From positions 248,001-312,000 of the forward strand of contig NW_012236499.1 of the NCBI RefSeq assembly GCF_000787575.1: 64,000 nucleotides of DNA, given 5' to 3'. Below, in pieces: positions 1 to 64,000 of this stretch. The stretch's first letter is position 1. Each line of letters opens with the position of its first letter. Under the pieces are notes generated by a model. That model saw only the letters and a program-made list of their open reading frames with translations, did not search any database and was not told the DNA's origin. Origin of the DNA: Acytostelium subglobosum LB1. Taxonomy: Eukaryota > Evosea > Eumycetozoa > Acytosteliales > Acytosteliaceae. Position numbers and translations under genes: made by a program.

Positions 1-1542
1 AGCAGTGCCAGTGATGAGGATGGTCTGGATCTCGGAGCTGGTGGCGTTGAGCACACCCAGTGCGTGCCAGGGGTCAACCAGGCCGTTGGGGAAGATAGTC
101 TGCGATGTCTGGATGTTGCGGCCACCATAGTCGCTCTCGATGTACTTGGTCTGGGGCAGGTAGGGCAGGCCGTCGTCTCTTGGTCCAAAGATGTCGAGAC
201 ACTGCTGCAGGAACCAGTCCAGGGTGATGGTTGGCGAGAATGGCTGGTTGGGCGACTGAGCCGTCTGGAAGTATCCGTACTCAATGCATGTCTGCCATGT
301 CCATGTTCGGCTGGAGGCAAACTCTCCGTTTGGATCAACATCCTGCAGCTGGTTGACCAACGACTTGTAGCTTGACTGTGTGCAGTTGTTGCCACTGAAC
401 GTGTTGAACTCATTGTTAAAGTTGACGAATGATGTCAAGTCATCTCCTGCCTCAAGCATGGAGCACATCTTGGTTTGATTGATTGATTGATTGATTGGAG
501 GAGTGAGTGTGAGTGGGGATGGGATCATTCCAAGGTCCGATCGATAACTTACCTTTGATATGTTGAACATAGTGTAACGATTGTTGTCATTGTTGTATTG
601 AACGATCTCGGCAACAGAGTCGGCGAGGTTCTCAAAGAAGGTGGCAACATCATCGTCGCTGTGGATCTCATCACAGGTGTTGAAGAGTTTCTCAACCTTT
701 CTGCGATCAGTGTTTAGCATTGCAGTTACAACGTTGGTGACGTTGGCGATACGTGCCGAGCACTGTGGTCCAATCGAAGCGGACACGACCTCAAGGTACT
801 CCTTAAAGTCAAGCTGTGGCTGTACTGGTGCCGATGTAGCAATGGCAGCATCAATCAGCTGAGGGTACTTAAGTCTGAACCAAGCAGACAATGATCCAGA
901 GTATGATCCACCGAATGATACCCATTTGCTAGACTGATTGATTGAGGGGTGGGGGTCAGTCTGGGATCATACCATTCGATCAATCAAACATACTCCTGTG
1001 TTGTACTTCTGAGCAATGAAGTTCCTGAACTGGGCATAGTCGGCGAGGGCCTGTTGAGTGGTGAGGTACTTGAGATGCTTGGTGTCGAGGGTTGGCTTGG
1101 GCATCGACTTGCCGTAGAATCTGTGCTCGACACTGACGATCAACGCGTCAAACATCTGTGCGTAGGTGTTGATGATGAAGTGACCGGTGACGCCGGTGTA
1201 GCTGGCGGGACCCTCACCACCCAGCAGCAGGAACACTGGTCCGCCAGGCTTCCAATAAGTGGCATTGACAAAGTATTGCTGTTGGAACGTGTCGGTGTTT
1301 AGCGGGTCGTAGTGGTCGACCTTTTGCGTGTACCACATTGGCTGGGGCAAGTGTCTGTTTGTCATCTTGTTTGAACGATGTTGTTGCAGTTGCTCTCGTC
1401 TAGTATCGATACCATGTGACAGACGCAATCCTCTATTCAAAGAGGACTCTCTTCTCAATATGAAGGCACCAGTATGTTCGGCATACAATGTGATCAGTAA
1501 TATCACAGCCACAAGTGAGCTTATTATTACTTTGTTATACAT
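1..1542 (-). CDS. Serine peptidase of family S28 (PRCP/DPP7/thymus-specific protease-like), C-terminus beyond the window
   Basis: This is a secreted or lysosomal serine carboxypeptidase-type enzyme that removes residues around proline. The start ATG (1542) gives a hydrophobic signal peptide (MYNKVIISSLVAVILLITLY). Family hallmarks are 'WYTQKVDHYDP', 'GGPVFLLLGGEGP', 'VEHRFYGKSMP', the nucleophile region 'SFGGSYSGSLSAW' (catalytic Ser around 880-900) and, near the window edge, 'FPNGLVDPWHALGV', which carries the catalytic Asp. The catalytic His exon lies beyond position 1. I place exons at 1542-994, 933-553 and 468-1; both introns (934-993, 469-552) have GT..AG ends and keep phase 0. The second intron contains a (GATT)n run. 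The gene is divergent from the CTDC protein gene. Family assignment is firm; the exact substrate is not known. Confidence 0.9.
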
Positions 1543-2193
1543 TATTATAAAGTATATATACTTAAGATTGATTATAACAATTATAAGATGAGATTGAATG
1601 AACTTATTAATGCAATTGCATTGTGTGTCATGTGACATCCATCAGTTCGTCACGTTGGTCACAATTCATAATTTTTCTTGCCTGGGACTTTGATGTTTCC
1701 AGCCATCCTGGAATTAAGAAGTCTGGAAGGTCTAAGGGTGGGTTGTCATTGTCCAATGGCAACGAGTTGAGTGGTGATGTGTGGTTGGAGGGAATGAATG
1801 TGAGTTGACAATCATACTCTAACACTTATCCACTCACACAGCGTCACACACACACTCACACAATGATGATGGATGTTGATGTGTCTTGAAAAGGTATTGA
1901 TTATTCTATCTATTTCCAATTACACTTTAATATCCATATCCAATGTTATAACATTTTGTTATTATTATACCTAAGTATAGTAATGATTACTTAATAAAGT
2001 ATTGTTTACCATTATTGGTAGTGATTACCTAAATTGATTGATTGATTGTTTAGTATTATGTACCAAGTTTGTCAATGATTGTCAATCCATGATTGTTATA
2101 AATTACCCTCTGTTGAGCGACTCCAATCAATCAATCACTTTGTTAATAATATACATATAAACTAACCTAAACTAAACAATACTTAATATTATT
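1543..2193. promoter_or_regulatory. Divergent intergenic region between the S28 peptidase and the CTDC protein
   Basis: These 651 bases separate two genes transcribed away from each other, so both promoters should lie here. The half nearer the CTDC gene is AT-rich and holds TTGATTGATTGATTG (about 2034-2048) and AATCAATCAATCAC (about 2126-2139). TTGA motifs are known binding sites for STAT-type regulators at D. discoideum ecm genes. However, TTGA/TCAA runs are scattered through this whole window, so a specific role is only a possibility. Confidence 0.4.
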
Positions 2194-4485
2194 ATGAAAA
2201 TGTTGTCCAACAGACTTATATTATTATCACTCTCCATGATCATTATTGGATTAATCTCCAATACTTATGGTATGTATCATATTGATGGAAACCAATCAAT
2301 CAATCAATCACTCACTAACACACAATCAAACAATGTAGCACTTGAGGATACAATCATTGACAATGACTTTGATGAATGGGATGTCAATGTGTGTGTTCGT
2401 TTGCCTGGTGGCTGCCGTCCACGTCTGGTTACATGTACCAAGGGTTGTGATGATGGTAACCTGTGTACGGTGGACACCTGTGTGAATGGTGCTTGTGTCC
2501 ATGCTCCCATCACCTGTAACGACAACAACCCCTGTACCGTGGACTCTTGTGGACCGACTGGATGCATCTACACTCCCGTGTCATGTAATGACAACAATGC
2601 CTGTACCGTGGACTCGTGTGGACCTGCAGGTGGATGCATCAACATGCCCCTGTCATGTGGCGACTCCAACGCCTGTACCGTGGACTCGTGTGACAACAGC
2701 ACGGGATGTGTCCACGTGCCCATCCAGTGTGATGACGCCAACCCTTGCACGACCGACTCGTGTGGCTCCAATGGCTGTGAGCATGTGGCTGTATCCTGTG
2801 ATGATGGCAATGCCTGCACGCTGGACTCGTGTGATGACAGTACCGGATGTGTCCACAAGCCTGTATCCTGTGACGATGGCAACAGCTGTACGAACGACGC
2901 CTGCCACACCACACTGGGTTGCCAACACATCAACATAGCCTGTGACGACTCCAACGCATGTACCTCGGACACTTGTGATGTAGTCAATGGTTGCCAACAC
3001 CATCCTCTGTCGTGCGATGACAACAACGCCTGTACCTATGACTCGTGTGACAACTCGACGGGCTGCTCCAACACGCCAATCTCGTGCGATGACAATGACC
3101 CTTGTACTGAGGAGTTCTGTGACCCTGCGACCGGCTGCCAGAGCTCGCCAACACCATGTGATGACGCCAACGCCTGCACAACAGACAGCTGTGACCAGAC
3201 CAAGGGCTGCCAGCACGTGGCCATCGCATGTGATGACTCCAACGCCTGTACCTTTGACAGCTGTGACAACAGCACTGGTTGTCTACATACTGCTCTGGCC
3301 TGTGATGATACCAACGCATGCACTGTGGACAGCTGCCACCAGGTCCATGGATGTCTACACGTGCCCTTGTCTTGCGACGACACCAACTCATGTACTGAGG
3401 ATAGTTGCGACCAGAACACGGGCTGCCAGAACAAGGAGATAGCCTGTGACGATTCCAATGCTTGTACCTTCGACAGCTGTGACCAGGCCACGGGCTGCCA
3501 CCACACACCAGTGATCTGTGATGACCAGAACGCCTGTACGGTTGAGAGCTGTGACAATGCTACGGGCTGTGTCTACTCGCCAGTGAGCTGTGATGACGCA
3601 GATCCATGTACACTTGACTCGTGTGACCGCGCCACTGGATGCCAACACTCCCCAATGTCCTGTGACGATGGCAACGCATGCACTCTCGACTCTTGTCAGT
3701 ATGTTGGCTGCCAACACGTGCCAGTGGGTTGCCCTGACTCTGACGCCTGCCATGTTGGCTACTGTGACAACTCGACTGGCTGTGAACAAGCGCCCGTGTC
3801 CTGTGACGATGGTGACCAGTGCACAACAGACAGCTGTGACCCTGTCAACGGCTGCCAGACCACGCCAGTGTCATGTGATGACAACAACGCCTGTACGACC
3901 GATGCCTGCAGCAGTACACAGGGCTGCACTCACCGACCAGTGGCCTGTGACGACCACAACGCGTGCACAGTGGAGAGATGTGACCCTGTCCGTGGATGCC
4001 AGAGCTCTCCGGTCAACTGTGACGATGGAGACCAATGTACGGTGGACAGTTGCGATCGCTCGAGTGGCTGTGTGCATACGCCGGTTAGCTGCAACGGAAA
4101 CGGCCATTCAAAGTGCGTGTCGAATGAGTGTGACCGCGTGCGTGGCTGTCTGAACAGGACCATCAGCTGTGACGATGGTAACGCGTGCACTACCGACAGC
4201 TGTGATCCGGCCCAAGGTTGCCAGCACCAATCAATCAACTGTGACGATGGAGACAAGTGTACTATCGACAGTTGTGATCGCGTCAAAGGATGTCTTCACG
4301 TCAACGATCCCAGTTGCAACAAGGTCACTGTTACCCGACCACCAGTCACCTTACCTCCAGTCATCGTGACCGTTCCGCCAGTCATCGTGACCACTCCACC
4401 AGTTGTTGTCACAACACCAACATGTTCATGTGATGAATGTTGTGGCGATCAATGTTGTTGGGATGTTGTAGTATTGGTTGATTGA
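2194..4485 (+). CDS. Secreted Cys-rich CTDC-repeat protein, EcmA/EcmB (prestalk extracellular matrix)-like
   Basis: This is an extracellular structural protein of the type found in slime sheath and stalk tube. An N-terminal signal peptide (MKMLSNRLILLSLSMIIIGL) precedes 26 tandem units of about 24 residues with the pattern CDDxNxCTxDSCDxxxGCxHxPxx, each with six Cys. The C-terminus is a Pro/Val/Thr stretch (repeats of PPVIVT) followed by a short Cys cluster (CSCDECCGDQCC). Units 19 and 24 are the most divergent. Positions 2270-2338 look like an intron (GTATGT...TGTAG, 69 nt, AATC repeats inside). Because it is a multiple of three and stop-free, the gene also reads straight through as 763 residues; spliced, it would give 740. 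The repeats make several long antisense frames that are not genes. It could be any of several paralogous ECM proteins. Confidence 0.88.
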   Translation: MKMLSNRLILLSLSMIIIGLISNTYGMYHIDGNQSINQSLTNTQSNNVALEDTIIDNDFDEWDVNVCVRLPGGCRPRLVTCTKGCDDGNLCTVDTCVNGACVHAPITCNDNNPCTVDSCGPTGCIYTPVSCNDNNACTVDSCGPAGGCINMPLSCGDSNACTVDSCDNSTGCVHVPIQCDDANPCTTDSCGSNGCEHVAVSCDDGNACTLDSCDDSTGCVHKPVSCDDGNSCTNDACHTTLGCQHINIACDDSNACTSDTCDVVNGCQHHPLSCDDNNACTYDSCDNSTGCSNTPISCDDNDPCTEEFCDPATGCQSSPTPCDDANACTTDSCDQTKGCQHVAIACDDSNACTFDSCDNSTGCLHTALACDDTNACTVDSCHQVHGCLHVPLSCDDTNSCTEDSCDQNTGCQNKEIACDDSNACTFDSCDQATGCHHTPVICDDQNACTVESCDNATGCVYSPVSCDDADPCTLDSCDRATGCQHSPMSCDDGNACTLDSCQYVGCQHVPVGCPDSDACHVGYCDNSTGCEQAPVSCDDGDQCTTDSCDPVNGCQTTPVSCDDNNACTTDACSSTQGCTHRPVACDDHNACTVERCDPVRGCQSSPVNCDDGDQCTVDSCDRSSGCVHTPVSCNGNGHSKCVSNECDRVRGCLNRTISCDDGNACTTDSCDPAQGCQHQSINCDDGDKCTIDSCDRVKGCLHVNDPSCNKVTVTRPPVTLPPVIVTVPPVIVTTPPVVVTTPTCSCDECCGDQCCWDVVVLVD

Positions 4486-4681
4486 GTCTAAATCACTCAG
4501 TATCTGTATCTGTATCCATTTATCTGTTCATATTTATCACAACAATGTTGTTGGAATTCAACGAAATGTCAATTAAAGTTCAACAAAAGTGAAAAGGGTA
4601 CGCTTTGACAAACTTTGCATTTTGTATCAACTTCACTTTCAAACTATCACACTTAGAGATAACAAATAGAGATATTATAGG

Positions 4682-6006
4682 ATGGATGAATTGAACAAGG
4701 GCAACTCATTCTTTGTTGATGAGAACTTTGAACAGGCACTGATACATTATAATAAGGCATGCGAGCAGATGACCAACAACTTTGAGGCATTCTTCAAGAG
4801 AGCACAATGCCATCAGAAGTTGGAGTGCTTGAACGATGCTCTTCACGACATCAACACCTGTATAAAGTTAGAACCAAACAATCCAAAGAGCTATCTGAAG
4901 AAAGGGTAACGATCATCAACATACAAGTCACTCAATCATTCATGCACTCACTCACTCGCTCATACTTTGATTGATTAGACAATTCTGCTTCGAGCTTGAG
5001 GAATATGACACTGCACTGTCTGTGTTTGAGAAGGGATTGTCACTCGAGCCAGAGTCCACACAGTTCAGAACATGGATAAGGAAGGCAAAGGCAGAGTTGG
5101 GCACTGATAACCTGACGGCAACTCCAGCAGCAGCACCAGCAGCAGCCCCAATATCGACAACCACACCAGTGGTCACTCAGACCACAACACCTGCCGCTAC
5201 AACTGCCCCAGCAGCACCAGTTGCAGCTGCCAAGCCACCAGCAGCTACAACTACACCAACACCAACTCCAGCTCCTACTTCATTGCCCATTCCTTCATCT
5301 GGAACCAAGGTCAAGCATGAGTGGTACCAAACAGCAACTCATGTTACCCTAACAGTTTATGCCAAGTTTGTCACTGCCGCCAACTCAACGATTGACCTCC
5401 AAGACAAATCAGTAAGGACAACAAATTATTGACCAACATGAACACAACAAAGATGAACTTGAACTTACACCACGACAAACCAAACAGATTAGCATATCAT
5501 TCATGATGGCCACTGGAAGCGAATATAGCTTGGACATTGAATTCTTTGATCCGATTGTGCCAGCCGATAGCACAACAAAGTACTACTCGACAAAGGTCGA
5601 GATCGTACTCAAGAAGTCACGAGCCATTCGTTGGGAGAACCTCGAGTACACTGGTGTCGATCGCCCCGTTGGTACTGTAGACACGCCACAACCAAAGCCA
5701 GCTGGCGTGCCCTCGCCATACTCGTCCAACAAGAACTGGGATGCGATCGACGCTGGCGACGATAAGGAGGGCGACCCACTCAATCGCGTCTTCCAGGACA
5801 TCTTTTCAAGAGGCAGTGAGGAGCAGAGACGTGCCATGCAAAAGTCCTTCCTTGAGTCTGGAGGCACGGTCCTCTCTACAAACTGGCAGGATGTTGGCAA
5901 GAAGACAGTCAAGGGTGCGCCACCAAAGGGCATGGAGATGCACAGCTGGAACAATGGCGAGAAGGTTGAGGTCAAGGAGAAGGAATCATGGGAGAAGGAT
6001 GACTAG
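4682..6006 (+). CDS. sugt1: SGT1 (SUGT1) co-chaperone: TPR, CS and SGS domains
   Basis: SGT1 is an HSP90 co-chaperone that links SKP1/SCF ligases, kinetochore assembly and signalling complexes; it is cytosolic and nuclear. The 391-residue product starts with TPRs (about residues 1-110), then an Ala/Pro/Thr-rich linker (about 115-180). A CS domain follows (about 190-275, starting VKHEWYQT and including the IRWENLEY end). The SGS domain (about 300-391) carries YSSNKNWDAI, NRVFQDIFSRG and STNWQDVGKK. Exons are 4682-4905, 4979-5411 and 5488-6006; the introns (4906-4978, 5412-5487) restore one continuous frame. The gene ends about 100 nt before the convergent small gene. Size and domain order match the family. 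Confidence 0.93.
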
Positions 6007-6111
6007 ATGACACTTTATTAAAGAAATAATAACAATAAATAAATTGTAAGTTGATGACCATCATCTCTTGAGCAGGAAAACAGCAGTATGGATAACCGCA
6101 AGAGTGGCCTG

Positions 6112-6540
6112 TCAGGGCGGACATGACAATGAAATTGCTGTCAGGTTCGGAGATATGATGGGCAGACTTGCTGGGGAAGCCAATGTTGAGTCTAAGACTT
6201 TCCATCTGATATCCAAACTTGGTTCTGTTTGTGATTCCGATTTGTCTGACCCTGTGGACCTCTCTGACCATGCGCCTGATAATGTTGCGACCTGGAATCT
6301 GAGGAGATATTCATTTGGTTGCTCAATTAAGTCAGCAAAGTCCTCATCAACTATCATGGCCATGGCTAGTTCCGGGTTGTACTCTATGTCTGAGCAGTCT
6401 GCAAATATCTCCGACATGTAGGCCTTCACTATGGTCTCGATCTCTGGATAGAGATCAGAATTGAGAATTTGTTGGTTCTCAGCCACTCTATCCTTGAGAT
6501 AGATAATAAGTTTGTTAGAGGATATTTTAAGAGTGGACAT
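6112..6540 (-). CDS. Small protein, possibly COMM-domain (COMMD)-like
   Basis: The frame encodes 142 residues with a predicted mainly helical N-terminal part (KLIIYLKDRVAENQQ, IVKAYMSEIFADC) and a short C-terminal segment LDIRWKVLDSTLAS...ISPNLTAISLSC. The second segment resembles the start of a COMM domain, whose family signature is a Trp-containing strand followed by a Pro-led strand. COMMD proteins form the Commander/CCC complex in endosomal sorting. The product stops soon after the second strand, so the last third of a normal COMM domain is absent; an unseen intron, a frame error or a wrong assignment could explain this. The ATG at 6540 is the first in frame. It converges with SGT1. The gene itself is likely; its family is uncertain. 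Confidence 0.45.
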   Translation of the reverse strand: MSTLKISSNKLIIYLKDRVAENQQILNSDLYPEIETIVKAYMSEIFADCSDIEYNPELAMAMIVDEDFADLIEQPNEYLLRFQVATLSGAWSERSTGSDKSESQTEPSLDIRWKVLDSTLASPASLPIISPNLTAISLSCPP

Positions 6541-6828
6541 TCTATTGTATAGTATTGTAATATTCTGTTGATAGGAATTTTATTAATATATGTCTGTTTA
6601 TCTGTATGTTATAACACATTGAACAATACATTATCGTTTAGAACAATGAATAGCAAGGTAGTGAGAGAGGAGAGTGAGTGATTGGAGAGAGAGTGTGAGA
6701 TTGAGAGATAGAGAGATAGAGATACCATTTTAGTATAAATAGGTGAATGTTAACCATAATAGGACTAATAGATGATCTATCACCCTTCCATCTATATATT
6801 ATAAGTGTGTGTTCCACCATCCATCCAA

Positions 6829-9800
6829 TTAAGAAAACAGGATACCACTTGGTGAACCTGGATCAACTCTGCGAACTTGATAATGATGTGTTTGAAGTAG
6901 CTGGGATACTTGGTCGTGGACTGATACGTGACAATGTACACATACACTGCCACCAAGACCTGCGGCTGCTACTCTAAGTGCTGCCAAACCCTTGAACTGT
7001 TGATAGATGGAGTCAGCCAACTGATCAATCTCTGGCAATGATCTTTGGAATCCACCTGGCACATGGGCAAGATTACAATCTTTGTGTGCGCTATCGATGT
7101 TGTTTGTGAGGAATTGGATGTACTTGTCGAGTTGTTGATCACTGCATGAGTGTTGCTCGAGCACTCCCCATGGAGTAGTCTCAAAGTTGTTCCTATAGTC
7201 AACTGTTTGTTTGTCACCATCATGAGCTGCCTTTACAATCCTCATCAACTCTCTTGTCGTCTCCTCATTAGCCTTCTCTTCATATGTCACCCATCTACCA
7301 ATTATCCTTTTATACTCTATACCTCTTTCAATCTGTATGTTGTGTTAGGGCATTGTTCAATGCTCAATCATGATTGATAACAGTATGTACTTACCTCTGA
7401 CAATGCATAGAGTACAGACTTCCTGAGCCAAAGGGTCACACCACCAACATCGGACTGCTCTGGAAGTGCTTTGAGTAGTCGGTAGGTGAGTATGTATCGA
7501 TTGTATATGTTGTCTTTGAGTTCGGGGAGCTCAGTCTCGATAAGTCCACCGGCAGCCAGCTCACGAAGTAGGGGAGGGGTGTTGTTGTCCAGGTTAGGAC
7601 TCAAACACTTGGTGATGGCATTGATCTGTCGTTGATCCAATCCAGTGACACGCATGGTCTCCTCTTTGGCAAAGAATATCCTTTGGTTCAACATTGCTAT
7701 TGCCTCGACGAATGATGTGGCACAGAATGACTTCATGATTGAATGTGCCCATTGAGTGACCTGATCTGCAGTGGTTGTGCTGCCCTTGATGTAGCCATCA
7801 GCGATGCGATCGATAATCCATGATCTGGCACTCTGTGTTGAGAGACGAGGAATTGGACTCTCAGCCATCATCACAACGATCTCCTTTGGGAAATGAAGTG
7901 TCTTGATGAATCTCTCAGGGAATGATCCCACCACAGAGATCTGACCCTTTTTGGCAAAGAGCTGGGCAGTCTTGTCCGAGGCACCGGCTGCCTTTCCAAG
8001 GTAGTACTCGCCAAAGTCCATTTCGGCCAGCTGCTCCAATGACAACTTCCAATTGAACATTTTGTCCAATGACAATGCGAATGCACCTGTGAGTGCGGAG
8101 CTTGAGCTAACACCACCACTGTGAGGCAGACCCAGCTCACCATTTGCAGAGAATATTGCCACGATTGACTTGCGTTGATCCTTCAATCCTTGTAGGTCCT
8201 GGACAACATAGCTTGGATACTTGTCCACGTTGTTGGTTGAAAGTATGTATGCTAGAGTACTCTTGATGTAGCTGTCCCACTGTTTTGTTGACCAAAGTGT
8301 TGGAATGGGCTGGCCTTGACCCTGTCCCTGGCCTTGGACATTTCCGCTAAGTTGTTGAATGATGTGATCTATTGTGAATGATGCATTGGGGAATGTTTGA
8401 GCGTTCACATTGTAGAGTATGACGCTGCCAGATGTCGAGACATCAGAGATGAGCTGAGCAACACATAATATCTCACTCTGTGTTGTTGCATTGATTGTGA
8501 ATCCTCCAAGCCCTTTGAGATCACTATGACCCATGAACACACGATCTCTTCCATTGGAAGCAGCAACTACACATGGATTCTCTTTGACAAATCCATTGGC
8601 CATTGCATGTTGAAGTAGCTCCACCATTGTATGTTGGCGATCCATCAATACACGATCTTCCAAAGAATATCTAGACTGGAATAATTGTGAAACAAACAAC
8701 TTGTTTGTCAACAAATGTGATAGATTGCTGATACTCAATGAAGAGTTGCGACACACATTGTACCAGAATCCCTTGCTCACTGGTGTGGCCATTGTTGAAC
8801 CAGTTAGTTGGCCATTCTGATCAAACTGTAGCTCCTCGGAAAATATGAGACTGCCTGGACGTGCATTCACTTCCACAATGAATGGAGTGAGATCGCAGGT
8901 GAGTATCATGTCAATTCCAACGATGGGCAGTCCAGTCTCTTCAAGGATGTCTTGAGCAATTGAACTCCATTGTCTCCAGTGCGAAGTGGTGATAGGCTTG
9001 GGGAGGTCTTGTAGGATGCTTGACACTCGGACGAATCTTGACTTGCGGATACCAGGTGATATGATCGTTTCATTTGGACTGCCAGCTTTGACAATAGCAA
9101 TAGTTGTCAAACCTCCAATTGATGCATTCAATCTTACAATGAATGATACTCCATCACTCTTGGTCTTGATCGACTTGACAAATGGGGTGAGCATGACATG
9201 ATCATATCCAATGTCAAACAACTCTATTGCCTGTTGAAAGCATTGATCCAGCTGATCGGTGGTGAAGTATGTCACATGTTCAGACTCTGTTGTGTTGGAT
9301 TGAGGCTGAACTATGATGCCACAGGAGTGATCGCTCTGTTGTATGATTGACTGAGCATGTAATCTGATGTCCTCCTTGGTGACACATAGATCCGCAGGGA
9401 GAGAGACTGTAGGGAGCACCATGACGCCTGATAAGCTGCACAGTCCAGAGTTGGTCATCTTTGATCTCAACCAATACTTGTCATCACATCGCTCATTGCT
9501 TCCAAGGTAATCGTTGAGGACATGTATACCATCTTGTCGCAGTTCAGAGTCGAGCTTATGATGGAACTCCGTCTCTTGGTTCATTTCCTGATTGGGGAGC
9601 TCGAGGAGATAGCATGTCGCGATGTTGACATGTCTGTCACTCTGCTCGGGGGTCAGAGGGAACTCAATGAATACTGTGCCATCACTACCACGAGTGTCTC
9701 GGGACATGGCCACACATCTATTGAGTCGGAGTCTGTTGTCACTCTTATCGATCCAACTGTAGTGTAGTCCAATCAGATTGATTGGTACGTTGGAGGTGGA

Positions 9801-12800
9801 CTGTAGGGAGTGGAAGAATGGATAGAGGTGATTGAACATCAACGTGGTCTTGCCAACAATGATCGCACACGTCACATGTTGATGATCAGTCGAGAATATC
9901 TTTGAGAGTGCATCATCATCGATTGAATCCAATATCTCCAGGTCTGGCGTCATCTGATTACTCAACTGTCGATCCAATGAATGTTCGACCAATCTCTTCA
10001 ATGTCTCTTTGCTGTTCGATTTGCTTGAATCCTTGGCACTCAATACCCGTAGACCCTCTTCCAAGTACTTTGGCGGTGTGTCTAGAAACATGCATGAATA
10101 TATGGATGGATGCGACAACATATGAGCAACATGGTCAGCCTTGACTGAGTCAGTCATGAGTTTATTTACCTTTCAGGCCAGAGAGGTTAGGATCTGCGAT
10201 CAATGAGTCGGTAATGTCCTTTGTTGACGTGTTGTGATGGACATGTTGCTGATGTTGTTGTTGATGGGATTGGGCTGGGATGGGTGGATGCGACGTGTCA
10301 TCCTTGCCACCACCATGATGCAGGATGGTCCATGAGTCCTTGGGCAGGGTATCCAGGAACAGTTGTCCAACATTTAGGAAGTTACCCATTACGATACGAT
10401 CACTAACACCAACCTGTGACCAATCAATTGATGACGTGTTGTTGTTCTTGGCTACCTGTACCTGGTTCTCCATCTCTCTCTTCCAATAGTTTGGCCACAA
10501 TCCAATACCAACGTTTGGTTCCAATTGCCAGAACTGCATGTCTACGATCTCTGCCTCAAACTCCTGACCATCAACATCGTCCTTGAATGTGAACACCGCC
10601 TGTTTGGTACTTTGATGGTATGGCACGATGTCTAGCAGTCTTGCCGTGGGCTTCAGTCGCTCATTGGTGCCCTTCCTGACCCAGATGGGCTCGGGGATGA
10701 AGTCCAACATCAGATATCTTGGCCACCAGATGGGTGTGCCCGTGGCATCCTTCTCCTTGATATGAGGGAATCGCTCATGGTATGAGTTCATCGTGTGTCC
10801 ATAGAGCTCGACCTTCTCGCTCCAATACTTTGGTCCAAATTGTGCGATGGCCGACATCACACGACGACCTGCATCCTCCAACTTGCTGATGAATATGGAC
10901 TGGAGATGTGGACTGATCATCTGGGGCGTGAGGATCTCTAGAGAGCCCTGGCGACCTACATTGGTGGCGATCTGTAGACTGTTCAATGCGATTGGATGTG
11001 ATGCGCTCCAGTTCTCATGATTGGTGAGGTCGCCTGACTTGGGCACACTAGTAGACATGATCACACGTAGTGTACCATAGACAGTGTCCTTTGGATGTCT
11101 GTTGAGCTCAACGGCAACACCATGATCAGCAATCTGTCGCTCAACCATACGATCAATAGCACTTGGACTCATCCAGTACAATGGTGAACAAATGATTGCA
11201 CGTTGTATCACAACATTCTGTGCCTTTGACACATGATAGATGAACTGTGATGCCTTGTCCAGTGCTGTCTCGTCAAGATCTGTGCCGGTGCTTGCGCCTG
11301 AGCTCGAGAGGAGGTCGAAACGAGAGAGGTTCCTGGCGCCAGACTCAGCCGCACCCTTAACAATGATGATTGGATGCTCCTTGACAAAGGGTATCAAACG
11401 TGCTCTGATCTTGTCCAATGTTTGCTGCTTGGCTTGCTCGCTGTCTTGGGTTTGATTGATGATCTGGGTGGTCTCGATTTGCAGCCAATCAATCTCCTGT
11501 GGCAGCAACACTTGTGTCTTGTCGCTTGGATTGAATATAAGCGGGTACAATGATTTGTTGTAGGTCATCTCGTAGAGGAATGGTGACTTGTCTGTCGAGG
11601 GGTAGCCTGCATTCGACAGCGCAGACTCGAGATGATGGTGATGCAATGTGACCACACTGCCAACTATGATTGGCGAGGTGAAACGTGCAGCCACCAGCAC
11701 ACCCTTGGCGTGAAGTTGTTTGTTGGCAGCCAGCTCAGCAATGAATGATTGAACCTTGTCAGCGGACAGTCCTTTGGCCGCGGCCAAGTAATGTCTGAGC
11801 TGTGGCTCACTGCACCAGAACACTGCATTGTCGATCGTGAGGAATGATCGATCGTTGTGCGTTTGCATCAGTCCATCACGTGTAATGAATAGGTTGTCAC
11901 CAAGTGTCGGTCCCTCCATCATTGCACGAGAGTAATGTGTTCGACCGATTGGACTGAGGAAAGCATGGTTGACGCGCGATTTGACGTCGAGGCCCTTGTT
12001 GTCATTGGCGTCAAGACGATCAAATACCACGGGTGTCTGGAAGCCATCATTCTTGATGAAGGCCACCTCACGGAGTTGATTGTACACACGCCACAGTTGT
12101 TCGAACGATCTTTGATTGTTGCCATTGCCAGCGCCAATTGGTTGGACGATGACAGAGTCCATGTCCACACCAGATGAGGCTATTTTCACATCGCCAACAA
12201 ATAGGTCAAAGAGGGTCTTGTCGTTGCCAAGCTGCTTCTGGATACTGTTGGTCTTGGTAGTGATGAGCGCGCGGATGAAGCGGTAGAGCGCGCGATGTGA
12301 CTGCCAGTAGAGTTGATATTGTTGCTCACGTGAATCAGCACGCATTATTCCAATGTCATCAAAGTATCGACCAAAGAGTGGATAGCGCTTGGGATCAAGA
12401 CACCATGGTGTGTACTCAGAGTAGTGATCGTCGATGGTCTTGGCAAAGAACTCAGCCAAACTACGCCACACGCTGGCTTCGGCAATGTCTTCAGTGGACG
12501 TCGACAGGTATGGTGCGGCCTTCTCCAACAACAACAACACGGCCATGATCTCTGTTGTGATTGATGTCACTCTGATCCAGTTTGCTGGGTCGACCTTGTG
12601 TGCGCATTCATAAAGTTGATTGAGTGCACCAAACTCCTCGTATGAGCCCACGAGCTCGTCCCAACTGCGAAGGTCTATTTCGCGACCTGCCGCCTGGCCG
12701 GCCATCTGGGCGATCAATGTCCTCAGCCTGTCGACGTTGGGAGGGTTGTAACGATTGACTAGAAGTAGCAATGCCTTGGCGCACAGGTTGTACGTGGAGC

Positions 12801-15800
12801 CAAGGGTTAGGTTGGAACGCTCAATTGTAGACATGTTGAATGTCTCCTCGAGCAGACTGCTGGCCAACTTGTTGAGATTGTCATGGATCGGTGTGAGCAA
12901 TGTAGTGTACATATAGTCGATTGTTACATCGCGCATCTGTGTTGACTTGAGCTGATCATGCAGGGCTCCCAGTGAGCTGAATCCATTCTCGCGGAACTTG
13001 AGTACGGCATTGCGCTTTGACTGTGTCTCCAACTCTTTGCGACGTGTCACAGCGGTCTCGACATGCTCCTCGCTTGCCTTGACACTGAACATCTTGCCCT
13101 TGCGATCCTTGAGCTGTAGCTTGGCAGTGGCGAGCTGTGGAGTGAGCATGCTAGTGAAGCGCTCGTTGGACTCAAACTGGATAATATCAATGTGTGCCAC
13201 ACCATTGATGCGATTGAAGGCACGTTGGATAGTGGTCAATGAACGATTGATGGAACGTGACGGTGATCCATTGAGTATAAGGTATCCACCAATGGCAAGG
13301 AACGCCAGTGGGGACAAGGATCCGGCATGAGGTGCGTCTCTGAGTGATTCGAGTGACTCGCGAATGACTACATCGCGTCGTCTATATCTGTTGGCCAACA
13401 ATACACGCTGTTCGTATTGTACAAGTATGTCGATCTCGTTCTGCAACTGTGATGAGTGGAGACTGGGTGGCGCAGACTTTGACACGGCGACAAGGCCAAC
13501 GCCAAACAGACGTGTGTTGATCTCGTGCACCAGCTTTGCCAACTCGGTCTTGTCGTCCAGCTGCTGTTGTGTGAGGTTGGCAATCTTCTCCAGGTACTCG
13601 TAGGCTTGGATGGCGCGAGACTCTTGGCGTGCCACCTCCTCTCTGAGGTCTGTGCCTAGAATTGGCTGGTACTGGTCAGTGCCCCAGCCGAATGCCTTGT
13701 AGACTGAGCGACGACCTCTTGTGCTGCGATCCTTCCAATTGGTGATGCGATTGCCCTGCTCATCGATGCCACGACAGGCAGCATACCAGAGCATGACATC
13801 CCGCTCAAACCAACATCGATGGCGACCCTGTGACACATGGTCATGCGCAACAAGTGAGCTGTTTGGTCGACCAATGAGCATCAGGTCGCGTAGAGTTGCC
13901 GGGTTCATGGCTAGGAGTTGTGGATGAGTTATTGAGAACACGACAATGTCCTGACCTTGGAGGTCGCGCAGGAAGTTGTCTCCTGGGCCACGCAGACGCA
14001 AGGACAGTGGGTGTATCCTGCCACCAATCTCGCGCTTCAATGCCAGCTGTTCATTCTTTGGCAGGTTGGACAGGGGTATCCACTCATCGATGAATCGTCT
14101 GTGCAGCTGTGCGTTGGCCTTCATTTGATCCACAGAGATACCGCGACTGCGCAACAACTCTTGTGCGTAACTGGCCTCGTCTCCAAGAAGTGTGAGTGTC
14201 TCTGCGCTAAAGCCCAACAGATCCTCGCTATCAACACCAGGCACGGCAGTGATGGTGATGTCTCCTACTGTTGTATGAGGTGGGAACAATTGTTGTAGCC
14301 TGGTGATCATGTCTGAGTGCTGTTGGTTGTTGTTGTCAAAGTCATCGAGCGAGAGGAAGTGTGTGGCCAGATAGCGACGGATCTTGATGTCCTCGGGCTC
14401 GGATGAGTGAGGCAAGAAGCCGACCCAACTCAAACGAGCAATCAGCTGGCCCTCCTCGTCCAGGGACAGCGCGACCTCGCGGTAGTGTCCAGAGAGGATG
14501 AGGAATGCACGCATCACCCAGGCGAATCGGACGTCGGGTGGGGGCTTCTGATCGTCATCGCCCTTGTACACACCAAAGAGGTGGACACGCAAAGACTCCT
14601 CCTCGGGGAGGGCAGCCTTTGGATTGAGTTTGATGGCAAGCTTTCCAGACTCTGGGATCTCGCGAGTCATTGGGAAGACGACTGATCGATTGACTTGTTC
14701 ACCGCCCAGTGTGATCTTCTTCTCGGCCCATGCGCTCCATAGTGCCGCGTGCAGGTCACGGCCCCATGATACGAGTGGCGAAGGTACACCAACGGATCCA
14801 AGGATCTGAGCCAGCTTGGCGATATGCAACAGGATAACCCCTCCACTGAGCTCAATGTATTGGGAGAAGTACTCGCGTACATTGCTCATTGATTGTTGAG
14901 AGTGGAATCGTTTCTGGAGTGCCTGTTCACTGAGGAACTGGTCGGCAGCCCAGCGTTCCCACTCGCCAGCACTGGCGAATCCTGGTTGTGGCTGCAACAA
15001 CCTCAACCATCATTGAGATGATNCTGTTGGTGGAGATGTGCGGGAAGGCCCACCTGGGACAGCTTACGAGAGTCTTGATGAGTGACCACGAACAGTTTGA
15101 ATAGCAAGTCCTTGGGTATGCAGTAGCCTGCTGTCGGGCCACTCATGTAGCCTTCGGCCTCTTTGTGTGCGGCAACTGCTAGGCCACCACGTTGATTGAA
15201 TTGGTATGCCAAGTCCTCAATATCGCCAACACCCAGCCTCTCGACAAACAATGCCTGAACGTTGCGAATGGAGCGCACCAGGGCTGTCCACTGGTTCTCG
15301 CTGACCTTGAGATTCTCGGCAGCGGTGGTCGTGCGAACGATCGGGTTGTAGTTCATCAGTTGGTAGAATGCACGGGCATGTCTGGCGCACAGGGGATCGG
15401 TCACACCAACAAACTGTGGCCATATCTCCACAGACTTGCGCTCATCCTTGCCCAGATTGACACGACTTGGTCCGTAGACAAAGTGATAACGCTTACGTGA
15501 GCCAGATGGACGTATCTCGCCAGTGGCGCTCGATGGCGAAGGGAACATCACACCACAGCTGTAAGCGAACCTTGGGTTGGACATCTGGTCATGCAGGTGG
15601 TGCTTGGCAACGACCTCGCGACGCGCAGTCGTCGAAGCCATTGCAGTGCGGCTGCGATGATATTTGTTGGCGCGTTGTTGCAGCGCCAGATCGGGACGCT
15701 CACAATCCAGTTGTTCAAGGGCGATGCGTCTCGACTCGCACTTGACGTAGTTCTCAAACTCCTGTCTATATACACTGGACTGCTTGATGATGCTCTCTAT

Positions 15801-18773
15801 CTGTGCGCGATCGCGAGCAAAGTCCAACCTCTGGAACTCTGCATCATTCCTGTTCTGTACAAAGATGAACTCGTATGCTGCTCCGGACAAATGTGTTGAG
15901 TCGTTGGCCGCCATCACACCGAGCACCTGGTTTGGCTCCTTCTTGACAGCTTCCTCCAGAGACCATGATGATGAGGCACTAAGTCTGTCGCACTCATAGA
16001 GCACAGACAACAATGCCACCTGTCTTTGAATTACAACATGATCACCAAGTACACGTAGGATTGCTCTGTTCTCATCCAATGACATTTGAGTCTGGTACTG
16101 ATCCAGTATAGGTTGATAACTGAACTCCTCAATCACCTTGCGACCAATGATTGCAAACTCCCTATTATACTGATTGATCCTCTCTCGCACCTCTGACACC
16201 AACTTATAATACTCTACAATGTTCTTGAGTGTCTGTTCGAGTTGATTGATCGATTTAGTGAGTTAGTGAGTGAGTGCATCTAGATCAACCGATCAATCAA
16301 ACTTACCATCTCCTCCTCTAGAACAGCTTGGATGAATCCTTCGACGAGACCAGGCGCCTCGGTGGTTAGAAGATGGAAGGCTGGCATCTGTCGTTGCTTC
16401 TTGAGCGCCATGAATGAGATGCGATCGTGATGTTTCTTGTCAACTGGTTCACATGACATTGCCTGTGTGACAATGCGCTTGCTCTCTTCAACAACCTTGT
16501 CAGTGTTGGTCAACATGTCTCCAAGCAGCAACATCTTGAGTGCTTCTATCCTAGTGATGAAGTTTGATTGCTTCCAGTTCATCTCCACAGTGTCCTCGAC
16601 CTTCTCTGCCATCTTGTCATACACAGCCTCGATGTGAGCAGTGACTCGAACGATCTGATCGACATGTGGTGCCAGTGTTAGACAGATAGCAGTGTGGCGT
16701 GTGACATGATCCGACTTCATAAGCTTGTCGACATTCTGTTGCAACTTGGAATCGGAACACACGAGCAGGTCGCGAGCCAATGCCACGTGCTCCGACAGGA
16801 TGGTGAGCTGGATGTTCTTGCTCCACTGCTCGGCCAGAGCGCGGATTGTCTGCTCCAAACCCTCCTGGTCGACCTCGAACACTGTCGTGTGTTTGCCATC
16901 CTCCTCGATCGTGCGCTCATAGATGAACAGTGGGATGGCCTCGATGATATCGGTAGCCTGTTCGACCCAATCGTTCGATGGTGACATATACAAGTTGGAG
17001 CCACCGATGCGAACCAACTTCTGCAGCACCTCTTCTTGCTCCAGCTTGGGCTCGAGCTCATTCGTTCTGAATCGCTCACTGCCACTTACACTTGGTCGTT
17101 GAAGCAGGATGGAGAAGGAGCTGGGGACGGCGGGCATTGAGTGCAGGCGCTCCTCCAAGTCGTAGAGGTTCGTCCAGATGGAAGATCGCGCACGGCCATA
17201 CAGATCATCGACAACGGCATGGAGGTCGCGGAACACCTTGTGCATTGAACTTGATGTGTCGACCATGCGATGCACGCCCTCTGCGCGCCTGGACAGGTTC
17301 ACCTTTTGTGTGTCCTCAATCACAGCCACACTCTTGGTGCTGACAATAGTCAACACTTCGCGTAGATGCTGTAGGGCACCTTGGAACTGTGTGGCCGAGG
17401 TCAAATTGTCGTTGACCGATGAGACCAACGCACGGAATCGTCCAATCACAGGTTGCAGATGCTCGGTGAGCTTGAGGAGCTTGTCACAAACCTGCTGGAT
17501 CTCAGTTGTCGCCCATTGAGGTGGCTTCAATTTCGCGAAACACTGTCTAACATGCTCGTCCGACGAACACTTGATGAGCGCCACGATTAGCTCTCGAATC
17601 GAGTCGTCGATCCTAATGTAGTTGGAGCTGGCAAAAAGTGTTGCTTGGTTGGAGAACGCGCGACTCTCACGTCCCACAACTATCGTTGGCGAGAACGAGT
17701 CGGTGTCCGATAGCCAGGTCTCGCGAACCTGGTTCGACACACGCACGGCGTTGGCAGACTCTACACGTTGATCAAACTTCCTGATCACCTGGTAGCAAGC
17801 TTCGCGACGGTACTTTGTGTCGTCAATGGCCAATGCCTGGCGCAGGTCTTGGCGGTTGTAAGGCAGGTCGAACAAACATTGCGACAAGTAGCATGAGACT
17901 CGTGAGTCTCGTCGGTTGATCAGCTGGACGAGCTGTTCACGGGTCGCCGCGCTGCTACCCTCGGCGCCAGCGCCTTGCTCAAATAGAGCGTTCTCCAACT
18001 GTTGACTCGTGACATACGACGCCAGACCAGCCTGCTTCAGCTCGTCGTTGAACTCGGCATTCAACTCGATCGTGTCCATGACCAGAGTGGCAAACAGTTG
18101 ATTGGCATCGATTGGGTTGGACTCGCTCTTTAGGTGGTCGATCAGATTGTTGAATGATGTGTTGTCATCGTGGTGTAATCGTTGTAGGTAGGAGAGTGTG
18201 GAGTGCAGGGCTTCGCGATGTGGCTGGCTATTCTTGGCCAACACACAATGTATAATGAAGGTAAGCAACAATGATGTGAGGACTGGTGAACCGCCAGAGA
18301 CATCGACAATTGATTGATCAATCACTCCATGACCATTGAAGTATGATGCCATATAACAATGTCCTTCAAAGAACTCCACGTTGATGTTGAGTACACCAGC
18401 AGCATTGATGTGTTCCAAGCCATTCTTGGCCATCAAGTACTTGAACGCTTGATTGATTGGATCATGATATATTTGGCATACATCCGATGATGGCGACTCC
18501 TTACTCCAACCAATAGTCTTATTCTTTATATCGATAGATAGTGTTGCCGATGCTTTATATTGTCCAAGTGTTCTCTTTGCAATCTGTACATGTTGTTGTT
18601 GTTGCTTTGAATCCAATCTTGATACTATTCCATACAGCATCAAACATGTCTCATCAATCTAAAGTTGGTAGGGCATGGAAGGATAGTTTGAATGTCAACA
18701 TCAACAACATAATTAAGGAATATTCAAAACATACGACATTGTTGAAGGCAGTGGATGTTGTTGGTAATGACAT
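6829..18773 (-). CDS. Giant multidomain protein (about 3,880 aa): two ATP-grasp-like modules and a C-terminal GHMP kinase
   Basis: Six exons join in phase: 18773-18735 (MSLPTTSTAFNNV), 18658-16307, 16232 to about 15005, about 15004-10170, 10081-7395 and 7332-6829. Introns are 18659-18734, 16233-16306, 10082-10169 (ending TTTCTAG) and 7333-7394. The first third, helical, matches nothing I recognise. Around 11330-11385 lies a Gly-rich lid-like KGAAESGARNLSRF, with LEPNVGIGLWPNY near 10500, as in ATP-grasp enzymes. A second ATP-grasp signature (VGIDMILTCDLTPF...EVNARPG) sits at about 8850-8930. GHMP-kinase motifs follow: LPHSGGVSSSSAL (about 8070-8130), GKAAGASDK and the late AAAGLGGSV (about 6960-6985). 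The C-terminal part therefore probably phosphorylates a sugar or similar small molecule, and ATP-grasp modules usually ligate or phosphorylate; the substrate is unknown. The frame changes next to the N at 15023, probably an assembly fault. Reading 10162-15006 and 7368-10157 as separate genes is less likely, because the 88-nt intron joins them cleanly. Confidence 0.75.
15003..15025 (-). other. Ambiguous base and frame change inside the giant gene
   Basis: A single N stands at 15023. Upstream coding (minus strand) runs in one frame to a stop at 15003-15005. The frame that stays open for the next 4.8 kb is blocked by a stop just upstream, at about 15008-15010. No GT..AG intron of normal size bridges the two. 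Both sides have strong coding character and the flanks contain similar short words (CAACA, CATCTC), so a faulty contig overlap is the simplest explanation. A true break in the gene is possible but less likely. Confidence 0.6.
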
Positions 18774-20641
18774 CTTTGACATACACCAAAGTCTGTCTGT
18801 CTGTCTGTCCTGTTTGAGATAGATAAGATAATAGATTATATGTGAATGATGAGATATAGTTATAACTAGATTTTAATAATTGATTGATTACAAATTGAGT
18901 GAGCTTCACATCTCACCATTCAATTCCAAAATGATTGGTGGATCACACACCACACTAACTCTCCCCACCACACCTCATGATGATCAGTGTCAGCAGAAAA
19001 AGCATGGAGAAGCCCATTAATGTTGTTGATTTGATTGGCATGCATGCCATTCTTCGTTATTGATGTCTAAACCTGGTAAGACCCTGGTGAATAACACATT
19101 TAGGATTACTACTACAATAGTAGAGCAGGGTGGAACAAGTCTGTGATAAGGATATAAATATCAATCTTTGTGACACTCGCACTGTGCACTCTGGGATGGA
19201 TGGTATCTATCTCCTTCATTAAATGATGATGATGATTCTAACCAATTCATCATTGTAGGTAGATGGAATTCATACATTACTATTGGTCTATCATTGAAAT
19301 TGTGACTATCTATCTACCTTGAGGCCAACTACCCTCTCTAAGACTACCTTGAGGCCAATTACTAATTACTCTACAATCTATCAATCATTAACAACAACAA
19401 CAACAACAATAATAATCAATCACCAATGAGAACACACCACACCCACACTTGAAGGATCAATCACCAATATATATGTGTCTCAACACCTTACTGTTGTTGC
19501 CTGTAGCACCTCTTTTAGGTGTGGTGTGGTTGATGATTGTTTGTTTGATTGATTGAGTGAGTGAGTGTTTGAGTGAATGAGTGATTGAGTGGTGCTAGTG
19601 GCTATTGCTACTATTACTACTACAACACACCAGTGGGTGTTGTTGTTGTTGTTGTTGTTGCATATGTGAGAGTGAGTGAGTGAGTGATAAGAGAATGATT
19701 GTTGTTGTTTGATGCTATCTATGTAGGTATGTATGATGGATGAAACAACAATATGGTATAAATTATTTTAACTATGTGTTAAAACCTTTAACTCTTACAT
19801 GTTCCACCTGAGGGGAACACCATCCCTCAACCAACAAACAATTAATTAAATAAACATCCATTCATTTCTTATCTCCACTCTTCTTACTCTCTCTCTCTCT
19901 TCCAAATACAGCACATACAGTCTCAAGACATTCAATCAATCAATCAAATAGTCAAACAAACTTGATCATATTATTATTATTTATATACTAATACTCCAAA
20001 TCAATATCAAACTATCTGTTTGGTCATCATCACAGCGAATTGGAAATCAGATCAATAGAATAGAATGTAATATTTATATCCAATATCCAACAACAACCTT
20101 ACAACAACAATCAGATAATATTATCTGTTTTGTGATTGTGTGTGTGTGTGTGTGTGAATGTCAGATAATGCACGACTTGATTTATAATTATTATTTATAA
20201 AACTATGAATCTAGAAATTAGGAGATTGATGAGTGTGATTGATCATCAAACACACACACACACACACCAATCAATCCCAAGCAAGACTGTTCCTCTTTAC
20301 GTGAACTTTTGTTTAACAAACCCACCACCCTTCTGGGTTAGGTTATGATCATTCATATTCATTCATTCATTCATTCCTCGCATCAAACCCCTTCACTTCC
20401 ATCACTTCCATCACTTTCTTCCTTCCTTCATTCATTCATTCATTAACTTCCAACCAACCAATCAACCAACCAACCATCACACCTCACTTTCACTACCCAT
20501 GTATTAACATCATCATTCCAACAAATAATAACAACAACATCACTAGTGAGAGTGGCGACAGGAAACACCGCAACAACCAACAAACATATAGACAGACAGA
20601 CAGACCATCGATAGACCGACAGAAGATAGAGATATTATAAC
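18774..20641. promoter_or_regulatory. Long divergent intergenic region, simple-sequence rich
   Basis: This 1.87-kb stretch lies between the starts of the giant gene (minus) and the ASH2-like gene (plus) and should hold both promoters. I see no coding frame of note. It contains (GTCT)n near 18790-18808, two copies of CTACCTTGAGGCCAA (19314-19328 and 19344-19358), (GTT)n near 19640-19660 and a small GTTCC/GGAAC hairpin (19801-19818). It also has (TG)10 at 20137-20156 facing (CA)10 at about 20249-20268, (ATTC)n near 20350-20376 and CCAACCAA runs near 20452-20474. The last 100 nt before 20642 are probably 5' UTR. Confidence 0.5.
20137..20268. repeat. Inverted (TG)10 / (CA)10 microsatellite pair
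   Basis: A (TG)n tract preceded by GATTG and a (CA)n tract followed by CCAATC lie about 90 nt apart in opposite orientation. Together they make an imperfect inverted repeat of about 25 nt per arm. It lies in the promoter side of the ASH2-like gene. Confidence 0.7.
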
Positions 20642-23600
20642 ATGTCAAATGGAAGTGCACCTAAAGACACGGCTATGAGCGGCGGTGGTGCGACCGGAGG
20701 CGCCACCAGCGACAAGGTGATGCTGGTTTGCACGACGTGCCACAACAAGGTGATGCAGGACGTGCGCGAGCTGTCCGAGAAGGTGATACCGGGATTCCAC
20801 GACAACAAGTATTCATTCGCCTGTCGCCAGTGCAGCTCGTCCAAGACGCCAATGTTGTTCCACTTGGGCAAATCGTGGAAGTGTGTCATTCACACGGCGC
20901 TGTTCAACCTGGAGCGCATGACGGGCAATCGCTTCTTCCATCACTCGGACGTCACCTCCTACGTCATGAAGTACCCGCACGTCTTTTTGCACGACAAGTC
21001 GTTGGCCGACATCTCCAAGGCCGTCTCAATGGCCTTCTTCAACAACAAGGGCTACTTTGTCTCGGGCGGACCCTACACGGGCAAGTGGGCCAACCCCAAG
21101 CCATCCGAGGTGGACTCGCTCGAGGGCGACAGCGTGGGCGCCGACTCACCAATGGACGCCATATCGACCTACCCGTCCAGCAGCGAGCACGACAAACATG
21201 ACTCCAAGCTTGAGCGCGACCACGCCTCCTCCTCCAACTCGCACCATCACTCACGCGACCGTGAGCGCACCTACATCGATGTGAAGGAGCGTGACAAGGA
21301 GAGAGTGATGTCTCGAAGCAACAGTCGTGGCCGCTCGCCAAGCCGCACCAAGCACCAGAGTGGTGGCAGCAGCAGGAGCAACAGTCGCAGTCGCTCAAGA
21401 AGCCGCAGCTCATCATCCAACTCTGACTCTGGCCACAACTACCGTCGCTCCTCATCCTCACGCTCCTCCTCACGTTCCAACTCTGACTCTGAGTCCGACT
21501 CTGACGAGGCAGACTACAAGTCCACCGTCACCTGTACAGGATGCAAGAATGATGCTGTCCTAGGTATGTATTTGCCATCAATCGATGATCCTGTTCCAGT
21601 CCACTCACTCAATCACTTACTAACACTGGAACTATTCCAATCAATCAATCAGAGTTCAATGCCAATCGAGTACTTCCAGGTCCATTTGACAAGAACTATG
21701 AGTATACTTGCAAGTATTGTACAGCCAATGGAGCCGAGCCTATACTGAAGCATATGCCAAAGTCGTGGACAAAGATCATTCATACGGCATTGCACAATTT
21801 GGAGCTGGAGAAGGGCATTCGCTTCCACTCACGCAAGGACATCTTCCAGTACGTGGCCTCGCATCAGAAGGACCTAGTGTCGGAGCCCAAGCAAGACGTC
21901 AGTCTGGCCATCATCAACTACATCCTCTCGTCTGGCCGCAGCTTGTTTATCAACTCGTGCATCAACTCGCGTCTGTGGTGCAACCGAAAGAAGCGTGACA
22001 AGGTTGAGTTTGACGGTCGCGGCGTGCTGGTGCTCAGCAAGGAGCTGGACAAGAAACAGCAGCTGGGCATCACTGGCGACCAGCAGTACAGCGACGATGG
22101 CGGCGTGGGACCATCCACACACAGCCACGGCGGCAGCTCCAGTGTCTCCTCTACGCACCACAGCAGTAGCTCGGGTGCCAGCAGTGGCGGCCACTATGGT
22201 CAGGGCAGCATGGCGCCTGGCAACGGCGGCGCGTCACAAGGTCCGGCCAAGCTGACACCACTCTATTGTAACGCATGCAAGCTGGTGTTTGTCAATGGTG
22301 CGGCCGAGCTCCTGGAGAACAAGAAGTCGATCATACCATCGCACATTGACACGCGATACATATACACGTGTGCCAAGTGCAATGACAAGAAGGTGGCCAC
22401 ACTCATACATCTGCCCAAGTCATGGAAGGTGATCGTGCACACCACACTCTACAATCTTGAGCTTGGCAGTGGCAGCAAGTTCTCATCCAACAAAGCACTC
22501 TACTCCTTCATCTCGGAGAATGCATCCACATTGCTACTGGGCGGCAAGACAATTGACTACTTGAACAAGAACTTGAGTGGAGTGCTGTCGTCGTACAAGA
22601 ACCTGTTCTGCTCCTCTGGTAGGAATATGTGGGGCAACGTGTCCCAGGACGACAAGAAGCAAGTTGGCGGACAGAGTGGCGCTCATCATCACAGCAGCTC
22701 AAGCAGCAGCAGCAGCGGCAGCGGCAACAACACATCAATAGTGATCAGTAGCGCAAACTCAAGCAGCAACAACAACAACAACTATGATGACGATCATAGT
22801 GATGAGGAATCATCAAAGACTACAAAGAGACTCAAGCTTACCATTCCAAATGTGTCGCATAGGGAAAGCTCCACCTCCTCGTCCAGCGTCAGCACGGCCG
22901 CTTCCAACGAAAGCCACAGCCACCACCATAGTAGCAGCAGCGGCAGCCACCATGGCGGCGCCGACGACGACCTACCCACAGCGTCGTTGGGCAAGAGGAA
23001 GCACAGTGATGCCCCATCTTCCTCAAGTGGCACCTCCACATCGTCCACCTTCACCTCCTCAACGTCACACACAAAGAAGGCCTCGTCCACCAGCTCACCC
23101 TCGTCCAAGGCGCCAAAGGTCTCGGCCGTCCTGGACGAGGACCTTCTGGAGGACAACATGGATGTCAACATCTACGACGAGCGCATCCAGAACACCGTGG
23201 GCTTCCTCACCGGCCTGGGCCTGACCACCGAGCTTGGACAGCTGCGTCGCGAGATCGAGGAATTGGAGATTCCCGAGCTTAAGGGTCTAGAGTTCCGCTT
23301 CCTGCTACGTCGCTCGCCAATCGCTCTCAAGCAGGAGGCCCAGTATACAGTGCGCGACTGTCTACTGAACGTCTCGCACACAGTGTCGGTTGGCATTCGT
23401 TCGGTGATCCCCAACGCTTCAGCGGCATCGTCCACCAACATTGACGTGACCTCGTTGTCGACCAATCCATTCTATATCGTCTTCTCACAGCTGCTGAACC
23501 AATCGCTGCACTCCCCAACCATGATGTCACCGACAACTCTTGGTCAGAAGCTACTGATTGAGCACAACAACAACCACAGCAGCAGTGGCAGTATCAATCA

Positions 23601-23911
23601 CAGTCAAAGCGCATCATCAAGTATCAATAAGCAAACTCGGCAACAGTATTGGCGGCTCCGACACACCCCTGAAACAACCTCCAGTGCCACCCAGCGTGTC
23701 AATCTCAGGAGGCAACGGCAACAACAGTAAGGCAGAGATGTCGCCTACCACATTCAAGGCACCACTCTCACTGCCCGACCTGGCCACCGCCAACACCGAG
23801 CTACTACCGCTGCCCCAAAAGGATGGCCAATTCCTCGAGAAGGTGATCAACACCCCAGAGATGACGGGCGCCGACCAAGTGCCAACGATGGCCACCTCCT
23901 CACATGAATGA
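20642..23911 (+). CDS. Nuclear-type protein with three tandem ASH2-like zinc-finger/winged-helix domains and an RS-rich linker
   Basis: Three homologous blocks each have a CxxC, a second CxxC after 'Y.F/YTC', a conserved 'K.SWK.(I/V)(I/V)HT.L(F/Y)NLE' helix and a C-terminal winged-helix-like half. They lie at about residues 28-150, 297-420 and 511-635. The layout resembles the atypical PHD plus winged-helix DNA-binding part of ASH2L, a subunit of the COMPASS H3K4 methyltransferase, but I see no SPRY domain. An Arg/Ser-rich linker (about 190-295) and long Ser/His/Asn tracts separate the blocks. A conserved-looking segment (NTVGFLTGLGLTTELGQLRREIEELEIPEL) follows. Exons are 20642-21563 and 21653 onward (intron 21564-21652). 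The first frame stops at 23730, but codon use points to a second frame ending at 23911 as the true C-terminus. A role in chromatin or DNA binding is inference. Confidence 0.72.
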
Positions 23912-24255
23912 GACTACCTCCCTCCCCCACCGAGCTCGAGCACTGCGTTGTGTATGTGCCTGCCTCGCTGACATTGTGTACAAACCAAACAAGTCCCGGC
24001 TGGGACTATATGTAGAGAGGACATGGACAGTGTTGTTGGTTGTTGGAGGGCCGCGAGGAGATATATACTTGGCGTTCCAACCCTTTAACTGTCCTCAATC
24101 CTCATCACAACCCTCCTCCTCCTCCTCCACTAATAAACTATTACCAAGTCTTGATAAAGACCTTACCCTTGCCCTCACATAAACAACCAAGATCAAGTTA
24201 ATGGGTATTAGACGAAGGAACATTTATTGATGTCGACAAGCATTATAGGGGATGC
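23912..24255. other. Convergent 3' region between the ASH2-like gene and RPL10
   Basis: These 344 bases hold both 3' ends. An AATAAA on the plus strand at 24132-24137 is a plausible poly(A) signal for the ASH2-like gene. TTTATT at 24223-24228 is an AATAAA on the minus strand, 28 nt past the RPL10 stop. No further gene is seen. Confidence 0.55.
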
Positions 24256-25207
24256 TTAGATGGCAGCCTTGAGCAACTTTCCATAGTCCTTGAGGTGACC
24301 GTGGTTGGTGATCAACTTTACATTGGCACCGTCGTTGATGACACGACCAGCAGCCTTGAGCTGCTTGTACTCCTCACGGTCGTAGGTGGTGAAACCCCAC
24401 TTCTTGGAGATGACGATCTTCTGACGGCCTGGGAACTTGTAGGACGAACGACGGAGGGCCTCAATGACGTGGGCCGACATGTTGTCCTTGCAACGGATCG
24501 AGAAGATGACCTGTCCAATGTTGACACGGGCGACAGTACCGACGGGCTTTCCGTAGGCACCTCTCATTCCGGTCTGGAGACGATCAGCACCGGCACACGA
24601 CAACATCTTGTTGATACGGAGCACGTGCCATGGGTGAACGCGGACACGCATGTGGAACGAGTCCTTGCCTCCGACCTTGGAGATGTACTTGTTGCAGGAG
24701 ATACGTCCGGCCTCCAAAGCCTCAGAGGACAGCTGCTCGTACTCCAACGAGATCAAGTGAGCGCAGAATGGGAACTCATCTGGGGATGCCTTCTTACGAC
24801 CCAAATCGTAAATTCTGATCTTGGCGTCTGGGACACCACGACAGTATCTAGACTTGATGAACGGCTTGTTCTTGCAATATCTGTAACTGTTTGTTTGTTG
24901 TTGTTATGTTGAGTCATACGTATTAATCAATCTGTTCCTGTTCTGTTGTACCTCGCAATCAATCATCTCTGTGTGTGTGCCATCAATCAATCAATCCCAA
25001 TGTAATCAATCATTCGTCAATCCATATTCAATCAATGATCGCTATGATTCATTCAATCTTATGTGATAATTACCATCTAGCTGGACCTGTTGATTATGAA
25101 CAATAATGAAGATTGAAGGATGATGATTGTTAGTAATCTGTGAGTTGGGATGTTGGATACACCTGGATATCGATGGATTGATCTAGGATATACATACGTC
25201 TACCCAT
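24256..25207 (-). CDS. rpl10: 60S ribosomal protein L10 (uL16)
   Basis: uL16 is a large-subunit protein near the peptidyl-transferase centre, loaded last in 60S maturation. The 217-residue product has the usual start [16 protein letters not shown] and the motifs [31 protein letters not shown] and GTVARV. Two micro-exons are needed to build the N-terminus. Exon 1 is 25207-25198 (10 nt, ATGGGTAGAC), exon 2 is 25086-25074 (13 nt, GTCCAGCTAGATG), and exon 3 is 24886-24256. Introns of 111 and 187 nt have GT..AG ends and the spliced frame is exact. Downstream genes are convergent. Identity is certain; the exon model is well supported by the conserved N-terminal residues. Confidence 0.96.
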
Positions 25208-25730
25208 TTTGTGTGATTGATTGTATGTGAAGGAATCCTTTGTGTCACAAAGAAGATGGATACGCTTATTGAAGAGGTTGTTGCTGCAGGGGAGTGACTC
25301 GCTGTGGGTGTGCAGTGTCGTCTCCTGAAAAAATATTTCGTTTAAAATTAATAAAGTTTGATTTGCAAGAAAAACAAAAAAACACTACTTTTGGTGTGTG
25401 TTTCTTTGTTTGTTTGTGGGTTTGTTGAACAAAATGAAGAATGAAGTGAGTTTCACAACACAACCTCAAGTTGATGATTAAATACACACGCACTTTGAAG
25501 ATTCGCGAAGGAATGACGTTCTTATTCTCCCAACGAATACACCTCTTCTCAACTTAATAACAAATATTCATTGTTATTATCACCCCATATTGGTTGGTCA
25601 ATCAAGCAAGAGAACAACAACATTGATCTACTTTCATTCAAAGAAGATAAAAGAAAAGTCGTTGGACCGATCGAGCGAGCAGGAGAACAAGCATTTAGAT
25701 GTTGGACCGTGAATGATTGAATATTTGTGA
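25208..25730. promoter_or_regulatory. RPL10 upstream region / NIT2 3' region
   Basis: These 523 bases lie between the RPL10 start and the NIT2 stop, both on the minus strand. They should hold the RPL10 promoter, which I expect to be strong. I see A/T tracts (about 25328-25380) and a GT-rich stretch (about 25391-25425), but no recognisable gene or element. Confidence 0.35.
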
Positions 25731-26824
25731 TTACAACAGCTTGTCTTGGATAGCATATAGGTCGTGTCTCTTTTGATCATAGACTGGGATGCTTGAACGC
25801 ATCTCTTGTACCTTGCCAAGATCAATGTCAGCATATACAATGGTCTCTTCATGCTCTGTAGTTGTTACAATGTCTCCCCTAAATGATTCAATTGAATGAT
25901 TGAATGAATGAGTGAGTGATTGTGATCATCATTGGAATGATTGGTTGAATACACGTACCATGGAGCAACGACTGTTGAATGTCCCCATGCAATGTACTTG
26001 GAGTTTGGATTGCGTGCTGGGGATACGGCAGCGACGTAGAGTTGGTTGTCGACGGCACGTGCACGTTGGAGGAGTTCCCAATGTGCTGGACCGGTGGTCA
26101 TGTTGAATGCACCTGGGTAGATGAGCATCTTACATCCACGTTTAGCATAGATCATTGCCAACTCTGGGAAACGGATATCATAACAGATTCCAACACCAAT
26201 CTTAAAGTCATTGCCCAAGTCTATAACGGTTGGTGTGTTGCCCGATGACAGTGTCTCGGACTCTTTGAATGTGATCTTGCCTGGCACGTTGATGTCGAAT
26301 AGATGTACCTTGCGATGCTTGCCCACCAGTTCTCCATTTGGTGAGAAGATGAAGCTACTATTGTATATCTTTCCATCGTCTCCACGCTCTGGAATAGAAC
26401 CACCAATCAACCATATCTTCAGACGAGCTGCAGCGTCCCTAAGCATAGTCGTCGTTGGTCCACCATACTGTTCAGCATACTCTTTGAATACTGCTGTGCT
26501 ATATGGACAATTGAAGCATTCCTGTTCATTGATTGATTGAATGAGTGAGTGATTGATTGATAGATCGTGATCACGAGCAATTCAGACTCATACAGGTAGA
26601 CAAACAATGTTGGCACCATTGCCAGCAGCCTCCTCGATTGACTTTAGTGCAGCTTTGATGTTGGATTCTTTGTTCTCTCCAACCATCAATTGAATACCTG
26701 CAAACTTGTATGATGATGATGATGATGTATTGGACATTGTTGATAATGTATAGAATCTAAGTGAAAGATGTTGATATTGATATTGTTGTTGTCTCAATAA
26801 CTTTGTAATTGTACGACTTAACAT
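25731..26824 (-). CDS. nit2: Omega-amidase NIT2 (nitrilase superfamily)
   Basis: The enzyme hydrolyses alpha-ketoglutaramate and alpha-ketosuccinamate to the keto acid and ammonia, a repair step after glutamine/asparagine transamination. The 313-residue product matches NIT2 along its length. It shows the catalytic Glu in LPECFNCPYS, the Lys in HRKVHLFDINVPGKITF and the Cys in GVGICYDIRFPELA, then YPGAFNMTTGPAHWELLQRARAVDNQ and WGHSTVV. The first 28 residues (MLSRTITKLLRQQQYQ...) are basic and hydroxylated, like a mitochondrial presequence. A second Met at residue 30 could give a cytosolic form. Exons are 26824-26594, 26521-25959 and 25878-25731; phases agree. It lies upstream of RPL10 on the same strand. 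Confidence 0.94.
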
Positions 26825-27235
26825 CTTCTTTGGTAATATGGATACATGAATGTCAGGTGAATGAACACTTCAACTAAAGTCGGGAGGACCACATGTCCAA
26901 GCAATCTGTGAGACCTAGGGGTCATTGAAGTTCAAATATTTGGTCTCTTTCCATGATTGACAAGTTTGTGAATCATGATAGGATCATTCATTCATTTGCC
27001 ATTCTTTCGTTCGCTCATTGATTCATTCATTATGATCGTATTTGTAAGTTTACTGGTTTGTAACAGGGTATGTCGTTGAGTTGAGGGAAGAGACACTTGA
27101 AAAACAAAGTTTGATTCAAACAGGTGGCACATGAATTCTTGTTTCTTTCATTTGCACCAATCACTCTATCAATCAATCAACAATTCTTACACACATTCAT
27201 TCATTCATACATACACAAGAGATATATACATAGAG
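26825..27235. promoter_or_regulatory. Divergent promoter region, NIT2 / B-box-kelch gene
   Basis: These 411 bases separate two divergent starts. There is a run of ATTC/TTCA tetranucleotides (about 26990-27035 and 27192-27208) and a short AT-rich leader before the plus-strand ATG. No gene is seen. Confidence 0.4.
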
Positions 27236-28909
27236 ATGGATCCTAATAATAATAATAATAAGAATGGAATATGTTTAAAACATGGTAGATCAATAGAGTT
27301 ATATTGCTCGGATTGTAAGCAATCAATGTGTGTAAAGTGTGTACCTGGACCATTACATAAGGATCATGATATATTTGATAATGAATCATTGTTGATCAGT
27401 ATGTTGGATAGACAGGACGAGTATGACCATGACTTTAATGAACGATTGGGGTCGTTATGGGCGACGGCCAAGCCACTCGTTCAATCATTGCCATCATTCA
27501 TCCAGGATGAAGCCACTGTCACCGAGTACTTTAGAGGCCTGCACAACCAGCTCATGCTGCAGGAGCACAAGATATTGGCACAGTTCAAGCAGCAGAAAGA
27601 GGCCACAGAGAGCACGCTCAGATGCATTATCGAGGAGGTCAAGATGACTATTCAGGTGTTGGCCGAGACGCGCAGCAAGACCCATCGATATCTGCCCAAC
27701 GACCAGCAGCATTGTGTCGGTGATGACGAGGCGTACGACAGTGATGAGGCAATGGCCAACCTACTGCCGATCGTCAATTCACTGCAGACGGCTCACTCAC
27801 TCGACGACTTTGTCAGCATCATTACATCCAAATGTCTGGTCCCAGTGTCGCCGGCACAGGAGGAGGTTAACCTGGTGCTGCTGCTCGACGGCATTGACAC
27901 AATGAAGAAGAAGTCACTGGTACCACCCACCAAGCTCGCCATCAGGACTGACGAGAACATGGTGTCTATGCTCAAGTTGAGGTTGCAGGACTGCTTCCAG
28001 TTGGTGGACATGAGTCGCGAGGATCAGGCCAAGTCGCGCACCACCATCGTGTCATACACGTCCAATGGCCGATGCCACCTCTTTGACACAATGAACAACA
28101 CATGGAGCGACTTGGGCACAGACGACAAGGGTCGTCCATTCACGTATCACTCGATTGTTGCCGTCCGCGACATGGTCTATGTGATGGGTGGTGACACTGA
28201 CTCCAAGACCTTCTCGCGTTTCTGCATGACCACCAGGAAGTTTGACAACATCGGCCAGCTCAACAATCACTGCGGCTTCTACGTCTCGGCTTGCTACGAT
28301 GGAGACCAGTACATATATCTGGTGGGAGGCATCTTCAAAAGCGACTACTCCACAAAGGTGTCGCGCATGAGCATCCGATCATTCATCATCGAGGATGTCT
28401 GCAGCATGGTGTACAGCTGCGCGGGCACACTGACATTCATCAAGGACGGCCTGCTCTACATCGTGGGCGGCTACTTGGGCACCAACCACAGACGTTCATT
28501 GCGAACAATCAATCTCAAGACACATGAGGAGAAGACCGTAATGGAGGATCTCACATTCAACAAGTCAATCATCTCATCGTGCTACGACGGCAACGATATG
28601 GTGTACATATTGGACAGCACTGGACACTTCTTTAGAGTGTGCGTATCGATGCGCGAGAAGACGGTGCTGGCCGGCCCGCCCTTCCCCGCAACCCAGCATC
28701 ACTCATTCGTATACATGCCCTCGCCCGAGAAGGACAACAATGACTTGGTCTACTTCTTTGGCGGCAACAAGATTGGCACGAGATGCTACTCAGTGCGCGA
28801 AAATCATTGGACTGACCTGGGCAAGGACAATGCCGACAGGATATACTGTGGCGCAGTGCTCGTAGAGACTACCAGAGCAGGAACTACAACAAACAGTGGT
28901 TCTAAGTAA
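27236..28909 (+). CDS. B-box zinc finger protein with kelch-like beta-propeller repeats
   Basis: This uninterrupted gene of 557 residues begins MDPNNNNNKNGI; the ATG at 27236 is preferred over an in-frame one at 27131, which adds only UTR-like residues. Residues about 12-46 form a B-box (CLKHG...YCSDCKQSMCVKC...HKDHDI) that binds zinc. Residues about 55-200 are helical and probably coiled coil. From about 290 onward several kelch-like blades appear: VYVMGGDTDS, YIYLVGGIF, LLYIVGGYLG, MVYILDSTG and VYFFGGNKIG. Dictyostelids carry many such B-box/kelch proteins, and their roles are mostly unknown. Protein binding, perhaps ubiquitin-related, is inference; there is no RING finger. Confidence 0.85.
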   Translation: MDPNNNNNKNGICLKHGRSIELYCSDCKQSMCVKCVPGPLHKDHDIFDNESLLISMLDRQDEYDHDFNERLGSLWATAKPLVQSLPSFIQDEATVTEYFRGLHNQLMLQEHKILAQFKQQKEATESTLRCIIEEVKMTIQVLAETRSKTHRYLPNDQQHCVGDDEAYDSDEAMANLLPIVNSLQTAHSLDDFVSIITSKCLVPVSPAQEEVNLVLLLDGIDTMKKKSLVPPTKLAIRTDENMVSMLKLRLQDCFQLVDMSREDQAKSRTTIVSYTSNGRCHLFDTMNNTWSDLGTDDKGRPFTYHSIVAVRDMVYVMGGDTDSKTFSRFCMTTRKFDNIGQLNNHCGFYVSACYDGDQYIYLVGGIFKSDYSTKVSRMSIRSFIIEDVCSMVYSCAGTLTFIKDGLLYIVGGYLGTNHRRSLRTINLKTHEEKTVMEDLTFNKSIISSCYDGNDMVYILDSTGHFFRVCVSMREKTVLAGPPFPATQHHSFVYMPSPEKDNNDLVYFFGGNKIGTRCYSVRENHWTDLGKDNADRIYCGAVLVETTRAGTTTNSGSK

Positions 28910-28926
28910 TGTATATGATGATGAAG

Positions 28927-31001
28927 CTAGAAGTTCTCTTTATAAAAATGTAGATTACAACCTTCCATTCCATTGAAGCGATGGCAATTGCTTCGGATCT
29001 CCTTGGCCATGGGTCGTGGCCCACAGAAGAACACACCTATCGAGCTCTCTTTGTGCAGTCTGACCACCTCCTGGAAGATACCGCTCCAGTTTGGTCGGCC
29101 AAACATCGTCTGTGACTTGAGTCCAGTGATAAAGTCCGTGTGCGACTCAGAGTCGATCGTGGCCAGACCCTCAACGATGGCGTTCCAATCAGACACCTCG
29201 ATGGCGCCCGTCAGATAGGTGTGTATCTCGACCAGGTCGTTGAGCTCCGTCTCCACATCATGCAATATAAATGTGAACCACTCGAATGAGTTCTTCTCGC
29301 GTGATATCCAAAAGAAGTACACCTTTTGAATGGGCAGGTACGTGTTGTTGCCCTTCTGTCTCTGTTCGTCCAATGATTGCACCAGTCTGTACTTGATATG
29401 CTTTAGGATGGAGGCGAATGGTGTTGCGCCAATACCAGCACCGACCAACATCACAACCTTGTACTTGAACACGTCCTCCGATGCCGCTCCAAAAGGTCCT
29501 TGTATTTTGAGTATCGGTGAGTTATCCGGACCAGTCATAACTTCATTCTGAACAATGCCAAGCTTCTCATTCGGGTTGAGTAGCTTATAAAGTCGACCTG
29601 TCCAATTGCCAACAATCTAAATGTTTTGGGATAGTTAGTGATTGAATGAGTGAGATGGATGTATGATGAGGCTTACATTGATGTGAACAGAGATGAAAGA
29701 TTCATCTGGACTTGAGGTGATTGTGAATGGATGCCATTCGTTACGGGTCAAGCTTGGACAATTTAGATAGATGAATTGACCTGGTTTGAATTTGAAGTTG
29801 TCCTTCTTCATTCTAAGTTCGAGTACTTTTGAAGGATGTTGTTTGGCCAAGTGTAATATTACAGATCTACTACCTCTAACAATCCTATAAGCTCTCTCAA
29901 CAATGTATATTACAAATGGTGCAGTGACCCATAAATATGTTGTAGGTTCACTCTTTAGTTGTCTCGTGTATCCTATAAATATGCAGATGTTAGAATATGT
30001 TTGATTGAGTAAATTATGGGATGATTTGACATACCATGGAATATTAATAATATGAATAGGATTATAAATAGATGATGAGTGTAGTAGAATAGTTCGAAAT
30101 GAGGTCTACGTATTGATTCAATTGATGTGATCACAATTACAATCATAATCAGAGTCATCAAAAATCCAGTGATAGCTGGAAATGAGGTAAAAAGTGTTGA
30201 AGGAGTGTAATCTGGGAATCCATGTTCGGCCAAATGTTCTCCAGGTGTACTCGACAATGTATAATAGTTATAGAAATGTGCTCCACTAATACAGTATTAG
30301 TTTGTTAGAATTGATCAATCAATGAGAGGGAGGATTGTTACATACCAATGTGCCAGTGAACCAATTATCAAACCTGATGCACATAGTTTGTGAAGTGATA
30401 TATATCGATCAATTGGGATGTAGTTGTTTATCCATGTTCCACGAAGCCATGTCATTACATTGCTCAGAACAGGTAGTAGGATCAACATTGCATTGAGGTT
30501 GATTACTGCTGCACCACCCTTTGCAACCAATAATCCCATTCCTAACAATTCGCATTGTTGTGTATATACATTCTTGAGTACACTATGTATAACTACACCT
30601 ATATTGGCCAGAAGGAATAGTACAACTATTACAAGACCAAGACCTTTGTTCCACCACCAATACTTTATCTTTATCCATTTCGAATATGAACCAGATTCCT
30701 CTATTACAGTTGTCAACTCATGATCTGATATTGCTGACATATGATCAACACCACTACACTTGTCCTTTGAGTTATCTGTTGGATGAGTAGTAGATGGTGA
30801 ATCACCAATTGACTTTCCATCCTCTAATGAGAATGTTGTAATATTATTTGAACTACTATTACTACTATTATTACTTTCATTTCCAGTACTATTTCCTGTT
30901 GTTGAACGATGTCGATGTTGATGATGTTGTTGATTATTTTGATTATGTCCTCCACTTATCGAGTTTAATTCTACACTCTCAAACTCTCTCTCTGGATCCA
31001 T
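28927..31001 (-). CDS. Superoxide-generating NADPH oxidase, gp91phox/NoxB-like
   Basis: This membrane flavocytochrome moves electrons from NADPH through FAD and two hemes to O2. The 630-residue product has a low-complexity Asn/Ser/His N-terminal extension (about 110 residues), then transmembrane helices. Heme ligands are visible as LHK...AH (14 apart) and as THHLF...FHG (13 apart, as in gp91phox). The FAD motif is EWHPFTITSSP. NADPH-binding motifs are GAGIGATPFASIL, WISREKNSFEWF and FFCGPRPMAKEI, and the product ends HFYKENF. Exons are 31001-30346, 30285-30035, 29972-29677 and 29616-28927; all introns are 60-62 nt and in phase. There are no EF hands, so it is not NoxC. The long N-terminus suggests NoxB rather than NoxA, but that is a guess. 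It ends 17 nt from the convergent kelch gene. Confidence 0.92.
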
Positions 31002-31627
31002 TATAGTTATTTAATCTATATATATATATATGATAATAATGATGAGTAGTAATAAATATTGGGAAGATGAATGAGCACCATCTTCACCATGGGGGAAAGG
31101 ATTACACCTTTTTGTGAGCAACGACGACAACAACACACCTCCAAAGAACCCCCTTTGTCATCTTAAGATTAATAAAGGTTGGAAGGTTGAGAGTTGTCTC
31201 TTCACACCTTCATTTATCTCTAAAAATTGACACTTTTTGTTTTTCCCATCGATTACTACTAATCTCAAAAGTACACTTTAGTATTTTGGGTTTATGACCA
31301 TTTATGGAGCATTATTTTAACGACTATTGGTCGAATCATTCAAGTTTGTAATTTTTGTAATATTGTATACAATATTACAACTCTGGACGGATTTGTGATA
31401 ATATAAATGTTTCCGGAATAACTCGTTAATAATTGTCCATAAAAGATAGAATAAAAGAAAATGGATTATTAATAGATCAACCAATAAGGTGGGGTTATGT
31501 GACCATAGCAAACTTACATTCCACAAAGCAATGAATATATAATTAATGTATTTGTTTATATGTTGATTGTAAGTTTATTGTGATCACCAGGGCAGGCCTG
31601 GGATAGAGCAACATAACTACCGTTTCA

Positions 31628-31628
<1 letters not shown>
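31002..31628. other. Intergenic region upstream of the NADPH oxidase
   Basis: About 630 bases hold the oxidase promoter and the 3' flank of the next minus-strand gene. A (TA)n run lies directly upstream of the oxidase start (about 31018-31031). A perfect 26-bp palindrome lies at 31355-31380. No credible coding frame is seen. Confidence 0.4.
31355..31380. repeat. Perfect 26-bp palindrome
   Basis: TTGTAATATTGTA is followed directly by its exact reverse complement, TACAATATTACAA, with no spacer. The match stops at both outer flanks. It could extrude a cruciform, bind a dimeric protein, or be chance in AT-rich DNA. Confidence 0.85.

Positions 31629-31700
<72 letters not shown>
31629..31700 (-). 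repeat. (CAGCAA)n hexanucleotide repeat at the 3' end of a gene
   Basis: About twelve units of TTGCTG (plus strand) read CAG CAA alternately on the minus strand, in frame with the upstream gene but after its TAA stop. The tract continues in frame to CTG AAA CGG TAG. Confidence 0.85.
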
Positions 31701-31702
<2 letters not shown>

Positions 31703-32552
31703 ACTGTTGCTCTCTCTTGACGTAGATGGCCTCCTCATCCACTTCGTCATCCTCGTCGCAGTTGATTGCATCTTCGACTAGATTGGATGGCTCCCTTTTG
31801 ATCGGTCTGTAGGGTCTGTCTTGAGCTCTGGGTTCCCTGTACTCCAATAGATAGTCCGAGATACGTGGACCCGTTGGCTCCTCCTGAACGCGGTAACCAT
31901 CGATGTAGAGTTCGTTGGTCTTCTTGTCCCTCTGGGTCTTCGATCGATCAATGATGAGCGAATACAGGATCAAATTGACATCTACATTATTGGGGATGGG
32001 TGAGACAATGTAGTGCAACTGTTTGGACAACGTAAGCATCCGGTTGAGGTCATCGTTGTTGGCGGTACTACTCTCCAACAGTTCTTGAATCGACTTCGGT
32101 GTTAGGCACATCGGTGAGGTGGAAGTCGTGGACGTCGTGGAGGAGCTCGAGGTGGACGTTGTGGAGGTGATGGGCGGGTTGATTGGTGACTCGCCTTGGG
32201 CCATTCTCCTCCTCATGTCTTCAATCGATGACCTGATCTGGGCATCCAGATTTCCAACATCGAGCATGTTGCTTAAGGCCTGGTTGACTCCAGGCGATAT
32301 AGGTGAAGCCCTTATGCTATGAGCGAAATTGGTGATGTTCGCTATCGAATTGTATGAAACAAGAGTCAATAAGTGTCAAATTCAGTCGACTGGTGACAAT
32401 TGAGATTACTTACCGACTCTCTGGTTCTGGCGAGCAAGATTAATCTCTTTGGAGCTTTGTTGGTTCAACGAGGTCAACTTCTTGAGTTGAGCAGTGAGCT
32501 CATCTGCAACCTTGGTGAGAGCAATCTCGAATACCACCTTTTTTCTGGATTT
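31701..32552 (-). CDS. Unidentified acidic protein ending at a polyQ tract; 5' exon(s) not located
   Basis: I do not recognise this protein. The supported part is an exon upstream of 32414 encoding VVFEIALTKVADELTAQLKK and LTSLNQQSSKEINLARQNQRV (probable coiled coil). An intron at 32342-32413 follows, then an exon 32341-31701. The second exon has a helical stretch (SIEDMRRRMAQ), a Ser/Thr tract, a conserved-looking block (LSKQLHYIVSP..VDVNLILYSLIIDRS) and an acidic tail (DEDDEVDEEAIYVKREQQ). No in-frame ATG exists in the first exon before an upstream stop near 32572, so a further 5' exon or a different start is required; 32552 is only an approximate edge. The stop TAA falls at the first unit of the CAG/CAA repeat. 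Confidence 0.6.
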
Positions 32553-32620
32553 TAGTCTTAAAGTTATTACTTAAAGATCGATGTGGAAAAGGGAAGATAT
32601 TAGATAGAGATAGGCAATCC

Positions 32621-32960
32621 TTGATCATCGTCGAAATGTCTGTTAGTCTCAGTCCACAATGCTGGTCATTGATTCAATTCATTTGGCATCAGAGTGCTTA
32701 TTGCGAGATAGATAGTCGATGGCGACAGACGCTCTCATTGGTCTCTTGGGTCCATCGTACAGTGAACCGTCTGAACGACAATCTGTCGTTCAAGTCTCTC
32801 GACTGATATGCCAGCAATCACCAAAGGCAACTTCAAGACGAACTGCTCTTCAACGAGACCATAAGTTGATCCAGTACAAAGGATCTAAAGGCGACCGATC
32901 ACGCAGAAGACCTGACTTTGTTGCATAACTTGGCGATACAAAGAAATTTCTGAATTAGAA
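32621..32960 (+). pseudogene. Coding-like but interrupted stretch, possible gene relic
   Basis: This intergenic segment is less AT-rich and less repetitive than its surroundings. One plus-strand frame reads like protein in blocks (RWRQTLSLVSWVHRTVNRLN, HQRQLQDELLFNETIS, TDHAEDLTLLHNLAIQRNF) but is not open throughout. No family is recognisable. It could be a decayed gene or element, part of the missing 5' portion of a neighbouring transcript, or unusual non-coding DNA. Confidence 0.25.
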
Positions 32961-33074
32961 TCTGGTATCGTGATGAGATACCGACCTTTGGTCTCATCAT
33001 GTTCCAATCATAGTTTATTGACATTCTTACAACAAAATAAGTATATAAATATATATATATAATAGTTTAATATT

Positions 33075-35606
33075 ATGATTACAGTTACACAGGAGGAGTT
33101 GTGGTTTCCAATACTTAATCACCAACAGGCGACGTCCGGTGTAGGATCAGCGGAGTCGGCATCTTTAAGGAAACCAACAACAAAGATGTTATCATCATCA
33201 TCATCTGCTACTTTAATATCTGCAACACAAAGAAGATTGATCAATAGTTACCTACCATGTTACACGAGACAATGTAATGATACATCATGTCAAACTGATA
33301 GACATTCATTGGCCATCTACACAGTGTTGAGACAACGATCACTTGTAAAGTTGATCATTCAATCATTCAATGTCGACAAGTACGTAGAGTTGTTTGATAT
33401 TCGATCCAATAGGCCGTATCACAAGGAGTCGCCATCACCCTATCCCCTGCGCCTCACCTTCTCCCAGTGCTTTGACGTGGCATGGATGCTTGGAAACAAT
33501 CACTTTGGAATACTCAAAGAGAAGTTGAAGTTGAGGTTGCAGCAACCGCTGGCCCCCAACCTCTACTACCATTCATCAACAATCACACGCTTTACTCTGG
33601 TCACGGATACTGAGTTGTTCGATCTGATCTACGACGATTGTCCATCAATGTTTGTGATTGTCAACATGTTGGAGTGGTCATCAACTACCAATGCATCATT
33701 GTTCAGACATGTACTACATAGATTCAGACTGGCCTACGACTGTGGCAATGACTACTCTCTGCTCACATCAAAGGTCATCGAGATGAATGATCCTCAGCTA
33801 CTGAGAGCCATCTTGGAGGACCGTCCACAGGCCAAGTTCAAAGGTGGAAACTCAACGTCCACTACAATCAGATCACCAGAGATATTCAAAGTACTTAAGG
33901 AGTTTGATAGGCATGATATCATGCATCACTATCTTTCAACCAACACTTTGGGACGATTGTTTGAAACCAACAGCGTGGAGATATATCAATATTACACGTC
34001 GCATCATCCATTAGATGTCAATGGCACGTCTAGATCATGGTCGAGCTCACTTGAACAACTGTTGAGTGAGCCTCAGAAGATGACTCGTGACCGAGCTGAC
34101 CTCGTGGAGTATTTCATCATTCAACAGTACCCTGGTTTGGATTCATTAGCTAAGATCAATGAACAGGTGGATCATGTATGTGAGGGATTGCCATCAGAGA
34201 TAAACGCATACATCAGATTGTATCAATACGCCAGATATAATCGATCATCATTGAACAAAGATCTTGGTGCCTACTCTGTCATGCTCAATAATGGACTTAG
34301 TCAAGTGATCTCCATTGCCAACTACTTCAACGGCCATCATGGATTGATTAAATTCCTAATGGACATTGGATATTTAAATCAAGTACTCACTGAAGGCTCA
34401 TTGGAGAGTGTAAAGACAGCATGGTCAATTGATCCAACTCCAGTGGCAATCATTGGAAACATCTATCATGTGGAGTTGGAGGTGGCAAAGTTCATACTTG
34501 AGCATCACTCTATGGAGGACAACGAGTGGAAGCTCTCATCTGTCAAAGATCCTATCGACCCCGACACCGTTATGTATCTGTATGATCAAGGATTGATCCC
34601 TCGCACCAAGTACCACATGGGACACTTTGCCTACTGTTTGGCCAAGAATGGACACTTCCGCCAGGCACACAAGCTGGCGCCGCACCTCAAACTGACCTTC
34701 CTCCCGCCAGACTTTATTGCATTCATCCAGCATCCACTGCCTGAAATGGAGGTGCTCACATTGGTTCACTCAATCAATCCCAAGTTCGACTCGTTGAACT
34801 TCTACCTCACGGCCAACGTTGACTTGGAGGGCTTTGATCACTTCCTCTCAATAATTGGCAGCCATTTGGCCAAGTCCTATATCCAAGCATTCGAATACCA
34901 CAACACACATCAATATAGGATACTCGATCACATTGCCAACAAGTACGCACAGCACATGAGCTTCAGCCTCAAGGAGAAGTACTTCCTCGGTCTCTACTAC
35001 CTGGGACATCACGACAAGATGATGCAGTTTGCCAAGACATGGTTGTTGGACCCAGCAGTCGACTCTCTACTCTGGGGATTGGTTGGCGAGATTGGTCAAT
35101 ACAAATACTTTGAGCAGGCAATCCAATATCATCAAGATGCTGCCAAGGCTACATTGGATCAAGAGTGGGCTGCCAGCTCTGCACTCAGACAAGCTGTCAA
35201 GTTCTCACGTATGGACTTTGTCAAGCAAGTACTACAGACCTACAAGATGGACACCAAGCCAGATTGGAAGGAGGTCAACATGCGTCTTTGTCTTAGTTTG
35301 GATCAGTTGTCCATGTTTCAATACATCCTCTCTCTTCCGGATGCCGTGAAGAAGGACAACACCTATTCTAAGTTGTTCCAGACAGCCCTGGACCTCGGTG
35401 CTGGTCGATGCGCCAAGTATCTTCTCGAGAACCATTCAATTGTCAAGCTACCAGTGGTCACTCAACAAAACATGTTGACGGCCATACCATTGATTGACAT
35501 GATGATTGCAAAGGGTGTCTACTCGCTCCAACTTCTTCCAGAGTCAGGTCCCATCAAGCTTAACTACCAGAGTTGGAAGAGTATCCAAACAATGATCACT
35601 AAATAA
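33075..35606 (+). CDS. Large helical-repeat (ankyrin-like) dictyostelid protein, function unknown
   Basis: This single-exon gene encodes 843 residues. After a Ser-rich start there is a block with Cys residues (LPCYTRQCNDTSCQTD) and then many degenerate units of about 30-35 residues. The units follow the style of 'HGLIKFLMDIGYLN', 'LEVAKFILEHHSM', 'DTVMYLYDQGLIP' and 'RCAKYLLENHSI', which is typical of diverged ankyrin-type helical hairpins. Dictyostelids have large families of such proteins, generally without assigned function. No signal peptide, transmembrane segment or catalytic motif is evident. Protein binding is a reasonable inference only. The upstream region near 33040-33070 is AT-rich (TATATATATA), as expected for a start region. 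Confidence 0.75.
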   Translation: MITVTQEELWFPILNHQQATSGVGSAESASLRKPTTKMLSSSSSATLISATQRRLINSYLPCYTRQCNDTSCQTDRHSLAIYTVLRQRSLVKLIIQSFNVDKYVELFDIRSNRPYHKESPSPYPLRLTFSQCFDVAWMLGNNHFGILKEKLKLRLQQPLAPNLYYHSSTITRFTLVTDTELFDLIYDDCPSMFVIVNMLEWSSTTNASLFRHVLHRFRLAYDCGNDYSLLTSKVIEMNDPQLLRAILEDRPQAKFKGGNSTSTTIRSPEIFKVLKEFDRHDIMHHYLSTNTLGRLFETNSVEIYQYYTSHHPLDVNGTSRSWSSSLEQLLSEPQKMTRDRADLVEYFIIQQYPGLDSLAKINEQVDHVCEGLPSEINAYIRLYQYARYNRSSLNKDLGAYSVMLNNGLSQVISIANYFNGHHGLIKFLMDIGYLNQVLTEGSLESVKTAWSIDPTPVAIIGNIYHVELEVAKFILEHHSMEDNEWKLSSVKDPIDPDTVMYLYDQGLIPRTKYHMGHFAYCLAKNGHFRQAHKLAPHLKLTFLPPDFIAFIQHPLPEMEVLTLVHSINPKFDSLNFYLTANVDLEGFDHFLSIIGSHLAKSYIQAFEYHNTHQYRILDHIANKYAQHMSFSLKEKYFLGLYYLGHHDKMMQFAKTWLLDPAVDSLLWGLVGEIGQYKYFEQAIQYHQDAAKATLDQEWAASSALRQAVKFSRMDFVKQVLQTYKMDTKPDWKEVNMRLCLSLDQLSMFQYILSLPDAVKKDNTYSKLFQTALDLGAGRCAKYLLENHSIVKLPVVTQQNMLTAIPLIDMMIAKGVYSLQLLPESGPIKLNYQSWKSIQTMITK

Positions 35607-35778
35607 ACTGTGTAATATTACTATTGGACCATGTTAATCGGGGGGTTATTGTGTAATTGTATTATGTAATTGTTGTCGTTATTGATCAAGTCAGTTGGAC
35701 TTGACTGTGATTGATTGGAGGCCAGTCGGTAGATAGGTGGGTTGGTGGACTGGATGGTGCCAGGTGATCGTATGGATT

Positions 35779-37232
35779 CTATTTGCGTTGTTTGAATATA
35801 GAGTTAAAGACAGGTTTGTCCTTTGATGGCTCTGGTTCTTTCTTCTTGCTACTCTCCCCGCGATGAATGTTAGAAGAATTGACTTGGGCATGGACATGTC
35901 CTTGTATACATACACTTGAGTTGGCGCTGATGAGATAACTGCTCCAACTTTAACACTATTTGAAACGACTACTTGTTTGGATGGAGCTGATTGCTGAGTA
36001 TATTTGTTCCAAGCTTTCTCTAAAGATGATGTAGATATTCAGTCAGTCAGTCAGTCAGCCAGTCAATCAGTATAGCACTTTGGTAGAGACACATACTCTT
36101 TGATGTTTGTGAATGTGGCGCAGTTGTGGTTGTTGTTGATGTCTTTGGTTGTGAAGCAATGCTGGCGGCCAGGTCGACTTGCCTCTGCCGCTCTCTTTCC
36201 TTTCGCTCCTCCATCTCTCTTTGTTTGATCTCCAGCTGATCGTAATATTCCTCTGGTTTGTAAGCGTTGGGATTATAATAGGTCAATGGTAGATTTGAAC
36301 CATTCTCCTTGATCTCGCAAAAGCTTATCAACTTCTCCAATATCGATGGATTGTTGAATGCTGATGAGTTCCTCAATGTCTCATTGAAGCTAATACCTTC
36401 AAGTTTCATCTTATGATACTTCATTATCTTCTCCTGTTCATGTGACCATCATTTGATTGATTGAATGAGTGAGTGAGTGATACGAATGAATATGATTGAT
36501 GTAGGATAGTTGTAACATACTTTCATTCGCTCATCCAACTCACCTTCCGGCTCGGGCAGGAATGGTGATGATACGTTTGGATAGAGGCCAGAGAAACTGG
36601 GATTGGTGGACTGAGGTAGGTTGCTGACGTAGGGTGGAGAGTAGAGGATGGGCGTTGGTGGTGTGCGAGTGTTGGCAACAGAGGGAGGTGGTGTAGCGTT
36701 CTCTAATGTTGTGTTGATGTAGTTATTCTTCATTGAATATGTTGGTTCCAAGTATCTCTTCTTCTTTCGTTGTCTTTCATCATTATCATCTTCGTCTGCA
36801 GCGTTGTCCTTGTTGCGACCGTTGTCATCATTTTGTTTGTTGTTATAACCATTATTTCTGTAGACACTGTTGCTGTTGTTGTTACTTGTATTGCCATCTC
36901 TGTTTTGTTTGTTCTCTTCATCTTCATCATCATTGTCCATATCAACCGATTGACTATTCTCTTCAACCTTTAGACCATAAGGTTTATCAGATACCTTTGC
37001 AATTGGCAATTTACGATCGACATCATACTCTTAACGATGGATGGTAGGTTAGTGAGTTTAGTTGAATGAGGTGAGTATAGCAAACAGACATACCTGAATA
37101 CTCTAATGAGTTTTGATCTACAGCAGATGTTGTTGTAGTTGTTGTCGATGTGTTTGTTGTCGATTGTTGAGGCTGTGGATCGTGTTCAACGTCATCTTCA
37201 TCATCTGATTCATACTGTGCAAACAGACTCAT
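35779..37232 (-). CDS. sap30bp: SAP30BP / HCNGP family transcriptional regulator or splicing-associated protein
   Basis: The family binds SIN3-SAP30 and has been tied to pre-mRNA splicing; it is nuclear. The core signature is clear: EKIMKYHKMKLEGISFNETL, then FNNPSILEKLISFCEI, GSNLP, YNPNAYKPEEYYDQLEIKQREMEERKERER. The N-terminus (MSLFAQYESDDEDD) is acidic, followed by Asn-rich and Pro-rich parts. Five exons are in phase: 37232-37094, 37029-36521, 36433-36097, 36019-35914 and 35851-35779. The last intron (35852-35913, 62 nt, GTATGT with TTCTAAC before the AG) is inferred because splicing gives a family-like basic end (SKKKEPEPSKDKPVFNSIFKQRK split across a phase-2 junction). Unspliced, the frame runs on to 35691. 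Intron 3 contains (CAGT)n. Confidence 0.88.
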
Positions 37233-37546
37233 AGTGTTGTTGCTCGCTCACTAACTCATACAATCAATGTGATGTGATATTGGCTACTGTTCTCTATTGT
37301 TTACTCTTTGTTGCCTCTTCCTCCTCCTCACGGTCATTCAGAGTTTGTTGTTGTTGTGAACTTATTTGTTTTATTTTTTAATTTAATTTAACTTGATGTT
37401 GTGTGAATAATGAAGAAATGAAGTGGGTGAGATGATCAAAGTGCCTTGTGTGATGTTCACCATCAATCAATCACAATCAAACATTTACAAATTACTTACA
37501 TATACACTTACACATATAACATTTATATATATAATTATAATACAGA
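37233..37546. promoter_or_regulatory. Divergent promoter region, SAP30BP / Rpn8
   Basis: These 314 bases separate two divergent starts. They are AT-rich near 37361-37395 and again near 37516-37541. No gene is seen. Confidence 0.4.
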
Positions 37547-38849
37547 ATGTCAACATTCCCAACAAGTGTATGATTCAACGACAATGTGGACACAGGCAGG
37601 AATACAGATTGACAGGTAGTTTTGTCGACTCCAATGACCAACATACTAATAATATAATGATGTGAACATATAATTTATAGACTGTAGTCCATCCAACTGT
37701 TCTACTCAGTGTAGTCGATCATTATAATCGTGTGGCAAAGGATACAAACAAGCGTGTCGTTGGTGCATTGCTAGGAGCAAACAACAAAGGTGTAGTCGAT
37801 GTATCAAACTGCTATGGTGTGCCCTTTGAGGAGGACGATGACAACTCAAACATTTGGTTCCTCGATCACAACTTCCATGAGAACATGTATTCAATGTTGA
37901 AGAAGATCAATGGTACGTTTGAATGATGCAGATTGGATACACCAGTGTGATAGCTAACATTGATTCAAACACCTTTTTAGCTAGAGAGAATGTAGTTGGA
38001 TGGTATAGCACTGGACCAAAGATCAGAACATCTGATCAGGACATCAATGAGTTGTTTAGAAGATACACACCAAACCCTGTGATGATTATCATCGAGGTAG
38101 CTCCAAAGGAGTTGGGCATCCCTACAAAGTCATACGTCACTGTTGAGGAGGTCAACAAAGTATGTTATATCTCTCTCCAACTCATCGATCGTCTCACTCA
38201 TACTGACTCAACATCTTCAACAAACAAACAGGAAACATCAGAGTCAACAATGCGTTTCCAACACATTCCTTCGATGATTGATGCAGTGGAGGCAGAGGAG
38301 ATTTGCATTGAGCATCTCCTCCGTGATGTGAAGGACAGCTCTATATCATCATTGACCACTCAAGTGCTGGACAAGAAGATATCATTGCGACACCTGTTGA
38401 CCAACCTTCAAGAGATGACCACTTATTTAGACTATGTAGTTCAAGAGTATGTTGCCATTGATCGATCAATCAATCAAGTTACTAATATGTTATGTATAAA
38501 TAGACGTATCCCAGCCAATCAACAGATCATTGGATTCATCCAGGACATTATCAATCTTTCACCAAACTTGAACGTCAAGGAGCTGGCAAAGGCATTCTCT
38601 GTCGAGATGAATGATACTGCTTCAGTGATCTATTTGTCATCGTTGATTCGCTCAGTCATTGCTCTTCACAACCTCATCTTGAACAAGTTTGAGAACCGCG
38701 ATGCAGAGAAGAAGGCCGACGCACCAGCCACCCCAAGCAAGGACAAGGATACCGCTGCTGCCGCCACCGCAACCAAAGACACTACAGCGCCATCGAGCAA
38801 AGACAAGGACAGCTCTGCTTCCGGAAGCGGCAAGCCAAACACAAAGTAA
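37547..38849 (+). CDS. psmD7: 26S proteasome lid subunit Rpn8 (PSMD7)
   Basis: Rpn8 is the non-catalytic MPN partner of the deubiquitinase Rpn11 in the 19S lid. The 330-residue product has an MPN domain at about residues 8-140 ([51 protein letters not shown]). The metal-binding His pair of the JAMM motif is absent (WYSTGP in place of HxH), as expected for Rpn8. A helical MIT-like region and a Lys/Ala/Asp-rich tail end the protein. Exons are 37547-37567 (21 nt), 37681-37912, 37981-38159, 38232-38446 and 38504-38849; all phases agree. It is divergent from SAP30BP and convergent with the dehydratase gene. Confidence 0.95.
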
Positions 38850-39072
38850 ATCACCAGTTCTGCTGTTGCTGATGCCACTGCTGCTGCTGGATGGACAACC
38901 GATGTGATCAAACTCCTGTAATCAATCATATAATCAATCACACTCAAACCAACATATTATTGCCAATAAACATATCCATCATCATTCGATACTCCTAGGA
39001 TATCCAGTCTGTCTGTATGACAGTCAAGTATGACTGATTGATTGATTGATTCCAAACGTTTATCTCTAAATC

Positions 39073-40036
39073 TTACTTGGTCTTCTTTGCACTCCTTGAC
39101 ATATCCTCTGCCTCTGCCAATGCTTGTTGTTGCTTCTTTTTGCGCAGACTAAACATGTACAGGTATTGCTTGGGGAAGAGCAGGAAGGTCAGAGTGATCC
39201 AGATCAATGCAAAGTAGTAGTAGTTGAACGAGAAGTTGAACCAGTTGGGCATGTCCAAGAAGTGAATCCTATCCTCCAACATGATTGGCAACATCTCATA
39301 CCACAGGATATCTTTAGAGGTAGGTAGAGAGTACAATTGTCAGTGTTCCATTCATGATTGATTATGACAGTGTGATCGAATACTACTTACTCTCTGCGGC
39401 AAATCCGATTGGGTAAAGGACAATGAATGCGTTGTATCTATATCGTTTGATTGTATGAATGAGTGATTGATCATCTGACTCTGATGACGATGATGATATC
39501 CTACCTTAACCAAGTCAAGAATGGAGGACACTCATTGTAGGCCTGAGCAATGTAGTATGGGAAGCGGATCAACTCTGAAATGCCCCAGAAGAAGACCATG
39601 AGAGGTACACCCCAATGGAACTGTACAGTTGGGCAGTAGAGAAGACCAACAAGCAGCACGTGATTACGACCCAATACTTGAGCCAACGTTGGTGCCAGAC
39701 TGCTCTTGACAATGCCAAGAACGACGTGGAGAATCTCCAAGAAGGCAAACACCTGAAGAGTGCCTATGATGATGGTTTGAGTGAGCAATGATGGTTGAAG
39801 GCGGACAGGCAGGAAGATAGGACACTTACAAATAATTGAACCTAGTGATGCGAATGTAGAGTAGAGAGATGATGGACCTTGAAGAAGATCCTCATGAACA
39901 TTGAGATGATGACGTAGTACCAACCAAGAGCCTGGAAGACGTTGTAGATCATGATGTAACGCTTACCAAGGATCGGCTTCCTCTTTGGCGTTGCATTATA
40001 CTTCAATGTAGGTGGTGATGTTATTGGTGCCTCCAT
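39073..40036 (-). CDS. Very-long-chain (3R)-3-hydroxyacyl-CoA dehydratase (HACD/PHS1/PTPLA)
   Basis: This ER membrane enzyme carries out the third step of the fatty-acid elongation cycle, converting 3-hydroxyacyl-CoA to trans-2-enoyl-CoA. Motifs are FAFLEILHVVLGIV, FFWGISELIRFPYY and WLRYNAFIVLYPIGFAAE, which holds the catalytic Tyr and Glu. A Lys-rich C-terminus (AKKTK) resembles an ER-retention signal. Several hydrophobic segments fit a multi-pass protein. Exons are 40036-39830, 39763-39505, 39437-39391 and 39311-39073. Their sum (752 nt) is one short of a multiple of three: the N-terminal frame (GWYYVIISMFMRIFFK) and the continuing frame (GPSSLYSTFASLGSII) meet near 39880-39890 without a usable intron. 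I read this as a one-base sequence error. Confidence 0.88.
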
Positions 40037-41183
40037 TGTTTTATATATAATGTATAATGTATATATCTGTATGAATGTTTGAACAAGATCAAGATATGAT
40101 ATTTGAAAGGAAGTTGACCAATGGTGCTTGCTTGCATGCATTGGGTTCAAAGTTTTATTCAATGATCTGGGTCACGTGTGAGGTTCATCCAACAACAATC
40201 ATCATTCTTGGCGAGGGTCAACAGACATCAGATTCTTGATTTGGTATCATATAACTCGTTGTTGAGAGATTCATAGTTTGCAACAATACATCAAATACTC
40301 GAGCATCAACAAACAAACTTAAACGCAATTACATTACACAATGGAAGTAAGTAAGTAAGGAAGGAAGGAATAGTACCACCTGGTGGCCTCATCTCATAAA
40401 TGATTCGCGAGAAAAGAACTTGGTATCTCCATTTAAATAGTCGGGAGAGGTATCTACCCAAACAGTCGCATATATAAATGTAAATGGCTTCCATCTCTCT
40501 TGGATGAGTGGCCATATGGGTAGAGGGTAGTAGAGAGAGAGATGTCGCAAAATTAATGGCTTCCCATCATCGATGGGCGGCAGATAAGATAGTAGGAGAG
40601 AGACTGGCAATGTCTGACTGACTGATTGATCATCAAATACATATATATAATAATTGGCCTCCACCTTAATCGTCCATACTCTGCGAGTATCTTAGCTTAG
40701 CTTGTTACATGATCATGTTGGATTGGATGGCATGGTGTGTGTGATGGATGTACTAGATTCCATCGATGGAGTTGATTGATTGATTGATTGATGTTGGTGT
40801 ATTTATTTCGATAGTATGGCACTGAACGATGATGGTATATATGTTGGTGAAGGACAAGTTATGGTTTGTGGAAACATATCCAGTGAATGATTACTATCAC
40901 TGTGTATGTATGGACGATAATGGTTGATTGTTGTATAACTGGCAACAACATTATTCACACAATNGTCAATGTCGACACTCCACTGGAGGTTGTTTGTGCA
41001 ATAGATCGCTGATGTATATGTATGAACAATATGAATGTATATGTTTGATTGATTGGAATGATTGTTGGATGATTGATTGTTTGTTATGGACAATAGGTGG
41101 TGGAAGCTAAGCATTCTGGATAGTAGTAGGTAGGTAGAGTGGGAGTGATATGGAGGAAGAGGAGAGAGAGGCCAGCAACTACG
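40037..41183. other. Intergenic region with an assembly N
   Basis: About 1.15 kb lie between the dehydratase start and the 3' end of the SAP/RRM gene, both on the minus strand. It holds the dehydratase promoter, GGAA-type short repeats (about 40350-40369), a (GATT)n run (40771-40791), many TGATTGATT words and the second N at 40964. I see no convincing gene or structured RNA. Confidence 0.4.
40964..40964. other. Ambiguous base (N), probable assembly join
   Basis: A lone N interrupts non-coding DNA. Together with the N at 15023, which sits exactly at a coding frame change, it suggests that lone Ns in this assembly mark joins and not single uncertain bases. Confidence 0.6.
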
Positions 41184-44100
41184 CTAGTGCCTTGTCCTCT
41201 TGCCATCGTGAGGGTGATGTGCATTGGGATGTTGTTGTACATGTGGATGGAATGGTTGATTATAATTGACTGCTTGTGTGTGATCATATGTTCGCTTTTG
41301 TCCAACTTGCTCTGTTTGTTGTTGCTGCTGCTGTTGTGCAGCATACGACGCATAGTACTGTGAAAGGTCTTGAGGTGAATATCCTGGATATGCCTGTACG
41401 TTGTTGTTGTTGTCGTTGTGTAAATGATTGATTGATCGATTGATCGTTTGATCGATTGATTGATGATTGATTGATCGGTTGAGGGTGATTGATTGATTGG
41501 TGTTTGGGTACTTACCTGATTGTTCTGGGCATAGTATGCAGCCCATTGATCATAGTATTGTTGGTAGTAGTTCTGTTGGGCATTGGCGGCGTTTGGCATG
41601 GCGGGATTGACTTGGGGTTGGGGCACGGCCGGTGTTGGTTGGGGAGTTGGATACTGCTGCTTCTGCATCTGTTGCATGTAGGTCTGTTGTTGTTGCTGTT
41701 GCTGTTGTTGTTGCTTGAGGTAGGCCTCCTGCTGCTTGCGCTGTTTCTCTTGCATCTGCTGCTTCATGAGCAGTGCCTCCTTCTGTGTCTTCTCCAGTTG
41801 CACTTGGGCCGCGGCAGCTGCCTGTGCTTGTTGCGATCGTTGCAACATCTCTGACTGAGCCTTCAGCTGCTCCTGCATCCTTTGGATCTGGACGTTGGCC
41901 TGTGCCAGCTGGTCTTGTTGTGCCTTCATGTTGTTGATGACCACGGCCTGTTGAGGGGGAGGTGGTTGAGGCGGGAAGTTGTTGTTCATGTTGGGGTTGT
42001 TCATGTTGGGATTGACGTTCATGTTGTTCATGTGAGGAGGGAAGCCATATGGTGCACCATGTCCAACCATGCCTGGATACTGATGGCCTTGGTTGGGATA
42101 GGGATGAGGACCACCAGGATGGTTCATTCTGGGTGGGGGTGGTCCTCCACGGTAGGGTGGAGGGAATTGCTGTGGCGACTGATTGATTGGCATTGGTGGA
42201 TGGTTAGGATATGGGGCGTTGTAGTGAGGGGGAGGAGGTCCTCCGGGATGACCACCTCTGCCACCACCGCCGCCACCTCCACCGCGACCACCACCTCCAA
42301 ATCCACCTCTGGCACCTCCTCCACCTCGAGGAGGAGGTCCTCCGGGATGGCCACCTCTACCGCCCATTGGAGAGGCGGGAGGGTGAGGGGGACCGCCCTG
42401 GGCAGGTCTTTGAGGACGTGCACCCAAGGTATAGCCAGGCTTTGAAGGATTGCCAAAGCTCACTCTGATCTTGTAGCCTTGGAGGTCCTTCTCATTCATC
42501 GTCCTCTGTGCCTTCTCTGCGTCCTCCATCAACTCATAGTCGATAAAGGCAAAGCCTCTTGGTTGACCAGTTGCTGGGTTTGGCACTACACTACAGTCCT
42601 TAATCTTGCCAAATGGAGAGAACAACTTCTTGAGAATGCCAGGGTCCTATTGTTGTCGTTGTTATCATAAGGTTAGTGATCATGTGTGTTGATGGTGGAT
42701 TACGAGGGATTGGGTACATTACCACAAAGTTCCTAGGTAGACGATCAACAAAGATTGTACGGGAGTGCATTGACTCGAGTGTTGTACATTGGTCTGCCCA
42801 ATCCACTCTGAGTGTTCTTCCATTGTAAGTGGTTGAGCCCAGTGATGACTTGGCAGCATTGGCCTGTAGCTTAGTTCTAAAGTCAATGAATCCATATCCC
42901 TTAGAGTCTCCATTCTTCTTATTCTTCATGATCTATTTGTTTGAGCGAGCGAGTGAGTATAAGTGATCGATCAATCAATCAATCAAACGAATGAATACAT
43001 ACAATGATACGGTCTACCTCACCATACTTCTCAAACATCTTCCTTAGTTGATCCTTGCCAGCCTCTGGACCTAGGTTGCCAACGAATAGTAGTGTGTCGG
43101 CTAGTGGCATGTCGACAATGTTGAGTGTGCAGTTCTTTAGCTTGCTGTTGTTCAACTTCTCCTTGACATCATCATGCGCCTGTTGGTTCTCCATGGACAC
43201 AACGGCAATGTCACGCTTGGGACCGTCATATGTAATGCTGAGCACCTTGCCATGCACGCTGAGATACTCCTTGAGGTCCTTCTCGATGACGGTCTCTGTC
43301 AGTCCGGTGATCTTGAGCGTGGGTGGCTTCTTGAATGCCTCGTCCATCTCTGCCAGGACCTGTGCAACCTTGGCCTTGTCCTCACCCTTCCTGTCCTTGT
43401 CGGCCTTGATCTTCTCAGCAATTGATTGTTCTGCCTCCTTTATAGCCTTCTCTACTAGTTGCTCATCAACATCATCAGCAGCTGATTTATGTTGTTGTTT
43501 ATGTTGTTGGGTCTGTTGTTGCTTGGGTTGTTGCTGTTGCTGTTGCTGTTGCTGTCGTTGACCATCCTTGTCATCATCAGCCTCGTTGTCTTTGTCATCA
43601 TCATCTTCATCATTGCCACTACCGCTGTTCTTAATGACATCTTCATAGTTTGCTTCATTGTCAGAGTAGTCAAGCTCTTCATTATTAACGAGCTCATCCA
43701 TAAACTCAGCTGTCTCCTCTTCTACTGTTTCTTCTTCTTGCTCTTCCTCTGCTGCGACCTCCTCCTCATCCTTAGCTTGATCAGCCTCTTGCAGCTCGAT
43801 GTTCTTTGTCTCTACAGGTGGCTCGGCATCCTTCTCAGACTTGTGAGTGCTTGTAGCACTATCCTGAGTATCTCCATTCAACTCCTCCATCTGTTCCTCC
43901 TGTTCTTGATTCTTTGGTTGTTGCACTTCCTCAACCTTGGTCATTGTCTCTTGCTCAGGAGCAGATTCATTCTTTACGGTACCCTCAGAGGAGTCACCAT
44001 TCAATGTTGGTGAAGTTGTAGTTGTTTCAACTTTTGTTTGTTGTTGCTGTTGTTGTTTCTTCCTCTGCTGTGCAGCGGGTGATTGTTTTGCTTGTTTCTT

Positions 44101-44412
44101 TGAGGAGGGAGGTGGAGTTGTTGACGAAGGTGGAGGTGTTGTTGAAGATGCAACTGTACTGTTTGTCTCTGATACTACTGTTGTTGGCGTAGTTGGTGAT
44201 GCTGATGTTGTTGTTGGTGATGATGTTGTTGTAACAGATTGTTGCTTATATTCATTTATCCTCAATACTAGAGCAGGTTTATTGCCAGTAGTAGATAGAT
44301 TCTTTGCAGAGAGTATAGCCTTTAGTTGAGTCACTGTCAACGATGACAGATCTGCAGGTATATCATCTGTTATTGTTGTTGTTGTTATTGTAGTGTTTTT
44401 ATTTTCGCTCAT
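41184..44412 (-). CDS. RNA-binding protein: SAP domain, three RRMs, RGG and Q-rich tail
   Basis: This is a probable nuclear hnRNP-type protein of 986 residues. A SAP domain (about 24-56, LTVTQLKAILSAKNLS) precedes long Thr/Pro, polyQ and acidic tracts. RRM1 is near 366-436 (LKITGLTETVIEKDLKEYL). RRM2 is near 443-515 (LLFVGNLGPEAGKDQLRKMF and KGYGFIDF). RRM3 is near 525-605 (RTIFVDRLPRNF and RGFAFIDYE). A Gly/Arg/Pro-rich RGG region, a Met/Asn/Pro region and a Gln-rich coiled segment follow, with Tyr motifs near the end (PGYSPQDLSQYYASYA). Exons are 44412-43003, 42932-42723, 42646-41516 and 41393-41184; all phases agree. If the last intron is retained the frame continues to 41084 with AATC-repeat residues, which I reject. 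The C-terminal half looks prone to phase separation, by composition only. Confidence 0.9.
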
Positions 44413-44667
44413 CCCTACTAATACTAAATACTACTAATATATATATATATGTATGTTTATGTTGTAACAAGGATTGATAATGAAGCAATTAATTGTTTGT
44501 TTTTCCAAAGACAAGTTTGTTGGTGGTTCGTTTGCGAGCTGAAATTTTAATTAATCGTTCGAACTTCAAATTTCAATACAATAATCCAGGAACAAAGACA
44601 ATAATAATGAATCAAATAAACTTGGTTTGAATCAACCGAATAACATAGGGTAATAAGATGAATGTTG
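44413..44667. promoter_or_regulatory. Upstream region of the SAP/RRM gene
   Basis: This AT-rich stretch has a (TA)n run close to the ATG (about 44434-44449). It also contains the 3' flank of the FNIP gene. No other gene is seen. Confidence 0.35.
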
Positions 44668-46101
44668 TTATTGTATCTTCAACTTCAATTTGAAAAGTGA
44701 ATGTGACGAACATGTTTCCCTAAGTATGTCTTTGGTGTGCTGGTCTGAGTTCCTCGAGGAACTCAACAATCTTTGATTCAAACCAAACATCATCTTGGAA
44801 TGTTCATTATTGTCAATGTCATGTTGTGACTCATCCGAATGTCCAATCGCATGCATTACTCCAATTGCTAAACCAGGAGGTTGGATTCTAATGTATAGAT
44901 GAAGATATGATTTGCCAGAAAGTGGATCACATTTGTGAGAAACATGATAGGTCTCTGCATTGAGACAATACCTTGAGAGCATTCGGTATCCTGTCATTGT
45001 CTGGCGTTCCACTTGTTCGAAGGGTATCTCTCGAAGATGTCTTCCAGACATCATAAGATGTACGTACTTTAGTCGACGGGTGATTGGTCGGTGGTCTACA
45101 TGTGTTGTTGGGATACATGGTGAATCCATTACCATGTTAGCTAGACCTTCATATATTGTCAAGGAACTTAATGTCTCGGGAAGTAATCGATCATTTAGGT
45201 CTTGTCGATATTCAATGCCAAGTATTAATCGTGTGAGACTACTAGGCAGTACACCTCCATCTGGTTGTGGTGTAAGTGGCTTGTTGAATGCTGTGCCAAA
45301 TGATAGGTTTGTGATGGAAGATGGCAACACTCCAATGCCAAGTGTAGAGTTGAACATATAACCAAATGACAACTTGGTTAGGGAGCGAGGCAACACACGA
45401 CTATCAACTATAGGTTGATTGAAACTATGTCCAAATGTTAAAGATCTAAGTGATATTGGTAATGATCCACACTCCAATGTATTATTGAACATTGTTCCAA
45501 ATGATAGTGATTGTAGTGATGTTGGTAAGGTATCAATTGTGATTGGTTGATTATAACGTATACCCATTGATAGTTTGATTAGTGATTGGGGCAGTGATCC
45601 AATTTGCAATGGTTGGTCAAAATCACATCCAAGGCAAAGCCTTGTTAAACTATTTGGTAGGGTACCAGGTGTGATTGGATGATCAAAGTATGAGCCAACA
45701 TTCAATGATTGGAGTCCTGATGGCAAGAGATCACTTGACAAAGGTTGGTCGAATTTAACTGGCAGTGTCAATGATCTCAATGTCACTGGCAACAATCCAG
45801 GTACCAATTTAATATTGTACACATTTGAAAAGTCCATTGATGTAATTGATGTAGTGTTGGTGTTGGTGTTGGTAGTAGTAGTCTTTGATCCATGTTGTTG
45901 TTGTTTGATGTTTAGTAATAGTTGATCAAATATACTAGTGTTGAGACTATTGATCAAGTTGTTATCATGTATATTGATCAATGTTGAATATAATCTTTTA
46001 CATGTTAATGAAAGACATATAATATCAATAACATTATCAATTGTATTACTATATAAAAGTTCATAAATATGTTTGATTATTATCGTTGGTAAACAATCCA
46101 T
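44668..46101 (-). CDS. F-box-like protein with FNIP repeats
   Basis: This single-exon gene encodes 477 residues. The N-terminus (DCLPTIIIKHIYELL...CLSLTCKRLYSTL) resembles an F-box. From about residue 100 to 310 there are around nine to ten FNIP repeats of 22-24 residues, with the pattern LPxSLxxLxFGxxFNQPLxxGxLP, the dictyostelid type of leucine-rich repeat. Dictyostelids carry very large families of these proteins. A function in SCF substrate recognition is plausible from domain type but untested. The C-terminal 170 residues match no domain I know. The gene is divergent from MROH1. Confidence 0.88.
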   Translation of the reverse strand: MDCLPTIIIKHIYELLYSNTIDNVIDIICLSLTCKRLYSTLINIHDNNLINSLNTSIFDQLLLNIKQQQHGSKTTTTNTNTNTTSITSMDFSNVYNIKLVPGLLPVTLRSLTLPVKFDQPLSSDLLPSGLQSLNVGSYFDHPITPGTLPNSLTRLCLGCDFDQPLQIGSLPQSLIKLSMGIRYNQPITIDTLPTSLQSLSFGTMFNNTLECGSLPISLRSLTFGHSFNQPIVDSRVLPRSLTKLSFGYMFNSTLGIGVLPSSITNLSFGTAFNKPLTPQPDGGVLPSSLTRLILGIEYRQDLNDRLLPETLSSLTIYEGLANMVMDSPCIPTTHVDHRPITRRLKYVHLMMSGRHLREIPFEQVERQTMTGYRMLSRYCLNAETYHVSHKCDPLSGKSYLHLYIRIQPPGLAIGVMHAIGHSDESQHDIDNNEHSKMMFGLNQRLLSSSRNSDQHTKDILRETCSSHSLFKLKLKIQ

Positions 46102-46469
46102 CCTTAATTATTGTTATCTGATCATTATGATTGGTGTTGAAGTGTTTGTGTGTGTGTGTGTGTGTGTACGAGAGTAGACTGCCTCTGATTAGTTAGTGTA
46201 GATCAGGAGGGGGGTGATACTTAGACCTAAAAAAGCAACAACAGAACCCACCTTTATGAGTGGAAAGCTCGCAAGAAAAAACATTGACCCAGGTCCTGAG
46301 TGCTCAGGAGGATTGTTTCATTAATTCATTCATCTCATTGTTATTACTCAAACATAAGACAGATATATACGGTCCAACAGATATCTGTTGGTCATTATCA
46401 TAACATATATAAAAATATATATTATTTAAATAATACACATAACTTAACAGTTGTGTGGATGTTGTAATA
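46102..46469. promoter_or_regulatory. Divergent promoter region, FNIP gene / MROH1
   Basis: These 368 bases contain a (TG)n run (about 46147-46166), a near-palindrome TCCTGAG-TG-CTCAGGA (about 46293-46308) and an AT-rich segment just before the MROH1 start. No gene is seen. Confidence 0.4.
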
Positions 46470-49400
46470 ATGTCACAATTTGTAAACAATACCAATAAGA
46501 AGTTACAACGTACACCAGTCATTGAGGGCTTGGTCAATGCCTTGCTATACTCTGCCAATGACAGTGATGAATCAGTACGCAACAGTGTCATTGCCTCAAC
46601 CTATGAGATTGGTTTCAGACAACCAAACACTGTCCTATCACTTGCCAGTGAATATCTTACAAAGTTCCCAAAGGTAAGTTTACTTTGTTCATAACTCCAC
46701 CATTCAGGCACCAATCACTAACTCACTAAATCAATCAAACAAATCCAGATCGATCAAACACATAGAGTCACTATATTAAAGTCAATACATCAGATTATTG
46801 GAGAGAAACGTGATGAGATTGTTGACTCTTTGGCGTTGGAATTGGTAAAGTTGGGAATAAGTGAAATGACACGTGATAAAGAAGTCAATCCTGATTGGCA
46901 ACAGGCTGCATCATCAATATTAGTATCCTTGTGTCTTAGATATCCAGGTTTGATCATGGATGAACTCATAAAGCGTTTCGAGACTGGTTCCATCCCTCAC
47001 TTCTTCATCATGAAGACTTTGGGTGATGTCATTGGATCAAATCGTAAGTCATATGATACCATCTGGAACCATCCCACTCATTGATCACTCAATCATTCCA
47101 ATCATTCCAATGACATAATCATCACTCACTAACAATGATCATATTTGCCAAATATAGCAATCCCAACTGTACCAAGAATACGTGAGGTATTGTCTAGAGT
47201 ACTACCTATACTTGGATCAATCAAACATGATAATATCAAATGGGTGTTTGCATCAGCGCTTGGACAATTCGCAGACGCCATCGTTGTATACGTGTCAAAC
47301 ATTGACTCTGGATCGGACAAGTCACTCAACCTCTACAGCTTCAGCTCAGAGTTCTATCCAGCGTTGGAGCTCATGTATGGCAAGTGGCTCAGCAACAACC
47401 AGGACAAGGTGCGACTGGTCACCATCCAGGCGATCGGATCCATCTGCGCCATCCTGTCGGTGGAGCAGCTGGACGCCCAGGCCAACCGTCTCATCTCAGG
47501 CCTGATGCCCATGTTCAAGAAGGAGAAGGACCTGCTTCCCGTCTGTCAGGCGCTCACCAACATCCTGGACGTCTGCGTCAAGCACGAGCTCAAGACACAG
47601 GTCGAGCCCACGCTGCCACTTATCACCCTCACACTGCACCCACTGGTGTGCACCACGCCCGACTACAACAACCCGTCGTCGTTCAAGATCTTCAACGAGG
47701 TGCTGCGCGCCTTCGAGATCATTGGACGTGGCTTCCCAGATCAGCTGGTGCACTTCCTCTCACAGCGTCTTGAGATCAAGGACCCCAGGTCGCGTGCCGG
47801 CTGTCTCTCGATCACCAAGCACGTGGTCACGCGTCTCGACGCCGAGCTGGGTGAGGAAAAGAAGATGATGATACTCTCTGCGATCAAGCCACTGATCCTC
47901 ACCGAGACATCGATGTTTGTCAAGAAGTATCTGGCACAGGTCGTCATTGCCATGGCCTCGCACGGCTACCTCCATCTCGAGGGTGGCCAGAGCATGATCG
48001 AGTTCATTGTGAAGGGCGCCAGCTACTTTGTCGACTCGGACATTGGCAAGCCAATGCCACCTGCAGAGAAGAAGAAGGAGCCCGTCAACGAGATGACCGT
48101 CACCGATCTCGAGTTCCGCAAGATATGCGATGATGTGCTCAACCTCATCACCACCACCATCCCCGACATGGATGCCGTGCTGTGGCCCTACCTCTTTGAG
48201 TCAATCACACCGATCGAGTACACGGGCGCCGCCGCTATCGTGGCCAAGTGCATCGGACACATTGCCAGCAACAAACGCGAGCAGGAGGCCGAAGATTATT
48301 ACATTGACTTTGACAAGGAGGTCAACTTGCCCAAACCCACACAGATCATTGCTCGCTACTTTGTGTTGTTGACGGCACCACATCGTCGCAATGAGTTGGG
48401 CACACGTGTGCTCGAGGCCATGCGCTCTATCGGACCCATTCTCCATCCGTCCATTTGTGACATGTGGGACATCACATTGCCCAAGCTCGGACAGTACCTC
48501 GCCGACCATCCCGATGGTGATCAGTTCAACAAGAATCAATGGGAGGAGCTGGTGCTCCGTCTTTTGTCCGAGACGATCAAGAACGCCGCCGACGACGAGT
48601 GGACTGTGTCGCTGGGCTCGGCGCTGGCCGATCAGACTGATCATTACAAGCGCGACCCAATCCTCAAGAGATCACTGTTCAAACAACTTGGACTGATCAT
48701 GCAGAAGTGTTCACACAAGGAGTTTGTCAAGACAAAGATCGAGTACATGTTCAACTCTGTCGACTACACCAACCACCTCGAGAACGAAGGTTGCGCCATC
48801 GGACTCGGATACTGCTCAGCCTCTCACTTTGACATTGTTCTTGAGAAGATTGGATCGTTTATCAAGAGTAAGTAATCATCAATCATGGAACTGTCCCAAT
48901 CACTCACACTCACACATCAAACAAACATTAGACAACATGGCCAAGAAGTCTGGATTCTTCAAGAAGACAGGTATCAAGGGTATTAAGAACTGTATCTTGC
49001 TGAGCTTGGCATACTGCGCCACATACTCGCAAGCTACATTGTTGTCGACTAGAGTGGAGGTACATATACTCAGCCCAATTAGACCTTGCATCAACACACT
49101 GAAGAAGCCACCAAAGAAGTTGTCGGCCATCAAGATGATTGATCACTTGGGCAAGGCATTGCATGAGGACAAGGTGCCAAACTTTGTGTTCAAACAGCGC
49201 GATGAACTATTCAAAATCATCATTGGATACATGTCTGTGGGTGCGGTCACGCCACAGGTCAAGATAGACGGCATCAACGCGTGTGCCACATTAATCAACC
49301 TCAGCCCGGCCCTACCACTCGAGCTGGAGACCCAGATCGTCACACTGCTACTGCAGTTCTACAACACACCAGAGGACTCTGAGCAGTCCGCCCAACTCGT

Positions 49401-51828
49401 GGAGACAATCAACAGTCTGTTCTCCACATTGCTCTTCAATCAGACCAGCATCGTGTGTCTCAACAGACTCATCGCGTATCTGGACCCCCTGACGCGCTCC
49501 AAGGAGACTCATCTACGCGAGCGATCACTCAACTGCATGCTGCACATTGTAAAGAAGTTCATCGAGTACACCACCGATGCCGAGCAACTCCCCACTGAGA
49601 AGAAGTTTGAGCGCGTCGGTCATGCAGTCTCCATTATCGTTCCAAGGATCTGTGATCCAGAGTCATCGATCAGGAAGAACGCCGTAGAGTCCATGCAATT
49701 GGTACTTTGTAAGTCATATCCTGGAATCATTCACTTGATCATTCACTTACATGCTGGAATCATTCCAAACAGACATTGACCACATGCTCAAGAATGTATC
49801 ACATGAGAACAGGAGAGTGAAGCCAGTTGACACGATTCAACCATTCACACAGATGAAGGAGACGATCATGACGGAGGAGGTCAACGAACAGTTCACTCTG
49901 GCATTGGAGATCTCGAATATTATCGCCAAGATGTTGACACTTGATGAGATACCAGTGTTCTTGGAGGGCACACTCAAGGGTCTGCAAGACCACCAGACCC
50001 TCAGTACCAACGGTACCTGTATCATATTGAATGGAGTGATCAAAGCACGTGGTGGAGAACTCGGTGACTACGTCACACCTTTGGTCAAGGGACTGGTGTC
50101 AGCCATGGAGACCATCACCTCTGATACCACAATGAATGGAACGTTGGCATCCATCAGGAGTTTGTCCAATCACCACCTCATTCCAGTCCTTGGAGTCCTG
50201 CTTGAGTATCCAATGCCACACTCTGTGTAAGTATCTAGTTCTTGAACGATTAATTAATGATTGATGGATTAGTCGCTAACCCTATCTTGCAGACATGTTA
50301 TCAAATCACTTCAAACGCTTGCCAAGGACAAGAACTTGGTAGTGCCAACCATTACATTCTTGATGGACCTGCTCAATAACAAGCCAATCTATGATGATAA
50401 GCCTGATCCAAAGGACAAGAAGAGGACAGTGCCATCACCCTACCCAATTGCATTGGCTGCCACCTGTTCAATCGGTGAGATACTCCAAGTTGAGGAGCTT
50501 AGTGAGATTGCCAACACATACTACTGTCAGTTCTTCTCAACTCTTGCACTCCGAGCTGGAACAACAAACAACTCACTTCCAGGTGTCATTGAGCCACCTG
50601 CAGGCTCAAAGGCCAAGCCAGTCCACATCATCCCATCACAGTATGTAATTTGGAACTCATTCTCTCACTCAATCACTCACTAATAACACCACTCACCCAA
50701 TCATACAGACAACTTGTTACATCATTCAGACAGTTCTTTAAGTGCACCAAGGAGGATGATGTGTTGGAGTTGATTGAGAACAAGGGAAGCATGGCAGGAC
50801 TGGAAGGACCAACATACCACATCGCAATTCAGGAGATAACGGCACAGTTTGCTCATAGCCACCCAGAGTTGATAAAGGGTGTGTTTGAGTTCCTATTGCC
50901 ATACCAACGCGCCAACTACGTTCCACAACGAGTGATCACCCTGTCCATCTACTCTGAGCTCATCAATCACTGCAAGGACAAGGATCTGCTGCAGAAGCTC
51001 ATTAACACGCTGCTCAATTCGCTGGTTGAGCCCGCCCTCAAGTTGATCTCACTCAAAGGACTGAGCAACATTGTCAGCGCCGGAGAGGAGTCCACCAACC
51101 GTTACGCGCCAACCGTCATCGACGCCATATCATCATCGATCGACGATTCCGACGAGGTGATGGCTATGGAATCCATGTTAGGCTTATCCAAGATTTTCAC
51201 GATCGTAGACGAGGCTCGTGTGGCGCCTATCCTAGTCAACATTTGCAACCGAATCAAGCCAGCCTTTGAGAAGCCCAACAACGAGATTCGCGCTGCCTCG
51301 TTCACACTCTTTGGCTCACTGTGGCGCTTTGGCTCTGGCATGGCATGCGATCCATTCTACGAGCAGATACACTACAATTTGCCGTCGATCATCATGCATC
51401 TCAACGACGAATCACCATTGGTGCGAACGGCCTGCAAGACCACGCTCAGACAACTGAGCAAACTGCTGCGAACTGAAGAGGCCAAGGCACTGTTCCATCG
51501 AAAGAACTTTGACGTGGACGCCACACTGGACTACGACGCATTCCTTGAGGATTTCTCAAAGGTGATGATCACACTCTACACCGATCGCATCAACTACTTC
51601 ATCATGACCAGCATCGAGTATTACAAGAGTCCTTGGGTGCAGCTACGTGGAAACGCCGCCACTCTCACTGGATTCATACTTGGATACCTTCCATTCGAGA
51701 AGAGACAGAGAGAGACCTCCCTGAACCCTTCGATCATCACCAAGGCTCTCGCGCAACTACTGGGAGAGAAGAGTCCAGTGGTCAGGAAGAAGGCTGCAGA
51801 CGCCATCTCCTTCCTCCACGCTTACTAA
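46470..51828 (+). CDS. mroh1: Maestro heat-like repeat protein, MROH1 family
   Basis: This is a 1,635-residue all-helical HEAT-repeat protein. Conserved segments include GLVNALLYSANDSDESVRNS, the block FKIFNEVLRAFEIIGRGFPD, GLGYCSASHFDIVLEKI and the C-terminal LRGNAATLTGFILGYLP. MROH1 homologues occur widely in eukaryotes; work in animals ties the protein to lysosomes, but its role in amoebae is not known to me. Seven exons are in phase: 46470-46673, 46749-47043, 47158-48867, 48932-49708, 49773-50226, 50293-50640 and 50709-51828. Introns are 64-114 nt with GTAAGT/GTATGT starts. It converges with the deubiquitinase gene, with about 115 nt between stops. Confidence 0.88.
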
Positions 51829-51942
51829 ACAAACAAGTACCACCATATATATGTATATGTAGGATAATAAATAATTAATGTATCCATCCAATACCCACTG
51901 TTGCCAGCCTTAAAGGTTTAGGACGCTTGGTCGAGAGTGTAT

Positions 51943-54900
51943 TTATTTCGACTTTGATGAAGAAGTGGAGGAAGCAGCAGAGGCAAAGAGAGTCTGCAGT
52001 GATTCGAGACACGATTTGAACTGTTTGGCCCTGTCTGACTGCTCAAAAGCTGGAGTGTGAGCAAGTTCCTTGTTGAATGCTTCGAGCATCTCACAAACAG
52101 CGGTTAGGTGTTTAGAGTTTGTCGAAGTGGCTGATCGTCCATTGCCCAACAACTCCAATGACTTGAGTGTGTTTGTGAGGTCTGCCAAGTGCTGGTCGAC
52201 TTCGGAGGCGGCATTGTCGTTGGATAGTGAATTGATTGAGGCGATCGACGTCTGCACTTGGTCATACAGAAGTTGGCACCAGAGAGAGTATGTCGGGTTG
52301 GAGTCCTTGGACACCAGTCCGTCCGTGTCGATCACGAATCGTTTGTTGATATCAAAGAACTCTTGGTTGCTTAGCGTACTGGTGTGTTTGATGGCAAAGG
52401 TGATGATGGCGATCTTCTCCTCGTCCTTGATCTGAGCGGAATACTTTCCAACGGCTGTAGCCAATACCTTGTAGCCATTCTCCAGACCAACTGCAATCAT
52501 CTCCTTAATGATCTTGAAAATGAGTATGATGGACTTTTGCTGGACGGGCGAGTTGGCATTGCTGTGACCACCACAAAGGTTGAGAACATCCAACAACATT
52601 ATGTAGAATCGCTCGCTCCTCTGTGTTTGGTTGGCGGCCAAGTTGTCGAGGTCTGCACTCTTCTTGTTGAATATCTCAGTGACCACCACGATGAAGCCCT
52701 CTGGACATTCAATGGCAATCTGATTGATTAACTTGTTGATGTGAGGCAGAAGATGTATGTTTTGCTCGGCGGCAGAGATCAGTGAGTTGACAACTGTCCT
52801 GAAGGATTGGCTTGAGGCATCCCACAACTGGGGTGGAGACTGTGGCATGGACTCGCCCACAACATTCGATGCCGCTGGAGAGGTATTGTCTTTGCGAAGA
52901 AGATTCAGTACCTTGGACAGCACCTCGAGGAGCTTTGGTGCGATGTTGAGGTCGGTGGTGTGTGCCTTGTTCTTGAGTATCTTGCACAGTACTTCAATGG
53001 GTACCCATCTTTCGTTGGACTGGTGCCCACCGTATGTGTTGAGATAGGCCTGGGCATCCTTGCGCTTGGTTGTCAGGATGCTAAGCAATGGCAACATATG
53101 AGGTGGATAGTGATGGAAGTTGATGAATCCCATGCAGTTGGTGAGGATCTTGTAGGTGGCGGCTGGTATCCTCTGTGCTACCAACTCCAATATTTGGATC
53201 AGCACTTTGCCCACTTCGGCGTACTCACCACACTCTAGATAGAGGAAGTTGATCGCCCAGTAGAAGTTGTTATGTGTGCCAACCATGTTTAGGAACTCCA
53301 TCTTCTCCTGTGCCAGGTAGAGAATGATCTGGTAGAAGCCTGGCAGTGACTTTTTGTTGTACAGTTTGAGTTCTTCGTTTGGCGAAATGCTGATAAAGTA
53401 GTCCATGAGCTTGCCCTTGACGGGGTCATCCAGCATGAGACGCACATTGTCAGGGTACTCATTGAGCATGTTGGCAATGAATCGCACACACTCCTGACGG
53501 TTCCTATCGGTGGCCACCTGACAGGAAATGAATTGCTCCAACATCTTGAACATTGGTTGCTTGTACTCTCCGAGCAGCCTCTTCTCCTCGTCCGAGATGG
53601 TGCACAGTGTAAGCAGTTTGAAGTAGTACTCAAACCTGCCGCTCTGAACGTCCTTCTCCTCACGAGCCATCACCTTGACATCCTTGGACTGCTCCATTAG
53701 GTATTGGAAGAGTTCGTTGACACGGTCTGCGTTGGATTGTGCATCGTCCAGACTGTAGAGTGCGATGAGCAGTTTGTAGGCTTCGTAGCGCACATCGATC
53801 GAATCGTGCTCCACCAGCCACCGGATGAGCCATTCGTCCTTGTTGAGCATGAACCATTGGCCAATGATCGGGGTCTCGGCAGCCTGTTGCAAGAGATACT
53901 TGATGTGCGGCGCAAATGCGCTTTGCTTGACCTCCTCCATAAACTCAATGAACGCCTTGATGGCACTGTGGGCACGGTCCCTCTGCCAGTGGTCCTCGAG
54001 GGTGATCAATGTGATCAGTGCGTCTGGAGTGCTCCTGCTGTCTGTCTGGCGCAGCTGGCTTATCAGATTCTTGCTGAGCTTGATATCTCCAAAGCACATA
54101 TGGCGCATGATGTCATTGGATGCCTTTAGGTTGATCGAGTCAATGACGGTCTTGATGTAGAAGTGTGGGTTGGTGAGCATGTACAAGTCATCCTCGTTGA
54201 TAGCGATTGGCTCATCGGTGTGTGTCGGCAGGCGAGTGTCGTCCTGTGTTGAGTATCGAGTGTGTGCAGCCTGTACGAGAATGGCGATTGTCTCGAGCAT
54301 CGTTTGGAGCTGTGGAGAGTTGTACTTGTCGCCCATCTTGACCTTCTTTTGTGGTGGGTTGGTCTTGGCCATTGGAGAGTCGTCGCCCATGTAGAAGTGG
54401 ATCAGACGCGAGATGACGCAACGATTGAGCAGGAACCTCCTCTCCTCTATGCCAATGTTGGCAAAGTCACGTATCAGTGTGAAGTACTGATGGAAGTGCT
54501 TCCAGTACAGTGAGACCTCCTTGATAAAGTCTAGGTACGTGTCCATAAAGCGAGCAATGTATGACTTGGGACGGCCAATGAGATGAGATGAAGAGGACAA
54601 CTCCTGGTCCATCACGTTTTGGTTCAGTGCCTTTTGCTTGCCACTGGCAGACCTGTCACTGTCAATGTCAATGATGTCCATTGGCGAGTCATTGTCACCG
54701 TTGCTGTCGGGCGACACGCTCTCCATGTCAAAGTAGTACTGACGGTCCTCAGGCAGCAGTGTGGCAAACACCTGCAGAATGATCTTGGACAGTGCCTCGC
54801 GGGGCTCGGTGGTGATGCAGACAAGCATGTTCTGCTTGATCCACGTTGGGTCAGTGGTGACCGTGTCCAGGAACCATCTGCATGCTCCTTGGTGGCTCTC

Positions 54901-57900
54901 GTACATTGCGTTGAGGAATAGGACAAAGTCGCCGAGTTGTTTGCGCTCCTTGGAGTGGGACAGAGTCTCAATGACGAACCTGGTGCCAAGCTCGATTGAC
55001 ATCATTCTCTGATCAAAGTCTGGATCATCAGACATGTGAACAACATCGTTGTTGTTGTTGTTGTGGTCGATCGCAATGTTGTGTAGACCGTCTACATTGT
55101 TCTTGGTGATTTGATTCAAATGAATGATGTTCGATATGAATTCAAAGTAGCCAAGGTCAAAGATGTTCTTGTCTGTGAGGAACTTCATGTTGTTCTTCCA
55201 CACGGTACTGAACATTTCACGAGGCACCAACTTGGACTGCTGTGCCTGTGATAGACTCTTGAACATCGAGGGGCCGACAGGAGTGGTCGTAGTGTTGTTG
55301 ACAACGTGTGAACGTTCGTAGAACAACATGTAGGCATTGTTGTTGCGCTGCGAAGTGCGAATGTTGGTCTTGCCCTGATCGAGAGAGATCGAGTCGTAGC
55401 CACCAAAGCATGCCCTGGAGATGTCCTCTGGATTGAACACCTCGGTGAGCTGATCGTTGAATTGAATCCAGTGGCGTGGCCGGCCGGGGATCAGTGGCTC
55501 ACGCTCCTTGATGAACGAGTAGTAGTGACCAGAGTCTGCCGTTCCAGAGTGCACCAGGATGCCACTAAGATCGTATTGGTAGTAGGAGGCTGGTTGCATT
55601 GCGGGCAGATCCTTTGGGATGGGCAGGTTGTTGGCTTTGGCCTTCTCGACGGCCTCCTTGCCCTCGAGATACTCCTTGGTGTAGGGGGTCATGTCCAGGG
55701 TCATTGGGAACTTGAGGGCGTCGTTGAGCTTGGTCCTCTTCATCGTGTCAAGATCAAACTCAAAGCGCTTGTTGTGGATGATCAGTGTGTTTGGAAGACT
55801 CTTGATACATCTTCGCATGAGACACTTGACCTTTTGTGAGCATTGGCTGCAGAAGTACTTGTTGTCGCCATCCAATGTCTCAGACTCGACAAACAGTTGT
55901 AGAGACTCTGTGATGTCCTTTTTGTTCTTAACCTCAACGCTGATCGTGTAGAATGGCTCCTCCCTCTCAGAGACGTGAGCACACTCTTGGGAGATAAACT
56001 GATTGACAGAGGCACCGCCAAAGAACTGGTTCAGCAGCTTCTCCTCCTTGGTGCCCTTGAGTTGGTTCTCCAAGCGATCAAACAACATGTTGAAGAACTC
56101 ATCCACATCCATTTGAACGTAGGTGTTGATTGGCTGGCCCTCGTACTTGTAGGCCAGACAGAAGTCCTTGGGATCGTGTGACTTCTTCTCACTCTCCTGC
56201 AGGTTGGCAAAGATGATCTTGAGCTGGTAGAGCAGGGAGTCTGGGTTGGCGTTGGTGGCCGAGTCCTCTGCCTGAAGTATACTGTAGCGGAAGCCTGGAA
56301 TCATAAACAGTTGCTGCATCAATGAGTTGATGTAGCAGGTGGCGCCAAGATTCTTCAGACCAACGTAGCCACACGATGACTTCTCATTGCCCATGGGGAA
56401 GTAGTTCCAGACTGATCTCCTCTCGTCAGGCTTGTTCTGTTCGATGAGCTGCAGCACCAGCTCCTTGTAGTTCTCCTCGCAGTTGTTGGCCAACTCTAGC
56501 AACAGTGCAAAGCAAGCATCTCGCGAATCCTTTGACTTGGCCTTTGGTGGACACAGGGGTCCATGGTTGTCTGCCGTGGCAATGTTGAAGAGACACTCGT
56601 GGAACACTTCCTGGATCAGATGGTCGTTGCCTGCCTTGACCTTGAACTGGTGTGAGAAGCCGACAAGTGTGCGCAGCATATTGATAATGCCAATCAGTAC
56701 GTAGTCTGACTGGAACATGTTGGGCGACTCCACTATTGGGTGAGACTTGAGCATGGCCGCCAGTTCCTGGAGGAGCTTGGCAAACTTGGGCGTGTCACCA
56801 TTGCGACAGCTATCTTGCAACAGGTTGAGAAGTAGGAGGAAGAATTGGTTGCTACTGAAGGCATACTTGTCAGAGCCAACGATGAAAGGCAGCAGAGTCA
56901 GACATTGTGACTGGAAGAACTCATGTGCCACTGCGTTGTGCTGACAGAGCGTGTAGAATCTGTTGCTGGTGCACTCGCGGATGGATGGATCGCTGCTGTC
57001 CAACAAGAGCAACTGTATCCACTTGGTAATGTCCTTTCTCTTTGTACAGAACTGGTCCAGCAGATCGTTGTTGTGTTGAACCATGGCGAGAATCAGTGTC
57101 AAAAAGTTGCTAATGATGTCACCGTCATCAGTGACGTGAGGCAACATAAGGTCCTCCTTCTGAACGGTGGGGAGTGCTTGCTTCCAGGCCAGATCCATCA
57201 GACGGTTCAGGAAGGCGGTTGGTGTGAAGTTTGGCACGACAGCCGCCGAGACACCGGAAAGGTTGATGGTGAGGTTCGAATGGTCAATCACGAGCAGGAC
57301 GATGGTGTTGATCATAGACGACAGACATCTCTTACGCTTGTTGGACGACTTGCAGGTCCACACCTGGTGGAAGTCATCGCGCATCAGTACCTTGAACAGG
57401 TGAGAGAGGCCACCCGTTGTGATGAATCTGTGTCTCCACTCATAGTTGTTGTCCTCACGCTGCACCAAGTTCTCGACGATCAACAGCGTGTACAATAGCT
57501 TATAGACTGACGATTGGTTGATCAAATCGCCCCAATTGAACTGTTGTGTTGTCTCTGTGAAGCTTGATGGGATGTTGGCCAGTGCCTGGAATATCTGATG
57601 ACTGACGGGCAGCAGCATGAGTACGTCCCATACGGTGGGTGCAATCTCCTCGATAGCCAAAAGGGAGAACAACAGACTGAGTTTGCTCTGATCAAAGTGA
57701 ATCTGGACCATCTGAGCGGGCTCCTGAATCTTTGGCTCTGGCCACTCGTTGAACATCAGATGGTCGTGGTTGTGCACCTGGTAGTCGCTAAAGGTCTCGT
57801 AGTCAAATTGCAACATCTTGGTCTTGTGCACGATGTAGATTGATCCTGGATGTGCGTGGATGATACTAGCAAGACGCTGCTTGATCTGTCCAACGGTTTC

Positions 57901-60845
57901 GCTGCACCTGACCTGCAAGGGGATCTTGTGCCTCTGACTGGCAAAGGTGACATTGATCGATGGATAGAAGTTCTTCTTGAACGAGTCCCTGTACTTTGAG
58001 CCAAAGCCCTCCAAGTATGTCTGGAGCAGGGCCAATGTACGATTGACAAGTATGTGATCCGAGTGGCTCAATGTCAATGTACCATCGATAGAGGTCGTCG
58101 CAATGTTTGATAAGTTCGATATACATGTTGGTAGGAATTCGCTTTCTCTTGTTGGCATCTATAAGTTATTGTTAGTGATATTGTGTCATGTACATGATTG
58201 AATGAGTAGACTACCTACACTCTTGTAAAGATCAATAATATAAGAGATAGCTTCCTTTCCAACCTCTTCATTCTCTGCCTCAAGTGCAATCTTCCAAAGT
58301 ATATCAATACCAACATAGTTTGATCTATATGAGTGTGTCCAACATATGTTAGTTAACTTGTTATGTTGTTGTCATAACATGTAATAAAGTAATACATACG
58401 CAGGTCTACCTTGATTAAGTGTCTTCATACAGTGGACGTAGAGGGAGGCACCTGGTGGCTCAAGATTGACGAATGATATCTCTTCAAACTTTTGAAGTAT
58501 GTATTCAAAGTTGGCCTCGGTGAAACAGGTCTGAGCCCACTTGAAAAAGATGTTGCGATCGTTCGAGGTGATGGGATCGACGGCAAACACCTGCCACAGT
58601 ACATCGATATTGTCGTTGCTGGCAGAGAGCGTGGACTTCTCCCAGACAAAGCTGATAAAGGCCAAGAACTCATTGATCTGCTCATAGTGGCTGTGGCGAC
58701 CATAGATTGGGGTGTCACCCAACGACTGCTCGTCACAGTTGGTGGACATCCTGTTGTCAATGATCGACTTGCACTGTTGCTTGTAGAAATACAGATGCTC
58801 GTAGAGCTTCTCCATCAGTCGCATCGAGTTGTTGATGTGGTCAATGACGGCTGAGGAATCAGCGATGGACGTGGACTTCTTCTGACGATCGGTGAATATT
58901 GTGATGCTGAATTGAATGATGCGCAGCGAGAACAGCACCGACTTGTGATTGGCAATGTTCTCGATACTCTTCCTGAGGTAGTCGTGTCGCTGGGGCTGAT
59001 GGAAGTATAGCGTGTCCTGGAGCAAGGTGAGCACATTGTTTGAGAGCTCTGGTGCGATCAGTGCTTCGTTCTCATCCTGCAGCAATGTCCAAAAGATCTC
59101 GAGTCCATGGTGAACGATGTGCTCTCTTGACTCCTCCTGTGAGTAGACGGCCGATCCGCTGTTGGAGTAAGGGGCCTGTCGGTTCTGGATGAGACAGTAG
59201 ATCAGTTGCAGAGTCTGTGGTGTGTAGTGCTCGAATGGGATGGCCTTAATCTTGCTCTCAAACAGGTACTCAATGTGTTGGATTGGCAACAACGGGGCGA
59301 TGTTGCCGATGGTCTCGTAGATTGTGTTCTCGATGGTCTCGTGCTTGCCCTCGGCGGCGCTCCACATGAGATCGAGGTACTGTTGCTGGAAGGCCTTCTT
59401 TTCGGCCAGATACTTGAGAATATCGGAGCACTTTTGCAGCAGCTGAATGTGCATAGTCTCGCCGTAGAGCTGCTCGACGATCCTGTTGTCGCGCAGCCAG
59501 TTGACCACCTTGTCGGTGCTGTGCGTGTACGCCTTACTGTACATATATAGGGATTCGTGCTTGATGAAGCTGATAATATCGTTGAGGCCCGAGTTTCTCT
59601 TCTCGAGCGACACGGACTTGAAGCACTTGAGCGCCACCTCCATGAACTTGGAGTGGATCAGATCGGCAAACATGTTATCCGATACGTTTCTCACAATGGC
59701 TCGTAGGTACTTGTTCATACAGATGTCCAAATCCTTTCTACTCTCGTTCTTGAACTCTTCATCCGGTGTATCCAATATCCTCTTGAACACGACCTGTATA
59801 AATGCCTCAACATCTGGCTCTGAGAACTCTAACTTTGTTCTCTTGGTAACCTATAGGTGATATTTTGATGTTAGCATGAGATGGACTACAACAGCAATGG
59901 ATTCCCATCAACGACTATCTTACCTTCTTCATTATATAGAGCATCTTCTTGAGAGAATCAAAGGAACCCTTCTTGAGTTGGATGTTGCTCATTAAGATTG
60001 ACATACCTCCACGTTGAGCAAAGTAGTTGGCAAGTTGTGCAGGTAACTAGATGTAATTAATGAGTTGTAAGAGTCAGTACTAACCTTGATCAATCAATCA
60101 ATCATTCAGTAAAACAACAATATAACATACCTGAAGGATTAACTCAAAGTCTTGATTGTAGCCTCCATTATCACCTCCCCTGTGGAATAGCTTTGGCGAG
60201 AGGATACAAGCCAACATCTTGATATACTCTGCTGGTAGGTCATTGGAACAAATCTTTCTCAAGGTGATATCGATACATATCTGAAAGAAATCTCTTGATT
60301 TGTTCAATATTGATGTTCCACTAATGATTGTATTGTTGTTGTTGTTAGTATGATGAAGTTGATTATGATGTTGATGTTTGATTATGATAATACTTACAGC
60401 TTCCACCATAGTGTCTCAACCAACTCTGATAGATTCTCAAGGTTGCTAAACTGTTCAAGAGGTATCTCTAACTCTTGTTGATGAAATTCGATAATATTGT
60501 TGTTGTCATTGTCATTGTTATTGTTGTTGTCATCAGTTGCTGTTGATATTGGTGTGGCATCATCTGATATTGGAGAGATGATGTTGTCACTGTCCAAAGG
60601 ACTAGTTGGCTGTTGTTGTAGTAGCTGTTGTTGCACAACCGGTGTACCTTTCTCAATTAAGTAGTCCAAAGCACCTGCAATCTCACCATAGTCTGTGGCT
60701 GTTCAGATGGACATGACATGACATTCATTCAATCATTAATACTCTGTGTGCATGTGTGTGTGATGATCATGTTCAACATCGAGTGAATATGACACTTACT
60801 ATTCTTTACCAAGGTTGTGAAGTAACGAATGTCAGATGTTGACAT
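51943..60845 (-). CDS. Large ubiquitin-specific protease of the USP9X/USP24/USP34 type
   Basis: This is a cysteine deubiquitinase of 2,810 residues, close to USP9X and USP24 in size. A ubiquitin-like segment lies at about 808-877 (INVTFASQRHKIPLQV). The catalytic domain begins at about residue 1335 with the Cys box GLKNLGATCYINSLMQQLF. It has a zinc-ribbon-like CSQC...CLMRRC pair and the His box LSGILVHSGTADSGHYYSF at about 1610. Long helical arms flank it, as in the FAM family. Exons are 60845-60800, 60698-60398, 60320-60131, 60046-59924, 59850-58400, 58324-58219 and 58158-51943; phases all agree. An Asn/Asp-rich tract lies near residue 60. The catalytic Cys and His are present, so it should be active. 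It is divergent from the TMCO4-like gene. Confidence 0.93.
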
Positions 60846-61528
60846 CTTTGCTGACTATATTATATTATTATTATTATTGTGATATATTGCAGTGAGAGAG
60901 TGAGAGATAGATTTAAGTGAGTGAGTGGGTAAGTGAGTGAATGACCCAGCAAACTACTACTTTTGTTTGAGTAAATGAATGAATGAATGAATGAATGAAT
61001 GAATGTATATATATATATGTATATATATATATATGTATGTATGTATGTATGTAGTAGGCTCTTTACAAGTCTTCAAACTAGATGGTAGATAAATTGGCTG
61101 ATGGTGAAGTGTTTTGTGAGAGACTCTTCAAACACACACACAAAGTGGACTTTGAATTTATTTATTTAATTTGTTTCAGTTTTTGAAGATCAGAGTTCAT
61201 TTGAAAAAGGAACTTCCTCCATTACTAAATTAAGAAGTGATTCAAATCACTAAGTTATCTTGATCAATATTGATTATTCCTCTAACATATCACCAATGAT
61301 AATGATATGATTGATATTGGATTCTCAAGTTGTCGATATTAATTTGACCAGGTTGGTGAAACTTGGGAATTCAAACTAACACACACAAACTAACACTACA
61401 TACGTCAACACACCACATTCATCATTTCTCAACAACAACAATAACAACAATAGTATTGTCTAACTTTGTATTTGTATAGATAGATATATAGATCATTTGT
61501 AAATAATAGATACATACATACATACCTA
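60846..61528. promoter_or_regulatory. Divergent promoter region with (TGAA)n and (TA)n repeats
   Basis: These 683 bases lie between the deubiquitinase and TMCO4-like starts. (TGAA)n at about 60975-61005 runs straight into (TA)n/(TATG)n up to about 61050. A further AT-rich part and ACACACA runs (61133-61141, 61380-61387) follow. No gene is seen. Confidence 0.45.
60975..61050. repeat. Compound microsatellite (TGAA)n-(TA)n-(TATG)n
   Basis: Eight or so TGAA units are followed directly by alternating TA and TATG units. The run lies in the divergent promoter described above. Confidence 0.8.
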
Positions 61529-64000
61529 ATGAAGAATATATCAAAGCTTATTAGATTCAGGAGGAATGACGCTCAGTCAACCAATGATGGTGGAGCTTCT
61601 GAGGCTACATCATCTTCTTCTTCTCCGACCACTGTCACTCCAATCCCTACAACGACAACAACAACAACAACAGATAAAGGCCACAACAATAACAATTGTA
61701 TATCAAAAGACACATCACTTGGAGAATCAGTGATCACATTGTTGATGTGGTGCTACAGTGAGCGCGACTTTAATAGTGAACCAGTCAATCAGTTCTTCTC
61801 AAAGGTCTATGATCACTACCATCTGTCAAACTTTCAGATCAATCAGTTTGTAGAGTCACACTCTCTATGTAACTACACTCTCTATGCCAATAGTAGACAT
61901 CGTACTACAAACCAGTCATCATCGTCATCCGATCCCAACAATAACAACAACACTGGTGCTGATACAACAAACAAGGGTACAGCAGAGTTTTATAACAACT
62001 CAATGTTGCAGAGGTTGGAGAAAGAGCGTCCTGATGTGTTCAAAGAGATAAAGGTATACTCTGACAAACTACACAATGAACTGAATGGTACCAATGAGGA
62101 ACAGTTTGAGGAGAAGGCACGAGAGTTCCAAGTGGACCTGTCACGCTTTGTCAATCAGATCTACATCAACTCAAACATGGACAACAGAGACAATAGGAAT
62201 ATAATCATCGAAGTGGTAGAGTCCACTATACTTGTAAATATGTTTGATACGTATGTATTACAATGTTCATGATGGGATTGCATTGGCATGTTAGGTCTAA
62301 CCATCAATCAATCAATCAATGTCCATATACATAGTATATGCTCTATCAATGATGAGAAGGACAAAGAGATTCGAGATGCAATTGATTATCTCAAGAAGAA
62401 TGGTATCAAACAACATTTGGACATGAATCAGACACAGTTTGTAGATTGGGAACTGGCAGAGGCATTGCTGTCACATATCAATCTCTATCAGACACCTCGT
62501 GATAAGATCATGACTATACTACGTTTCACACGAGCCATCTGTCAAGGTCTTCGAGAGACTGGCAAGACATTTGGTTCAGACGAGGTTATCAGCTGTGTCG
62601 TCTATGTCATTGTTCAAAAGAACCCTGACTTCCTTTATACAAACACCAAGTATGTATTCAATGTTGATGATGAGAATACCCGATCATTGACCTAACATGG
62701 CGGACACGACAAATAGGTACATAGAGCTATACAGATCAAATGAATTGTTGGTCAGTGAAGCATCATATTACTTTTGTACATTCCAAAATGCCATCACCTT
62801 TATCACCGACCTGTATCATCGTCTGAAAGAACCTACCGATTCAAACACACATGATCCACTGCCACAAGCTCCTGATCTACCACTGCCAGACATTGACCTA
62901 GTACCAATGGACCTTGAAGGTGATCAATCATCACTGTCATCTACTTTATCATCATCGACTACAACTACGACGACCACCACTACAACCACTTCTACTACTG
63001 CCACAACAACACCAACAAAGAACTTGAATCAATCAGATGATACTTCAATGGGCGATGTGAGTGTCATACTATTGGACACTCCAAACACACAGAACAATGA
63101 TACAAAGAGCAGCATTGGAGATATTCTTGAGGAGAGTGATCCTGTTTGTCAAGAGATACTCTCCCAACGCATGGACATCTTGGCAATCTTGGTCTCATTG
63201 GCAATATCCGATGGCACATATGACTCTCGTGTACGTTCAGGTATACTCAAGCTGTCATACCTCTTAAACCCTGCAGAGTACCTTTCATTGGTGGTGACCG
63301 AGGTCGCCGTTGGACAGAGTCTGTTTGATGACAAATCAAAGAAGTCAATCAGCAATGGTATACGCAATGTCTTTGAAAGAACAACATCCAACTATCGTGG
63401 ACTCAAGATTGCACTTGCTGCTGCAGTTGGTGGTACACTGCTGGCTGTCACAGGTGGACTTGTTGCTGCACCAATCTTGGGTGGTGTGCTTCACCTGGTG
63501 GGCGCGACCTATGTGCTGACGGCCCTGACCGCCGCTGGAATCAGTGGCACCGCACTTACATCACTGCTGTTTGGCGCAGCTGGTGCAACATTGTCAGCCG
63601 ATATTGTCAAGAAGAACACTTCGGGCCTGGAGGAATTCTCCATCAACAAGGTCAACCAGACATTTGGACTGCACGTGAACATTGGCGCTCTTGGCTGGGT
63701 GGAGAGCGAGGACGGCAAGAAGGACATGATCGAGTGGGAGCAGAACCTGCTCACGGGTGTCCTGTGTCTGGGGGAGGTCGACATCATCGAATGGGAGAAC
63801 AAGCTATTACTCCAACTGTTTGAATCACTCAAGAACTACAAAAAGTCTGTGGAGGACAGCTCAAAGTTTGCCAAGTTCACATCGAGAATGCTACACGATG
63901 CCATCCTTCCCTCGGCCAGCATATTGGAGGCATTCTCATTGATCAAGACGTGCTGGGGCACTGTCAAGGAGCGTGCACAAAAGGCAGGAGTGTTGCTTGC
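61529..64000 (+). CDS. TMCO4 / DUF726 family membrane protein (3' end beyond the window)
   Basis: DUF726 proteins (human TMCO4, yeast Mil1) have a membrane hairpin followed by an alpha/beta-hydrolase-like domain. The first 773 residues are present. They comprise a Ser/Thr/Asn-rich N-terminus, a helical region, a Thr-rich tract, the conserved lead-in (ILKLSYLLNPAEYLSLVVTEVAVGQSLFD) and a Gly/Ala-rich membrane hairpin near 575-640 (LAAAVGGTLLAVTGGLVAAP and AAGISGTALTSLLFGAAGAT). Then come LHVNIGALGWVESEDGKKD and IEWEQNLLTGVLCLGEVDIIEWE, which fit the start of the hydrolase-like part. Exons are 61529-62250, 62335-62649 and 62717 onward; phases agree. The catalytic Ser motif would lie beyond position 64000. 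Confidence 0.85.

Follow-up and report, generated by a model that had tools for sequence, protein, structure and literature searches.

The minus strand of the 64,000-nucleotide stretch of Acytostelium subglobosum LB1 DNA analysed here (hereafter the window) carries a giant, 12-kb, intron-split gene, which our analysis confirmed as real, and it raises the question of where a protein of such a size and architecture comes from and what it could do. The initial annotation knew of no counterpart for this architecture. Searches in bacteria returned the same layout in Candidatus Omnitrophota, and what the window holds is an entire giant gene of bacterial type within a eukaryotic genome, not a new amoeba fusion; a fusion restricted to dictyostelids was dropped once the long Omnitrophota ORFs came up.

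The context of the window is dictyostelid. Pfam matches were obtained in nine of the ten neighbouring ORFs scanned, with domains that include 22 Dicty_CTDC repeats, SGS, JAB/MitMem_reg, RRM together with SAP, and UCH, and the GC content of the giant gene by codon position lies within the range of these neighbours. Elsewhere in the window, the ORF at 2176-4482 is Cys-rich and holds the 22 Dicty_CTDC repeats, and a group of ORFs at 51946-59850 on the minus strand, which may form a single large gene, has UCH and ARM repeats of the UBP24/USP9X type. The A. subglobosum genome (30.7 Mb, 56 contigs) was searched using exon 4 of the giant gene as query, and a single copy was found. Seven matches to GHMP_kinases_N were detected in this genome, the giant gene included, and a six-frame search with TIGR03026 gave one locus, situated elsewhere, the giant gene not being listed.

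The gene was rebuilt on the minus strand as six coding blocks leading from an ATG at 18782 to a stop codon ending at 6829. A start at 18773 had been proposed; the first in-frame ATG is the one at 18782. Exon 1 (18735..18782) encodes the first 16 residues, which do not form a signal-like N-terminus, and is separated by intron 1 (18659..18734; 76 nt, GTATGT...TTTAG) from exon 2 (16307..18658). Intron 2 (16233..16306; 74 nt) and exon 3 (15024..16232) follow, then a low-quality spot (14985..15023) and exon 4 (10170..15009; about 1,613 residues). Intron 4 (10082..10169; 88 nt, GTAAAT...TTTCTAG) lies in a Q/H-rich linker ahead of exon 5 (7395..10081), and intron 5 (7333..7394; 62 nt) precedes exon 6, which includes the stop codon (6829..7332). 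The coding residues, 1,203 before the N at 15023 and 2,676 after it, sum to 3,879, in agreement with the six blocks and roughly 3,880 residues first proposed. All four introns are GT-AG, 62-88 nt long and 60-67% AT. Their check against bacterial alignments covers introns 2 and 5, introns 1 and 4 being in weakly aligned stretches. Intron 2 splits the amoeba sequence ...LEEEM/TLKN... at a place where the bacterial ORFs read uninterrupted through ...LEEEMALRN..., and intron 5 splits ...LSE/IERGIEY..., a block that is likewise unbroken in the bacterial ...QEVERGLAY... and ...SEIARGLQY....

The bacterial counterparts were reached with six short conserved-looking blocks as query, which led to two contigs (L007 and L008) of Candidatus Omnitrophota, a phylum whose members are described as living mostly in association with hosts or prey. 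On each contig lie unbroken ORFs, thousands of residues long, that follow the order of the amoeba protein, which is colinear with these giant ORFs from about residue 40, in exon 2, to its end. Over most of its length the amoeba protein is 37-46% identical to the Omnitrophota proteins of genomes G001, G002 and G061, and the value falls to 25-29% at the C-terminus. By blastp, the first part of the amoeba protein is 40% identical to G001 over 1,123 columns, the second part is 46% and 26% identical to the L007 ORF (on the same contig as G001) over 1,580 and 1,087 columns, and identity to G002 reaches 40% over 2,086 columns. Exon 4 alone is 46-48% identical to the three closest ORFs. A colinear alignment across thousands of residues, with E values of 0.0 for the main segments, is not due to chance.

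Relatives of exon 4 were found in ten of 384 Omnitrophota genomes (G001, G002, G061, G242, G332, G279, G027, G189, G093 and G041), the other 374 giving none at E 0.001, and a profile of the KGAAESGARN region matched nine of the 384. The giant ORFs (loci L007, L008 and L025-L035) have both module order and sequence in common with the amoeba protein. G061 has a single ORF of 3,930 aa with the same layout, extending about 140 residues past the shared part, and the shared unit of G001 and G002 sits within longer ORFs. The G001 ORF adds WD40 repeats; in that of G002 (L008:11846-16573), the ATP-grasp and GHMP modules are separated by a MobA-like nucleotidyltransferase, and the GHMP kinase is followed by a PIG-L-like module, just under its cut-off. 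Upstream of the giant ORF of G061 is an ORF of the ROK family, which we take to be sugar-kinase-like.

Among the collections searched, relatives spanning the full length of the giant protein were found in Omnitrophota only. No relative was detected in viral contigs with six queries; with a seventh, the viral contig L047 was retrieved and rejected, its product being by sequence an ordinary 462-aa nucleotide sugar dehydrogenase. Plasmids (two window queries and one from G061) and phages (one from G001) gave no match. A first scan of the genome collection with exact 8-mer patterns, an insensitive approach, returned none. A second scan of this insensitive kind, the one with the six blocks, returned the two Omnitrophota loci, to be set against the ten of 384 Omnitrophota genomes of the later search, which used a different release and may include genomes absent from the first. 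Two neighbouring Omnitrophota segments were also searched in the amoeba genome, with no positive control, and no further genes were found.

Compared with the Omnitrophota ORFs, the amoeba copy has introns and the Q/H-rich linker, and lacks their hydrophobic N-terminus and the separator AGLEE. The starts of eight bacterial ORFs were read: a hydrophobic stretch exceeded the sliding-window threshold in G002, G027, G279, G242 and G093 and was seen by eye only in G061 and G001, while the G041 ORF showed none there. At the same threshold, no hydrophobic start was found in the amoeba protein, five internal windows of which pass the threshold inside aligned domains. The signal-like starts (ORFs of L025, L026, L027, L028, L030, L031 and L034) are often followed by LR-x-P or LR-x-Q. 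The modules resemble enzymes that depend on ATP, and their export would be odd.

AGLEE or AGMEE, also SGLEE and TGLEE, is a short separator repeated between modules (L025, L026, L027 and L029). The AGLEE codon pattern, which also fits phenylalanine, was in excess in four of 20 Omnitrophota genomes tested, with 75 copies against 18 of the reversed pattern in G001, 121 against 12 in G002, 33 against 4 in G061 and 30 against 8 in G332; the other 16 genomes have 1-9 copies (controls 0-17). The separators occur in three of the four closest relatives of the amoeba protein and were not found in the amoeba protein itself or in the G242, G279 and G027 ORFs. They could be processing sites of exported polyproteins.

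To place the amoeba protein among these relatives, trees were built. With 11 rows, it falls in a clade with G001, G002, G061, G242 and G332 (support 100/99), the inner order of which is poorly supported. With seven rows, leaving out G332, G189, G041 and G093 as partial or long-branched, the amoeba protein joins G001, G002 and G061, with G242 left outside (support 84/98). A constraint that sets the four bacteria apart from the amoeba carries a cost of 14.6 log units and is not firmly rejected (AU p 0.057); one that keeps G001, G002 and G061 together is not rejected (AU p 0.291). The amoeba row is long-branched and of unusual composition, and its nesting inside the Omnitrophota group is favoured but not proven. 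A transfer from bacterium to amoeba is favoured by the diversity of the bacterial rows, by their hydrophobic starts and by introns 2 and 5, which cut stretches that are continuous in bacteria. The giant gene also has both a eukaryotic chromosome context and spliceosomal introns.

It is unlikely that an ancient amoebozoan or eukaryotic gene was passed to bacteria, or that the same domains were assembled independently. A eukaryotic origin draws on the fact that A. subglobosum was the sole eukaryote genome searched and that a position of the amoeba outside the bacterial clade is only weakly rejected. However, the bacterial rows differ widely: the identity between two of the closest is 47-58%, more distant ones are 21-31% identical to the amoeba protein, and bacterial end branches reach 2.67 in the 11-row tree. 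Moreover, the homologues reside in long bacterial ORFs, seven of eight with a hydrophobic stretch near the start, and AGLEE separators are present in some of the bacterial genomes. As for independent fusion, it cannot yield colinear homology across regions without named domains. The favoured reading is descent from a giant multi-module Omnitrophota-type protein, which was most likely taken up whole by the dictyostelid or an ancestor.

The integrity of the amoeba copy depends on the spot at 14985..15023. The initial annotation had a single clean frame change at the N; we observed two, the second within about 35 nt of the N at 15023. When the N is omitted, the amoeba sequence reads IISMMVEVVAATT, matching the bacterial VIQMAVELAAAQ. 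The simplest reading is that the N conceals two close frame changes resulting from a sequencing fault, which leaves a small chance that the gene copy is broken. That the transferred gene is now a recent pseudogene is quite unlikely: two frame changes in about 35 nt would fit such a decay, but both sit at an assembly N, the remaining coding sequence is open, and the catalytic residues are kept. A second single N occurs in the window at 40964, so other gene models of the window may have local frame faults.

Four of the junctions first proposed were retained as introns; at one of these, near 10160, a skip of about 25 nt gave way to the 88-nt intron 4 as the better reading. It is very unlikely that this point separates two amoeba genes, one ending at 10162 and the other starting at 10157, for although the exon 4 frame stops (TAA) 4 nt ahead of an ATG in the next frame, the frames leave no space for untranslated ends, are joined by the 88-nt GT-AG intron, and correspond to ORFs that are fused across the same point in G001, G002 and G061. 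G242 is not decisive here since its sequence, next to N bases, falls into three overlapping frames.

Pfam and NCBIfam account for little of the giant protein. The GHMP kinase module occupies 6829..8654, contains intron 5 and has its third motif, AAAGLGG, in exon 6. The GHMP kinase first placed in the C-terminal third was borne out, since Pfam GHMP_kinases_N scored 25.3 bits against a cut-off of 22.3 and profile matches included N-acetylgalactosamine kinase (5.4e-11) as well as AbGHMP (3.7e-13). The galactokinase equivalog TIGR00131 was not reached (18 bits against a cut-off of 226.65). The amoeba SGGVSSSSAL and AAAGLGG are matched in register by G001, G002 and G061; for the Asp of GASDKTA this holds in G001 and G002, with a shift of one column in G061. 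The module has in common with galactokinase and N-acetylgalactosamine kinase the phosphate-binding motifs, a His/Asp pair that presumably contacts the sugar, and an Asp that is presumably catalytic; it differs from them in a changed first motif and in being fused to other modules. FKP-type fucokinases are GHMP kinases fused to other sugar-activating modules, and the family resembles them in this respect, G002 having its MobA-like nucleotidyltransferase before the kinase. Unlike FKP-type enzymes, the amoeba protein gave no nucleotidyltransferase match in Pfam or NCBIfam and has ATP-grasp and dehydrogenase-like modules instead.

The ATP-grasp module proposed at VGIDM...EVNARPG (8742..10004) is sustained by a profile match to cyanophycin synthase (1.3e-4) and by weak matches to Pfam ATP-grasp families, none at its cut-off (best ATPgrasp_ST, 18.5 and 19.8 bits against 31.4). 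It carries an EVN/EAN (ExN) motif. The segment thus shares the ExN metal motif and a local profile match with RimK/cyanophycin-synthase-like ligases and differs from them in staying below every Pfam cut-off. The upstream segment KGAAESGARN...LEPNVGIG (10489..11376), also proposed as ATP-grasp, is assigned by motif only. K, ESG-R and ExN are conserved, with K and ExN invariant in six of six rows and, in a wider alignment, K in nine of nine rows and ExN in all eight rows that cover the motif. Support from Pfam, PDB and models did not follow: no Pfam match was obtained, a search of PDB with six rows at E up to 1 gave no ATP-grasp entry and one unrelated match, a search with nine rows at E up to 10 gave no entry, and comparison with the other ATP-grasp profile gave no usable match. 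Two structure models, one covering both ATP-grasp segments and one the dehydrogenase-like segment, were built from alignments limited to the window, L007 and L008 rows; they were of low confidence (mean pLDDT 46.2 and 39.2 for the two models) and too weak to be relied on by themselves. Foldseek on the low-confidence ATP-grasp model returned 290 matches, one of them at E <= 0.001, in a table that does not give the matched segment; the 38 best rows we take to be ATP-grasp enzymes.

The N-terminal 1,200 or so residues had been described as without a recognisable fold. The description no longer holds for residues 1046-1180 approximately (15096..15497; ENLKVSEN...GYCIPKD), where a match to the catalytic segment of the nucleotide sugar dehydrogenases was obtained; no convincing named family was found by Pfam in the N-terminal region encoded by exon 2. 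TIGR03026 was matched at E 0.1 or better in all seven family members scanned (best 2.1e-12), and for the amoeba segment the E values were 3.8e-6 in a first scan and 2.1e-6 in the family scan, with 26.8 bits against a cut-off of 189.8 over model positions 144-272 of 413. Whole-ORF scans of G001 and G061 at E 0.1 gave no TIGR03026 match, which appears when the region is scanned alone. With a profile of the segment, PDB entry 3g79 was matched at 4.1e-6, and three retroviral matrix entries (E 0.002-0.07) were taken as chance. Foldseek on a low-confidence model of the segment gave nothing useful. K210, N214, C272 and D276 are invariant in seven of seven rows, and these Lys, Asn, Cys and Asp, presumably the catalytic residues of nucleotide sugar dehydrogenases, are what the family has in common with TIGR03026 proteins. 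A pairwise alignment of the ordinary dehydrogenase of L047 with the segment (E 6.9e-6) takes in the K, EN and GYCIPKD motifs. In contrast to ordinary dehydrogenases, all seven rows have Ser in place of the Glu of PERV, and the NAD-binding and C-terminal domains are not recognised in the amoeba protein.

The amoeba protein retains the catalytic residues of its GHMP kinase, its ATP-grasp module and its dehydrogenase-like segment, and those of the GHMP kinase and the dehydrogenase-like segment are also present in its closest bacterial relatives. From these motifs, we infer that the giant protein may activate a sugar by phosphorylation, carry out an oxidation or thioester step, and perform a ligation, driven by ATP, to an amine or an amino acid. 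The protein would be made as a single cytosolic chain, in which the dehydrogenase-like segment, with its Lys, Asn, Cys and Asp kept and Ser for the PERV Glu, could provide the oxidation or the thioester step at its Cys. One or two ATP-grasp ligases would join a carboxylate to an amine or a comparable group, and the galactokinase-like GHMP domain would phosphorylate a sugar at C1. Together, the modules would activate and conjugate the sugar, with the intermediates staying on one chain. Whether the chemistry is sugar activation and ligation of this kind is close to evenly balanced; the nucleotidyltransferase and PIG-L modules of G002 and the ROK-family ORF upstream in G061 point the same way. 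We give about an even chance to the fuller scenario, in which the whole protein of about 3,900 residues was captured in one event from an exported Omnitrophota multi-enzyme, lost the export signal and AGLEE, gained four introns and is now a mega-enzyme of the cytosol that activates and ligates a sugar.

Amoebae are known to have received genes from bacteria, as in the case of the dCTP deaminases and ThyX of social amoebae (PMC10733785). A transfer of the giant gene was not reported in the titles and abstract openings of the literature on Omnitrophota giant proteins and dictyostelid transfer that was covered, most subscription papers and bioRxiv lying outside this coverage. If true, the transfer would be unusual for its size and completeness, nearly 3,900 residues being in the same order, and the protein would rank among the largest single proteins of bacterial origin that a eukaryote has domesticated. 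Many dictyostelids are amenable to culture and genetic modification in the laboratory, so the function of this Omnitrophota family of giant proteins could be probed in living cells. The giant ORFs of this phylum are described in PMC10066038 as ORFs in which few domains are annotated and whose roles are poorly understood; if the transfer is true, culture of the amoeba would open a way into the giant-protein biochemistry of an uncultured phylum.
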